DNA of 48,512 nucleotides, from the IMG/VR virus record IMGVR_UViG_3300042197_004825, positions 1 through 48,512 of that record. One strand, written 5' to 3'. This document shows positions 1 through 48,512 of this stretch, in pieces; position 1 is the first letter of the stretch; every line of letters starts with the position of its first letter. A program made the translations under genes and the position numbers. The notes under the pieces are model-generated. The model saw only the letters and a list, made by a program, of their open reading frames with translations. It was not told where the DNA came from and ran no database searches. Source of the stretch: a virus.

Positions 1-345
1 AATTCCTAGAAAGTTTTCTATTATTTTGATATCAAATATATTTGTTGTTGGATTTAAGAATCTTTTTGAAAAATATAAAAAATAAGAACATAAACTTTTT
101 ATATTCCAAACAAACAAGCGATCAATATTTTCTTTTTGAAATATTGTTGCATCAAATAATGATATAATCTCAAAAATATTGTCGCTATTAACTTCTATAT
201 CTAAAGTTTTAGTCTTAGTTATAATGATTATTTTAAAAGGCGCATTAATTGTAAAGTCGGGTGTTTCGGGGGTGGTTTTTAAAAAAACAATATCTTTTTT
301 GTGCAATAAATCCACAATAGCATCAACTGATTCTTGGTCAATCAT
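1..345 (-). CDS. Probable DNA polymerase (family A-like) N-terminal fragment, cut by the window edge
   Basis: An open frame of 115 codons runs from an ATG at 345 to position 1 without a stop, so the gene continues beyond the left edge. It begins MIDQESVDAIVDLLHKKDIV. Its C-terminal part contains VWNIKSLCSY followed by IFDIKIIENFLG, a layout like the N-K and D motifs of the RNase H-like 3'-5' exonuclease domain at the front of phage family A DNA polymerases. That would suit a window full of replication genes. The exonuclease and polymerase catalytic motifs are not visible, so the function is a low-confidence inference, while the coding status is fairly secure. The ribosome-binding site is weak (GAGAA just upstream). 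The gene diverges from the plus-strand gene at 901. Confidence 0.5.
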   Translation of the reverse strand, partial: MIDQESVDAIVDLLHKKDIVFLKTTPETPDFTINAPFKIIIITKTKTLDIEVNSDNIFEIISLFDATIFQKENIDRLFVWNIKSLCSYFLYFSKRFLNPTTNIFDIKIIENFLGI

Positions 346-549
346 AGTTCTCAGATTTTAACAAAAAAATCTTTTTTAGAAAAACTTCTCTTGAAAATTT
401 TTTATTTTATCCAAGTGCGCATACGGGTACTCTTGGTTAATGAGTTAGAAAAAAATAAATATATTTTCTTTTAGTATTTAAGAAAAAATTTATTTTTAAT
501 TAATTTCATTAATTTCATTTTTAATTTTTAATTTTTACAGCATTTATTT

Positions 550-735
550 TTTGCCTGCTAACCTTTACTTTTGTCCAAACCCTCATCTGGTTTGCATTTA
601 AGCATATTGGACCCAAGAGTCGATGAGTTCAAAGTAAAGGCTCACCTCAGCACAAGAAGAAGGCTCAAGATGCCCGTTAACATCTGCCCGGTCCTGGTAA
701 GATTCACCCAGCTTCTATGGTTTTTTATTTTTTCT
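550..735 (+). ncRNA. Candidate structured non-coding RNA in the 346-900 intergenic region
   Basis: The 346-900 interval holds no convincing gene. Within it, 555-720 is clearly richer in G and C than the AT-rich surroundings. A perfect 10-bp helix can form between 562-571 and 631-640. Inside it, 573-576 pairs with 609-612, and 577-581 pairs with 589-593. The loop of that inner hairpin (CTCATC, 582-587) is complementary to GATGAG at 622-627, which would make a pseudoknot. Further 3', 655-659 pairs with 712-716 and encloses hairpins 668-672/681-685 and 694-697/708-711. A T-rich run follows at 721-733, as expected for a plus-strand 3' end. I do not recognise the RNA class, and the strand is inferred only from the T-run. 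Confidence 0.35.
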
Positions 736-771
736 AAATTTGGTATGCCTTTAACCTCATTATGAAAAAGA

Positions 772-789
772 TTGCCTCAAAAAAGGCAA
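772..789. other. Short inverted repeat between the RNA island and the 901 gene
   Basis: TTGCCT at 772-777 and AGGCAA at 784-789 form a 6-bp stem. On the minus strand it is followed by TCTTTTTC, so it could terminate minus-strand transcription. No minus-strand gene lies upstream of it, so its purpose is unclear. Confidence 0.25.
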
Positions 790-900
790 CACTAGTTTAG
801 TATTAGTTTGATATAGTGTCAATCTAAAATTTTTATATGCGCATTTTAAAAATACTTGCATTATTGATATTAAATAGTTTAGAATCATAGAGGTTTGGAG

Positions 901-1608
901 ATGAAAAAATTGAGTTTACAAACAATTGTTGATTTAAAGATGAATTTTGAAGAAGCCGAGACTTTCAAATTGGCTTTAATTTATGAAAATGAATTTTCTA
1001 AAATTTTTAAAAACATTGATGGACAAACTTATCGCAGAAATTTTTTACCAAGAAAAAAGGATCCTAGAGATTCGTACCTTTTTAGACAATGTTGGAAACT
1101 AAGAAGAGAAACAAAAGGTTTATTGGAGCCTAACGAGTACAAAAACTACATTCAATCTAATTTATTTATTATAAAAACAAACGAAGGTCACGTTCAACCA
1201 AATTGCATCAACGGAGATAAAAGTTGGATACGGTATAAGGTTTGGAAAAGAATTTATGATAAGAAACTGGCCGAAAAAAATTCAAAATTAGAAAAAAAAG
1301 AAACAAAACTAGATCACAAGAAACTAGCAGAAATAGACAAAACAAAGAAATTTTTGTTTGAAAAATGCGAGGGAATTCCAAAATATGAACAAATACTTGA
1401 TTTTATTCAATCAGGTTCTTTTAATCTTTGGATAGCAACAGAGAAAATTTCTCCATTTTATTTATATCTTTCTTTGTTTATTAAAAGAACTGGTCTAAAG
1501 GAAAAATTATTTTCTTTTTCCAAAGTAAGCGAGGGGCTGGTTAAAGAAAAAACAACAAAAGATATATCCGATTATTTTGAAAAAGAATTTGATTTTGAAA
1601 GATCTTAA
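901..1608 (+). CDS. Hypothetical protein, 235 aa
   Basis: I do not recognise the family. The ATG at 901 is preceded by AGAGG at 889-893 with 7-nt spacing. That makes it a better start than the in-frame TTG at 895. The product is rich in Lys, Glu and aromatic residues, with a charged, probably helical stretch around residues 115-155 (KKLAEKNSKLEKKETKL). There is no signal peptide or membrane segment. It heads a plus-strand run of small genes that leads into the sulfotransferase and helicase genes. Confidence 0.65.
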   Translation: MKKLSLQTIVDLKMNFEEAETFKLALIYENEFSKIFKNIDGQTYRRNFLPRKKDPRDSYLFRQCWKLRRETKGLLEPNEYKNYIQSNLFIIKTNEGHVQPNCINGDKSWIRYKVWKRIYDKKLAEKNSKLEKKETKLDHKKLAEIDKTKKFLFEKCEGIPKYEQILDFIQSGSFNLWIATEKISPFYLYLSLFIKRTGLKEKLFSFSKVSEGLVKEKTTKDISDYFEKEFDFERS

Positions 1609-1613
1609 GCAAC

Positions 1614-1880
1614 ATGTATATTGAAAAAAGAAGTGATTTATTTAGAAATTTGCCAAAATTACAAAATTTAAGTATTGGAGATTTTTTGATTAATATTAGA
1701 AAAAATAAAATACAAAGAATATACTTTACAGAGACCGAAGAAAGAAACATCTGTGCTTGCTACTACAACACCAATGATATAGATTACAATTTTCTTGAGT
1801 ACTATCTAATTTCAAGAAATGATTTTTTTGAACTACAAAATACTCTAAATGTTAAAATTTGTTGGGAAGAAGGTTTTTGA
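1614..1880 (+). CDS. Hypothetical protein, 88 aa
   Basis: This is a small unrecognised protein with no clear motif and many aromatic and basic residues. It starts 5 nt after the upstream stop. Its TGA stop overlaps the next ATG by one base (TGATG at 1878-1882), so it is probably translationally coupled to the sulfotransferase gene. No convincing Shine-Dalgarno sequence precedes its ATG. Confidence 0.6.
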   Translation: MYIEKRSDLFRNLPKLQNLSIGDFLINIRKNKIQRIYFTETEERNICACYYNTNDIDYNFLEYYLISRNDFFELQNTLNVKICWEEGF

Positions 1881-2461
1881 TGAGTTGTGTTATTGTAATA
1901 GGTTGCTTTAGAAGTGGAACCAGCGCAGTTGCTGGTTTATTACATCATCTTGGAGTTTTTATGGGTAGTGAATTTGATAATTCCACTTCTCATAATAGAA
2001 GTGGTTATTGGGAGGATTTAGAGTTTAAAAATTTTCATAAAAAAATGGAGTCGTTGTCTTTTAGCGATAACGATAGAAGCGATTATGAAAAATTGATCAA
2101 AAGCAGGCAGGATACTTTTGAATTATGGGGATTAAAAGATCCTTTATTATGTTTATTTCTTGATGAATTTTTAAATAATTTAGATGATGTTAAAATAATA
2201 GTGTGTGATAGAGATCAAGAAAAAATTGCTCAAAGTATGTGCAAGGTTTTAGGATATCAAGATAATTATGAAAATTTATTAAAACTTGTAAATTTTTATG
2301 TTGATTCAATGAACGACAAAATCTCTAAACACAAAATTCCTTTTTTACGAGTTGACCATGAAGCGTTGATTCAGAAAACAAGCGAAACGATACACTTAAT
2401 TTGTGATTTTTTAAATTTAGAATACCAACAATCGGCTTTTGATTACGTGAAAAATCATTAA
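1880..2461 (+). CDS. P-loop sulfotransferase-family protein
   Basis: The N-terminus SCVIVIGCFRSGTSAVAGLL carries the Rossmann strand and the PAPS-binding loop (GCFRSGTS, residues 8-15) typical of sulfotransferases. A second strand-turn, VKIIVCDRDQEKIAQSM, fits the region that contacts the 3'-phosphate of PAPS. The protein has 193 aa, short for the family but complete in its core. GAAGG upstream supports the ATG at 1880 over an earlier in-frame codon at 1859. Family members move a sulfuryl group from PAPS to a sugar, lipid or protein hydroxyl. The phage substrate cannot be read from sequence, and surface glycan or lipid modification is one possibility. Confidence 0.75.
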   Translation: MSCVIVIGCFRSGTSAVAGLLHHLGVFMGSEFDNSTSHNRSGYWEDLEFKNFHKKMESLSFSDNDRSDYEKLIKSRQDTFELWGLKDPLLCLFLDEFLNNLDDVKIIVCDRDQEKIAQSMCKVLGYQDNYENLLKLVNFYVDSMNDKISKHKIPFLRVDHEALIQKTSETIHLICDFLNLEYQQSAFDYVKNH

Positions 2462-2462
2462 T

Positions 2463-2897
2463 ATGACCCTTTCTATATTTAATTGGAATTATTGGGGATA
2501 CCAAGGATTATTTTTAAGAGTACACCCTCATAGAATTCCGTTTTTTGTTGTTCCCGCCAATCATTATTCCCACGTTTGGATGTTTTGGAAATATAAAAAA
2601 ATTGATGTTTTAGAATTTAAATTTTTTTTAGAAACAAGAAGCATGGTTTTTTGGACAACTGTCACCGGCAAAAACATGCCCACTTTTAGTCAATTTTTAC
2701 TCAGAAGAAATTTATCTGAAAAAGATATATGGATATCTGTTTGCTATGCTGATTTTAATGGCGCATATTCGTACAAATATTTTAAAATGAATCAAGGTGA
2801 CTTTTTTTATTTTTTTAGGCAGAATATCGTTGGCCTGGACAATTTTTTTTCTTTAGATCCAAGAAAAAAAATTGTTTGGCAAAAATTTGGTTTTTGA
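2463..2897 (+). CDS. Hypothetical protein, 144 aa
   Basis: Unrecognised. It is unusually rich in Phe, Trp and Tyr (for example FNWNYWGYQGLF and SYKYFKMNQGDFFYFF) but shows no continuous membrane segment. It begins one base after the sulfotransferase stop and is probably co-transcribed with it. No paralogue was noticed in the window. Confidence 0.6.
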   Translation: MTLSIFNWNYWGYQGLFLRVHPHRIPFFVVPANHYSHVWMFWKYKKIDVLEFKFFLETRSMVFWTTVTGKNMPTFSQFLLRRNLSEKDIWISVCYADFNGAYSYKYFKMNQGDFFYFFRQNIVGLDNFFSLDPRKKIVWQKFGF

Positions 2898-2921
2898 AAA
2901 AAAATTGATATAATTAACCAA

Positions 2922-3428
2922 ATGAGCAAAGATTCTGTTTTGATATTTTGTGAAAGAAATTTATTCGACGGAACCCCAGAAATACTTTTAATTTTAAAAA
3001 ATAGACCTGAAAACCAAGCAGGATATTATAATCTTCCTGGTGGCAAATTAGAGATCAACGAATGCCCCGTATCCGCTGTTACTAGAGAACTCAAGGAAGA
3101 GACAGGTTATGAATTATCACAAGAACCCGTTCATGTTGGAACAATAAAAGACGTTTCAAATCATATTGGAATTCATGTTTTCAAAGGAGATATCAAATTT
3201 CCTTTTGTTGAATCTAGCCCTAGACAAGTTGAAACAGAAAAACCAGAGTGGATGAGTTTTGATAAATTATGGCACTGTCCTAGATTGATACCAAATTTAA
3301 GAATAATTATACCTCTTATTCGTGGTGGAGCCTGCGATTGGGTGATTGAGTCTAGATTAATGCTAGAATATGGACCCAATCACGATTTGCACATTTGGTT
3401 TCCTACATATAAAAAGTTAATCGATTAA
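2922..3428 (+). CDS. Nudix hydrolase
   Basis: A complete Nudix box is present. G41 starts GGKLEINE, E47 is the first acidic residue, and R55-E-L-K-E-E-T-G62-Y matches the REUXEEXGU core that binds Mg2+ and cleaves nucleoside-diphosphate-X bonds. The length of 168 aa is normal for the family. The exact substrate (oxidised dNTP, ADP-ribose, NAD or an RNA cap) cannot be told from the box alone. Upstream, TTGGTT (2887-2892) and TATAAT (2909-2914) with a 16-bp spacer could form a promoter, but it lies so near the ATG that the transcript would be almost leaderless. No clear Shine-Dalgarno sequence is present. The helicase gene follows 11 nt later. Confidence 0.88.
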   Translation: MSKDSVLIFCERNLFDGTPEILLILKNRPENQAGYYNLPGGKLEINECPVSAVTRELKEETGYELSQEPVHVGTIKDVSNHIGIHVFKGDIKFPFVESSPRQVETEKPEWMSFDKLWHCPRLIPNLRIIIPLIRGGACDWVIESRLMLEYGPNHDLHIWFPTYKKLID

Positions 3429-3439
3429 GGGTTAAAAAA

Positions 3440-4993
3440 TTGGAAGAAAATCAAGAAATAAATGACCCCGATCTTCAAGATCCGGATCAGGCCACCGACT
3501 CCAGATATTCTTGGGATGAAAATTTTCAAAGACACGTTATGTCTTTGATCATATCGGATAGAATGTTTTTGCTTCATTCTATAGATTTAATTAAACCTTA
3601 TTATTTTACAAACAAGATACATTCCAAAATTTGCAATATTGTATTTGATTTTTTTAAAAAATATCGTGTCTTGCCTATTAAAAATTTTATTGTTCAGGAA
3701 TTAAAGAAAGATATAACAGATGTCAAGACGCTTGTTTCGTACACCACAGAATTGAATTTGCTTTTTGATTATTTTCAACCTGGGATGGAATCCCGTGATT
3801 ACTTGCAAGACAAAATAGTTTTTTTTGCAAAGATACAATCAGTCAAAAAAGCTTTTCATGATTCTTTAAAATTAATAGACCGAGCACCAGAATCAGAAGA
3901 AACTTGGAGCATGGTTTATGATGAGATGAGGAATGCAATGCAAACTCATCAAAATTTTGATATAGGATTAGATTATTTTAAAAGTTTGGCTGATAGGTAC
4001 GAGCAAAAAGACAACAATGATGAGGAAAAAGATCGATTTATTTTCGGACTAGAAGAGATAGATCGAGAGATTGGAGGAGGAGGATATAGTCGTGGAGAAA
4101 TTATATCAATTGTTGCCGGATCAGGTGTCGGCAAGTCTGTTATGCTTGCTTGCGTAACAGCCAATAATCTTTTAAGAAACAAAAAGGGCTTGTACATATC
4201 CTTAGAACTAGCAGAAGACAAAGTTGCTGCTAGAATGGATGCGATACTATCTGGTTTGCCTATTCAAAATTTGCTTTGTCATAAAGATGAATTACTTGAA
4301 AGAATAAATAATTTGAATGTTCCAAGAGACGGAGTTGGTCCACTCATTATAAAACAATTTGCAGCAGGAACAGCAACAGTTAATACTATTCGTGCATATA
4401 TTTCTCAACTAAAATTTAATGGTTTTGAACCAGATTTTATTATTATCGATTACGTTGGAGAGATGGCGTTACATCCAGACCTGAAAACTCACGAGTCTCG
4501 TGAAAGAATAGTTCGTGAACTTAGGGCTATGGCTAGTGAAGAAAATGTTTTTGTAGCTACGGCCATGCAACCAAATAGAGATGGCAAAAAAGACGCTAAG
4601 GGCGATTTTGGAAGAATAGACGATGAACATCTCGCTGATTCTTTTGGTCAAATTAGACCTTTGGACGGTTGTATATCTTTAAATCAAAATGATAATGAGA
4701 AATTCTTAGGCATCGGAAGAGCCTATGTTATCAAGCAAAGAGACGGCAAGAGTAGATTTACAATATTTCTAAAATTTGATAAAGAAAGTCTTAGGATACA
4801 ACAAATAAGCAATCCTGAATACTTGTTTACTTTACAAAAACACAAAGAAGAGGCATCGGATGAAACTAATATTGATATTGTGAAACAAAATTGGAAGCCA
4901 AAAAAAGATGAAGAAATAATAGATGGAATTCAAGGAGACTATGAGAGTTATAAGGAAGTTTGTGAACAAAAATGTGAAGATAATTTAAATTGA
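3440..4993 (+). CDS. dnaB: DnaB-family replicative DNA helicase
   Basis: The protein has 517 aa. The C-terminal RecA-fold domain has Walker A AGSGVGKS (226-233), Walker B FIIIDYVGEM (333-342) and a DnaB-like arginine-rich region near HESRERIVRELRAMA (351-365). The N-terminal 120 residues are helical, like the DnaB N-domain. It would be the hexameric 5'-3' fork helicase of the phage replisome. No intein interrupts it. The start is a TTG at 3440, supported by AAGGG 8 nt upstream that overlaps the Nudix stop codon, and no better start lies near. A UvsY-like gene and a glycosylase gene follow, making a replication and repair block. Confidence 0.9.
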   Translation: MEENQEINDPDLQDPDQATDSRYSWDENFQRHVMSLIISDRMFLLHSIDLIKPYYFTNKIHSKICNIVFDFFKKYRVLPIKNFIVQELKKDITDVKTLVSYTTELNLLFDYFQPGMESRDYLQDKIVFFAKIQSVKKAFHDSLKLIDRAPESEETWSMVYDEMRNAMQTHQNFDIGLDYFKSLADRYEQKDNNDEEKDRFIFGLEEIDREIGGGGYSRGEIISIVAGSGVGKSVMLACVTANNLLRNKKGLYISLELAEDKVAARMDAILSGLPIQNLLCHKDELLERINNLNVPRDGVGPLIIKQFAAGTATVNTIRAYISQLKFNGFEPDFIIIDYVGEMALHPDLKTHESRERIVRELRAMASEENVFVATAMQPNRDGKKDAKGDFGRIDDEHLADSFGQIRPLDGCISLNQNDNEKFLGIGRAYVIKQRDGKSRFTIFLKFDKESLRIQQISNPEYLFTLQKHKEEASDETNIDIVKQNWKPKKDEEIIDGIQGDYESYKEVCEQKCEDNLN

Positions 4994-5028
4994 ACTAACA
5001 ACTATAATTACAATCAAAGGAGATGAAA

Positions 5029-5580
5029 ATGTTACCAAAAGAAAAATTAAACTTCGATAAATTTGAAGTAATATTGGAAGAAGAAAATCTTAAATTTAAT
5101 GAAAACACTTTAAGTAATTATATTCAAAAAGAGGGAGGATTTTATGATAGTTTTGGTCATTACCTAGCCCTTGCCGAAAAGAATTTACAAAATAAAGAAA
5201 ATCAATACGAAAAAATTTATTGTGAAAGATTCATAGAATCCAAGCAATTAGGTTCTAGTGATAAATTAGCTGAAGCCAATGCCAAATGCGACCCAGATAT
5301 TGTCAAAATAAATGAGGAGATAACAGAAGCAAAATATGTGGTTAATCGTTTGAAAAATCATTTAAAAGCCTGGGATAAAAATCACGACAACGCTCAAAGC
5401 ATGGGACACATGCTAAGAAAACAAATGGATAAATTAGATGGTAATATTTACGGAAATCATGGATATCAACCATCTAATTTGGACCAAGAAATATCTTCCA
5501 CAGTGAGTGCTTTTGAGAAAAAAATCAAAAAAGAAACTACTGGATTTGATTCTTCTTTAGGAATAGAAGGGCTTGTGTGA
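5029..5580 (+). CDS. UvsY-like recombination mediator (probable)
   Basis: The 183-aa protein is highly charged and mostly helical. Its layout resembles T4 UvsY, which loads UvsX recombinase onto gp32-coated ssDNA: an N-terminal block, a YDSFGHYLALAEKNLQ helix, then two long helices (PDIVKINEEITEAKYVVNRL and following). Both expected partners, gp32-like SSB and UvsX, are encoded at 11.3-13.7 kb. AAAGGAG at 5016-5022 sits 6 nt before the ATG at 5029 but directly abuts the in-frame ATG at 5023, so the second ATG is chosen. The assignment rests on fold pattern and context rather than catalytic residues. Confidence 0.5.
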   Translation: MLPKEKLNFDKFEVILEEENLKFNENTLSNYIQKEGGFYDSFGHYLALAEKNLQNKENQYEKIYCERFIESKQLGSSDKLAEANAKCDPDIVKINEEITEAKYVVNRLKNHLKAWDKNHDNAQSMGHMLRKQMDKLDGNIYGNHGYQPSNLDQEISSTVSAFEKKIKKETTGFDSSLGIEGLV

Positions 5581-6254
5581 TGATCGATCCATCAAACATA
5601 ACAAAATATAATTGTAATAAGTTCGAACTACAAGAATTGATTTTATTTTGGATTTGTGTTGCTGGTAAAAAAGCTGACACAGTTTCTAGAATTTTGGAAA
5701 ATTTTTTACAAGAAGGTTTTAAAAAATTTGGTTGCTATCAACCTTTTGATGTTATTTTAAATCACAAGGATAATTTGCCTCAAGAATTAAAAAAACATGG
5801 CCTAGGTTGCTTCAATAGCAAATCTAGAACTATGATAGAATTGGCAAAATCTAATATTGATCTCAGGAAGTGTTCTGCGGAAGATTTAGAGTTAATATAT
5901 GGAATTGGCATGAAAACAAGTCGTTGTTTTCTTTTGCACTCTAGAAAAAATGCTGAGTACGCCGGTTTAGATACCCATATCCTAAAATTTATGAAAATTT
6001 TAGGATATGATGTTCCTAAATCTACTCCTACAAAAAATAAATATAAAAAAATAGAGAAAGATTTTTTATATTTGGTAAAAAAATCAGGTCTTTTAGCTCA
6101 AGATGTTGATCTTTTGATATGGAATTATTTTGCAAAAGGTGTGGTTAATAAAGAATTTAAAAAGTTCTTAATTTCTATAAATACAAAAGAATCTTTGGCT
6201 TTTTTGAAAGACATCGGACAGAAAAATGAAAAATTATTGGCTAGAACAGAGTAG
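5580..6254 (+). CDS. HhH-GPD DNA glycosylase, endonuclease III-like
   Basis: Residues 103-118 (LELIYGIGMKTSRCFL) form a helix-hairpin-helix. The Lys at 112 and the Asp at 131 (GLDTH) match in position and spacing the catalytic Lys and Asp of endonuclease III, a bifunctional glycosylase/AP lyase of base excision repair. The C-terminal four-cysteine Fe-S cluster loop of EndoIII is not seen. The ATG at 5580 overlaps the preceding TGA (TGATG), with GAAGGG 8 nt upstream. The 224-aa length fits the family core. The damaged or modified base it removes is unknown. Phage DNA repair or attack on modified host DNA are both possible. Confidence 0.75.
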   Translation: MIDPSNITKYNCNKFELQELILFWICVAGKKADTVSRILENFLQEGFKKFGCYQPFDVILNHKDNLPQELKKHGLGCFNSKSRTMIELAKSNIDLRKCSAEDLELIYGIGMKTSRCFLLHSRKNAEYAGLDTHILKFMKILGYDVPKSTPTKNKYKKIEKDFLYLVKKSGLLAQDVDLLIWNYFAKGVVNKEFKKFLISINTKESLAFLKDIGQKNEKLLARTE

Positions 6255-6648
6255 GATTAAAAATAAAAATTATTATACCATAGAATTTATCGATAAAATA
6301 TATAACATAACAATACTAAAGCCAGAAAAAACCAATATTCAAAACCACATATATCAATTTGACCCTATACTATCCAATTTCGGAAACAAAACAGCAGAAT
6401 TAGAAGTTGTTTTTCATTCTTCTCAAAATCACTCTTTGCTTAATAATTTTTTATCTTATTGTAGTAGCAAAATGTGGTCTTGGAAATGTATTTTAAAAAA
6501 TTATATAAAACTCCAACTTATTGAAAATTATGATTTAGATGAATTATTTTTTGATTCAATAAGTACTTTTCCTAATTTTAATAACAACGATATTAACATA
6601 AAATTAAAATTTTACTATTCAAAAGTAAAATACGAAAGAATTAAATGA
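6226..6648 (+). CDS. Hypothetical protein, 140 aa
   Basis: Unrecognised. The sequence alternates polar and hydrophobic residues in strand-like runs (YYTIEFIDKIYNITIL near the start). It overlaps the glycosylase gene by 29 nt and its TGA overlaps the next ATG (ATGA at 6645-6648), so it looks translationally coupled to the tail or adhesion gene. A role in assembly of that protein is possible but has no direct support. The ribosome-binding site is weak. Confidence 0.6.
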   Translation: MKNYWLEQSRIKNKNYYTIEFIDKIYNITILKPEKTNIQNHIYQFDPILSNFGNKTAELEVVFHSSQNHSLLNNFLSYCSSKMWSWKCILKNYIKLQLIENYDLDELFFDSISTFPNFNNNDINIKLKFYYSKVKYERIK

Positions 6649-8972
6649 TATACAATAACAATTTAAATTCTTTAAAAGATATCAATAGCAGAATATCCAT
6701 TTTGGAGATGATAGAAAAGATAAAAAACGGCGGCATAGTTTGGCATAGAACTGGTAATTTCTCTTGGAAAACTATACAAAAACAAGATGGCGATATATGG
6801 GAAATGGTAATATCGAGGCAACAAGACAACTATGCTGGCACATCGGAGTTTTCCGAATCAAAAAATCTCACATCCGAACGTGTTGTTTTAGATTTTAAAA
6901 AAAACAATAATCACTATTTTTCGATAGATTCTTATTTTGATTCAAATATATTTGAACTATACAATGAGTTGGCTGGAGAAGATGATTACACAAAAGATAG
7001 AATATTATTATTAGATTTAAATAATCAAAATTTAATAAATCAAATAGGATCCAGAACGCCAACCGTATATTCTATTCAAACATCTGGAGGTTTAGTTGCT
7101 TCTAATATTATTTTGAGAATTTACAATGAGTTCTCAACAGGTGGAATTAAACTTGTTAAAACATTAACAGAAACACAGACAGTGTATCATGTACACAAAT
7201 TAAATGGACCCAGAGGAATATTGGTTCATAATGATAAAGTTTTTATAGCCAATGAGGGCAATCCAGAATGTGTGGTTGTTCAACTTCAAGATGAACAAGG
7301 TGCTAATTTAGGATATCAATATAAAATAGAAGGAAACGGATGGCTAAATGTTATACAAAGAAGTTTTAATCTTGAAATAAATTATAACAAAAAAATAGAA
7401 TTATCACACCCTAGTTTTGCTCTTTGCAGGGTTCCTTTAAAGGGCGAACGTGGAGTTCCAGAATCTTTAAAGAAAAAATTATACTCTATAGGTCTTCATA
7501 GTCTTAAATTAGATGTAGTAGACACTGAAAAGTTAATTGTTACAAAAACAATAGATTTGGATTTAGGTGCTTGTGCTATAGATTGTAATATAAACATATA
7601 TCATCTATATGTTGCTGAAACAAAATTGGATTTAAATAATAAAAATTGGAGATGGGATCTTTTATTTGGACCAGATTATCCTGATAACACTCCAAATTTG
7701 ACCGAGCCTATAGTTCCCAAGGTTTTATCAGAGGGTCCACCTTATAGAACCATACAAGATGTTCCAGTTGGCGTTCAAGGCAAGCCTTCGGTTAGCAAAT
7801 TAACCGTTATAGACATAAGAACTGAAGAAGAAATTGATTCGGTTGATTTTGAAGAATGTAGTTTTAGCGATATGATAGTCGATTTAAATACTAACTTTAT
7901 ATATTTGGCAGACGCTGGCAACAATAAAGTTTACGCTTTAGATCCTCTTCGTAATTTTCAAATAATGAATATATTTGAAACAGGAGAAATGCCAATAAGC
8001 CTACAGATAATTAGGAATCAATTGTATTGTGTAAACGCAAAATCAAATAATGTGGAAATTTTTGAATTGTCAAATTATACAAAAATTGGAACAATCAATT
8101 CGCCCTGGAATCACCCGGTAAAAATTAGGATAAATTCCAAAACAAGTTTGGCTTATTTGGCTCTTTATGGAGAATATGGATTTTTTGGAAACTCTATAGC
8201 GGTTATAGACACATGGGAAGATAAAATAATAAAATTTATTAATGTTGGATTTGGACCATGGGATATTGATTTAGACGAATCTGCTAATGTTTTATATGTT
8301 ACAAATTATTTATCAAACAACACAACGGCTGTTGATTTATCTAATGATAATCTTAATTTCTTTGACCCCAGATTTGAAACCATAAACATAACACCAGAAT
8401 CTTTTGGCTCAAAAATATCAGGATCGGCAATTCTCAACACAGGGCGAGAAGATACTAGAGAGATGTCCGGTGGAGCATTAATTAGACCAGGAAATTTAAG
8501 TTCTAGTGGAAATGTTTATGTTTCTAAAATACCAGTTATTGTTTCTCCAAAAAGATCGGTCGAATTGATTAAATTTTGCAAAGCAATATCACCATCCACC
8601 CCAGATATTTTTGTTTTTGACGATACCGATAAAATTAATTGTTACGGAACAATTAACGCCACTACTCCAAAATATATAAGTTTCTCGGTGTCTTCAAGTA
8701 AACAGTTGAGTTATGTTGATTTAAAAAGTTTGTCTGGCGGAGACGGCGTTGCTTTTTTTGCAATTCAAGCAGGATCTTTTTGGTCGGCTGGTTTAAATAC
8801 CAATTCTATGCTTGCTTACGGACACATATCTGCTTCTAATTTAAATACTAATTTACTCAACACACTAACAAAGCAAGCAACCTTACCTTTGTCTAGTGGA
8901 TTTTATACTATTTGGATGAACCAGACAGGATCATCGATTACTAATTTTAGACTAATGATAGGAGTAGTTTAG
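6645..8972 (+). CDS. Beta-propeller tail or adhesion protein, 775 aa
   Basis: The middle third contains repeated strand units typical of YVTN-type propellers, such as NKVYALDPLRNFQIMNIF, NVEIFELSNYTKIGTI, SIAVIDTWEDKIIKFINVGF and NVLYVTNYLSNNTTAVDL. The N-terminal region (about residues 20-115) is a separate domain that also occurs alone in the protein at 23922-24314. The last 170 residues are Ser/Gly-rich, with strand pattern and a carbohydrate-binding feel. The size and modular build suggest a virion surface or host-recognition protein. Propellers also occur in enzymes and scaffolds, so virion location is inference. The start overlaps the upstream stop as ATGA. Confidence 0.7.
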   Translation: MIYNNNLNSLKDINSRISILEMIEKIKNGGIVWHRTGNFSWKTIQKQDGDIWEMVISRQQDNYAGTSEFSESKNLTSERVVLDFKKNNNHYFSIDSYFDSNIFELYNELAGEDDYTKDRILLLDLNNQNLINQIGSRTPTVYSIQTSGGLVASNIILRIYNEFSTGGIKLVKTLTETQTVYHVHKLNGPRGILVHNDKVFIANEGNPECVVVQLQDEQGANLGYQYKIEGNGWLNVIQRSFNLEINYNKKIELSHPSFALCRVPLKGERGVPESLKKKLYSIGLHSLKLDVVDTEKLIVTKTIDLDLGACAIDCNINIYHLYVAETKLDLNNKNWRWDLLFGPDYPDNTPNLTEPIVPKVLSEGPPYRTIQDVPVGVQGKPSVSKLTVIDIRTEEEIDSVDFEECSFSDMIVDLNTNFIYLADAGNNKVYALDPLRNFQIMNIFETGEMPISLQIIRNQLYCVNAKSNNVEIFELSNYTKIGTINSPWNHPVKIRINSKTSLAYLALYGEYGFFGNSIAVIDTWEDKIIKFINVGFGPWDIDLDESANVLYVTNYLSNNTTAVDLSNDNLNFFDPRFETINITPESFGSKISGSAILNTGREDTREMSGGALIRPGNLSSSGNVYVSKIPVIVSPKRSVELIKFCKAISPSTPDIFVFDDTDKINCYGTINATTPKYISFSVSSSKQLSYVDLKSLSGGDGVAFFAIQAGSFWSAGLNTNSMLAYGHISASNLNTNLLNTLTKQATLPLSSGFYTIWMNQTGSSITNFRLMIGVV

Positions 8973-9232
8973 TTCAACTCCGACATAATCCAGTTGTAAA
9001 CCTCTTCCACATCATCTTTGCTGGTGGCTATATGATCTGAAGCCCAATCGTGTCCTTTTTCTAAAAGATTGTCTAGTGTTTTTTGATCAAGCGATAATAA
9101 CTTGTCTACTCTTTCTTTGATAGTTTTTAAATTAGAAAAAAACATATAGTTTTTTGTTTCCATTCCTTTGCTTTTTTCTAAATCATCTTGATTTAAAATT
9201 CCAGAAAGATAGAGAGCATAATTTGGATCCAT
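8969..9232 (-). CDS. Small conserved-looking phage protein, 87 aa
   Basis: The protein contains a KGHDWASDHIATSKDDVEEV segment and ends with an amphipathic helix (YNWIMSELN). I cannot assign a function. AGAGG precedes the ATG on the minus strand. The gene converges with the beta-propeller gene, overlapping it by 4 nt tail to tail, and diverges from the gene at 9295. Confidence 0.7.
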   Translation of the reverse strand: MDPNYALYLSGILNQDDLEKSKGMETKNYMFFSNLKTIKERVDKLLSLDQKTLDNLLEKGHDWASDHIATSKDDVEEVYNWIMSELN

Positions 9233-9294
9233 ATAAACCTCTTTTTACTATTTAGCCTTCAAAAAAAATTATTTTTCTAACGCTCTTTTGTTTT

Positions 9295-9888
9295 ATGGAA
9301 GAATTTTTTCAAAAAATAAAAGATAAATTTGAAAAATCAAATATTTCAACAATAAACATTGTTCCAAAGATTAAACTATCTGATGTTTCATCAAAACTTT
9401 CCCCAGCTTTCAATGATCCAAAATATCTTCCTTTTTATTATAAATTGGGATCTGAATTGACGCCATTAAATGTTTTGCAAGTCGGATCGAGTTTAGGTTT
9501 AATAGCTGCCGTCTTTACGAAATCTTGTAAAACTGTTGAGGGGTGGTTGGTTGTTGATAACAAAAAAAGAAATTTAAACATAGTTGATTGCAATTTAAAA
9601 TTAAATTATAAGTTAAAAACAAATTATATTTTTTTAGATGATAAAAAATTAGAAGATCAAAAATTTAAAAAGTTCGATCTCCTACTCATCACAGAAGATT
9701 TTGAAACCAAAGATCTGAAGAAATTTTTATTTTATTTTTGGGATTTTTTAAATTTTGACTCTTTTTTAGTTGTGGATTTTCTTTTTAAAGAAGATAAAAA
9801 AAATATTTTTTTAGAATTTTGTTCAATTAAAAATAGGACCGCATTTTTTTTGGACACAAGATATAAAATTGGTATAATAAAAAAATAA
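9295..9888 (+). CDS. Class I SAM methyltransferase-like protein (possible)
   Basis: LNVLQVGSSLGLIAAVFTK (about residues 58-76) resembles motif I of Rossmann methyltransferases. It is followed by WLVVDNKKRN where an acidic residue would bind the SAM ribose, and by FKKFDLLLITEDF as a possible motif IV strand. No catalytic motif diagnostic for a substrate is seen, and the C-terminus is short. The 197-aa protein could be a degenerate or structural member. No clear Shine-Dalgarno sequence precedes the ATG. Confidence 0.45.
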   Translation: MEEFFQKIKDKFEKSNISTINIVPKIKLSDVSSKLSPAFNDPKYLPFYYKLGSELTPLNVLQVGSSLGLIAAVFTKSCKTVEGWLVVDNKKRNLNIVDCNLKLNYKLKTNYIFLDDKKLEDQKFKKFDLLLITEDFETKDLKKFLFYFWDFLNFDSFLVVDFLFKEDKKNIFLEFCSIKNRTAFFLDTRYKIGIIKK

Positions 9889-9898
9889 AGAGAATTTT

Positions 9899-10720
9899 AT
9901 GGCTTTCGAAATAAAATACATTTTTCACGATAGAGATGAAAAGGGACAATACAATACGGAGAAATCTCAAGAGAAGATTGTAAAATTAGGAAAATTATTA
10001 GAAGACGTACCTTTGGAAAAAGTTGCCTCTTCAATAATGTCATATTTAGCAAGAAGAGATATATGGGTAACTAAAGTTGAAGTTTTTGAGATAGTTAAAA
10101 AAGAGGTTAATTTTAAAGAATCAAAAGATGGGAAAGGAATAGTATTAAAAGGTAAAAAATTTAGTTTTGTAGAAGGCTCCAAATTTGATATCCAAGAAAC
10201 AGAAGAAGCCGAGGAAGAATTAGCAAATCATTCAATTGAAACTCAAAAACAAAATTTAATACCAATTAAACCAACAAATATCAAAGAAAACATTAACAAC
10301 AATAAAGTTCTCTATCGAGTTTTGTTTGACCCACCAATACAATATTTCAATGAGGTTAAAAGATTAGGGCTGAGATTTTCTCAAGATAGAGACTACCCAG
10401 TCCATAAAGTGGTGCAACACCCGACAGGAAAATTAGAACTTCAAAAAATAGCTGTAACGGATGATGTTGGTAGAGTGGTTGTTGTTGATGAAAAATTCTT
10501 TACGATAGTAGGATCCGGTTTGTTAGCCGACAGAGAACTCAATTTCTCGGGATCTTCATCTAGAATCCAAAAAAAGCCTAAATTGGCATTTGAAGACCAG
10601 ATGATATCAGAGACACCAGAACTCAGACAGAAGTCTTGTAGCACAAATATACCCTTAGATGATGGCTCAATTCCAGAACATTTGATGTCGGTTCCGGACA
10701 TAAGAGCCAAAAGAAATTAA
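9899..10720 (+). CDS. Hypothetical protein, 273 aa
   Basis: Unrecognised. The N-terminal 100 residues form an alpha/beta domain (EIKYIFHDRDEKGQY start). An acidic, Glu-rich linker follows at about 100-120, then a second domain with KVLYRVLFDPPIQYFNEVKRL. The C-terminal 60 residues are polar and likely disordered. AAAGAGAA precedes the ATG. It lies in a plus-strand set with a basic coiled-coil protein, just upstream of ssb and uvsX, so a DNA-metabolism role is conceivable. Confidence 0.6.
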   Translation: MAFEIKYIFHDRDEKGQYNTEKSQEKIVKLGKLLEDVPLEKVASSIMSYLARRDIWVTKVEVFEIVKKEVNFKESKDGKGIVLKGKKFSFVEGSKFDIQETEEAEEELANHSIETQKQNLIPIKPTNIKENINNNKVLYRVLFDPPIQYFNEVKRLGLRFSQDRDYPVHKVVQHPTGKLELQKIAVTDDVGRVVVVDEKFFTIVGSGLLADRELNFSGSSSRIQKKPKLAFEDQMISETPELRQKSCSTNIPLDDGSIPEHLMSVPDIRAKRN

Positions 10721-10732
10721 AGAAAGGAATTT

Positions 10733-11236
10733 ATGGGAAAACCTTCTCCTAAAAGATTGAAGAAAAAAAAGGAACGTGAAAAAGAAGCCAAGAAAAAGGT
10801 ACTCTTAAAAAGAGCAGCAATGAGGGCTCCTCAAGTAGAAGAAAATAAACAAAAGAAAAAAATGAAAAGAGTAACAAGACTACAAAAGGAAATGGGAGAA
10901 CTAAACATGTGGGCAGACGAGGTTTTGTGTAGAATGAGCAACGACACCCTGACCCAACTTGAGAAAAATGCAAAAATACTTAAGGCTCTAGAGGCTGAAT
11001 ACGAAAAAGAAAAATCAGCAAAAATGAATCTTAATCAAAATTTAGAACAAAAAGGTTTGTCAACTTTAAAAGAAAAATTAGATTATTTGCACAATGAATT
11101 CGCAGAACAACAAAAGTCTGCTGGTTATGAGGTTTTAAAAGACGAGATTGAGTTGTACAAAACAGCCAATCAAAAAGACATAGCCGAAGTTACCGTTTGC
11201 AAAGCACCTGATTTTCAGGCCGAACAAGAAAAATAA
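10733..11236 (+). CDS. Basic coiled-coil protein, 167 aa
   Basis: The first 50 residues are dominated by Lys and Arg (KPSPKRLKKKKEREKEAKKK), and the rest is a predicted coiled coil (LTQLEKNAKILKALEAEYEK and following). This suggests nucleic-acid binding plus oligomerisation, but I do not recognise the family. AGAAAGGAA precedes the ATG. The gene ends just before a near-consensus promoter that serves ssb. Confidence 0.6.
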   Translation: MGKPSPKRLKKKKEREKEAKKKVLLKRAAMRAPQVEENKQKKKMKRVTRLQKEMGELNMWADEVLCRMSNDTLTQLEKNAKILKALEAEYEKEKSAKMNLNQNLEQKGLSTLKEKLDYLHNEFAEQQKSAGYEVLKDEIELYKTANQKDIAEVTVCKAPDFQAEQEK

Positions 11237-11244
11237 ATTCATTG

Positions 11245-11272
11245 TTGACTTATAATCTTTAAGAATTATAAT
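11245..11272 (+). promoter_or_regulatory. Sigma70-like promoter of the ssb gene
   Basis: TTGACT at 11245-11250 and TATAAT at 11267-11272 are separated by 16 bp, close to the bacterial consensus. The ATG of ssb follows 62 nt later, with GGAG at 11325-11328. Confidence 0.65.
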
Positions 11273-11334
11273 GCTTGAGTTGACTACAAAATTACTTGTA
11301 TCAAAAAATTAACTTAGAAATTACGGAGAAAAAC

Positions 11335-12378
11335 ATGCCAACTTTCGGAACACTTAACTTAGAAGAGATGGTAGGTGAAGATTCTCGTCTCAATAACGAG
11401 GGTGGACCATCGGGTGGAAATTATTTGGAACAATATGTTCCTATGCCCGAAGTTAAGCCAGGACAAACAGGATCTGTTTCCATCAGAATATTGCCTCCTG
11501 CTAGTGGAGCAAAACTGTTTCAATACAATAGAACCCACAAAATAAATAATAGAAGTATTCATTGCCCAAGACCTTTAGTAAATGGTAAATGGGACAGCAG
11601 TGTTCCTTGTCCAATTTGCGAATACTACAGTTCGTTGTGGAGACAGATAGATAAGATTGAAAAGCAGCATGGAAAAGATTGCCCAGAGGCACAACCCTTA
11701 AAGGAAGAAGCTCGCAATTTGAAGCCAGTTGAAAGGTTTTACTACAACGCTGTTGTTAGGTCTATGGTTGTTGATGGTAAGGAACTCAAGAATGTTGGTC
11801 CAAGAATTTTATCTGTGGGTAAGATTCTTCACACTATGATTATTCGTGCTATAGTTGGCAACCAAGGTGACCCGGACTCTAGACTGGGCAACATCGCAGA
11901 TCTAAAGAATGGTTACGATTTTATTATTAGAAAGACTGTGACTTTGGGTAGCGAAGGTTATCCAAAATACGATTCCTCTGGCTTTGCTAGAAACCCAAGC
12001 CCCGCTGGCACCCCGGAAGAGGTTAGTCGCTGGGCAGAAAGTCTTCATGATCTAACCAAATTAAGAAACCCACGTGATGTTGATTATCTTGAGAAAGAGT
12101 TGGCCATTCATCGTGGGTTAGTGCAAGACGAAACAGAGTCTTTCGATGCTGATTCGTTTGATGCAAAATGGAAGAGCAAAAACTCAGATGAGGTTCAAGA
12201 AGTTGCCAAGAAATCAACAACCAAAGTAACAGTCACTGTTCCAGAAGGTGTTCCATCTTCTAAAAGTAAAAAAACCTCGGAAGATGTTGCTGTTGAAAAA
12301 GTAACAGAGGCAAAGACAGAAGACATGGCTATAGAGGATGAAGAGTTTTTGAAAGAGTTAGAAAGTATGGAAGGTTGA
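11335..12378 (+). CDS. gp32-like single-stranded DNA-binding protein
   Basis: The 347-aa protein has the features of T4 gp32. A zinc-ribbon-like set is formed by H76, C77 and CPIC at 92-95, the same order as the His-Cys and Cys-x2-Cys ligands of gp32. An OB-like core follows (FYYNAVVRSMVVDGKELKNV and following). The tail is strongly acidic and ends EDEEFLKELESMEG, the type of tail that recruits replication partners. It would coat ssDNA at forks and cooperate with the UvsX and UvsY-like proteins. ACGGAG before the ATG at 11335 supports this start over an in-frame TTG at 11296. The gene has its own promoter and ends at a strong terminator. Confidence 0.88.
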   Translation: MPTFGTLNLEEMVGEDSRLNNEGGPSGGNYLEQYVPMPEVKPGQTGSVSIRILPPASGAKLFQYNRTHKINNRSIHCPRPLVNGKWDSSVPCPICEYYSSLWRQIDKIEKQHGKDCPEAQPLKEEARNLKPVERFYYNAVVRSMVVDGKELKNVGPRILSVGKILHTMIIRAIVGNQGDPDSRLGNIADLKNGYDFIIRKTVTLGSEGYPKYDSSGFARNPSPAGTPEEVSRWAESLHDLTKLRNPRDVDYLEKELAIHRGLVQDETESFDADSFDAKWKSKNSDEVQEVAKKSTTKVTVTVPEGVPSSKSKKTSEDVAVEKVTEAKTEDMAIEDEEFLKELESMEG

Positions 12379-12384
12379 TGGTGT

Positions 12385-12445
12385 CTAAGCGATAGGTGCC
12401 GCTTAGTTTCTCGGGGGGCGGCAATAGTGCCGCCCCCCTTTTTTT
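12385..12445 (+). terminator. Tandem hairpins with intrinsic terminator after ssb
   Basis: The first stem pairs CTAAGCG (12385-12391) with CGCTTAG (12400-12406). The second pairs GGGGGGCGGC (12413-12422) with GCCGCCCCCC (12429-12438) around a 6-nt loop, and a run of seven T follows. This is a textbook intrinsic terminator, very GC-rich for this AT-rich genome. It lies between ssb and uvsX, and no clear promoter is seen after it. Confidence 0.9.
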
Positions 12446-12482
12446 CAAAAAATATTTTAATTTTAAAAAAGAAAGCGATTTA

Positions 12483-13715
12483 ATGGCAAAGAAAAAATCT
12501 AATGACGAAGTCGATACAGACGATCTCTTTAGCAACATTGCATCTGAAACAGGTGGCAGTGTGTTATCAGACCTAGAGACTGTAAAATTTAGAATAGACA
12601 CTGGCAATCTAGCGGTAAATTATTCCTGTTCTGGTCGTTGTATAGGCGGCGGTATTCCAGCAGGCAGAATCACAGAAGCTTTTGGCCCAGAGGCTTCTGG
12701 CAAGTCGCTTATAGGCTCAAATGTATTATATGGAGCACAAAGATTAGGTGGCTGGGCTATTATTTTGGATTGCGAAAATGCTACCAATGGTGAGTTTATG
12801 GAGAAGATATCTCATTTAAACTTAAAAAGAGTTTTGCGATATAGTCCTCCTTCTTTAGAGAGAGCCTTTCGTCAAATTCATGTTACAACTAAAGCAATTC
12901 GTGATCGTGAAAAAGAATTAAAAATTGAAAGTAAGCCAATTGTTGTAGTTTTTGATTCACTCACCGTACCTCCTTGTGAACGTGAATTAAAAGAAAACGA
13001 TTTACCCATGGACTACTCGGTAACAGACTGGAAAAAGATTGTTGGAAGAAACGAGCAACCAGGAGAACGTGCAAAAATAATTTCTGCTGAGATGCGTAAA
13101 CTTCAATCAATGGTAGTAGACCAAGATGTCACCGTTTATTTAATTAATCAAACAAGAGATAAAATAGGAGTGATGTACGGCAATCCAGAAACTACTCCTG
13201 GTGGCAACGCTGTGAAATTTTATGCTTCTCTTCGCATGAGAACTCAGACCAAGAAAAAGATAGAACACAAGAGTCTTGAAAAGTTTTCTGGCATAAATAT
13301 GCAAGTGAAAAATATTAAGAACAGAGGCTTTAGACCTTTCGTTGTTGCCGATGATGTTAAGCTTTATTTTGAACAAGGTATCGATCCAATATCAGGTCTT
13401 TTGGGCTGTTTGCTAAGTGGCGAACGCATTAAAATGAAAAGCGGCGGAAATTACGAAGTTATGCCCGATTACTTGCCAGAGAACCAACCAGAGTACAAGT
13501 TTAAAGCATCGAAAGCAGACAATAGATTGCCGCTTCAAGTTATCTTAGATTGCCCCAAATTGGTTGATGCTAAAAACTCACAGGAAGTTCAAGATTATTT
13601 AGATTGTTGGGGATCTGGTCTTGCTGCATCAGAGAGCGGAGAATACGGCGAAAAAGTTGTTGGATTTGATGCTGATGGCAACCCTTTTGAAACGGGCGAA
13701 TATGTCAGTGAATAA
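12483..13715 (+). CDS. UvsX/RecA-family recombinase
   Basis: The 410-aa protein has Walker A GPEASGKS (68-75), the RecA strand WAIILDCENAT (91-101), Walker B IVVVFDSLT, and an L2-type segment NQTRDKIGVMYGNPETTPGG before an NAVKFYASLR stretch, a RecA signature. It would form the presynaptic filament for strand exchange and recombination-dependent replication. The ATG at 12483 is the natural start. An upstream in-frame codon at 12396 would place the terminator hairpin inside the gene. Expression is probably by read-through from ssb, which would keep recombinase below SSB levels. Confidence 0.92.
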   Translation: MAKKKSNDEVDTDDLFSNIASETGGSVLSDLETVKFRIDTGNLAVNYSCSGRCIGGGIPAGRITEAFGPEASGKSLIGSNVLYGAQRLGGWAIILDCENATNGEFMEKISHLNLKRVLRYSPPSLERAFRQIHVTTKAIRDREKELKIESKPIVVVFDSLTVPPCERELKENDLPMDYSVTDWKKIVGRNEQPGERAKIISAEMRKLQSMVVDQDVTVYLINQTRDKIGVMYGNPETTPGGNAVKFYASLRMRTQTKKKIEHKSLEKFSGINMQVKNIKNRGFRPFVVADDVKLYFEQGIDPISGLLGCLLSGERIKMKSGGNYEVMPDYLPENQPEYKFKASKADNRLPLQVILDCPKLVDAKNSQEVQDYLDCWGSGLAASESGEYGEKVVGFDADGNPFETGEYVSE

Positions 13716-13745
13716 AATTTGACGACTGAACAAATTGTATTTTCA

Positions 13746-13780
13746 AAAGAGAGAACAAATTTAAAATTTGTTCTCTCTTT
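13746..13780. terminator. Bidirectional terminator between uvsX and the minus-strand DUF2459 gene
   Basis: A near-perfect inverted repeat (AAAGAGAGAACAAATTT at 13746-13762 with its complement at 13764-13780) lies between two convergent genes. Each strand ends the hairpin in a T-containing run, so it can stop transcription from both sides. Confidence 0.8.
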
Positions 13781-13784
13781 CCAT

Positions 13785-14384
13785 TCATAGCCAAAAACTT
13801 AAAGGACACCAAAGTCTATTGTTTATTTTTGCCTTTAACAAACCAGCGTTAACCCAATTATTACAGTTTGTCACGCAATTGTATTTTAAATTTGATTGAT
13901 AAAAATCACCCAATTGATAATACCCAGGTTTTTTTTCTATTATTTGTTTATCAAAAGAATTTAGTATGTGATTTTTTACTAACTCAAATTGCTGATTGCT
14001 GATTGTTAAGCAAGTGCAATTTTTGGGCAATTCATTTAAAAAATCAACACGCAAAACAGAACGATTTAATCCAAAAAAAGCAAATAAAAAATCTTTTATT
14101 TTTAGTTCTTTCCAGGACTTGGTTTCTAGAAAAATTTTTCTATCACCCCATCCTATTTTTATAAATTTGTTTTTTTTACCAAACACATCTTCAAATAGAT
14201 TGGATTCAAAAACATAATCTGAGTGGATTGGATCTTTAAAAATATAAAATGTTATATCTTTTCCTTTGCTTATTTTTCCAAATTTAAATAATGGTATTGT
14301 GAAACAAAAAAATAAATAAGTAATAAATATAGGCAAAAAAAATATTAAAATTAAAAAATATATTATTTTTTTAATGTAATGCAA
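13785..14384 (-). CDS. DUF2459-family membrane-anchored protein
   Basis: The N-terminus has one strong membrane segment (about residues 8-30, IYFLILIFFLPIFITYLFF). The rest shows the DUF2459 pattern: a His-containing turn (IHSDYVF, H54), IKIGWGDRKIFLE (GWGD 78-81), a VLRVDFLNELP strand, and a C-terminal YQLGDFYQSN then TNCNNWVNAGL. That last region matches the family TCN-W-T/N block, which holds a conserved Cys. The family's biochemical role is not established. The His and Cys pair hints at a thiol hydrolase, which is inference. It overlaps the next upstream gene by 22 nt and ends at a bidirectional terminator. Confidence 0.7.
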   Translation of the reverse strand: MHYIKKIIYFLILIFFLPIFITYLFFCFTIPLFKFGKISKGKDITFYIFKDPIHSDYVFESNLFEDVFGKKNKFIKIGWGDRKIFLETKSWKELKIKDFLFAFFGLNRSVLRVDFLNELPKNCTCLTISNQQFELVKNHILNSFDKQIIEKKPGYYQLGDFYQSNLKYNCVTNCNNWVNAGLLKAKINNRLWCPLSFWL

Positions 14385-14827
14385 TATTCACCAACTTTTA
14401 TTTTTGTAAATTTGTAACCTTTTTTTGTTAATTCTTTTTTAACTTTATTTATGTAATAATACAAATTGTTATTTTCTAGTTTCTTTTTTTTGTATTGTTT
14501 CTTAATAATATCCAAACTTATAGACTCGCCCGATAATAATTTGTTGTTGATAAATTCCGCTATATTTAATTCTTTATCTTTTGATTTTTCATTTTTAGGA
14601 TATATTTTTTTAATTATTTTATATTCGTTTTCATTTTTATAATTTTGATTACAAATAGCAGCGGTTAGTTCTTTTATTTGTAACGATTTTGTTTTTTGAA
14701 AAACTGTTATAGAAAAAATTTCGGCATCGAATGTTTCTACAAACTTTAATAAATATTTGATGTTTTTTTGATAAGTAATAAATTCTCTACCATCTTTTGT
14801 TTTTAACAATAATCTTTTTTCTTTCAT
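14363..14827 (-). CDS. Hypothetical protein, 154 aa
   Basis: Unrecognised, lysine-rich protein with a probable winged-helix-like C-terminal half (NNLYYYINKVKKELTKKGYK then TKIKVGEYCITLKK). This is reminiscent of a small DNA-binding domain, but no family can be named. The ATG at 14827 is chosen over an in-frame TTG at 14839. GGGA lies upstream. It is the first gene of a two-gene minus-strand operon with the DUF2459 gene and diverges from the amidoligase gene. Confidence 0.6.
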   Translation of the reverse strand: MKEKRLLLKTKDGREFITYQKNIKYLLKFVETFDAEIFSITVFQKTKSLQIKELTAAICNQNYKNENEYKIIKKIYPKNEKSKDKELNIAEFINNKLLSGESISLDIIKKQYKKKKLENNNLYYYINKVKKELTKKGYKFTKIKVGEYCITLKK

Positions 14828-14842
14828 GTTTTTTCCCAAAAT

Positions 14843-14871
14843 TTGACTTAACTGTCATTATAGCATAAATT
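14843..14871 (+). promoter_or_regulatory. Possible promoter for the amidoligase gene
   Basis: TTGACT (14843-14848) and TAAATT (14866-14871) lie 17 bp apart. The ATG follows at 14879, so a transcript from here would have almost no leader. The opposite strand carries TATAAT within the same 50 bp and may serve the divergent gene. Confidence 0.35.
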
Positions 14872-14878
14872 ATTTTTT

Positions 14879-15907
14879 ATGGACAATATAATAAATTGCA
14901 AAAATAACAGACTTTTTGGTGTTGAAATAGAAGTAAACACCGCAGATGGCAAGATAAAAAAATTAAACAAAAATGAAATACCGCTCGGGTCAGACCGTAT
15001 CGCTTTGCTGATAAATAAAGCAATAAAAAAAAGAGTGGAAATACAAGGTTGGGATTATAATTTTCATAATAACTATTGGATAGTAAAGCCAGATTCTAGT
15101 TGTGGAATAGAAATATGCACTCCAGTGATGAGGGGTTGGAAAGACTTAAAAGATCTAATTAAGGTCGCTGAAAATTTATCTTTTAACAACATCAAAGCGG
15201 ACCATAGGTGTTCCTTGCATGTTCATGTAAACGTAGGAGATTTGGATAAAAATCAAATAGCATCCATTATATCTTGGTATATTAAATGTGAACATGTAAT
15301 AATGGACGCATTTCCTTTAATTAGAAAAAAAAACAGATACTGCCAGATGATAGCCGATAATGATTCGTTAAGTGTAAATTCTCCTTTAAATCCTTTTTTT
15401 CTTTTAGAAAAAATATCTAATGTTAAGTATTACACTTTAAACGCTTATCACTTTCTTAAAGGCGGAGGTTTTGATCTGTTTAATAGTAGAAAAAAAACTT
15501 TAGAGTTTAGGTTGGGCGAAAATGAAATGTGCTTAGACGGTTTTAGTATTAAAAATTGGGTAAGATTTTTGCTTCATTTTGTAGATTGCACAAAAGATCT
15601 TGGATTGCCAAAAAAATATGTAAAAAATGACAAATTAAGTGGTCTTTGTTTATTAGACCCTGAGGACGTATTTAAAATATTAAAATTTGACAAACCTTGC
15701 TCAAAGGGATTTGAGCAGATGAAGGTTTGGTTTTTTGAAAGAATTTTAAAATTTTCTAGTGAAAATTCAAAACAGGGTATCTGGTCAGAAGCAGCTAGGA
15801 AAAAATCTAGAAAAGAATCTTTAAACTTTTTTAATAATTTGAAGATTAAAAATAATCAAAAACAGGATAAAGACATTTTGCTGTATCACGAAAACTATAT
15901 CGAATAA
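14879..15907 (+). CDS. Putative amidoligase (Amidoligase_2 family)
   Basis: The protein has the family order of motifs. RLFGVEIEVN is at residues 11-20, followed by WIVKPDSSCGIEICTPVMRG, the metal-binding CSLHVHVNVG, an IKCEHVIMDAFP helix, and KKTLEFRLGEN near residue 210. These belong to the glutamine-synthetase/carboxylate-amine ligase fold, which makes peptide-like amide bonds using ATP. Family members are found in phages and mobile elements and are thought to tag proteins or cell-wall components. The target here is unknown. The 342-aa length is typical. The next gene begins 16 nt downstream and is probably co-transcribed. Confidence 0.8.
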   Translation: MDNIINCKNNRLFGVEIEVNTADGKIKKLNKNEIPLGSDRIALLINKAIKKRVEIQGWDYNFHNNYWIVKPDSSCGIEICTPVMRGWKDLKDLIKVAENLSFNNIKADHRCSLHVHVNVGDLDKNQIASIISWYIKCEHVIMDAFPLIRKKNRYCQMIADNDSLSVNSPLNPFFLLEKISNVKYYTLNAYHFLKGGGFDLFNSRKKTLEFRLGENEMCLDGFSIKNWVRFLLHFVDCTKDLGLPKKYVKNDKLSGLCLLDPEDVFKILKFDKPCSKGFEQMKVWFFERILKFSSENSKQGIWSEAARKKSRKESLNFFNNLKIKNNQKQDKDILLYHENYIE

Positions 15908-15923
15908 CAATACATATTGTGTA

Positions 15924-16370
15924 ATGTTAGATAATAATTTTCAAAAAAAAATTAAAGAAATGAAGGGCATGGCAAACATGCTTATTGCCCATACTTTTCC
16001 TAAGGTCTCTTTTAATCAAGAAAAGGAGGTGCTGCCTCTTAAACAAAGAAAAGCCATGATTGATGGATACGATGTGATACTGTGCTACAGTAAAGCAGAT
16101 TATAGTGATTATTTTTTAGAGTCTATCCAAATTCAATCTTGTTATGCTCCGTTTTTGCCATTTTTTTTAGTTTGTAAAATTGGTCGAGCATTTCTTGGTC
16201 AAGATAATTTGTCTTATATAGAGTTTTTTCGAAATGGGAAAAAGGTCTATTGTTGGACAATTAAATCGAGAAATGGTCGGTCGCTTTTACCCGGCAGCAA
16301 GTCAAAGCCGGGTAGTTATGAGGGTTTTACTTATAACATACTTGAATCGGGATCGATTGATTTATTTTAA
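15924..16370 (+). CDS. Hypothetical protein next to amidoligase, 148 aa
   Basis: Unrecognised. It has an alpha/beta appearance, with a YDVILCYSKADYSDYFLESI stretch, a PFFLVCKIGRAFLGQDNLSY segment, and a Gly/Ser-rich C-terminal part (RSLLPGSKSKPGSYEGFTYN). The tight spacing behind the amidoligase gene suggests a partner role such as substrate carrier or processing enzyme, but no motif proves this. Confidence 0.55.
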   Translation: MLDNNFQKKIKEMKGMANMLIAHTFPKVSFNQEKEVLPLKQRKAMIDGYDVILCYSKADYSDYFLESIQIQSCYAPFLPFFLVCKIGRAFLGQDNLSYIEFFRNGKKVYCWTIKSRNGRSLLPGSKSKPGSYEGFTYNILESGSIDLF

Positions 16371-16409
16371 AAAGTAAATTCTTTTTACAACATTAAAAAG
16401 AGGCAAACA

Positions 16410-16715
16410 ATGAATGCAAAAACCAGGAAATTACAATATTTATTAATTAACCAATTGCTTGAGGAGGGGTCAGTTCAATTGATTCTTCCAGACGGCGTTA
16501 CTTTGGAAATTGATATTCTTCAAGAAGATAAAAACGGAGAAATGAAAAAAACCGATAATTATTGCAGTATTGTTGCCTCCAGACAGGGCAAAAAGGCTAT
16601 ATTGGATTCTTTTAATTTAAGTTTGCAATATGAACAAGATGATGATATTATGGTTTTTGAACATGAGACTTGCGATTTTGAAGGTCGCATAGTTAAGAGT
16701 TTTGATGTTGTTTAA
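16410..16715 (+). CDS. Hypothetical protein, 101 aa
   Basis: The protein is small and acidic, with a strand-rich middle (SVQLILPDGVTLEIDILQED). The family is not recognised. AAGAGG precedes the ATG with good spacing. Its 3' end overlaps the convergent minus-strand gene by 23 nt. Confidence 0.6.
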   Translation: MNAKTRKLQYLLINQLLEEGSVQLILPDGVTLEIDILQEDKNGEMKKTDNYCSIVASRQGKKAILDSFNLSLQYEQDDDIMVFEHETCDFEGRIVKSFDVV

Positions 16716-17064
16716 GAATTTTGGGTTTAAAAAAAGTTCCAAAAATATTTCTTAAATTAATATCACCGTTCGAACTAATTAGATAGATATTTGTGCCAAT
16801 TACAACACCATTTTCTTTGGGAACAGAATATTCTGCCCATAGTTCAAAATTGCAATTTTCAATTTGTTTGTCTAAAATTAAGAATTTAGTTAAGGTAATT
16901 TTGACACACTTAGGAGGTAAATCTTCTTGTTTTATTTCTTTAAATGTGTTATCACGTACATCTTCCATGACCTTCTTCATTAATGCTAAATGATCTAGGA
17001 AAATGGATGATTGTTTTAAAAAGAGTTCTTCTAGTTTTTCTTTTTCAAATATCTTTTTTTTCAT
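16693..17064 (-). CDS. Hypothetical protein, 123 aa
   Basis: Unrecognised. The N-terminal half is helical and charged (EKEKLEELFLKQSSIFLDHL), and the C-terminal half is strand-rich (CNFELWAEYSVPKENGVVIG). No good Shine-Dalgarno sequence is seen upstream of the ATG. No better open frame covers this stretch on either strand, which supports it as a gene. Confidence 0.55.
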   Translation of the reverse strand: MKKKIFEKEKLEELFLKQSSIFLDHLALMKKVMEDVRDNTFKEIKQEDLPPKCVKITLTKFLILDKQIENCNFELWAEYSVPKENGVVIGTNIYLISSNGDINLRNIFGTFFKPKILKQHQNS

Positions 17065-17074
17065 GAGGTTCTAA

Positions 17075-17338
17075 ATGAACAAAGAGCAAAAGAGTGTAAT
17101 AACAGAGTATGTTTCTTCACTTTCAAATGAAGATGTTTCTTTTTTATCCATGAGACTCACGGAGAAACTTTCCGGAGATGTCGCCGGATCTTTGGATTTA
17201 ATCTCCAAAGATTTAAAAATGGACAAACTTTTTTCCAACACAGATTCGGCAGAAGAACTTTTTGGTCTTCTTGATGCTGTTAGAGATGTTGCCAACAAAG
17301 AAAACAAAAAAAGAGAAAACACCGCTGTAGTAAACTAA
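17075..17338 (+). CDS. Hypothetical protein, 87 aa
   Basis: A small acidic, helical protein that begins MNKEQKSVITEYVSSLSNED, with a second helix SAEELFGLLDAVRDVANKEN. The family is not recognised. TGAGG lies 7 nt before the ATG. It is followed at once by a strong intrinsic terminator, so it forms a single-gene unit divergent from the minus-strand gene at 16693. Confidence 0.65.
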   Translation: MNKEQKSVITEYVSSLSNEDVSFLSMRLTEKLSGDVAGSLDLISKDLKMDKLFSNTDSAEELFGLLDAVRDVANKENKKRENTAVVN

Positions 17339-17362
17339 TTTATTTATTTTGGGTGTGGGGGA

Positions 17363-17396
17363 GAGGGGATGGAATGTATTCCATCCCCTCTTTTTT
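17363..17396 (+). terminator. Intrinsic terminator
   Basis: GAGGGGATGGAA and TTCCATCCCCTC form a 12-bp perfect stem around a 4-nt loop, followed by six T. It separates the small gene ending at 17338 from the helicase gene at 17412. Confidence 0.92.
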
Positions 17397-17411
17397 CTTA
17401 GGAGATAAAGT

Positions 17412-19466
17412 ATGCCTCAAGTTATAAAAATTTCAGACACAAATGATTTAGTTGAAACAAAAGAATACGAATACGCAAGTTGGCCTTTTGATAAATTTAA
17501 CCCAGTTCAAAGTAGTTTGTTTAAAATATTTAAACAAAATAGCAACGTGGTTATCGCAGCAGCTACAAGTGCAGGAAAAACTATATGTGGAGAAATATTT
17601 TTAGCTTATGGAATAAGGCAGTTAAAGGGCAAAGGAATTTATGTTGGTCCTTTAAAGTCTTTAGCCAAAGAAAAAGAAGAAGATTGGACAAATGAGAATC
17701 ATCACTTTAATGATTTGAAAACTTTTATAGCTACGGGTGATTTTGGATTTTCGAAAAAAAGAATGAATGAGTTAGAAGAATCAAGTTTGATAGTAATGAC
17801 TCCCGAGATGTTGGCGTCAAGATGTAGAAATCACAAAAGCGAAAAAAGCAAATTTTTGTATGAAACCAATGTAATTGTTTTTGATGAAAGTCACTTGCTT
17901 ACGGTTCCATCTCGTGGCGATCATATTGAAGTTGCTCTAATGAAACTTATGGAGATTAACCCAAACGTAAAACTTATACTTTTATCAGCAACCATGCCGA
18001 ATGTAGATGAAATATGTGGCTGGCTAAGTAAAATAACAAATAGAGACACCTATTATTTAGAATCAGACTATAGACCCTGTCCTTTGAATGTTCATTATGA
18101 AACTTATTATGATGGAGATAAAAATTATGAAGATAAAGAAATTCAAAAAATTGGAACCTCCTGTGCTATAGCCGAATACTATGCAGAAGATAAATTTTTA
18201 ATTTTTGTTCACACGAAAAGAACAGGTCAGTTGATGGTCGATTCTTTATTAAAATATGGAATTAAATCAGAATTTCATAATGCAGATTTGGATTCAAAGA
18301 AGAGATTTGATTTAGAAAAAAGATTTAAGAATGATAAAGATTTTCGTGTTTTGGTCTCTACTTCAACGCTGGCTTGGGGAATGAATTTGCCAGCTAGGCG
18401 TGTTATAGTTGCTGGTGTTCATCGTGGTCTCATCGAAGTAGAAAATTATGATATTCAACAAATGATTGGCAGGGCTGGTCGTCCCAAGTTCGATCCTCGT
18501 GGAGATGCCTATATCCTTATCCCAGAATCAGAGAAGGATCGATGGGTTTCGAAATTAAAAAATAAATCTATTATCAAAAGTACTTTATTAGATTTTGTTG
18601 GAGATTCGAATAATCCTCATTACAAAGTGCTTGCTTTTCATATAGTTTCAGAAATTCATCAAGGAAACGTTAAAACAAAAGAAGGTTTTAGGGATTGGTT
18701 TAAAAATAGTTTTGCTTATTACCAAAATATTAATTTTGATGAAGACATTATCGATAGAACTATTTTTTTATTAGAGCAATGTGGGGCTATTAGAAAAGAG
18801 GAGGATGAGTATCGATGCACCGCCGTTGGTAAAATTGCTAGTATTTTATATTTTTCTCCTTTTGATGTAAGTGATTTAAGAAGAAATTTTAATAATGTTT
18901 TCAAAAATGATTACGAAGAAAATGATCATGTGGTGTCTTTGGCTTTAGGAAACATCGACTCGTACAGGTGGTCAATTTGTAACAAACAAGAAAAAGAATC
19001 TATTCTTCAATATAAGATTCAAATAGATAAATTTTTTGGCAGAGACAAAACACCAGACTCGGTTTGTAAGATAGGTTGTGCTTACCACAATATGCTGAAA
19101 GGAAGAAGAGATAACCCAGTTCTTCAATCATTGTTTGGTTCTCTATCTTCGGATCTTGATAGAACCTTCCAGGTATTAAATTATTTAGATAACATGTCTT
19201 GTAAATGGGATAAAACTCAATATTTCAAAATATTAAACATGAGGATAAGATATGGTGTTGAATCCCATTTAGTAGATCTTTGTAGAATACCTAATATAGG
19301 TGCGGTGCGTGCTAAAAAATTAAAGTTAAAAAATATAAATAATCTAGAAGATTTTATAAAGTATGACTCAAAAACTCTCAGCAAAATAACTGGGTGTAGC
19401 GAAAAGATAACGCAAGAATCTCTTTTGGCTGCTAAAGAGATTCACACCAACGATCAAATAACTTAA
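17412..19466 (+). CDS. Ski2/Hel308-like superfamily 2 DNA helicase
   Basis: The 684-aa protein has Walker A AATSAGKT (50-57), motif Ia VGPLKSLAKEK, the DExH box DESH (158-161), SAT (192-194), and motif VI QMIGRAGRPKFD. This order and the DESH box match Hel308/Ski2 enzymes. The C-terminal region contains IPNIGAVRAKKLKLKNINNL, a helix-hairpin-helix repeat as in the Hel308 tail. It would unwind branched DNA at stalled forks and could fill the role UvsW has in T4. GGAGATAAAGT before the ATG is a good ribosome-binding site. It converges with a minus-strand gene by a 4-nt overlap. Confidence 0.85.
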   Translation: MPQVIKISDTNDLVETKEYEYASWPFDKFNPVQSSLFKIFKQNSNVVIAAATSAGKTICGEIFLAYGIRQLKGKGIYVGPLKSLAKEKEEDWTNENHHFNDLKTFIATGDFGFSKKRMNELEESSLIVMTPEMLASRCRNHKSEKSKFLYETNVIVFDESHLLTVPSRGDHIEVALMKLMEINPNVKLILLSATMPNVDEICGWLSKITNRDTYYLESDYRPCPLNVHYETYYDGDKNYEDKEIQKIGTSCAIAEYYAEDKFLIFVHTKRTGQLMVDSLLKYGIKSEFHNADLDSKKRFDLEKRFKNDKDFRVLVSTSTLAWGMNLPARRVIVAGVHRGLIEVENYDIQQMIGRAGRPKFDPRGDAYILIPESEKDRWVSKLKNKSIIKSTLLDFVGDSNNPHYKVLAFHIVSEIHQGNVKTKEGFRDWFKNSFAYYQNINFDEDIIDRTIFLLEQCGAIRKEEDEYRCTAVGKIASILYFSPFDVSDLRRNFNNVFKNDYEENDHVVSLALGNIDSYRWSICNKQEKESILQYKIQIDKFFGRDKTPDSVCKIGCAYHNMLKGRRDNPVLQSLFGSLSSDLDRTFQVLNYLDNMSCKWDKTQYFKILNMRIRYGVESHLVDLCRIPNIGAVRAKKLKLKNINNLEDFIKYDSKTLSKITGCSEKITQESLLAAKEIHTNDQIT

Positions 19467-19762
19467 TTTTCTTTTCCAAAAAAACCCTCGGGGTACTCCA
19501 TCTTAACGGTTCCGCTTCCGTTTGTTTTTTCTCCTTTATCATTTTCTACCCAAAATTTAACTTCCTTCACCTCTGTTGAAAACTTATCTGCTTGATTTGA
19601 TATTGGATCAAAAAATTCTTCTTCAAAAAAACAAAAATCCTCAGCAGATACCGGTAATTTTTTTCTTTCCCCCTCAAACAGAATTACAATTGAACACTCG
19701 TTTTTGTTTTCGTCAAACAATTTGCAATTCCCACAAATTTTTTCTATTTTTTTAGTTTTCAT
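19463..19762 (-). CDS. Small cysteine-containing protein, 99 aa
   Basis: The N-terminus CGNCKLFDENKNECSIVILF resembles a short treble-clef or ribbon zinc site with CxxC and a later Cys. A further Cys occurs in AEDFCFFEEE. The C-terminal half is acidic and Gly-rich. The family is not named with certainty. The upstream ribosome-binding site is weak. It diverges from the dNMP kinase gene. Confidence 0.6.
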   Translation of the reverse strand: MKTKKIEKICGNCKLFDENKNECSIVILFEGERKKLPVSAEDFCFFEEEFFDPISNQADKFSTEVKEVKFWVENDKGEKTNGSGTVKMEYPEGFFGKEN

Positions 19763-19784
19763 AAAAACTTTTTTTTGTTATGAT
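19756..19784 (+). promoter_or_regulatory. Possible promoter for the dNMP kinase operon
   Basis: TTTTCA (19756-19761) and TATGAT (19779-19784) are spaced by 17 bp, in front of the operon that starts at 19837. The -10 element is good and the -35 element is poor. Confidence 0.35.
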
Positions 19785-19836
19785 CTATTTTAGATTAAAA
19801 TAACTTAGTATTTTTAAACTCTTTTTGGAGCAAAAT

Positions 19837-20499
19837 ATGAAAATCATAGGAATAGCAGGGCAAGCACAAAACGGCAAAGATTCAATAGCTGATAGATTGG
19901 CTCTTAGACTTAATTCTTCTCCAAAAAATTGGCAAAGGATGGCGTTCGCATCTGCTGTTAAAAAAGTTTTTTGTGAAACTTTTAATGTTGATTTAGAATT
20001 TATTGAAAAGTGGAAAACCATCTCAGAGAATCCTCCTGGCTTCGACTGCACTGTTCGGCAAGCTTTGCAATTTATTGGGGACGGATTTAGAAAGATTAAA
20101 TCTAGTGTTTGGTTAGATTTAGCCTTCAGAGACAAGCAAGTTTCCACCATCGTTTCCGATGTAAGATATGTTAATGAATTTTCTAGAATCAAAAGTGAGG
20201 GCGGATTAAACATATTGGTCGCTAGACCTGATAAAATAAACTATGATTCCAACGACTCTGAGGCCCAAATTCGTCCATACTCCAATTATCTACTATCTAG
20301 ATTTAGAAACGATAAGTCGGGTGTTGTTAATTTAAAAAACATAAATTGGTCAGAATCCAAAAAATTAGTTTTTCAACCACCCGAACACATTGAAATGTTT
20401 GATTTGTTTGTTTGTAATTGTGGAACAAAAGATGATCTTTATAATTTAGTTGATCATCATGTTGTGCCTTTTTGTGAAAATTTCGTCTTTAAAAATTAA
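19837..20499 (+). CDS. Deoxynucleoside monophosphate kinase (T4 gp1-like)
   Basis: The protein starts MKIIGIAGQAQNGKDSIADR, with a P-loop GQAQNGKDS (8-16). Residues such as FASAVKKVF and TVRQALQFIGDGFRK match the dNMP-binding and lid regions of phage dNMP kinases, which convert dNMPs to dNDPs for phage DNA synthesis. The middle segment VSTIVSDVRYVNEFSRIKSE agrees with the family Asp-Arg strand. It has 220 aa from the ATG at 19837, preceded by TGGAG. It belongs with ThyA and DHFR, encoded 8 kb away, to supply deoxynucleotides. It leads an operon with DUF6899 and cupin genes. Confidence 0.85.
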   Translation: MKIIGIAGQAQNGKDSIADRLALRLNSSPKNWQRMAFASAVKKVFCETFNVDLEFIEKWKTISENPPGFDCTVRQALQFIGDGFRKIKSSVWLDLAFRDKQVSTIVSDVRYVNEFSRIKSEGGLNILVARPDKINYDSNDSEAQIRPYSNYLLSRFRNDKSGVVNLKNINWSESKKLVFQPPEHIEMFDLFVCNCGTKDDLYNLVDHHVVPFCENFVFKN

Positions 20500-20507
20500 G
20501 GAGCTTT

Positions 20508-21110
20508 ATGCCGTACATTAAACTTAGTGATCGCAATAAATTTGAAAAGCCTATCGCAGAAATCTTGGGAATACTATCGGATAGTACCGATAACTTTTAT
20601 ACCAAGGGTGAGTATTTTGCATATTTTGTAAATCGTTGTGTTAAAAGATTTTTATCTGATCCTGAGTATGTTCAAAATTCTTTTAACTCTGCTTTTTTCA
20701 ATGAATCCAAGAAAAAATCTTTATCTAATGCTGCTGATAGTATAGCGGCTCTAATTAACAGATCAGATCCCATAGCTGGTGCTGGTGATTTGAATTATGC
20801 TATCTCTTCGGTCATGTGGGGTTTTTTAGGCGAAGCCAAAGGTTTTCACAAAATAGGTTATGGAATAAGAGCTTATTTAGATGGTATCTTAGAAAAGATC
20901 AAAGAATCTATTGAGACCGTGAATAATGGATCCCAAAAAGATTCAACTATGGCTTTTCGTCGTCATTTAGTTATAAAAGGTGTTTTGAGTCACATAATGA
21001 AAGAAACCTACCGACTTAAAACAGTTCCTTATGAGCAAGGAAAAATTGAAGAAAATGGTGATGTTTGGGTTGATGGTTGTTTGAATGTAGGTTTGAATAG
21101 CGATGAGTGA
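20508..21110 (+). CDS. DUF6899-like conserved phage protein
   Basis: The protein begins MPYIKLSDRNKFEKPIAEIL. It carries GDLNYAISSVMWGFLG, a YGIRAYLDGILEKIKESIE helix, and ends with a KETYRLKTVPYEQGKIEENGDV block. This matches a widespread phage family with GELNY and YRR-PYEd-KI-NGD signatures, whose function is unknown. AAGGAG precedes the ATG at good spacing. Its stop overlaps the cupin gene by 8 nt. Confidence 0.75.
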   Translation: MPYIKLSDRNKFEKPIAEILGILSDSTDNFYTKGEYFAYFVNRCVKRFLSDPEYVQNSFNSAFFNESKKKSLSNAADSIAALINRSDPIAGAGDLNYAISSVMWGFLGEAKGFHKIGYGIRAYLDGILEKIKESIETVNNGSQKDSTMAFRRHLVIKGVLSHIMKETYRLKTVPYEQGKIEENGDVWVDGCLNVGLNSDE

Positions 21111-21501
21111 AGAAATCAAATCTGGCCTGATAAAACCTCTTGATATGAAGTATGTTCCTAAACGTTGGGGTTGGGAACTGTGGATTTGTAATAATGAAAA
21201 GTATTGTGGAAAAAAACTTTTTATCAAACAGGGTCACCATCTTAGCTACCATAGACACGAAATAAAGGACGAGGTATTATTTTGTGAATCTGGCCGGATT
21301 GTTTTTACTCATAATTTAAATGAAGAAGTTGAATCGATTGAAATGACTCCTGGCTACGCTTTTCATGTGCCTCCTGGAGTCACACATCAAATGCAGGCAC
21401 TTGAAGATACAATTTTAATTGAATTTTCAACCCAGCACTTTGACGAAGACAGTTACAGGACCACTACCGATTTAGTTTTGGGCAAAAAGGTAAATTTATA
21501 A
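21103..21501 (+). CDS. Cupin-domain protein, mannose-6-phosphate isomerase-like
   Basis: A single cupin with both metal-binding motifs is visible. Motif 1 is GHHLSYHRHEIKDEVLFCESG, containing H-x-H and E. Motif 2 is PGYAFHVPPGVTHQM. The lead-in WGWELWICNNEKYCGKKLFI is typical of the sugar-phosphate isomerase/guanylyltransferase cupin group. The likely activity is sugar-phosphate isomerisation or sugar-nucleotide related, which would suit the phage sugar genes further right. Substrate is not determined. The length of 132 aa is standard for a stand-alone cupin. Confidence 0.75.
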   Translation: MSEEIKSGLIKPLDMKYVPKRWGWELWICNNEKYCGKKLFIKQGHHLSYHRHEIKDEVLFCESGRIVFTHNLNEEVESIEMTPGYAFHVPPGVTHQMQALEDTILIEFSTQHFDEDSYRTTTDLVLGKKVNL

Positions 21502-21502
21502 G

Positions 21503-21778
21503 ATGCTTGACACGGAAAAATTAGTTAAAGATTCATATTATATAAATTCTAATGTGATTGAGTTTTTGATTATAGAAAATCTTGCTTTAAAGTCTTTACT
21601 TCATGAAAAAGGAATAGTGGATCCCGAGGAATATAAAAAGCATCAAATTCAAGCCGCCCAATTGGTAGAAAAGCGTGTAAGCGATCAAATAGAACAATAT
21701 AAGAAAAACAATTCAAAAATTTTTGATGTTTTGAATAATTTAGAACAAAAAAACAAGATTTCCCAGACATCGGCTTGA
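21503..21778 (+). CDS. Hypothetical helical protein, 91 aa
   Basis: A small protein made mainly of charged helices (EYKKHQIQAAQLVEKRVSDQ). The family is not recognised. It starts one base after the cupin stop, so it is the last gene of the dNMP kinase operon. Its own stop codon overlaps the promoter of the next gene. Confidence 0.6.
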   Translation: MLDTEKLVKDSYYINSNVIEFLIIENLALKSLLHEKGIVDPEEYKKHQIQAAQLVEKRVSDQIEQYKKNNSKIFDVLNNLEQKNKISQTSA

Positions 21779-21803
21779 CACCAAATATTGTTTGTACTAT
21801 TCT
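21775..21803 (+). promoter_or_regulatory. Sigma70-like promoter for the DUF262-like gene
   Basis: A perfect TTGACA (21775-21780) and TATTCT (21798-21803) are separated by 17 bp. The gene start at 21844 follows, with GGAG in its leader. Confidence 0.7.
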
Positions 21804-21843
21804 TTCTTAAAGTTTCGTCTTTAAAAAATCTGGAGATCTTCAA

Positions 21844-23214
21844 GTGAAGACCGTGGCCACCACAAATATATCTCTGGGCGATATCCACAGTGATATTCAA
21901 AAAGGATTAATTAATATACCAGATCATCAAAAGTTTAGATCAAAAGCTGGCGGCATATGGCCTGATTCTAATTCAAATAATTGGATTTCTACAATCGAAA
22001 AATTAGCCGAAGACGACACTGTAACAAGTTCAGAAAAAAACCTAGGACATAGTATTGTTACTTATAAATTAAAAGGTTTTACCGATGGTTTTCCAAAAAA
22101 CTTAAACGATGGAGCACATCGAGTTTTGCACTCCATTGACCGGCATTTGGTAAAGATTTCTCCTGAAGAAAAAATTAAAGTATCAAATCCAAAAAAATAT
22201 AAAGAACAAGTTCAAAAATATGAAAATTTCTTAGATTGTTTAAAGAAAGTACAGATTACAGAGCAGTATAAAATTTATGAAAATCTAAAGGAGGCAGTGG
22301 ATGATTTCATAGTCCTAAACACAGCGGGGACCATTTCATCTCTTTATGAAGTACTTAGTTCTAAATTTCCATCTTGTGTAAATAAATGGGATAAAGAACC
22401 GTTCAGCGAACTGTTAAACAGAATTGATACATCAATTGCTGTTAAGTTGATAAGTCTTGGTCATGACCCTAAAAAAGTTGGGGAAATTCATCGTGAAGAC
22501 AGCACATCGGCTAGACGCAACAAACAGAAATTTATGAGGGATAATCGTGCTTCGTTTTTGAGGTGGTATCTTAAAATAAATAAAACCGCCCATTATGATG
22601 GCGTTTCTTCGCAATATTTAACGTCTAGTGACAAAAGGGGTCATCTCAAAATAGAAAGTGATTTGATCGATTTTTTTAACGAAAATGGATATAATGGATC
22701 TAAAAAAATAATAGAAAAATGGGAGATTTTTTTAAATAGGTATTTTGCTTTTTATGAACAAATTTATGTGAAAAAAATGGGTAATTTTAGAAGAAATAGT
22801 ACATCATCCGCTTGTTGGTGGATCAGCACAGTTATTTATTTATTGAATAATGGTTTTTCTAAATCAGACTTGAAAAAATTAACCGAAACATGGTTTGAAA
22901 AATATCGTGGTACAACGACTATTATTGTAGGAGAAAGAAAAGCCACCACACAATTGCAAAAATTTAATGCTATAGTTTATGATGCTTTTGGATTAGATAA
23001 ATCTAAAGTAGAAAAAAAAACAGAGAAAAGAATTAGAAATAAAAATAAATTAAAACCGGGATTTCATGAAAGTCACATAAATCCTTTTTCCACTCATGGC
23101 AATGGTGAAACTTTAATAGAAAATGCTGTTGAAAATTTGGATAGAGGTCCAAGAAAAATGACAGAAGAAGAAATAGATAGTAATCGTGCTTGTCAAAATG
23201 TAGTTTATAAATAA
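21844..23214 (+). CDS. DUF262/ParB-nuclease-like protein with degenerate HNH-like tail
   Basis: Residues 87-93 (LNDGAHR) resemble the DGQ(Q/H)R motif of DUF262 and DGQHR proteins of the ParB/Srx fold. About 65 residues later FIVLNTAGTISSLYEVL matches the FxxLNxxGTxLxxxE segment that follows in DUF262. The C-terminus has FHESHINPFSTHGNGETL then an N-rich turn, like an HNH or DUF1524 tail, but the full metal set is not certain. DUF262 enzymes sense nucleotides or restrict modified DNA, so a role in nucleic-acid processing is inferred. The start is a GTG at 21844 with TGGAG upstream. It has its own promoter and converges with a nuclease gene. Confidence 0.55.
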   Translation: MKTVATTNISLGDIHSDIQKGLINIPDHQKFRSKAGGIWPDSNSNNWISTIEKLAEDDTVTSSEKNLGHSIVTYKLKGFTDGFPKNLNDGAHRVLHSIDRHLVKISPEEKIKVSNPKKYKEQVQKYENFLDCLKKVQITEQYKIYENLKEAVDDFIVLNTAGTISSLYEVLSSKFPSCVNKWDKEPFSELLNRIDTSIAVKLISLGHDPKKVGEIHREDSTSARRNKQKFMRDNRASFLRWYLKINKTAHYDGVSSQYLTSSDKRGHLKIESDLIDFFNENGYNGSKKIIEKWEIFLNRYFAFYEQIYVKKMGNFRRNSTSSACWWISTVIYLLNNGFSKSDLKKLTETWFEKYRGTTTIIVGERKATTQLQKFNAIVYDAFGLDKSKVEKKTEKRIRNKNKLKPGFHESHINPFSTHGNGETLIENAVENLDRGPRKMTEEEIDSNRACQNVVYK

Positions 23215-23220
23215 ATTTTC

Positions 23221-23913
23221 TTACTCATTCAAAAAGCGAACCTGTTGTTTCTTGATCTTGTTTTTTAATTTGCCCAATCCCACTTCGGTCAACACAACAA
23301 AATTCCATCCTAAATTTGTGCAAAAGTTGTTTGCTGCAACCCATTTGCATTTGTTTTGTTCATAATTTGTTTGATTGGCCGGTTTTATTTCCCAGATTTC
23401 TATTGAATTGTCAATAAATGTTACTTTTAAATCAGGTATGTAGTTGTGCCACTTTCCTTTAAAAAAGTATGGTATTTTTATATCTTCGTATTTAAAGTTG
23501 GCTACATCCACATCAGATTCTAAACATTCAAAAAATTCACATTCCATACCTGATTTATATTCAAAATCTCTTGAGCATTTTTTAGAAGAAAAGGTTCCTT
23601 GTCTAAATGATGGCTTTCTTGTTTTCTTTCTTTCTTTTTTTCCGCTAGGCCCAGTTTTAAAATCATGCCAAACAGCAACCCTTGTTTGTGTATTTTTTGG
23701 CATTACCCTTGATGGGTGTTTCGCTTTATAATGGGTTTTTAGACAACGAACTGGTGATTTGCAGTCTGGACATATAATGTATTCACGACCTTCATCATGA
23801 CTAGATGTGATGTGTTCTTTATATTCTTCATAATTTTCATAATTTTTACCACAAACAAAACATTGATATCTTCTTGTTTTTGGTTGTCCAGCATCTTCGA
23901 ATAACAAAGGCAT
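23221..23913 (-). CDS. C2H2 zinc-finger plus PD-(D/E)XK nuclease (TnsA-like fold)
   Basis: The N-terminus has two C2H2-type fingers: C18-x2-C21 with H34 and H39, and C48-x2-C51 with H61 and H66. A basic linker (KKERKKTRK) follows. The C-terminal half shows the restriction-like nuclease core: GMECEFFECL with Glu, then YIPDLKVTF with D161, then IEIWEIKPAN with E175 and K177. It should be a DNA endonuclease guided by zinc fingers, perhaps a homing or host-DNA-degrading enzyme. The ATG at 23913 has AGGAG at correct spacing and is preferred to the upstream TTG. It is the last gene of a three-gene minus-strand operon. Confidence 0.75.
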   Translation of the reverse strand: MPLLFEDAGQPKTRRYQCFVCGKNYENYEEYKEHITSSHDEGREYIICPDCKSPVRCLKTHYKAKHPSRVMPKNTQTRVAVWHDFKTGPSGKKERKKTRKPSFRQGTFSSKKCSRDFEYKSGMECEFFECLESDVDVANFKYEDIKIPYFFKGKWHNYIPDLKVTFIDNSIEIWEIKPANQTNYEQNKCKWVAANNFCTNLGWNFVVLTEVGLGKLKNKIKKQQVRFLNE

Positions 23914-23921
23914 CCTCTCTC

Positions 23922-24314
23922 CTAGGTTCTGCAATCTGTAATTTTTTGAACAAATTGTATTGTTTCTTTGAGTTTTTTGTCCATCTCTAGAACTAAAATT
24001 TCTACTATTTCGTAAAGTTCTTTTACTACACTTTCTCTATTTGTGTGGGTAAGAGGACCGTCGTTTATCATGATGTAAGAAACCGAGTCTTTTTTAATGT
24101 CTAGAGTGTATTTGTAGGTTAAGTTTCCAACTTGTATTTTTGTTATAAATAAATCCCATGTTACATTGGGACTCACTGAAACATCTAATTCGGTAGATTT
24201 AAATTGTGTTCCTCCAAGGTGGCTCCAAGCTAGGCCACAACTTTTTGTTTTTTCTACTATTTCTCTTACTAAAGCTTCATTATAGAGATCTTGTAATTCT
24301 AAAATTGATGGCAT
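23922..24314 (-). CDS. Stand-alone copy of the N-terminal domain of the beta-propeller protein
   Basis: The 130-aa protein aligns by eye with residues 20-115 of the 775-aa protein at 6645. The shared pattern is EIVEKTKSCGLAW here and EMIEKIKNGGIVW there, then a later Trp before an I-S/T strand, then LDIKKDSVSY against LDFKKNNNHY, and finally KELYEIV against FELYNEL. Its function is unknown. AGGAG precedes the ATG. It lies between the 24324 gene and the zinc-finger nuclease gene with gaps of less than 10 nt. Confidence 0.65.
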   Translation of the reverse strand: MPSILELQDLYNEALVREIVEKTKSCGLAWSHLGGTQFKSTELDVSVSPNVTWDLFITKIQVGNLTYKYTLDIKKDSVSYIMINDGPLTHTNRESVVKELYEIVEILVLEMDKKLKETIQFVQKITDCRT

Positions 24315-24323
24315 AATTTTCTC

Positions 24324-24773
24324 CTAATCCTCGTCGGTGCGGTTGAGGCTTGTTTTTTTATCTTTATTTTTATTATCTAATATTTTAATGTTGTTGTTTT
24401 CTTTTTCTTTGTTAAAAAAACTATTTTTTAGATTTTCTATTAGTTCCTCTTCTTCTATAACTTTTATTTTTTTTATGTCTTTTTTTCCTAATATATTTTT
24501 ACTTGGCTCCCCGTTAACCATTCTGCTCAAGTTACAAACCGTGAAGGTCGCTTCTTCTTCCCAACCTTTTGGCAAGTCATTATTTTTGATTTTAGCAAAT
24601 ATAATTCTTCCTTCTTCGTTTGTTCCAAAATATTCTTGATCTTTTTTAAAAAACAGAATTAAACCATTGTCATTTATTATTTGTTTGATTCTGTTTTCTT
24701 CCTCTTGCTCCAACAGGCAAAGATCCCAGATATCCATTAAACTTCTAAATTTAGAAAAACCAATTGATTCCAA
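24324..24773 (-). CDS. Hypothetical acidic protein, 149 aa
   Basis: Unrecognised. The N-terminal half looks folded (LPKGWEEEATFTVCNLSRMV), and the C-terminal third is charged and Asn/Lys-rich (KEKENNNIKILDNKNKDKKT). The TTG at 24773 has AGAGG 5 nt upstream. The alternative ATG at 24737 has only a weak AGAAG. It leads the minus-strand operon and diverges from the gene at 24815. Confidence 0.55.
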   Translation of the reverse strand: MESIGFSKFRSLMDIWDLCLLEQEEENRIKQIINDNGLILFFKKDQEYFGTNEEGRIIFAKIKNNDLPKGWEEEATFTVCNLSRMVNGEPSKNILGKKDIKKIKVIEEEELIENLKNSFFNKEKENNNIKILDNKNKDKKTSLNRTDED

Positions 24774-24814
24774 TTTTGCCTCTATTATAAGTACCCTGAT
24801 ACTATATAGACTAT

Positions 24815-25300
24815 ATGTTGCGTAGTTTTAAAGAATTCGTGTTGTCTCAAAAAAATGCCCAATTCAAAGAGCAGGATGCTGCCCCATCAATCGGATCCGT
24901 TCCAGATACTCCTTCGAATCCTAAAAATTCTACAACAAATAAGCATTTTTTTGCTTCATTAAAAAGACAAATGGGCATGGATAACGATGGTTTGCGTGCC
25001 ACTTTGGAAGGTGATGCTGTTACAATTTTTCAAGTCCCCGATTATTCTAAAAAATGGGGATTTTTAGTTGCTGGTCCTTGCCCAGCGGTTTTGTCCCAAA
25101 GAAAAGATGGCAATTATGATATCACCTATTTGTTAACTCAAAAACAATTATTGAATCCAGAATCTTTCATACTTACGTACAAAACAGGGGAAGATGTGAA
25201 TCTCTACACTGGAAAAATTGAAGACAAAACAGAGATAATAGACTCCGAAAGTTTACAAGACATACTTACAAAACCTTTTTCTTCTTTATCATCAACATGA
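24815..25300 (+). CDS. Hypothetical protein with capsid-targeting-like N-terminus, 161 aa
   Basis: The N-terminus MLRSFKEFVLSQKNAQ resembles the short amphipathic tag found on T4 internal head proteins (MKTYQEFIAEA type) and on four other proteins in this window. The rest begins with a Pro/Ser/Asn-rich linker (about 20-45) and then an unrecognised alpha/beta domain. TTGCCT and TACTAT 18 bp apart lie upstream as a possible promoter. Its TGA overlaps the next ATG. Confidence 0.6.
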   Translation: MLRSFKEFVLSQKNAQFKEQDAAPSIGSVPDTPSNPKNSTTNKHFFASLKRQMGMDNDGLRATLEGDAVTIFQVPDYSKKWGFLVAGPCPAVLSQRKDGNYDITYLLTQKQLLNPESFILTYKTGEDVNLYTGKIEDKTEIIDSESLQDILTKPFSSLSST

Positions 25301-25455
25301 AATTTAAAAAATGGCTAGAAATGACTGACACATCAAGTGTTGCTGGTTTTTCCAGAAGAGTGGGCTTTGGAAGACGATGGTGGGTTTCCGATTGGGAACA
25401 AAAATTGTTAAATTCTCAAAAAAATCAAAAATCAAAAATTAACAAATCTAAATAA
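25297..25455 (+). CDS. Small basic protein with capsid-targeting-like N-terminus, 52 aa
   Basis: The ATG at 25297 overlaps the preceding stop as ATGA, a sign of coupled translation. The product starts MKFKKWLEMTDTSSVAGFSR, has a VGFGRRWWVSDWE core, and ends in a Lys/Gln/Asn-rich tail. It is very basic, as small head-packaged proteins often are. It is short, so coding status rests on the coupling and the shared N-terminal pattern. Confidence 0.55.
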   Translation: MKFKKWLEMTDTSSVAGFSRRVGFGRRWWVSDWEQKLLNSQKNQKSKINKSK

Positions 25456-25481
25456 AGTTTGACTCTAAAGCTGGAGGCTTT

Positions 25482-25703
25482 ATGGACGCTTTCTTAGAAG
25501 GATTAAATTTAAATCAAATCAAAGGTTTTTTAGTTGGTAAAGAAATATTTATTGATAGTAAATTTTTGAATTTTTTAGTCGATAACCAAACTGATGATTG
25601 TTCTCGTATTTGGGCAAACACCATTTTGATAATTCTGTTGAAAGAAAAACAAAATATTCTTAAGATCAATTATGTCAAGCCAGATCTCGATTTGGGATCA
25701 TGA
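25482..25703 (+). CDS. Hypothetical protein, 73 aa
   Basis: Small unrecognised protein (MDAFLEGLNLNQIKGFLVGK start) with a hydrophobic stretch WANTILIILLKE that may be a helix. GGAGG before the ATG is a strong ribosome-binding site. Its 3' end overlaps the convergent FmdB-like gene by 34 nt. Confidence 0.6.
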   Translation: MDAFLEGLNLNQIKGFLVGKEIFIDSKFLNFLVDNQTDDCSRIWANTILIILLKEKQNILKINYVKPDLDLGS

Positions 25704-26035
25704 ATTCCTTCTCCTAAATTTAAATCCTTCTCTACATTGTTTTTACCATATGGATTTGATCCCATGTGCGATAACGCCTCTGCCATTTCTCTTTCTTTTT
25801 TAACTTTTGGTATATTGTGTTTAAATCGATAATCATGACCAGTAGTTGAACTGTTCCACCGATCTGTCCCTACCGGATTTGAAAAACTAAAATTGCTACT
25901 AGTGGCTAATTTTAGTTTTTCCTTAGATCCGCAAAAAGGACACTCAACGGATGGGTATATGTTTTCCTCATCATAATTACTTAATTCATCAAACTCTTTT
26001 TGGCATTTTTTGCATTCAAATTTATAAATTGGCAT
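25670..26035 (-). CDS. FmdB-family zinc-ribbon protein
   Basis: The start MPIYKFECKKCQKEFDEL, followed by VECPFCGSKEKLKL, gives the CxxC...CxxC ribbon that defines FmdB-type putative regulators. The remaining 70 residues are polar and probably disordered (KKEREMAEALSHMGSNPYGK). The role is unknown, and DNA or protein binding through the ribbon is plausible. It is the last gene of a three-gene minus-strand operon. Confidence 0.8.
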   Translation of the reverse strand: MPIYKFECKKCQKEFDELSNYDEENIYPSVECPFCGSKEKLKLATSSNFSFSNPVGTDRWNSSTTGHDYRFKHNIPKVKKEREMAEALSHMGSNPYGKNNVEKDLNLGEGIHDPKSRSGLT

Positions 26036-26036
26036 A

Positions 26037-26366
26037 TTATTCTTCTTTCTTATCCTCTTCTTTATGCTTTTCAGTTATTTCTATTAACTTAAAAAATGTT
26101 TTTTCTATAATTTTTAGTTTATCATCAATGTTTGTAAAGTTCCAAAACCAACTACTTTTTGCTATATTTATTGATTTTTCTAATATACCTTGATTGATTT
26201 TGCTTTGATCTATATCCATATGCATAACATCAAGAATTCCTTGTTGATCCATATAACCAACGACTTCTTCGTCAATTTCTTCTTCATCGTCATAATATTC
26301 GTTTTCTTCGTTAAAAAATGATTCCTTTTCATCATTTTGTTCATCGTCATCGTAAAATCTTTCCAT
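26037..26366 (-). CDS. Hypothetical acidic protein, 109 aa
   Basis: The first 40 residues are extremely acidic (ERFYDDDEQNDEKESFFNEE and then YYDDEEEIDEE). A folded helical part with WFWNF follows. TGAGG lies 6 nt before the ATG at 26366, just after the upstream stop. A longer in-frame reading to 26516 exists but runs inside the upstream gene, so it is not used. The acidic head might mimic DNA, but this is only a suggestion. Confidence 0.6.
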   Translation of the reverse strand: MERFYDDDEQNDEKESFFNEENEYYDDEEEIDEEVVGYMDQQGILDVMHMDIDQSKINQGILEKSINIAKSSWFWNFTNIDDKLKIIEKTFFKLIEITEKHKEEDKKEE

Positions 26367-26374
26367 TTTTGACC

Positions 26375-27046
26375 TCATTTTATTACTTGATAAAGTGGAA
26401 CCATTTTTCTCCATAAATTTATTACTCTTGTTTCGTTCGCTGTCATCTCGGAGGTAACCAACCCACCAGCGTTTGAAAAAGGACATCCTTTCGCTGTATT
26501 TATCCATCTGCCACACCCTTTCTTATAACTTACTAGGCAGTTAATCGCTTGTGTTTCTTTGGCTTCAACACAAATATTTTTTGAATTTATTTCTATTTTT
26601 TTTTCTTCTAAAAAGTATTCATTTATATTTTCTTTTATATTGATGTTGTTAACAAACCAAACATTTTCTTCTATTAAAAATTTTGATTTATTCAAAAAAT
26701 CTAAAATATTTTCACTTAAACAATCAATTGCTAAAACAAATGGATTTATGATTAAAAAAGGATCTTTTAAATTGTTGTTATTTTTGATTGAGTCTAATGC
26801 GTGAAGCCAATTTAAAAAAAATGGACCATCCTCAGAGAAGGGATTAGATTTTAAACATGGAATTTTAAGCCTCTTAGCCCACTGGAAGTACGAGAATGGA
26901 ACCTCTTTGTTTCTTTGGCAATAAATCATTACATTAGACTCTGGCATGTTTACGTAGAAAGAATACCAACAGGCAAAACTCTGCCAGTCATCTCCGCTTT
27001 CCGTCATTATTAAAATGTTTAAATTCTTACCTGTTTTTGAAACCAT
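26375..27046 (-). CDS. Hypothetical protein, possible glycosyltransferase-like fold, 223 aa
   Basis: The N-terminus has a strand-turn pattern (NLNILIMTESGDDWQSF, then SNVMIYCQRNK) like a nucleotide-sugar transferase of GT-A type, and a middle PFLIINPFVLAIDCLSENIL segment. No DxD metal motif is evident, so the resemblance is weak. It is the first gene of a minus-strand operon. It diverges from the thyA leader region. Confidence 0.5.
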   Translation of the reverse strand: MVSKTGKNLNILIMTESGDDWQSFACWYSFYVNMPESNVMIYCQRNKEVPFSYFQWAKRLKIPCLKSNPFSEDGPFFLNWLHALDSIKNNNNLKDPFLIINPFVLAIDCLSENILDFLNKSKFLIEENVWFVNNINIKENINEYFLEEKKIEINSKNICVEAKETQAINCLVSYKKGCGRWINTAKGCPFSNAGGLVTSEMTANETRVINLWRKMVPLYQVIK

Positions 27047-27068
27047 AAAATATTATAGAAAGAAATCG

Positions 27069-27095
27069 TTGACAATTAAAAGGTTTTGTTATAAA
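27069..27095 (+). promoter_or_regulatory. Possible promoter of the thyA-folA unit
   Basis: TTGACA (27069-27074) is perfect, and TATAAA (27090-27095) follows after a short 15-bp spacer. A second -10-like TATGAT lies at 27103-27108. A leader of about 200 nt would precede thyA. Confidence 0.4.
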
Positions 27096-27178
27096 TTTTA
27101 GGTATGATCAATTCAAAATTAACTTGCGTTGATTGAACTTGTTTTGATCATAACAACTAGGATAACTCAACAAAAAAA

Positions 27179-27276
27179 ATGTTGGCGGTGACAGGGAGCC
27201 GATCTTGGTAATTAATTTATGGATATTTACAAAAACGTTAACTTATGCACATTTTTATAATTTTAGTTTAATTACC
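27179..27276 (+). other. thyA leader with 10-codon reading frame and long-range inverted repeat
   Basis: The 27047-27312 interval contains no full gene. A 10-codon frame (27179-27211) reads MLAVTGSRSW then stops. This peptide is like the first strand of SLOG-fold DUF2493 proteins, so it may be a remnant of such a gene. It may instead be a leader peptide, although no Shine-Dalgarno sequence lies at proper spacing. GGTAATTAA (27207-27215) at its stop codon is complementary to TTAATTACC (27268-27276), which could fold the leader over the region before thyA. Confidence 0.3.
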
Positions 27277-27312
27277 ATAATGAATCCCTATTTTTAATTT
27301 TTTAAAAAAACC

Positions 27313-28215
27313 ATGTACTTATTAAAAACATACGATGAATCTTTGGACCAAATAGTTAATAATGGAACCTATAGAACAAACAAAAGAACCAAAATTAGAA
27401 CACGGTCTATTTTTGGTCTGATCAATAGATACAGACTCGACACTGATTATTTTCCTATTGTTACTCGCCGTAAAGTTTATCCAAAATCAGTTTTTGCTGA
27501 GTTATTGTGGTTTTTATCTGGATCAACAAATAATAAAGATCTTCAATCTTTGGGTTGCAACTTTTGGTCTCCTTGGGTTGATCCTGATTTTGAAACAAAG
27601 AATGGATTTGCCGAGGGTTTATTTGGTCCGGTGTATGGCTTTCAATTAAGACATTTTGGCGGGGAATATGGAAATGGAATAGGCGGAAGATCTTTTACAA
27701 ATGAAGATAATGTTTTGGGTCAAAATTGTTACGGCAAAGATGGTTTTGATCAATTGAAATGGGTTGTTGATAGAATCAAAAACGATCATTCTTGTAGGAG
27801 AACTCTTTGGACTTTGTGGAATCCAAAAGATTTAGAAAAGTCAAGATTGCCTCCTTGCCATATGATGTATCAAGTTTTAGTAGACGATGATAGAAGGATG
27901 ACGGGCATTCTGTATCAACGATCTTGTGATTTTCCAATAGGTGTTCCAGCAAATATTCAATTTTATAGTGCTTTGACTATAATGATGGCCCAACAAACCG
28001 ATTGTTTGCCCCATGAGTTTGTTCATTTCACTGGTGATTCTCATGTTTACGATGATCAAGTTGAGGGTGTTAAAAAGTATTTGGAACTTCCAGTGATTGA
28101 TAGCCCCAAACTAAAGATAAACAAAGCCAAAGATATCTTTAGTTACAAACCAGAAGATTTTGAGATAACGGATCTAGTATCCGGACCTAAAATAGAAATT
28201 CCCGTGGCGGTGTGA
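27313..28215 (+). CDS. thyA: Thymidylate synthase
   Basis: ThyA signatures are clear: TRRKVYPKSVFAELLWFLSG, then the active-site segment LPPCHMMYQ with the nucleophilic Cys, and then QRSCDFPIGVPANIQFY, which binds dUMP. The enzyme makes dTMP from dUMP using methylene-tetrahydrofolate. At 300 aa it is slightly longer than many bacterial ThyA enzymes. No intron interrupts it, unlike the T4 td gene. The folA gene follows 3 nt later and regenerates the folate, so the two form a functional pair. No clear Shine-Dalgarno sequence precedes the ATG. Confidence 0.96.
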   Translation: MYLLKTYDESLDQIVNNGTYRTNKRTKIRTRSIFGLINRYRLDTDYFPIVTRRKVYPKSVFAELLWFLSGSTNNKDLQSLGCNFWSPWVDPDFETKNGFAEGLFGPVYGFQLRHFGGEYGNGIGGRSFTNEDNVLGQNCYGKDGFDQLKWVVDRIKNDHSCRRTLWTLWNPKDLEKSRLPPCHMMYQVLVDDDRRMTGILYQRSCDFPIGVPANIQFYSALTIMMAQQTDCLPHEFVHFTGDSHVYDDQVEGVKKYLELPVIDSPKLKINKAKDIFSYKPEDFEITDLVSGPKIEIPVAV

Positions 28216-28218
28216 TCT

Positions 28219-28731
28219 ATGCAACTTGTAACTATTTTTGTTGCTTATAATAAAAATTTTGTTATAGCCAATCAATATGGAAAAATTCCCTGGCACATAG
28301 CAGAGGATTTAAAGTTTTTCAAAGAATATACTATGGGAAAGCCGTGTATTATGGGTAGAAAAACTTGGGAATCCATCCCAGAAAAATTTAGACCTTTGCC
28401 AGGAAGAGAAAATATTATTGTTACCAGAAACCCTAACGATTTCCAAATAGATCAATCTTTTGTTTGTGCTAGACCGACTGTAGAAACAGCATTAAACACA
28501 GCCAAAGTTTTTGAGAGAGAAATTTGCGTTATTGGCGGCGGCGAAATATACAAATATTTTATTGACAACAATCTAGTTGATAGAGTTATAGCAAGCGAAA
28601 TTAAAGAATACCAAGATGTTCAAGGCTCTGTTTTTTTCCCAGATTTAAAAAAAATGGGTTGGAATTTTTATTTAGAAAAAGAATTTGATGAATTCAATGT
28701 TTATCAATATGTTAAAAATAATTCTAAATAA
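28219..28731 (+). CDS. folA: Dihydrofolate reductase
   Basis: The sequence has the DHFR hallmarks: a GKIPWHIAEDLKFFKEYTMG substrate loop, the NADPH-binding GRKTWESIPEKFRPLPGR segment, and ICVIGGGEIYKYF near residue 110. It reduces dihydrofolate made by ThyA to tetrahydrofolate. The 170-aa length is normal. It is directly behind thyA and probably co-transcribed. Confidence 0.95.
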   Translation: MQLVTIFVAYNKNFVIANQYGKIPWHIAEDLKFFKEYTMGKPCIMGRKTWESIPEKFRPLPGRENIIVTRNPNDFQIDQSFVCARPTVETALNTAKVFEREICVIGGGEIYKYFIDNNLVDRVIASEIKEYQDVQGSVFFPDLKKMGWNFYLEKEFDEFNVYQYVKNNSK

Positions 28732-28734
28732 TGG

Positions 28735-29163
28735 GTGAAAAATTTTAAATTTAAAAACTTTTTTGAGCAGATGTATTCTTCGAACGCAGTTGTTAAATAT
28801 GGACCCGGTTTAAAAGTCGTTGCCATCATCGATCAGGGCATTGTAGACTTTTATAGGAATTTAATACCAAAATATTACAATGCAAAACCTCAAAAACATA
28901 AAGCACACATAACAATTGTTCGTGAAAATAAAGAAAGCCCCAAAAATATGAAATTTTGGGGCAAATATCAAAATAAAAACGTAGAGTTTTTTTATGATAA
29001 CAACGTACAGACAGATGGTGTTTATTTTTGGCTTGATGCACTAAGTGAAGATATTGGAAAAATAAGAGAAGAATTGGGGCTTTCAAAATTTAGAGATGAT
29101 AGAGAATTTGGAGGCCACCTCAGATCTGCATATCACATCACAATTGCGAACACAAAAACATGA
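28735..29163 (+). CDS. 2H phosphoesterase-like protein with capsid-targeting-like N-terminus
   Basis: Two HxT motifs are present: AHITIV (H58-I-T60) and YHITIAN (H134-I-T136). They are 76 residues apart, as in the 2H superfamily that hydrolyses cyclic or 2',3'-linked nucleotides. The family includes RNA ligase/cyclic phosphodiesterases and phage anti-CBASS Acb1, which degrades cyclic oligonucleotide alarms. Which activity this one has cannot be told from motifs. The N-terminus MKNFKFKNFFEQM resembles the tag shared with four other proteins here. The start is a GTG at 28735 without a clear ribosome-binding site. Its stop overlaps the next ATG. Confidence 0.65.
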   Translation: MKNFKFKNFFEQMYSSNAVVKYGPGLKVVAIIDQGIVDFYRNLIPKYYNAKPQKHKAHITIVRENKESPKNMKFWGKYQNKNVEFFYDNNVQTDGVYFWLDALSEDIGKIREELGLSKFRDDREFGGHLRSAYHITIANTKT

Positions 29164-29318
29164 AAAAAAATAAAAAAGATTTTTTGGATCCAGCAACAAT
29201 ATTTTATATTGGTAGAATTACATTTATTGCAATTTTTCAAGCCGTTGTTGGCAGATTTTTTGTAAAAACTTTTGAACCTTATTGGATAAAATTTAAAAAT
29301 TGGTATTCGAAAAAGTGA
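29160..29318 (+). CDS. Small membrane protein, 52 aa
   Basis: The ATG at 29160 overlaps the upstream TGA (ATGA). The protein has a basic start (MKKNKKDF), one hydrophobic helix (ATIFYIGRITFIAIFQAVVG), and an aromatic, basic end (YWIKFKNWYSKK). This suggests a single-span inner membrane peptide. Its function is unknown. It sits between the 2H phosphoesterase and hldE genes. Confidence 0.6.
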   Translation: MKKNKKDFLDPATIFYIGRITFIAIFQAVVGRFFVKTFEPYWIKFKNWYSKK

Positions 29319-29321
29319 ACT

Positions 29322-30710
29322 ATGGATGTTGTCGATAAATTTTTAAAAAATAATAGAAACAAAAAAATTAAAATTCATTGCATTGGCGATGCAATTATAG
29401 ATGAATATTATAACGTAAAAGTAGACAGAATCAGTCCCGAACATCCTGTTCCGGTTATGTCTTGTCAAAATGAACACGTTTCTAGACCTGGGGGCGTGGC
29501 TAATGTTGCCTATCAATTAAAGCATCTCAATGTTGATTCGATTCTCACATGCTTTCCCGATAGCAATGCTTTAAATTTGTTTCAAAATCATAATATTAAA
29601 ACAAAATATAAAGAAATATCCGCAAAACCTATTATTCCTACAAAAAGAAGATACTTAGACGATGACGTTCAGGTTGCTCCAAGACATGATTTTGAATTTC
29701 CTTTTTGCAATTTAAAACACGATGATGTTGATGACTACTCTCTTTTTGTTAAACAAGCAATAATCGAAGAAAAGCCCGATGTGATAATCCTATCAGATTA
29801 TAATAAAGGTTTTTTTTCAAGTGAAAATTATAAGATAGTTGATTTTTGTAAAGGCATAAAAACTATAGTTGATCCAAAAAAAGGACCATTAGAAAAGTGG
29901 AAGGGCTGCACTATTTTTAAACCTAATTCAAAAGAATCCTTTGAATTGACGGGCAAAAAAGATTGGCATGATCAAGCAAAGTTTTTATATGATTTTCTTG
30001 AATGCGAATCAGTTGTAATTACTTTTGGTGGCGAAAAAGTAGTTGGAATTTATAAAGAAGATTTTTTTGAATTTTATCCAAAAAACAAAGTATCTAATGT
30101 TCAAAGTGTTATAGGTGCCGGTGATTGTTTTGTGGCTTTTTTTGCAACGGCTGTAGGGCATGGCTTTAACCCAATAGAATCTTCAGAGATTGCTTGGGCA
30201 GCAGGATCTGTTTATGTTCAACACAAAAAGAATCGTCCTGTTGTTCCGGCAGAACTTTCTGCCAGTAAGATAGTTTATCCAGAGGATTTAAACTCAAGAG
30301 ATTTTAAATTAGTTTTTACCAATGGTTGTTTTGATATTTTGCATAAAGGTCATATTGAGACACTTAAATTTGCTAGAAGCAAAGGCGATAAATTAGTTGT
30401 TGCTTTAAACTCAGACGAAAGTATAAAAGTTATAAAAGGACGAGACAGACCTGTTGTCCCTCTCGAACAACGCATAGCCGTTATGGCTGCTATTCAATAC
30501 GTAGATTTTGTTGTTGTTTTTGATGAAACTAATCCTCTAAATTTGATTAAAAAAATACAGCCTGATGTTGTTGTCAAAGGATCTGAATATGATTTAGATT
30601 CTATTGTTGGTCACGATATTGTTAAAGAAGTTTATCAATCGCCCATGGTGCCAAATGTTAGTACTAGCATTATTCTAAAAAATCACTTTTTTGAACAAAC
30701 GCAACCCTGA
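29322..30710 (+). CDS. hldE: Bifunctional heptose 7-phosphate kinase / heptose 1-phosphate adenylyltransferase (HldE-like)
   Basis: The N-terminal part (about 1-315) is a ribokinase-type sugar kinase with RPGGVANVAYQL (55-66), LSDYNKGF and the catalytic GAGDCF (265-270). The C-terminal part is a nucleotidyltransferase with TNGCFDILHKGH (333-344, HxGH motif) and VVVKGSEYD. This two-domain order and the 462-aa length match HldE, which makes ADP-glycero-manno-heptose for LPS core. The phage copy could modify host LPS, feed the GT9 enzyme at 35.9 kb, or produce ADP-heptose for another glycosylation. It starts 3 nt after the small membrane gene. Confidence 0.9.
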   Translation: MDVVDKFLKNNRNKKIKIHCIGDAIIDEYYNVKVDRISPEHPVPVMSCQNEHVSRPGGVANVAYQLKHLNVDSILTCFPDSNALNLFQNHNIKTKYKEISAKPIIPTKRRYLDDDVQVAPRHDFEFPFCNLKHDDVDDYSLFVKQAIIEEKPDVIILSDYNKGFFSSENYKIVDFCKGIKTIVDPKKGPLEKWKGCTIFKPNSKESFELTGKKDWHDQAKFLYDFLECESVVITFGGEKVVGIYKEDFFEFYPKNKVSNVQSVIGAGDCFVAFFATAVGHGFNPIESSEIAWAAGSVYVQHKKNRPVVPAELSASKIVYPEDLNSRDFKLVFTNGCFDILHKGHIETLKFARSKGDKLVVALNSDESIKVIKGRDRPVVPLEQRIAVMAAIQYVDFVVVFDETNPLNLIKKIQPDVVVKGSEYDLDSIVGHDIVKEVYQSPMVPNVSTSIILKNHFFEQTQP

Positions 30711-30850
30711 CACAGGCATTCCATACTGCAATTGTTATTACAACAACATATTTTTTTAGTAGAGTTGCATTTGCAACCATTGCATTTTTTTGTTTGGCAA
30801 CCAGAGATCCAAATTAAAGCAAAAATTAAAAATAATTTGATAAAAATCAT
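30683..30850 (-). CDS. Cysteine-rich small lipoprotein, 55 aa (metallothionein-like)
   Basis: On the minus strand a 55-codon frame starts at 30850 behind TTAGAGG at 8-nt spacing. The first 18 residues MIFIKLFLIFALIWISGC form a signal peptide ending in a lipobox, so the Cys at 18 would be lipidated. The remaining sequence contains twelve Cys in total counting that one, in clusters such as KCNGCKCNS, KICCCNNNC and MECLCQGCVC. Such density suggests metal binding or a disulfide-packed fold at the envelope. The 3' end overlaps the end of hldE on the other strand by 28 nt. The gene is unusual and easily missed because of its size. Coding status is inferred from the signal peptide, lipobox and ribosome-binding site. 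Confidence 0.7.
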   Translation of the reverse strand: MIFIKLFLIFALIWISGCQTKKCNGCKCNSTKKICCCNNNCSMECLCQGCVCSKK

Positions 30851-30857
30851 TTTTTGA

Positions 30858-30877
30858 ACCTCTAAATATTTAGAGGT
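30858..30877. promoter_or_regulatory. Perfect palindrome carrying the ribosome-binding sites of two divergent genes
   Basis: ACCTCTAAATATTTAGAGGT is a perfect 20-bp palindrome. Read on the plus strand, its AGAGG is the Shine-Dalgarno site of the patatin gene (ATG at 30882). Read on the minus strand, AGAGG serves the cysteine-rich lipoprotein (ATG at 30850). In either transcript it could fold so that the ribosome-binding site is masked, and as DNA it could be an operator for a dimeric repressor. Confidence 0.6.
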
Positions 30878-30881
30878 ATTT

Positions 30882-31706
30882 ATGACTAATAAAATTGGTT
30901 TTTGCTTTACTGGAGAGGGTGCTAGAGGATCAATACAATCCGGAATCGCTTTGGGACTTCATAAACAAGGAATAAACGCCGATTTTACTATCGGAATATC
31001 GTCCGGATCTATATGTGCTGCTTCTTATGCTTATCTAGGACCACAAGGGGTTGCCGACATGTGGTCAAACATAAAAAACATTTTTGATGTTTTTGGCTTT
31101 AATTATAATTTTTTTTGGAAGTCCGGTTTGTTTAATCAAAGGCCCATGGAGAAAATTGTAAGAAAAGCTGTTCAAAATCAACCTATATGTGAAAGTGTTG
31201 TTGTAAGAATGAAAATTGAAAATGGTTATATGGACTATGTTTCAAACGCATCGGTTAATAAAGATGATTTTATCGAGGCTGTTTTGGGGAGTGTGGCCAT
31301 CACTGCTCTTGTTGAAGATAGAGATGGTTGGGTGGACGCAGGAAGCAGGCAATTGGCCCCTCTAGAACAATGTATAGCAGCGGGCTGCAATAAAATTTAT
31401 GTTATTATGGGTAGAAGATTTGATATTGATGAGTGGGAAAAACCAAAAGGTTTTTTATCGGCTACAAAAATGGCCTATCGTGCTTTGGATATAAGTCTTA
31501 ATGAAATAATGATGAGAGATATAAATTTTTGTCTAAAAAATGAAGATAGTCCCGGTTATCAAGGCGTTGAAATACATTTAGTTCAACCAAAAGAAACACT
31601 ATTTGAGTCGGTTAGTTTTAATCGTTGCAAGGAAGGCGTAAAATATGGTGAATTTAATTTCGAAACTACGGATAGAAAAGCATTAATGAAATATTTCTCT
31701 TTATAA
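30882..31706 (+). CDS. Patatin-like phospholipase
   Basis: The protein shows the oxyanion-hole loop TGEGARG (10-16), the GxSxG nucleophile elbow GISSG (38-42, Ser40), and a later DGWVDAG that supplies the catalytic Asp of the Ser-Asp dyad. These define patatin-type lipid acyl hydrolases. No signal peptide is seen, so the enzyme acts from the cytoplasm or is injected. It could attack host membrane lipids during lysis or serve in defence or competition. The 274-aa length is typical. The ribosome-binding site lies in a palindrome shared with the divergent lipoprotein gene. Confidence 0.82.
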   Translation: MTNKIGFCFTGEGARGSIQSGIALGLHKQGINADFTIGISSGSICAASYAYLGPQGVADMWSNIKNIFDVFGFNYNFFWKSGLFNQRPMEKIVRKAVQNQPICESVVVRMKIENGYMDYVSNASVNKDDFIEAVLGSVAITALVEDRDGWVDAGSRQLAPLEQCIAAGCNKIYVIMGRRFDIDEWEKPKGFLSATKMAYRALDISLNEIMMRDINFCLKNEDSPGYQGVEIHLVQPKETLFESVSFNRCKEGVKYGEFNFETTDRKALMKYFSL

Positions 31707-31716
31707 TATATATTTT

Positions 31717-32031
31717 ATGAGTTTATCATTTAAAAATTGGTTGAAAGCAGAATCGCAGGCTATAGGGTCTACGGGCAAAAGTGATTTGCCAACGGGTGTT
31801 GCCAAGGCCGCTGGCAAGGTTGCTCAAAGTTTTTTAGCCCAAGACACAAACGCAGCCGACATTTCAAAAATTGTTGGCAAAACTAACAACACATCTAATT
31901 TAATCAAACTAGGAGCACAAGCTGTTGAAACTGCTCCAAACTCTGACGCCAAGGGAACAAATGCTTTGCAGGTGGCCAGTGCCATTCAAAAAACTGCCGC
32001 ACAAACAAAACTTAAAATGAATAAAAAATGA
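31717..32031 (+). CDS. Ala-rich protein with capsid-targeting-like N-terminus, 104 aa
   Basis: The protein begins MSLSFKNWLKAESQAIGSTG, similar in pattern to the other tagged proteins in the window. The rest is rich in Ala, Thr, Asn and Lys, low in aromatics and likely disordered, as internal head proteins often are. The family is not recognised. It ends in an ATGA overlap with the next gene. No Shine-Dalgarno sequence is evident. Confidence 0.55.
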   Translation: MSLSFKNWLKAESQAIGSTGKSDLPTGVAKAAGKVAQSFLAQDTNAADISKIVGKTNNTSNLIKLGAQAVETAPNSDAKGTNALQVASAIQKTAAQTKLKMNKK

Positions 32032-32564
32032 AATTTAAAGATTATTGTGTGGATTGTGATTTTTTAAATCCTAAATTTTTTGAACAAAACTTTTTTACCT
32101 TTAAGGATTTTAAAAAAAATTTAAATAGTTCAATAAATTTGAAAGGGCCAAGCTCTGTCAGAAGATCTTTGGCTGCTGGAAAAGTTAGAAGTCCTTCAAG
32201 GCCGGTTGTGTTTTCTTCTTTAAATAAGCCCCCCGTTATCCCCTCTGTTTTGGAAAATAAAGGTATCAATTCGTGTTTGCAAAAAAATGTTGATTTTGTT
32301 GTAAACAAAATCAAGGATCATCACGAAAGACTTTCAAAAAAATACAATTCCACTTTAGCAACAATGATCATATCTGCTGCCTTAATTGGTTCTTTATTTC
32401 CTATTCCTGGTGCTACACTTTTTTCTTGTCTTCCTTTTTTAGGTTTGGCAGAAGCGATGAACTTTCTGAAAAAAAATCCTAAAATGCTTAAAAAAATAGA
32501 TTTGTTCTACTCCGCTGATAAGCAAGATGTTGAAAAAGACGCAATTCAAATTGATGTCTTGTAA
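32028..32564 (+). CDS. Hypothetical protein with a hydrophobic segment, 178 aa
   Basis: It starts MKFKDYCVDCDFLNPKFFEQ, with the FKDF repeat a little later (TFKDFKKNL), so it may belong to the tagged group. Residues about 110-145 (TLATMIISAALIGSLFPIPG and following) form one or two membrane helices. It is coupled to the upstream gene by ATGA. Just before its end lies the -35 box of the prkA promoter. Function is unknown, and a membrane-inserting injected protein is possible. Confidence 0.55.
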   Translation: MKFKDYCVDCDFLNPKFFEQNFFTFKDFKKNLNSSINLKGPSSVRRSLAAGKVRSPSRPVVFSSLNKPPVIPSVLENKGINSCLQKNVDFVVNKIKDHHERLSKKYNSTLATMIISAALIGSLFPIPGATLFSCLPFLGLAEAMNFLKKNPKMLKKIDLFYSADKQDVEKDAIQIDVL

Positions 32565-32587
32565 TTAATTTAAAAACACGTTATAAT
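32559..32587 (+). promoter_or_regulatory. Strong sigma70-like promoter of the prkA-yeaH-GT9-spoVR operon
   Basis: TTGTAA (32559-32564) and a perfect TATAAT (32582-32587) are separated by the optimal 17 bp. The prkA ATG at 32625 follows with AAGGAG. It is one of the best promoters in the window and sits directly in front of the stress-type operon. Confidence 0.75.
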
Positions 32588-32624
32588 TAATTGAACACAC
32601 TTGATTAAAAGCAAGGAGCACTAA

Positions 32625-34712
32625 ATGTCTGACAAATCATCGGCCCTTAAAAAATACTCTGATCTTTATGATCGTAAAGAATTTTTGTCTTTAAATGAAG
32701 AAATGTCTTTTGGTGAATATTTAGATCTATGTCGAGAAAAGCCAAAACTAGCCAGAAATGCTTTTCAATATGTTTACGACATGATAGTTGAAAAAGGCAC
32801 CAGCACATTTGAGAGATATAGAAAAACTTATACCAAGTATCATTTTTTTGACGACAATGAGATACCAGTTTTTGGCTTAGAAGAAACGTTGTCAAGTTTT
32901 GTTGATTTTATTCATGGAGCCGCTGGTGGCTACGGCACCGAACGCCGTGTTTTGTTATTGCACGGGCCAGTTGGTTCTTCAAAATCAACAATTTGCCGCA
33001 GGCTTAAACGTGGATTGGAACAATATTCAAAAACGCAGGAAGGTGTTTGGTATACCTTTAAATGGGTAGATCTGCCTGTTGTTGCGGACGATAAAGGACC
33101 GGCTGTTTTTGTAAACAAAGAAGACGTTTGTCCAATGAATGAAAACCCAATTAAACTCATGCCCGGATCGATGAGAAAAGAATTTTTGAAAGATTTAAAT
33201 GAAAAATTAAAAGATTCCTCATCGGAAGCCGAGCGAGAAACCCTTTATGTGCTTGATAGTGAGGGTGACTTAAATCCTAGATGTAAACTTTTTATGTCGA
33301 TGCTTTTAAAGAGATACGATGGTGATTGGACGGCAGTTGTTGAAAACCATGTTAGAGTAATTCGTCGCACCCACTCTGAGACCGATAGGGTTGGAATTGG
33401 AACTTTTCAACCTAAAGATGAAAAAAACCAAGACTCAACAGAGTTAACTGGCGATATGAATTTTAGCAAGATAGGTCAATTCGGCTCAGACTCTGATCCT
33501 CGTGCTTTTAATTTTGATGGCGAATTTGAAATTGCCAATCGTGGCGTTTGTGAATTTATTGAAATGCTCAAACTTGATAATGCTTTTCTTTATGATCTTT
33601 TGGGAGCAACTCAAGAGCATTCTATTAAACCAAAGAAATTTTCTCAGGTTAACATAGATGAAGTTATCGTTGCTCACACCAACAACCCAGAATTTGAAAA
33701 ATTAAAAAATAATCAATTCATGGAAGCACTAAGAGATAGAACTGTTAAGGTGGATGTTCCTTATCTCTTACGTTGGAGCGACGAGATTAAAGTTTACGAA
33801 CACACCTATGGTCCAGGTAAAGTTCGCCAACACATCATGCCTCACACTCTTGAGATAGCCGCTTTATTTGCTGTCTTAACTCGATTGGAAGATGACGGCA
33901 ATGGCAAACTTGATTTGCGAGATAAGGCTAAACTTTATGATGGAAAGCAACTCCCAGGCTGGACAGAGGACACCGTTAAGGAATTGCGTGATAAATTTCC
34001 AGATGAGGGTTTTCACGGTCTTTCGGCAAGATATGTTCAAGACAAGATTGCAAATCGTCTTGCTCGTCACAAAGATTACTTGAATGTTTTTCATGTTTTG
34101 AGTGAACTTAAAGATGGTCTAAGTCAATCTTCTTTGATCACTAAGGTAGAAGATATTAAGAGATACGAATTTTGTGCAGAATTGGCAATCAAAGAATTGG
34201 ATGAAATCTTGAAAAATGAAGTTCAACGTGCTTTAGTTTCAGATGAGAAGGCTATTGAGCGTATGTGTTCTAAGTATGTTGATAACGTAATAGCTTACGT
34301 TAACGATGAAAAAATGATTCACCCAATAACAGGATCTAAAATGGATCCCGATGAAAGACTGATGCGTTCTATTGAAGAAAAAGCAGGCATACCAGAGCAA
34401 GGTTGCGATGATTTTAGAAGAAGTTTGGCTGCTTTTATAGGTACACTTGCTACTCGTCAAAAACAATTCAAGTGGGACAGCAATCCTGAGTTAAAGCGTG
34501 CTTTAGAGTCTAAAGTTTTCGAAGATGTTAAGGACACTATTAAATTGTCTTCTTTAACAAAAGAAGCTTCTCAATTAGACCCAGATCTTCAAGAAAAAAT
34601 AGACGCTATTAAAACAAGATTGATAAAGCAGTACGGATACAATCAACAATCAGCAACCGATGTGCTCGAATACTGTAGTTCTATCTTCGCCCGAGGGGAT
34701 ATTCAAAGATAA
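32625..34712 (+). CDS. prkA: PrkA/YeaG-family AAA+ serine protein kinase
   Basis: The 695-aa protein has the PrkA N-terminal region (EEMSFGEYLDLCREKPKLAR), an AAA+ Walker A GPVGSSKS (114-121), and the family segments LDSEGDLNPRCKLFMSML, IDEVIVAHTNNPEFEKL and VPYLLRWSDEIKVYEHTYG. In bacteria PrkA works with YeaH and SpoVR in stationary-phase, nitrogen-stress or sporulation responses. It is reported as a Ser/Thr kinase or ATP-dependent protease regulator. Here it leads an operon with both partners. It is slightly longer than bacterial homologues. AAGGAG lies upstream of the ATG. Confidence 0.9.
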   Translation: MSDKSSALKKYSDLYDRKEFLSLNEEMSFGEYLDLCREKPKLARNAFQYVYDMIVEKGTSTFERYRKTYTKYHFFDDNEIPVFGLEETLSSFVDFIHGAAGGYGTERRVLLLHGPVGSSKSTICRRLKRGLEQYSKTQEGVWYTFKWVDLPVVADDKGPAVFVNKEDVCPMNENPIKLMPGSMRKEFLKDLNEKLKDSSSEAERETLYVLDSEGDLNPRCKLFMSMLLKRYDGDWTAVVENHVRVIRRTHSETDRVGIGTFQPKDEKNQDSTELTGDMNFSKIGQFGSDSDPRAFNFDGEFEIANRGVCEFIEMLKLDNAFLYDLLGATQEHSIKPKKFSQVNIDEVIVAHTNNPEFEKLKNNQFMEALRDRTVKVDVPYLLRWSDEIKVYEHTYGPGKVRQHIMPHTLEIAALFAVLTRLEDDGNGKLDLRDKAKLYDGKQLPGWTEDTVKELRDKFPDEGFHGLSARYVQDKIANRLARHKDYLNVFHVLSELKDGLSQSSLITKVEDIKRYEFCAELAIKELDEILKNEVQRALVSDEKAIERMCSKYVDNVIAYVNDEKMIHPITGSKMDPDERLMRSIEEKAGIPEQGCDDFRRSLAAFIGTLATRQKQFKWDSNPELKRALESKVFEDVKDTIKLSSLTKEASQLDPDLQEKIDAIKTRLIKQYGYNQQSATDVLEYCSSIFARGDIQR

Positions 34713-34741
34713 TCAATAATTATTTAACATTATAAACATTA

Positions 34742-35938
34742 TTGAGAGCGAGGTGTGCTATCCCTAAAAGAATTCAAGAAGATCATAAAAGATTCAGGGA
34801 CGTAGTTTCCGGAAGAACAAGAAGGGAACTTAAACGTTTCATTAAATCAGGTGCGATAGTTCGGCAAAGGCCGAAAGGTGGCAAGGTTACTATTTCCATT
34901 CCACAAATTGACATTCCACACTTTGTTCATGGTGACTCAGGTGAAGGGATTGGTCGGGGTCCGGGGAAAGAAGGTGATACTATTGGCCGTGACCCACAGC
35001 CCGGTAATGGCAATCAAGCTGGAGATCAAGAAGGCGAGGGCATCCATATTCAAATCGACATGGAAGATGTTCTTGCTTTTATGGAAGAAGAGTTAAAACT
35101 TCCATTTATGAAACCTAAGCCGAACGAAACATTTGAAGAAGTTAAGATCAAGTATAATGATATTTCAAAAGTTGGTCTTAACTCATTGCGGCACACACGC
35201 CGCACAATGAAAGAAGCATTGAAGCGTCTGGCGATGGGAGGCAAGTTGGACCAAGTCCAACTTGTCCCCGGAGCCAGCGTTCCAATGAAGGTTATAACCC
35301 CAATTAAACAGGATTTTAGATATAGGCAATATCGTGAAATAAAAATACCAGCATCCAATGCTGTTATATTTTTTGCTAGAGATTGTTCTGGGTCAATGGA
35401 TGATTATAAGTGTGATATAGTTTCAGATATGGCTTGGTGGATAGACCGTTGGATAAAAAGATTTTATAAAAGAGTAGATCATTGTTATTATGTTCACGAC
35501 ACACGTGCTCAAGAAGTTAATGAGCAAGAATTCTATACTTATAGATACGGGGGAGGAACGCAATGTTCCTCAGCATTTGAATCAATATCCCATCAATTTG
35601 AAAATAGATATCCTCCTCAAAAATTTAACATTTATGTTTTTTATTTCACAGATGGAGATAATTGGGATAATGATAATGAAAGAGTAGTAAAAATAATTCA
35701 AGAAAAATTTCCTCAAGGAGTTGTAAACTTCGTAGGAATAACTCAAATTTGTTCATACTTAAATGAAAAAAGTGTAAAAGAATTTATTGATCGAAAAATA
35801 AATTCAAATGAACTTGACGCAGAACACATCAGAACTGCCGAAGTTGGATCAAATCTAAGAAATGGCAAAATGAGTGAAGATGATCGAAACAGCCAGATTC
35901 TAGATGCCATTAAAAAACTTTTATCTGTAGAAGCATGA
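34742..35938 (+). CDS. yeaH: YeaH/YhbH-family (DUF444) VWA-domain protein
   Basis: The N-terminal part has FIKSGAIVRQRPKGGKVTIS and a Gly-rich linker at 64-100. The second half has a VWA MIDAS motif DCSGS (214-218) preceded by AVIFFAR, and a later FYFTDGDNWDNDNE. These are the features of DUF444. The 398-aa length matches. The start is uncertain. The TTG at 34742 has no ribosome-binding site, while a strong GAGGTG at 34750-34755 lies just inside the frame and no ATG or GTG in frame follows at the right distance. A mutated start or an atypical codon (ATC or ATT) is possible. It overlaps the next gene by ATGA. Confidence 0.88.
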   Translation: MRARCAIPKRIQEDHKRFRDVVSGRTRRELKRFIKSGAIVRQRPKGGKVTISIPQIDIPHFVHGDSGEGIGRGPGKEGDTIGRDPQPGNGNQAGDQEGEGIHIQIDMEDVLAFMEEELKLPFMKPKPNETFEEVKIKYNDISKVGLNSLRHTRRTMKEALKRLAMGGKLDQVQLVPGASVPMKVITPIKQDFRYRQYREIKIPASNAVIFFARDCSGSMDDYKCDIVSDMAWWIDRWIKRFYKRVDHCYYVHDTRAQEVNEQEFYTYRYGGGTQCSSAFESISHQFENRYPPQKFNIYVFYFTDGDNWDNDNERVVKIIQEKFPQGVVNFVGITQICSYLNEKSVKEFIDRKINSNELDAEHIRTAEVGSNLRNGKMSEDDRNSQILDAIKKLLSVEA

Positions 35939-36945
35939 GTGATCAAAAGTTTAAAGAATTTGTTGACCAAGGTGTTGCGGCAGCAAATAATTATTTTCAT
36001 ACTGGCAGATACGCCAATGCTTTGGAGATACTATCAGCCGTTAAACAGGTTGATTCGAACAATGATATTGTTGAATTACTTATTCAAAAAATTTGTTGTG
36101 AACAATTCAATATCAAATCCCCAGATTTAAATTATTATTTTGGAGAACACTGGCTTGGTCAATCGCTAGAAAACAAAAGTATAGAAATTTTTTGTGACCA
36201 AGGAATGGGAGACACAATAAATTTACTTCGTTATGTAAAACAATTAAAGAAAGAATATCCTAATTGTAAAATTGTTTTAAATTATTATGCTTTTTTTAAT
36301 CAATTTGAAAGGTTGATGCAAAATCAACCTTACATTGATTTATTTACTCCTTTTCATACTAAGTGTGATTATCATACAAACATAATGAGTTTACCTTGTA
36401 TTCTTAATGGAATACAACTTGATATTTATTACCCTGTTCATTTTGATAAAATATTAAATCTACCTCCGCCACCTCAAATTTGCTTTGAAGAATTTGAATC
36501 TTTAAATCTAAGTGATAAAAATAAAATAGGTTTGGTTTGGCAAACAAATATAGATAATCCATTATCTAAACAAAAATCAATAAATGTTGATCTTTTTGAT
36601 ATTTTTAAAGATTTAGATTTTGAATTTTATTGTTTACAACCGCAGGCTGAGATTCCCAATTGGATCAATTGTTTGCCAATTGAAGACCTACACGACACAG
36701 CCAGATTCATAATGCAATGCGATTTTGTTATTTCTGTAGACACGGTTGTGCTGCATCTTGCTGGGGTTTTGGGTAAAAAAACTTTTGGATTAATTCCTCT
36801 AGATCATGATCCTAGATGGGGTAAAGATTCGGATAATATCTGGTACCCATCGGTAGAGTTGTTTAGACAAAACAATGATTATGATTGGTGTATTGCCTTA
36901 AATCAAATAAAAGATAAAATAAAAATTTTAAAGGACAAAAAATGA
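35935..36945 (+). CDS. TPR plus glycosyltransferase family 9 (heptosyltransferase-like)
   Basis: The first 60 residues form a TPR-like pair of helices (ANNYFHTGRYANALEILSAV). The rest is a GT-B enzyme with FCDQGMGDTINLLRYVKQLK, then KIGLVWQTN and the nucleotide-sugar site FVISVDTVVLHLAGVLGKKT, ending with IWYPSVELFRQ. This arrangement occurs in bacterial TPR-GT9 proteins related to LPS heptosyltransferases. With HldE encoded 5 kb upstream, the donor could be ADP-heptose, which is inference. It overlaps yeaH and spoVR by 4 nt each, so it is embedded in the stress operon rather than inserted at random. Confidence 0.8.
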   Translation: MSDQKFKEFVDQGVAAANNYFHTGRYANALEILSAVKQVDSNNDIVELLIQKICCEQFNIKSPDLNYYFGEHWLGQSLENKSIEIFCDQGMGDTINLLRYVKQLKKEYPNCKIVLNYYAFFNQFERLMQNQPYIDLFTPFHTKCDYHTNIMSLPCILNGIQLDIYYPVHFDKILNLPPPPQICFEEFESLNLSDKNKIGLVWQTNIDNPLSKQKSINVDLFDIFKDLDFEFYCLQPQAEIPNWINCLPIEDLHDTARFIMQCDFVISVDTVVLHLAGVLGKKTFGLIPLDHDPRWGKDSDNIWYPSVELFRQNNDYDWCIALNQIKDKIKILKDKK

Positions 36946-38546
36946 ATAAATCTAAAATGATGAGCGGATCTCCTATTCTGACTGGGGACAACAACATTCC
37001 GGGTCTGAAGATTCACAAAGAAGTTTTAGAAGTCCTTCCTCAAATAGAAGAAGCTTGTCATAAGATGGGCTTAGATTATTTTCCCATTATTGTTGAGTTT
37101 GTTCGTTACGATGAAATGGCCGAGTTGGCTAGTTATGGAGGGTTCCCTGTTCGCTATCCTCATTGGCGATTCGGTATGGAATACGAAGAGATGGCTCGTG
37201 GTTACGAACACGGTCAATACCGCATATCAGAAATGGTAATCAATGCTTCCCCCTGTTACATATATTGCATGGATTCAAATACTTTAGTTGATAATGTTGA
37301 TGTTATAGCACACGCTATTGGACATAATGATTTTTTTAAGAATAATATATTTTTTGAGCCAACAGATGAAAACATGATGAACAAGTTGGCAAATCATGGC
37401 ACAAGAATCAGGAAATACATGGCCCGTTGGGGGCATGAAGTTGTCACAGAGTTTATAGACCACTGTTTAAGGTTGGATACTTTAATCGATCCTCACAGGG
37501 CTTGGCGAAAAAAGAAGATCAAAGAATCGGTTGTTCGTGATGAAAGAAAATATCAACATCCTAAGCGTTTAAAATCGCAAAACAACTATATGGATGAGTG
37601 GGTTAACAGCAAGGACTATATTGATCAGCAAAATGAAGATATCAAAAAACAAGAAACCGCTCATTTTCTTGATATCTTCGAGGGATCTTGTAAGGATATT
37701 CTTGGTTACTTAAAAGACAACGCTCCTTTAAAGCCCTGGCAGCAAGATATTATCTCTATGCTTTATGATGAAGCTATGTACTTTAGTCCGCAACGTGCGA
37801 CTAAAATGATTAACGAAGGGTGGGCTAGTTTTGTAGATTATCATATTCTTTGCAGGATGGGATTGGCATCGCTAGGCCAACCTAGTGAAGATGCTGGCAT
37901 TTGGCATTACGCAGAACACAAAATGAGAGTTTTAGGAGGAAAGTATAGCCAAAATCCTTATAAACTTGGTTTTGAATTGTTTTTAGATATAGAAGATCGT
38001 TGGAACAAAGGAAAGTTTGGTGATGATTGGGAAAATTGTGATAATATACACGAAAAAGAAAATTGGGATAAAAAATTAGGCTTAGGTATGGAGAAAATTT
38101 TTGAAGTAAGAAAAAACTATAATGATTTTTTAATGATCCAGGAATTTTTCACACCAGAGTTTTGTGAAAAGAAACAGTTTTTTGAGTGGAAACACTTTCC
38201 TAATGGCGAATATAAAATTGTAAATCGTGATTTTAAAAGTATTAAAAAGAAATTACTGCAAAAATACTTAAATGCAGGTCTTCCTGACATACGTCTACTA
38301 GACCCGAATCATTTGGGCAAAGGTTGGTTTTACATGGAGCACCAATCAGACGGCAGAACGCTTTATGATAGTTACGCTCGTGAGACCATCACATCCATAC
38401 AGAAAATTTGGAAAAATGTTGTAGTTTTGTCTACCAAAAATAAAGATGGAATTGAGTGTGTTTATGTTTGTGACGGGTCTCAGCAAGACAAAAATGTTCA
38501 TTACATGACTAGAGAAGAATATGAAAAAGAATTTCTAAATAATTAG
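36942..38546 (+). CDS. spoVR: SpoVR/YcgB-family protein
   Basis: The protein contains the SpoVR pattern: MAELASYGGFPVRYPHWRFG, EEMARGYEHGQYRISEMVIN, the His-rich VDVIAHAIGHNDFFKNN, and later TKMINEGWASFVDYHILCRM and NPYKLGFELFLDIEDRW. The length of 534 aa is typical. SpoVR proteins act in spore cortex formation or, in Gram-negatives, in stress with PrkA and YeaH. The molecular role is unknown. It is the third partner of this operon in the phage. ATGA overlap with GT9 shows tight coupling. The metallophosphatase gene starts one base after its stop. Confidence 0.92.
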   Translation: MNKSKMMSGSPILTGDNNIPGLKIHKEVLEVLPQIEEACHKMGLDYFPIIVEFVRYDEMAELASYGGFPVRYPHWRFGMEYEEMARGYEHGQYRISEMVINASPCYIYCMDSNTLVDNVDVIAHAIGHNDFFKNNIFFEPTDENMMNKLANHGTRIRKYMARWGHEVVTEFIDHCLRLDTLIDPHRAWRKKKIKESVVRDERKYQHPKRLKSQNNYMDEWVNSKDYIDQQNEDIKKQETAHFLDIFEGSCKDILGYLKDNAPLKPWQQDIISMLYDEAMYFSPQRATKMINEGWASFVDYHILCRMGLASLGQPSEDAGIWHYAEHKMRVLGGKYSQNPYKLGFELFLDIEDRWNKGKFGDDWENCDNIHEKENWDKKLGLGMEKIFEVRKNYNDFLMIQEFFTPEFCEKKQFFEWKHFPNGEYKIVNRDFKSIKKKLLQKYLNAGLPDIRLLDPNHLGKGWFYMEHQSDGRTLYDSYARETITSIQKIWKNVVVLSTKNKDGIECVYVCDGSQQDKNVHYMTREEYEKEFLNN

Positions 38547-38547
38547 T

Positions 38548-39315
38548 ATGGAAAATATTCCTCAAATTAGAACTCTCTTCATATCAGACGTTCACTTAGG
38601 AAGTAGACACTCTTCTACAAAAAATTTATTAGAATTTTTAAATTACATAAAAGAAAATCATAAAATAGAAAAAATTTATATTGTTGGCGATTTTATAGAT
38701 GGTTGGAAATTAAAAAGAAACTGGTACTGGAACGACGAGTCTAGTTTGGTTCTTAGAAAAATATTGAGTTTTTTAAGAAGAAATGTTGAAATTTATTATG
38801 TGGCAGGTAATCATGACGAATTTATTCGTATATTTATAGAAGATTTTCACATAGGTGATTTTGGATCTATTCACATAGGCAATGAATTTATTCACAACAC
38901 CGTGGACGGTAAAAAATTTTTGGTTATTCACGGCGATATTTTTGATTTTGCAACAAAGTATGCAAAATGGTTGTGTTTTTTAGGAGATATAGGCTATAGT
39001 TTACTTTTGAGACTAAATAAATTGGTATCTTTTGTAAGATCTAAATTTAAATTAAAAAATTGGTCTCTAAGTAAGGCTATTAAACACAATGTCAAACACG
39101 CAGTCAACTTTATAAGCGATTTTGAAAATTGTTTAATTTCTTATTCTAAAGATAAAAAATGCGATGGTTGCATCTGCGGCCACATCCACACCGCCGATTT
39201 AAAAACTATGTCCGATGGCTTTGTTTACGCCAACACCGGCGACTGGGTGGAATCATGCACTGCTGTTTATGAAGATTTTGATGGGAAACTACATTTATTT
39301 AATTTTTTAAATTAG
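38548..39315 (+). CDS. LpxH-like metallophosphoesterase (UDP-2,3-diacylglucosamine diphosphatase family)
   Basis: All metal motifs of calcineurin-type phosphoesterases are present: FISDVHLGS (D14, H16), VGDFIDGW (D48), AGNHDEF (87-92), VIHGD (H128) and CGHIHTA (210-216). The spacing and the CGHIHTADLK and YANTGDWVESCTAVYE blocks match the cytoplasmic group usually annotated as UDP-2,3-diacylglucosamine diphosphatase, linked to lipid A synthesis. Many members have other substrates, so the exact activity is uncertain. It is the last gene of the prkA operon and converges with the giant adhesin gene 28 nt away. Confidence 0.82.
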   Translation: MENIPQIRTLFISDVHLGSRHSSTKNLLEFLNYIKENHKIEKIYIVGDFIDGWKLKRNWYWNDESSLVLRKILSFLRRNVEIYYVAGNHDEFIRIFIEDFHIGDFGSIHIGNEFIHNTVDGKKFLVIHGDIFDFATKYAKWLCFLGDIGYSLLLRLNKLVSFVRSKFKLKNWSLSKAIKHNVKHAVNFISDFENCLISYSKDKKCDGCICGHIHTADLKTMSDGFVYANTGDWVESCTAVYEDFDGKLHLFNFLN

Positions 39316-39343
39316 TTTTGGGGCTTGTTTGGTTGATGACACA

Positions 39344-42300
39344 TCACGCTGGATTTAATCTTCCTATAGATTCTAAAAAGATTCTTAATGCATTATCAAA
39401 ATCATCAACCTCTGTTTGCGTTAATGATGACCCAACAGAATAAAAAGATATATTGCCTGCTCCATTGCCTGCTATTCCTGTAGAATCAGTTCCAAATCCA
39501 AATATTGTAAAACTAGAAGTAATAGTGCCAGATATTGTCTCAGGAGCTAGGGTGTAAGTATTGTTAGTTCCCCTGATATTAATAATAATTCCAGAATTAG
39601 TTCTACTAGCAATCGCTCTAGTTGGAAAAGAACTTCTAAAACTAGGAATATTAATACTATCAGTCGAATGACATACGCTAAAGTCTACTGCTGAAAAAAT
39701 ACCAACACTAAGTTTAAATATTCCTGGTAAATTCCACCCTATATCTGGATTTCCTGGACCGCCACTACTCCATTGAGCAGCAACAGCGAAGTGTGCTGTT
39801 TGTAAAGAAGGAAGCATTGTAGTTTTTAATCCTGTATCAAGTTTTCCGCTGCCGCCTCCGCTTCCTATGCCTTTAGAGGATAGAGAGGACAGAGAATCGT
39901 TGTAAGAAAAAGATGTATTATTGACATCATAATAGTTACCTAATAGAGTATTTGTATTTGGTCCCCTATAAAGAGGGACTAGTGCCGCCGCCAGATTACT
40001 TCCGCACATAAGATTTAATCTGTATATTTTACTTCTAATTCCAATACTATCTATAGTATTTGCAAATACATTAACAGCATCAGCAGTACTAGTAGAGATT
40101 GTTCCACCGTTGGTGTATGCAGCATCTATCCATCTCTTTACTTCTGAGTTTGTCACAGCGGTGAACGTGTTGCTAGGCTTTCCTCTATTAAGAGCATCAT
40201 TAAATGAATCTATGATAGAAGTCAAAGTAGAAATTTCTGAACTACTTAGATTAAGTCCGATTGTATATAAAGATAGTCTAGCATCAGTATGAGATGTACC
40301 AGAATTATTTTGTCCTATTTTTTGAGCAAATACTCCTATGGAAGTTGTGTTTGATGTGGAATATGATGGTCTATTATTACTAGCTATGACATCTGCATAT
40401 AATTTATTGTTATTATCGCTATCAGACACTCCAATTACAAATGTTTTTTCCGCTATTGGTAGACTAATACTGACAGATAATTGGCCAGAATCACTCCCTG
40501 TCAAATAAGAAACTGTTGTTGTGGTCCCATCTGTTTGTATTCTGGTATCACTAATAAAATCCGATGCCGTATTTGCTTTCGCCCCCATTATTACTCTATA
40601 AGCGACAGAGGGTAGCTTGTTCATCACAAATCCAAAATGTTTATACGTTGCAAAATTCTGTGATAATCCGGTATCTAGCCATTTAGTTGAACCATTGCCT
40701 ATTAATCCACTATTTTCATTAAAGTCAGAAGATATAAAATTATTATTACTGTCGGAAACTGGATTCCCGTATATGAGTGTCCTATCCGTTCCTCTGTATA
40801 ATGGAACTAAACATGCGGCTAAATTATTGCCACAAAATAGATTCATTCTATAGAATTTATTACGTAAATTATTGGAATTTATACTATCGCATAATGTATT
40901 CACAGCACTAGCAGTAGCAGTACTAACTGTACCTCCATTGCTATAAACATTATCAATCCATATCTTAGCATCTTCGTTTGTTACAGAAGCGAACTGTGAA
41001 CTTGGTCTAGTTCTACCCATTTCCGCATTAAATGAGACTAAAGCATTATTAAATGCCGATACTTCTTGGGTTGTTAATCCCAGTCCTATATGATACATAG
41101 AAATGCGACCATTGCCGTAGCCGGTTATAGTGCCGTTATTGTTGTTAGCATGAATGACAAATCCTATGAAGCCCCTAACAGCGGCAGCCGAGTTAGATGT
41201 TGTTCCTGATATACCATTCCATCCATGAAAGTAACTACTACCGGATATTCTAGAGTAGATATGATGACCAGTCAATATAGAGTTGTTTGGGGCACTAGGA
41301 TAGAAGGTGGTTCCGTCAAGACCTCTGGTAAAACCGTCTCTATAATAGAGAACAGTACTGTTCGTATTAGTATTTTGTGCTACTCCCAAATATGTTGAGA
41401 ATGCGGTTTCTGTTGGACTAGTAATAAAAGCGCCAAATGATAAACTGCTACTATTGGTAAAATCTGTACCGAGTCCAGTTGCCAGATATTTGTTTAAGCC
41501 ATTCCCCTTGATTCCTGATAATATACCACTCTCATTATAATCCGAAATAGTAATATTATTAGGTATATCGTATAAGAATCCCCTTTGCGGCCCTGTTCTG
41601 CTGTCTCCCCTGTACAGTGGCACAGTACATGCTTCTAAATTATCTCCGCAAAATAAATTGAGTCTATAAAATCTGCTTCGTATGCCAGCCGAGTCTATGC
41701 TATTGCAGAAATTTTGTACTGCGGTTGCGGTAGCCACACTAACGGTTCCTCCATTTTTATATACTCTGGTTAGCCAATCCCTGGTATCAAGATTGGTTAT
41801 AGAGTCAAATTGAGATCCTAGTGTCGGGTCAATATTTGCTCTAGATAGGGCGGCTTGAAAAGTTTGCATAATATCATAATATGACTCTACATCAGAAGAA
41901 GAAAGAGATGTTCCTATTGAATATCCTTGAAGTCTATCTAAATAATTAAATAATGCTATTCCATTGTTCTGTCTATATTCTCCAAAAATACCAATGTCAG
42001 AAGCTGTAGTTGGATTCAGAGCGTATGTAGATGTCAAATCTCTCTGTCCTAACACGTTGGCTCTGCCCTCATATGCAGTAAGAACATAACCAGAATAATT
42101 ACCTATATACAAACCTTTATTGCTAGGATACAAGGTGGTTGTAGAAGTATTTGTAAAGTTTAATAGGGCATTAGCGAATGCCCCCACATTATATCCCCCA
42201 ATTCCTATTTGTAGCGAAAAACCTGTACTGCCACTATCATAAGCTCCGATAGGATACCCGCCAACAGTTAAAGATTTAGTATACACAGCACTATGTAAAT

Positions 42301-45300
42301 TATTGTTTAATTCTGTTACCGAACCTGTTATAAGTCCTGTCCTGAGATATCTTCTTGAGATGAAACCGTTCCCAGAAATATCTTGTGTATTTCCTAATAG
42401 ACCATCTGATTCGGAATAATCAAAATTATTAGAGCCTGCTGTGTTTAAAACATTTATATCTCTTGCGTTTCCGTATCTAATTCCTAATCTACTAGGGCCT
42501 CTATACAATGGTACCAAGCAAGAGGCTAAATTACCCCCGCAGAATAAATTAATTCTATAGAATTTATTGCGTAATCCTGCCGCATCCATGCTGTTGCAGA
42601 AATTATCAACAGCCAAAGCAGTAGCAGAGCTTACTGTTCCTCCATTAGCATAAACGGCATCTATCCAAGATTTGGTTTCTTCGTTGGTCACAGAAGAGAA
42701 CTGAGCAGAAGATCTGGTTGGTAGACCTCTACCGAGACTAGTTTGAAAAGATTCCATTATGGTGTTATATTGAGATACCTCTTGCTGTGTCATGCTTTGA
42801 CCAACGCTATATCCCTTAACATAACCGAAGTAATAATTAGGCCCCGACGCAACCGACCCATTGGTGCTGGTAAAAATACCTATAGTTGATGTTTGCTCCG
42901 GTATCGTTATTGACCCAGTTTGTGAACCTCTAAGAACACCAGCCTCATAGGACTTCATGTCACTGGATGAATTTCTAGTCAGTATATACAAACCTCCGAA
43001 ATACGCACTTTCTATACTATTAAATTCCCCGTAGTACGACAGAGTACTATTCGATCCCTGCAAGGCTATTAAAGTGTTTCCGGCCCCAATAATTGGTCTA
43101 TTTCCAGCATTATAGGGATTAGTATCAAGATTAAATTGTGTTTGATAAAATGCCATATGTCCAGTACTAGATAAGCCCATATCGCTCAAACTTACACCTG
43201 TTAATAGATATATTCCATTGCCTCCGGTAGATGAGCCTGGACCCGCTATCAAGCCATTTTTTTCATCGTAATTATTTTGAAAAAATCCCGTATTGCTTTC
43301 GGTTCTAAATCCATAAAATCGGTCGGAGTCTGGACCAAGGTATAGCGGGGTCAAACAAGCTTGCAGATCATTCCCGCAAAATAAGTTTAGTCTATAAAAT
43401 TTCTTTCTAAGACCGGCAGATTCTATTTGTTTACAAAACTCATTAACACTATCCGCAGTTTTTTCACTAACACTACCACCATTAGCGAATACCCGATCTA
43501 TCCAATTTTGAGCATCTTTATTAGAAACTTTTATTTTATGTCTTATAATAGCAGAACCTATACTATTAGGAGAAGAATATGATCCTATTCCCCATTTGGC
43601 AGACAAATAGTTCTCTACCGAGGCTCTTTCGGAGCTTGATAAGACTCTGTCATAGCGAATACATTCCGCTACATAACCTATCATTCTTCTAGAGTTCCAT
43701 CCTCCTCCGGTTCTGGCTCCTATTTGTATTCTATTTGTGGTTGTGCTAACAGATACTCCGGTACCGGTAAAGTTTTCTTCTAAATTGCCATTGGTGTAAA
43801 TCAAAGAATTTGATGTGTTGCTCTGGTTATAAACTCCCGTAATAATCCTAGGCAAACCCAACATACTAGAAGATGTATTGCTAGAAGATGTTGTTCCTGC
43901 TCCTGCTCCATCTAGGAATACTAAACAATCACCGGCTGCTGTAGATCCTATATAACAAAATCCGGGACCATTTAATCCTCCCGTATTATCTCCATGTGTA
44001 AATATACCAGAAATATCACCAGAATGAGAATCTATTCTACAAACAACAAATAAAGTACAAGGAGCAGAGTATAGCCTATTTACCTGAGACAATAGATCAT
44101 CTCCTCCATCAAAATAGATCATGGATTTGCCATTTTGTATGTTGGTTTTATAGGTGGGTCTAGCCGCAACCGTAGCTTGTATAACGTCTTGGCCACCAAC
44201 CTTATCGGCCCAGTATGCTACAGAATCGCCGTCTACTAATACCGGAGTAGCAGCATTAGGATCCTTAAACAAAGTGTCTATATCATCACAATCTAACCAC
44301 AAAGAACATCCACTAATATCCGTAGGCTTAGATATCATATTGGTAGCTTGGTCCAAATTCCATTTGTCGTGTAGGTATTTTTCTATTAGCTGTCTTTCTC
44401 CACCGGACAGGGCTCTATCATAAACAATAAATTCACCAATAATAGAAGTATTATATCCTTGTCCTGTATATGGTGAATTATATCCATTTAAGACAAACCA
44501 ACCATAATTAATACTTGCTTCTGTGCCAGCGCCAGAAGTAGATGTTGCTACACAGTCTACTCCATATCTATACAATTTTGTTTGATTAACTCCTGTACCT
44601 CCGCTACTTTTTATTAAACTTTCAACTATTGTTGTATTGGTGGGTAGTGGACGAGCATAAAAAACAGTATTCGTGCCGCCATAGGTTACTGTATTATTAG
44701 GATATCTAGAAATAAGTAAAAGGGCATCTTGAACACCATAAGTATAAACAGTAGTATTTGTGTTGTTTGTTCTATATACAACAAAAAAACTCCAAGACGT
44801 ACTTCCTAAAGGCTGTTGGGGAGTTTGCAAATATGCATTCGCTGATGATCTTGTAAAATCAAAAGCACTTCGACCATTTAGTGTTCCAATTCTTGGTCTA
44901 TTATGATGATTAATCTGAGAAAAATATGTGTTTAACGAGCCTTTATTTGGAATATATCCTATTCTATCGTTGGTTAGATTTGTTTTACCGTGCAAAGAAT
45001 TGCTAATACCCCATTTTCTAGCAAGATATTGCTCTACTCTGGCTCTATCCGCTGATCCGATGTCTCTATTATAGGATATTACCTCCACTATTTTACCGTT
45101 CATAACAACTCCACCAACACCGCCACTCCCTTGATCACTGAAGCCTATATAATGGGCCCATCCTCCGTTATATCCTAGTCCATTTTGTGTGTGCCAAACA
45201 TTACCATCTAATCGAACAGTCATATTAGAAGAATTGGCTCTCATAGAAGTTATGTGAACACCAGTAGTAGGTCCGACTATCTGTCCTGGTGTTGCTCTAG

Positions 45301-47956
45301 TAGAAGTAAAAGCTCCAAACGAACTAGTACTATCAGCATATCTATAAATAGGATAATTATTAACGCTTTGATATAATTCATAAGTTGTTGCATTATTGGG
45401 TTCGAATACTATGAATATTTCTCCAAAATTAGGATAAGCAGAAGAAAGGTCTCCGAGACTAAAATAGTCGTTTGTACCATCAAAAGTTATGGCTTGAAGA
45501 CCGTTTATTGTTCCTAATCTAGAAGGTCTATAAGGTCCAATTGTTTGTGTGGCATTTCTATTATTTCCACTCTTATCGAGCCAGCATCCTATGGATCCGC
45601 CAGGAGGGGTTGACACATGAGGATCTGCAAAATTCCACTTATTGAGTAAATATTTCTCTACTCTGCCTCGTTCTGATAAAGATAATTGTCTATCAAAAAC
45701 TATAATTTCTCCAATATATCCATCATAAGGATAATTGCCGTTGCAAGATGCTCCAATAGAACTCAATAAATCGGCAACAGAAGTTGAGTTAGCGCTTGTG
45801 GCAAAATGAGTTAGATAGTCTCCGTTCCTAAAAATAAAATGACTAGTAGAAGAAGATCTAGATATGGTCAAAACAGAAGGATTCAAATCATTATATAGAG
45901 CGTGCTGGCCACCACCGTTAGATCTTAGAGTTATTCCGGAACTACTCCACAGTGCAGTACCAAAACATGTTGTATGATTTTTTCCTAAGACTACATCATT
46001 AGATGATAAAGTGTTGGGCTTTAATAATATAAAAAAAGTATAGTTATTACTAGCAGAGTATGGGTAGTTATCAATTGTTAAATACTGTGTTTGAGACTTA
46101 GTAAATAAAATACTATTATTAGAAGAAGCGGGGAATGATGATATTGATGGTCTATTATTCTCTAGTGTTTGTTTAGCGTGATAGCCATTTCCACTTTTAT
46201 CTCCCCAATATCCAACCTTATTCGGAATAGATTGAGTATGTATACCTGATCCAATCCATTTATTGTCTAGATATCTCTCTATTGCCATCCTATCATAATT
46301 AGACAAAGCTCTGTTATAGACTATAATTTCTGCAATTTCGCCTTTATATGGATACGCTCCAGTGCTTGCGATAGATAAATTATTCGGAGAAAATCCTAAT
46401 TGATCCGCAGGGTTAGCAGTACCGACAAAAGAACCTGTTTGATATAGATCAATTTTATTAGAGCCAGAAACTACTGCGCTCATTACCGCATACGACGATG
46501 CTGATTGTGTAGAGTTTATATTGGGACCATACCACTTCCAAATTCCTCCGTTTCCAACAGATATTGTTCTGTTTCCAGCGCTTCCATTATAGCTTAATAA
46601 TAGAGAATAATCACTAGGTCCAGTAGTTTTTGCTATCCAAAAAATAGTCTGTGTATCAGAATCCTGTAATGGAGACGTAAGAGTATCATCAAAGCCATCA
46701 AAAGTGATAACAGATAATCCATTTTGAGATCCGGATTTAGTAGGTCTGCTATTAGGATTGCTCTGAATTGCATGTCGATTATTCCCGCTCTTGTCAGACC
46801 ACTGACTAACAGCCCCATCAATCTCAACAACACTAGAAGACTCAGAGGCGTCTAACCACAAAGAACAACCATTAATATTTAAAGGACTAGTCTCTGCAAC
46901 TACAGGACCGCTCAAGCTAGATCCGTGGATCTGATCTATTCTCCACTTGTTGACAAAATACTGCTCTACACTGGCTCTCTCTGATGTTGTTAAAACTTTA
47001 TTATAGTATACAACTTCGCATATGTACCCGGTAAAATAAGCATATCCGTCACCTCTTCTGCCTAGTTGTAATCCAGAATCTGTACTAACATTAGTCGTTG
47101 CCATACCAGCAAATGCTACATATGAATTTTTATAACCCGTAACGCTACTATTATTATTGGTCCATCCTACAATTTGAGGATAAAAATCAAAATTATAACT
47201 ACCATTTAAATAATTACCAGTATCGCTTGCAAACCAATTTATCCCTCCTCCTTGTGGATGGAAACAAGCAAGGTGATTAATAGATATAGGAGAAGCTGCA
47301 TGCATTAATGTAACAGCCGGATATAGAACTGCCAATACGGTATGTGTACTACTTGCTGGTCTATTAGCTAGTAAAAAATCTCCACCGTCAAAAAATAAAC
47401 CAGATTTATTGTTAGATAAGTTAGCTGTATAAATCGGGCGACTAGATGTTAATGTTGACTGAATAGCGTGTATATTAGATCCACTCTTATCTCTCAAAAC
47501 TGCAACAGGATCGCCGTTTGATATAACCGCAACGGTTTGAGCAGCATCTTGAAACATAGAGGATATATCGGACGCATCCCACCATCCAGAACACCCTGAT
47601 ATGTCTAGTGGAGACGATATGGCGGTGACTGGACCAGCATAAGAGGAGTATTTGGTAGTGTCATCTGCCCCGTCTAGCCAAACAACACATCCATTTATTT
47701 CTGTTGGACTAGAAGCAGCAGTAACAGGACCAGCACTAGTTTGATATAGTGTGGAAGTATCAGAACTATCAAACCATGTGGCGCAGCCACTAATGCTAGT
47801 TGGAACAAAATCTCCAGATACCTGTGCCTCTCCTTGATAGTCTGTGGAATATGTTCCTGATAAATCTGTTCCGTCTATCCAAATTCTACATCCAGGAAGT
47901 TTGGTTGGATTAAAATTAGAATTATCGTTATTATTTGAAGGTATTATATTTCCCAT
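39344..47956 (-). CDS. Giant modular adhesin or tail-fibre protein, 2870 aa
   Basis: The protein is almost entirely repeats. Residues about 15-130 hold truncated module heads (GCRIWIDG, GCATWFDSS, GCVVWLDGAD). Up to about residue 1475 six jellyroll modules of the LamG/concanavalin type follow, each with DKSGN-HA-Q near the start and a closing ER--VE-YL--KW helix. The C-terminal half has five modules of about 275 aa that open with a W-ID-VY-NGGTVS helix pair and contain FYRLNLFCG and VPLYRG. No signal peptide, membrane anchor or LPXTG is present. This is a typical phage host-recognition architecture, with sugar binding probable for the jellyrolls. AGGA precedes the ATG. The base composition is less AT-rich than the rest of the window. 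Confidence 0.8.
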   Translation of the reverse strand: MGNIIPSNNNDNSNFNPTKLPGCRIWIDGTDLSGTYSTDYQGEAQVSGDFVPTSISGCATWFDSSDTSTLYQTSAGPVTAASSPTEINGCVVWLDGADDTTKYSSYAGPVTAISSPLDISGCSGWWDASDISSMFQDAAQTVAVISNGDPVAVLRDKSGSNIHAIQSTLTSSRPIYTANLSNNKSGLFFDGGDFLLANRPASSTHTVLAVLYPAVTLMHAASPISINHLACFHPQGGGINWFASDTGNYLNGSYNFDFYPQIVGWTNNNSSVTGYKNSYVAFAGMATTNVSTDSGLQLGRRGDGYAYFTGYICEVVYYNKVLTTSERASVEQYFVNKWRIDQIHGSSLSGPVVAETSPLNINGCSLWLDASESSSVVEIDGAVSQWSDKSGNNRHAIQSNPNSRPTKSGSQNGLSVITFDGFDDTLTSPLQDSDTQTIFWIAKTTGPSDYSLLLSYNGSAGNRTISVGNGGIWKWYGPNINSTQSASSYAVMSAVVSGSNKIDLYQTGSFVGTANPADQLGFSPNNLSIASTGAYPYKGEIAEIIVYNRALSNYDRMAIERYLDNKWIGSGIHTQSIPNKVGYWGDKSGNGYHAKQTLENNRPSISSFPASSNNSILFTKSQTQYLTIDNYPYSASNNYTFFILLKPNTLSSNDVVLGKNHTTCFGTALWSSSGITLRSNGGGQHALYNDLNPSVLTISRSSSTSHFIFRNGDYLTHFATSANSTSVADLLSSIGASCNGNYPYDGYIGEIIVFDRQLSLSERGRVEKYLLNKWNFADPHVSTPPGGSIGCWLDKSGNNRNATQTIGPYRPSRLGTINGLQAITFDGTNDYFSLGDLSSAYPNFGEIFIVFEPNNATTYELYQSVNNYPIYRYADSTSSFGAFTSTRATPGQIVGPTTGVHITSMRANSSNMTVRLDGNVWHTQNGLGYNGGWAHYIGFSDQGSGGVGGVVMNGKIVEVISYNRDIGSADRARVEQYLARKWGISNSLHGKTNLTNDRIGYIPNKGSLNTYFSQINHHNRPRIGTLNGRSAFDFTRSSANAYLQTPQQPLGSTSWSFFVVYRTNNTNTTVYTYGVQDALLLISRYPNNTVTYGGTNTVFYARPLPTNTTIVESLIKSSGGTGVNQTKLYRYGVDCVATSTSGAGTEASINYGWFVLNGYNSPYTGQGYNTSIIGEFIVYDRALSGGERQLIEKYLHDKWNLDQATNMISKPTDISGCSLWLDCDDIDTLFKDPNAATPVLVDGDSVAYWADKVGGQDVIQATVAARPTYKTNIQNGKSMIYFDGGDDLLSQVNRLYSAPCTLFVVCRIDSHSGDISGIFTHGDNTGGLNGPGFCYIGSTAAGDCLVFLDGAGAGTTSSSNTSSSMLGLPRIITGVYNQSNTSNSLIYTNGNLEENFTGTGVSVSTTTNRIQIGARTGGGWNSRRMIGYVAECIRYDRVLSSSERASVENYLSAKWGIGSYSSPNSIGSAIIRHKIKVSNKDAQNWIDRVFANGGSVSEKTADSVNEFCKQIESAGLRKKFYRLNLFCGNDLQACLTPLYLGPDSDRFYGFRTESNTGFFQNNYDEKNGLIAGPGSSTGGNGIYLLTGVSLSDMGLSSTGHMAFYQTQFNLDTNPYNAGNRPIIGAGNTLIALQGSNSTLSYYGEFNSIESAYFGGLYILTRNSSSDMKSYEAGVLRGSQTGSITIPEQTSTIGIFTSTNGSVASGPNYYFGYVKGYSVGQSMTQQEVSQYNTIMESFQTSLGRGLPTRSSAQFSSVTNEETKSWIDAVYANGGTVSSATALAVDNFCNSMDAAGLRNKFYRINLFCGGNLASCLVPLYRGPSRLGIRYGNARDINVLNTAGSNNFDYSESDGLLGNTQDISGNGFISRRYLRTGLITGSVTELNNNLHSAVYTKSLTVGGYPIGAYDSGSTGFSLQIGIGGYNVGAFANALLNFTNTSTTTLYPSNKGLYIGNYSGYVLTAYEGRANVLGQRDLTSTYALNPTTASDIGIFGEYRQNNGIALFNYLDRLQGYSIGTSLSSSDVESYYDIMQTFQAALSRANIDPTLGSQFDSITNLDTRDWLTRVYKNGGTVSVATATAVQNFCNSIDSAGIRSRFYRLNLFCGDNLEACTVPLYRGDSRTGPQRGFLYDIPNNITISDYNESGILSGIKGNGLNKYLATGLGTDFTNSSSLSFGAFITSPTETAFSTYLGVAQNTNTNSTVLYYRDGFTRGLDGTTFYPSAPNNSILTGHHIYSRISGSSYFHGWNGISGTTSNSAAAVRGFIGFVIHANNNNGTITGYGNGRISMYHIGLGLTTQEVSAFNNALVSFNAEMGRTRPSSQFASVTNEDAKIWIDNVYSNGGTVSTATASAVNTLCDSINSNNLRNKFYRMNLFCGNNLAACLVPLYRGTDRTLIYGNPVSDSNNNFISSDFNENSGLIGNGSTKWLDTGLSQNFATYKHFGFVMNKLPSVAYRVIMGAKANTASDFISDTRIQTDGTTTTVSYLTGSDSGQLSVSISLPIAEKTFVIGVSDSDNNNKLYADVIASNNRPSYSTSNTTSIGVFAQKIGQNNSGTSHTDARLSLYTIGLNLSSSEISTLTSIIDSFNDALNRGKPSNTFTAVTNSEVKRWIDAAYTNGGTISTSTADAVNVFANTIDSIGIRSKIYRLNLMCGSNLAAALVPLYRGPNTNTLLGNYYDVNNTSFSYNDSLSSLSSKGIGSGGGSGKLDTGLKTTMLPSLQTAHFAVAAQWSSGGPGNPDIGWNLPGIFKLSVGIFSAVDFSVCHSTDSINIPSFRSSFPTRAIASRTNSGIIINIRGTNNTYTLAPETISGTITSSFTIFGFGTDSTGIAGNGAGNISFYSVGSSLTQTEVDDFDNALRIFLESIGRLNPA
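39350..43530 (-). repeat. Five-copy repeat of the C-terminal adhesin module
   Basis: The module heads, recognised by the WIDxVYxNGGTVS and NLFCGxNLxACLVPLYRG blocks, lie near 40140, 40960, 41780, 42670 and 43500. That gives a period of about 815-890 bp. The copies differ in sequence but keep the Cys and the PLYRG turn, except that the last copy has lost one conserved Cys. Boundaries are approximate. Confidence 0.75.
43530..47900 (-). repeat. Six-copy jellyroll (LamG-like) module array with truncated N-terminal stubs
   Basis: Six full modules end in a KWxI-type helix (RWRID, KWIGS, KWNFA, KWGIS, KWNLD, KWGIG). The N-terminal edge contains consecutive heads about 100 bp apart, near 47880, 47775, 47675 and 47580, but only the last continues into a full module. 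Boundaries are approximate. Confidence 0.7.
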
Positions 47957-47978
47957 GATTTATCCTAAAATCTATCGT

Positions 47979-48512
47979 CTATAATAAAGAAGCTTCTCTA
48001 AAAGCATCATCTATTTGATTACTGTCTAATCCTAAAGCGGCTCCCAAAGTATTTATCATTGGGTGGTTCCTCTCAATATACGGAGCATATTCCCATTGAA
48101 CTTCTATTTGAGATTTAAGTAAAGGATCTGGAATTTGTGATATTAATTCATATATGCTGTTCATACTTATTCCGTGACTCACTAACCATAATCTTATTTG
48201 TGTGGCGGTTACTGTCTCCGGCACTGGAGAAGGCATAGGCGGTATCTTTTGCCATCCTTCTGGTAGTTTATCATTCGCAATAGCATAATAACCAATCGGA
48301 GGATCCCATCCGGCAGGCTGGTCTAACCTAACAAAAGTATCTACTAAGTTATCTTCTAGTCTAACAATAGCTAAAGATGTGGTATTCTCAGTAACACCAA
48401 AACGTTGTTCTACCGGTGTCTCCGCTGGAGTTTCTACCGGTGTCTCCGCTGGAGTTTCTACCGGTGTCTCCGCTGGAGTTTCTACCGGTGTCTCCGCTGG
48501 AGTTTCTACCGG
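47979..48512 (-). CDS. Partial structural protein with Pro/Thr/Glu repeat, entering from the right edge
   Basis: The frame stays open to position 48512, so only the C-terminal 177 residues are present. It begins with a tandem TPAETPVE repeat encoded by a 24-bp unit. Next come a short strand-rich segment (TSLAIVRLEDNLVDTFVRLD) and a compact C-terminal domain with TATQIRLWLVSHGISMNSIY. The latter is helical and ends DAFREASLL. An internal ATG at 48236 could start a shorter product but has no ribosome-binding site that stands out. It lies 22 nt upstream of the adhesin gene on the same strand. A fibre-tip, linker or fibre-assembly role is possible. Confidence 0.6.
   Translation of the reverse strand, partial: PVETPAETPVETPAETPVETPAETPVETPAETPVEQRFGVTENTTSLAIVRLEDNLVDTFVRLDQPAGWDPPIGYYAIANDKLPEGWQKIPPMPSPVPETVTATQIRLWLVSHGISMNSIYELISQIPDPLLKSQIEVQWEYAPYIERNHPMINTLGAALGLDSNQIDDAFREASLL
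48411..48512 (-). repeat. 24-bp tandem repeat coding for TPAETPVE
   Basis: Four full near-identical copies plus a partial one are visible up to the window edge. On the plus strand the unit is TACCGGTGTCTCCGCTGGAG followed by TTTC. The copies are identical at DNA level apart from the first junction, which suggests recent expansion. Confidence 0.9.

Follow-up and report, generated by a model that had tools for sequence, protein, structure and literature searches.

PrkA, YeaH and SpoVR occur widely among bacteria, which use the prkA-yeaH-spoVR module in starvation and sporulation, and spoVR in forming the spore cortex. The locus described here raises the question of what these three genes do in a phage genome. 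The window, by which we mean the whole stretch of 48,512 nucleotides that was analysed, is the IMG/VR virus record IMGVR_UViG_3300042197_004825, and its prkA, yeaH and spoVR genes are all intact, with uninterrupted reading frames on the plus strand (Table 1). Even in bacteria, what the module does is poorly defined (PMC4664914, PMC13001217). In E. coli, the two single mutants in yeaG and yeaH and the double mutant have one common phenotype, so that YeaG and YeaH can be taken to work together (PMC4664914).

Table 1. Positions of the genes and of the promoter-like site of the locus in the window
Feature	Position	Strand	Remarks
FmdB-type zinc-ribbon gene	25670..26035	-	Pfam Zn_ribbon_8 2e-9
Small acidic protein gene, conserved neighbour	26037..26516	-	Family in 43/47 loci
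223-aa gene, conserved neighbour	26375..27046	-	Family in 36/47 loci
HldE-like ADP-heptose synthesis gene	29322..30710	+	NCBIfam HldE 1.2e-79, below cut-off
Sigma70-type promoter-like site TTGTAA-17-TATAAT	32559..32587	+	Upstream of prkA; 10/12 match
prkA, AAA+ ATPase with PrkA C-terminal domain, 695 aa	32625..34712	+	PF08298, PF06798
yeaH / DUF444 vWA-domain protein, 392 aa from inferred ATC start	34760..35938	+	PF04285
Extra gene between yeaH and spoVR, 336 aa	35935..36945	+	Weak GT9/heptosyltransferase match
spoVR, 534 aa	36942..38546	+	PF04293 2.6e-105
LpxH-like calcineurin-family phosphoesterase, accessory	38548..39315	+	Pfam Metallophos 1.3e-13

The three gene identities given in an earlier, sequence-only reading of this DNA were borne out by Pfam. 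PrkA matches AAA_PrkA (4.2e-81, 273.2 bits, cut-off 25) and the PrkA C-terminal domain (3.4e-71, 240.3 bits, cut-off 25), YeaH matches DUF444 (6.5e-65, 220.3 bits, cut-off 27), and the match of SpoVR is full-length (352.9 bits, cut-off 27); the YhbH and PRK05325 equivalog cut-offs were not reached by YeaH, nor the NCBIfam SpoVR equivalog cut-off by SpoVR. PrkA (over 591 columns) and SpoVR (E 7e-54) align near end-to-end with E. coli YeaG and YcgB respectively, and a profile search with PrkA matches PDB 9xip, a "serine protein kinase". The Walker A motif GPVGSSKST of PrkA is intact, with G117, S118, K120, S121 and T122 invariant in 12 phage PrkAs; the MIDAS residues D214, S216, S218, T273 and D304 of YeaH are likewise invariant, and H124, H128, N291-E292-G293 and A295 of SpoVR are so across phage and bacteria. 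The yeaH gene has no ATG start. The ORF finder begins it at TTG 34742, from which the YeaH residues are numbered, and alignment of homologues places the start at ATC 34760, a position common to two relatives, where initiation probably takes place.

The locus had been described as a complete operon in the usual order with tight ATGA overlaps, and this holds in part. The order is that of most relatives in Chloroflexota, Myxococcota, Bdellovibrionota and Planctomycetota, and the linked genes follow each other as prkA>yeaH>spoVR on one strand in all 77 untruncated IMG/VR loci, the window included. The adjacency is however broken by a 336-aa gene that had been missed. The ATGA overlaps are real, but they join yeaH to this gene (35935-35938) and this gene to spoVR (36942-36945), so that spoVR does not stand directly after yeaH, and prkA and yeaH do not overlap. 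At this place the 336-aa gene is found only in the window, in seven close IMG/VR relatives (L002-L004, L006-L009) and in a 459-kb relative, so in the closest relatives too the three genes are not uninterrupted. Its matches to Pfam Glyco_transf_9 (9.5e-4) and NCBIfam heptsyl_trn_I (4.8e-5) are below cut-off, and its N-terminus looks TPR-like by eye. The LpxH-like phosphoesterase gene starts 1 nt after spoVR, with LpxH models below cut-off; it is present in the 459-kb relative but did not turn up here in the other IMG/VR loci.

On the other side, the HldE-like gene is a recurrent 5' neighbour of prkA (39/47 loci), and the FmdB-type zinc-ribbon family is found in 45/47 loci, at a median offset of -1309 from the prkA centre. 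In relatives the latter usually lies directly 5' of prkA, whereas in the window it is displaced and on the opposite strand. Family searches gave no match for the small acidic protein or the 223-aa protein.

The near-consensus promoter that had been noticed upstream of prkA is present. As a lone match it is unremarkable, since 42 such sites occur in the region against 34.5 +/- 5.7 in shuffles, and a scan for single sites is thus uninformative by itself. The comparison across loci is informative: the stricter pattern TTGNNN-17-TATANT closely precedes prkA in 18 of 47 loci, while 1.2% of windows drawn at random from these loci contain it. The prkA site is one of four strict-pattern sites in the window and is identical in the 459-kb relative. 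What bears on a putative co-transcription of the trio is the promoter-like site and the ATGA overlaps.

The phage setting of the window is confirmed, both by the virus record and by the genes around the trio, which include DnaB, a gp32-like SSB, UvsX, a UvsW-like helicase, head-closure and virion structural genes. The window covers part of a phage genome that is collinear with the 459-kb IMG/VR contig IMGVR_UViG_3300023179_000009, on which there is also a terminase gene. One could still suspect that the genes are passengers, that they were captured recently from a host, or that bacterial DNA contaminates a viral contig, as homologues of each protein are clear in bacteria (about 55% identity for PrkA) and the record of Enterobacter phage LAU1 does resemble a host flank, because its YeaG is 97.7% identical to that of E. 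coli and lies at the record end; LAU1 was therefore set aside as a precedent. At least 131 IMG/VR stretches encode a relative of PrkA, and the search of the three proteins against phages and bacteria recovered a phage clade that is monophyletic, with a long stem, in each of the three trees. The window PrkA is 56-88% identical to those of other phages and 55% to the best bacterium, and the pairwise identities of the three proteins are correlated (0.91, 0.82 and 0.78). Compared with the 459-kb relative, the trio is 98.3-98.6% identical, most neighbours being at 88-96%, and the omega of the trio is 0.01-0.04; SpoVR (0.010) and PrkA (0.017) have the second and fourth lowest values of 35 genes. This relative was used because synonymous sites are saturated for most genes against L002 and L003. 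The clade structure, the synteny in 77/77 loci and the terminase-bearing contigs of up to 459 kb rule out host contamination or misassembly, and for the window's clade we consider the capture or contamination explanation, to which we give next to no credence, refuted by the trees, the conserved gene order and the selection on the genes. The evidence supports a trio that is phage-borne, intact and inherited together, and the intact motifs and the very low omega support the earlier claim that it is functional. Since the whole phage lineage keeps the trio together and nearly unchanged, it probably matters during infection.

Phage copies of these genes have already been annotated, and the window trio is a further case. 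The Thermus phages phiYS40, TMA, phiLo, MN1 and Lalka8 have the trio in one neighbourhood as in the window, annotated as serine kinase, SpoVR and conserved bacterial/vWA protein, but in the order yeaH-spoVR-prkA and with only about 30% (PrkA, YeaH) and 24% (SpoVR) identity; they form a separate clade, with a PrkA nearer to Thermomicrobium and Paenibacillus (36-37%). The huge phage LR756511 (595 kb) and the 459-kb contig share the clade and the gene order of the window, although LR756511 is without the GT9-like gene between yeaH and spoVR; it has a tmRNA nearby. PrkA, DUF444 and SpoVR are also encoded by the huge phages LR756502, LR745206 and LR756504, where PrkA shares 62-65% identity with E. 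coli YeaG and about 26% with the window copy, so that their trio is of different origin; in LR756502 spoVR is far from prkA-yeaH. Both this group and the Thermus phages acquired the trio from other bacterial subfamilies. In the Ralstonia jumbo phage RsoM2USA, ORF28 (SpoVR) and ORF30 (a PrkA-family kinase) lie about 1.4 kb apart, their best matches are gammaproteobacterial, and a cell-division role has been guessed for SpoVR (PMC8504454); this phage was absent among the matches in the phage collection searched. The bacterial module has the three families in common with the window, but the phage copies form a clade of their own, the window copy is interrupted by the GT9-like gene, and E. coli ycgB is, unlike in the window, unlinked from yeaGH.

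The neighbourhoods bear on an explanation by virion assembly, in which the AAA+/vWA pair would be a chaperone for head-protein assembly or maturation and SpoVR an adaptor or processing factor. In Lalka8 the trio lies between the portal/minor head and TerL genes, in phiYS40 it adjoins the terminase, a ClpP-like gene (as in head maturation protease families) follows spoVR in 21/47 loci, and head-closure genes are nearby in many loci. We nevertheless find this role unlikely: the terminase is about 320 kb from the trio in the 459-kb relative, upstream, the conserved genes are of ADP-heptose, zinc-ribbon and other non-structural kinds, the recurrent promoter is of the host sigma70 type, and we know of no virion role for the bacterial module.

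We favour, with moderate confidence, a working AAA+/vWA/SpoVR module that is adapted to the phage and belongs to the core genes of one clade of huge tailed phages; its mechanism and its host-directed use we infer as follows. PrkA would form an ATP-driven ring, on which YeaH would dock through its vWA/MIDAS domain as a substrate adaptor, in the way that vWA partners serve MoxR-type ATPases. PrkA and YeaH together may remodel or activate SpoVR, in which the invariant motifs HxxxH and NEGxA hint at a metal-dependent active site. In MoxR-type pairs such as RavA-ViaA an AAA+ ATPase gene adjoins a vWA/MIDAS gene, like prkA-yeaH, but there is no SpoVR partner and the sequence match is limited to Walker A and part of the vWA domain. 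The pairing rests on domain logic, since PrkA aligns with RavA (hhalign) over 22 columns at the Walker-A level only (probability 32%), which leaves PrkA unsupported as a MoxR-type ATPase by sequence, and YeaH has a moderate match to part of the vWA domain of ViaA (57%). The AF2 model of YeaH matches vWA folds (Foldseek, best E 2e-8). That of SpoVR is usable (pLDDT 80.9, pTM 0.76) and has one match among viral structures at E <= 0.001, a 617-aa protein, and none in the PDB at that threshold; a zincin-like metallohydrolase fold was thus not recovered, and the metal site is a motif-based guess, suggestive only. Sequence searches found no relative of YeaH or SpoVR with a solved structure.

This module reading is favoured by the intact motifs, the fixed order, the common descent, the strong purifying selection, the recurrent promoter of its own, the separate recruitment by two other phage groups, the vWA fold of YeaH, the position of inteins in two of the best-conserved SpoVR blocks and the common phenotype of the E. 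coli yeaG and yeaH mutants. Against it count the distant spoVR of LR756502 and the negligible protease and kinase activity of B. anthracis PrkA in vitro, a protein that was purified as a monomer, although it formed oligomers with ATP (PMC13001217). During infection the module could adjust the envelope or stress physiology of the host, so that the long cycle of a huge phage can be completed in poorly growing cells. This use seems the likeliest because of what the bacterial module does in starvation and sporulation and spoVR in the spore cortex, but it is the least certain step.

A related idea, raised in the sequence-only reading, is that the trio acts as a switch to dormancy or persistence, keeping the host in a stationary-like state or bringing it there. 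It fits the need for B. anthracis prkA in normal sporulation and osmotic stress survival (PMC13001217), but the annotated neighbours include no recognised gene for a toxin, an antitoxin or lysogeny, and near-universal retention and very low omega are more easily understood for a constant function than for an optional switch, which makes the idea in our opinion rather improbable. Still less do we believe that the trio counters host defence or a toxin-antitoxin response, its AAA+/vWA motor extracting or inactivating a host factor. Anti-defence genes generally evolve fast and have a patchy distribution, the trio is among the slowest-evolving genes in the window, and no defence-related neighbour was recognised; for it speak the host-type promoter, the repeated recruitment by unrelated large phages and the finding that E. 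coli YeaG lowers mqsRA and dinJ-yafQ transcription (PMC4664914).

A phage lineage with the trio among its slowest-evolving genes offers a reduced setting for finding the joint biochemical role of the three proteins, and this slow evolution implies that the trio is useful outside sporulation and chromosomal stress regulons. The question is testable, since cultured Thermus phages carry a separate version of the trio.

About one in four phage SpoVR genes, that of the window not included, contain inteins in frame, at one conserved block or at two, and the two blocks are among the most conserved of SpoVR. In the literature collection searched we found no paper linking SpoVR to inteins. More tentatively, and with less confidence than we have in the module as such, we hypothesize that large phages have recruited PrkA, YeaH and SpoVR at least three times as a near-essential infection core, with SpoVR as the effector and with active-site blocks so constrained that LAGLIDADG inteins home there, in phages and bacteria alike. 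Phages would then be the system in which to solve the biochemical job of this widespread bacterial module. The inteins mark candidate active-site blocks, and they may also supply new splicing elements.

Within the window, an IMG/VR virus record of 48,512 bases, the genes prkA (AAA+ ATPase), yeaH (DUF444 vWA protein) and spoVR form a genuine phage module, well conserved and of a type already familiar from bacteria. The sequence-only reading had taken them for a complete stress operon joined by ATGA overlaps, and all three genes were found there uninterrupted, but yeaH and spoVR do not follow each other directly, since an unreported 336-aa gene lies between them and overlaps each by ATGA. This gene matched GT9 heptosyltransferases with a score below the cut-off. 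Replication and nucleotide genes (DnaB-type helicase, gp32-like SSB, UvsX, UvsW-like helicase, thymidylate synthase, DHFR) share the window with two virion-type genes, one encoding a head-closure/endonuclease protein and the other a structural protein of 2,870 aa. By way of UvsX, which is 91% identical, we found a 458,813-base IMG/VR contig (IMGVR_UViG_3300023179_000009) that is collinear with positions 9,256 to 39,312, with 88-96% identity in most genes (96% for the amidoligase-family gene). The 2,870-aa structural protein has no match in the 36 kb compared from this contig, and the genes to its left are collinear. The contig encodes both the trio and a terminase large subunit, which bears out the phage origin that had been proposed, and on sequence grounds the window is therefore a piece of a huge tailed phage.

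Coordinates of features in the window and in compared loci
Feature	Sequence	Position	Remarks
Amidoligase-family gene	window	14879-15907	Pfam 3.2e-13
HldE-like ADP-heptose gene	window	29322-30710	upstream of trio
Patatin-like phospholipase gene	window	30882-31706	upstream of trio; Pfam 2.5e-9
prkA	window	32625-34712	intact
DUF444 gene (yeaH)	window	end at 35938	intact
336-aa gene	window	35935-36945	GT9-like
spoVR	window	36942-38546	intact
2,870-aa structural protein	window	39344-47956	minus strand; repeated modules
Intein-bearing SpoVR	phage locus L004	15850-18756	example; about 18 other phage loci besides these four
Intein-bearing SpoVR	phage locus L015	12281-15097	example
Intein-bearing SpoVR	phage locus L032	13185-17315	example
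Intein-bearing SpoVR	phage locus L074	11054-15097	example
GT9-like and HldE-like genes	phage locus L070	2761-5012	adjoining
DNA polymerase III alpha gene	phage locus L079	16439-19114	in-frame insert
tmRNA gene	LR756511 (L162)	21376-21728	about 2 kb downstream of trio

At least 131 IMG/VR stretches encode PrkA relatives, and the best 80 of the 131 were retained, a scan that may omit very near records, the 459-kb contig itself being outside these 80. In 77 of 77 sufficiently long loci, window included, the three genes share one strand and run prkA, yeaH, spoVR. The phage sequences form a single clade with full support in the PrkA tree (quick method) and in the SpoVR and YeaH trees (FastTree); the bacterial sister group is weakly resolved, and the PrkA of the nearest bacteria is at most 55% identical, in agreement with the earlier claim of a phage-encoded system. 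Pairwise identities of the three proteins are correlated (0.91, 0.82 and 0.78), as expected under shared inheritance. Compared with the 459-kb relative, PrkA, YeaH and SpoVR are 98.6%, 98.5% and 98.3% identical with omega (dN/dS) of 0.017, 0.039 and 0.010, and the GT9-like gene has 0.084. Ranked from the lowest omega among 35 genes, SpoVR is second and PrkA fourth, with values lower than those of UvsX, SSB, helicase and thymidylate synthase; other close pairs within the phage clade mostly give 0.01-0.10.

The near-consensus promoter that had been read ahead of prkA is unremarkable as a single match, but 18 of 47 clade loci have the motif TTGNNN-17-TATANT ahead of prkA, compared with 1.2% of windows drawn at random from those loci. 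The window has just four such sites, and the one at prkA is identical in the 459-kb relative. The yeaH gene has no ATG start; the homologue-aligned codon is ATC in the window (34760), in L004 (12678) and in the 459-kb contig (110443), TTG in L024 and L070, and GTG in L043, all phage loci, which suggests weak initiation. A TTG at 34742 may be an alternative upstream start in the window. A rare start codon appears to be retained at one gene in the window and two relatives.

Ahead of prkA there are usually three genes, one for a zinc-ribbon protein (45/47 loci), one for a small acidic protein (43/47) and one of roughly 200 aa (36/47). Both the window and the 459-kb relative have these genes on the opposite strand, several kilobases further upstream. 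A ClpP-like gene, kin to head maturation proteases, is found downstream of spoVR in 21 of the 47. Because an HldE-like gene stands upstream of the trio, and a relative of the 336-aa gene adjoins such a gene in L070, the 336-aa gene may plausibly be linked with heptose transfer; the closeness of HldE-like and GT9-like genes in these phages hints at phage-encoded ADP-heptose synthesis and transfer.

The family of each of the three proteins is established and their motifs are intact; the PrkA family has a solved structure (9xip) and YeaH a vWA fold. An AAA+ motor could be linked to SpoVR by way of a vWA adaptor. SpoVR has no known fold relative, so that an enzymatic nature is a guess from its HxxxH and NEGxA motifs. 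For the role in infection we prefer, with modest confidence, an adjustment of host stress or envelope to virion assembly and to the dormancy switch proposed before.

In 22 phage loci the SpoVR frame holds one or two in-frame inserts, and all seven domain-searched loci gave Pfam intein-splicing and LAGLIDADG domains, some splicing matches scoring under the curated cut-off. Site A comes after EMVIN (window residue 101) and site B lies between NEGWA and S (295/296); both are sometimes occupied within one gene, and the blocks holding them hardly vary from phages to bacteria. The window SpoVR has no insert. Intein-like inserts, identified from their ends and not by domain search, have the same site B junctions in six bacteria: L082, L083, L084 and L088 (Chloroflexota), L129 (Planctomycetota) and L147 (a deltaproteobacterium). 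The common site suggests exchange or an ancient homing site. Our literature search found no paper naming both SpoVR and intein. A shorter SpoVR insert lies close to NEGWA/S in LR756504 (L165), a member of another group of huge phages. In phage L079 the DNA polymerase III alpha gene that lies downstream has an in-frame insert ending SGLVHN before S, seemingly an intein.

Trio genes were already known in phages, annotated piecemeal; no earlier description was found in the papers searched of a near-universal, highly constrained core set in a huge-phage clade, of its repeated recruitment, or of the inteins. Thermus phages have a divergent trio in a gene order unlike that of the window, their PrkA being closest to Thermomicrobium and Paenibacillus (plasmid collection). 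The PrkA of the huge phages LR756502, LR745206 and LR756504 shares 62-65% identity with E. coli YeaG but about 26% with the PrkA of the window, and their SpoVR shares about 53% with YcgB. Judged from these likenesses, at least three phage groups have therefore acquired the trio, each from a different bacterial subfamily. SpoVR and PrkA are near each other also in the Ralstonia jumbo phage RsoM2USA (PMC8504454), and in the 595-kb huge phage LR756511 a tmRNA gene follows the trio.
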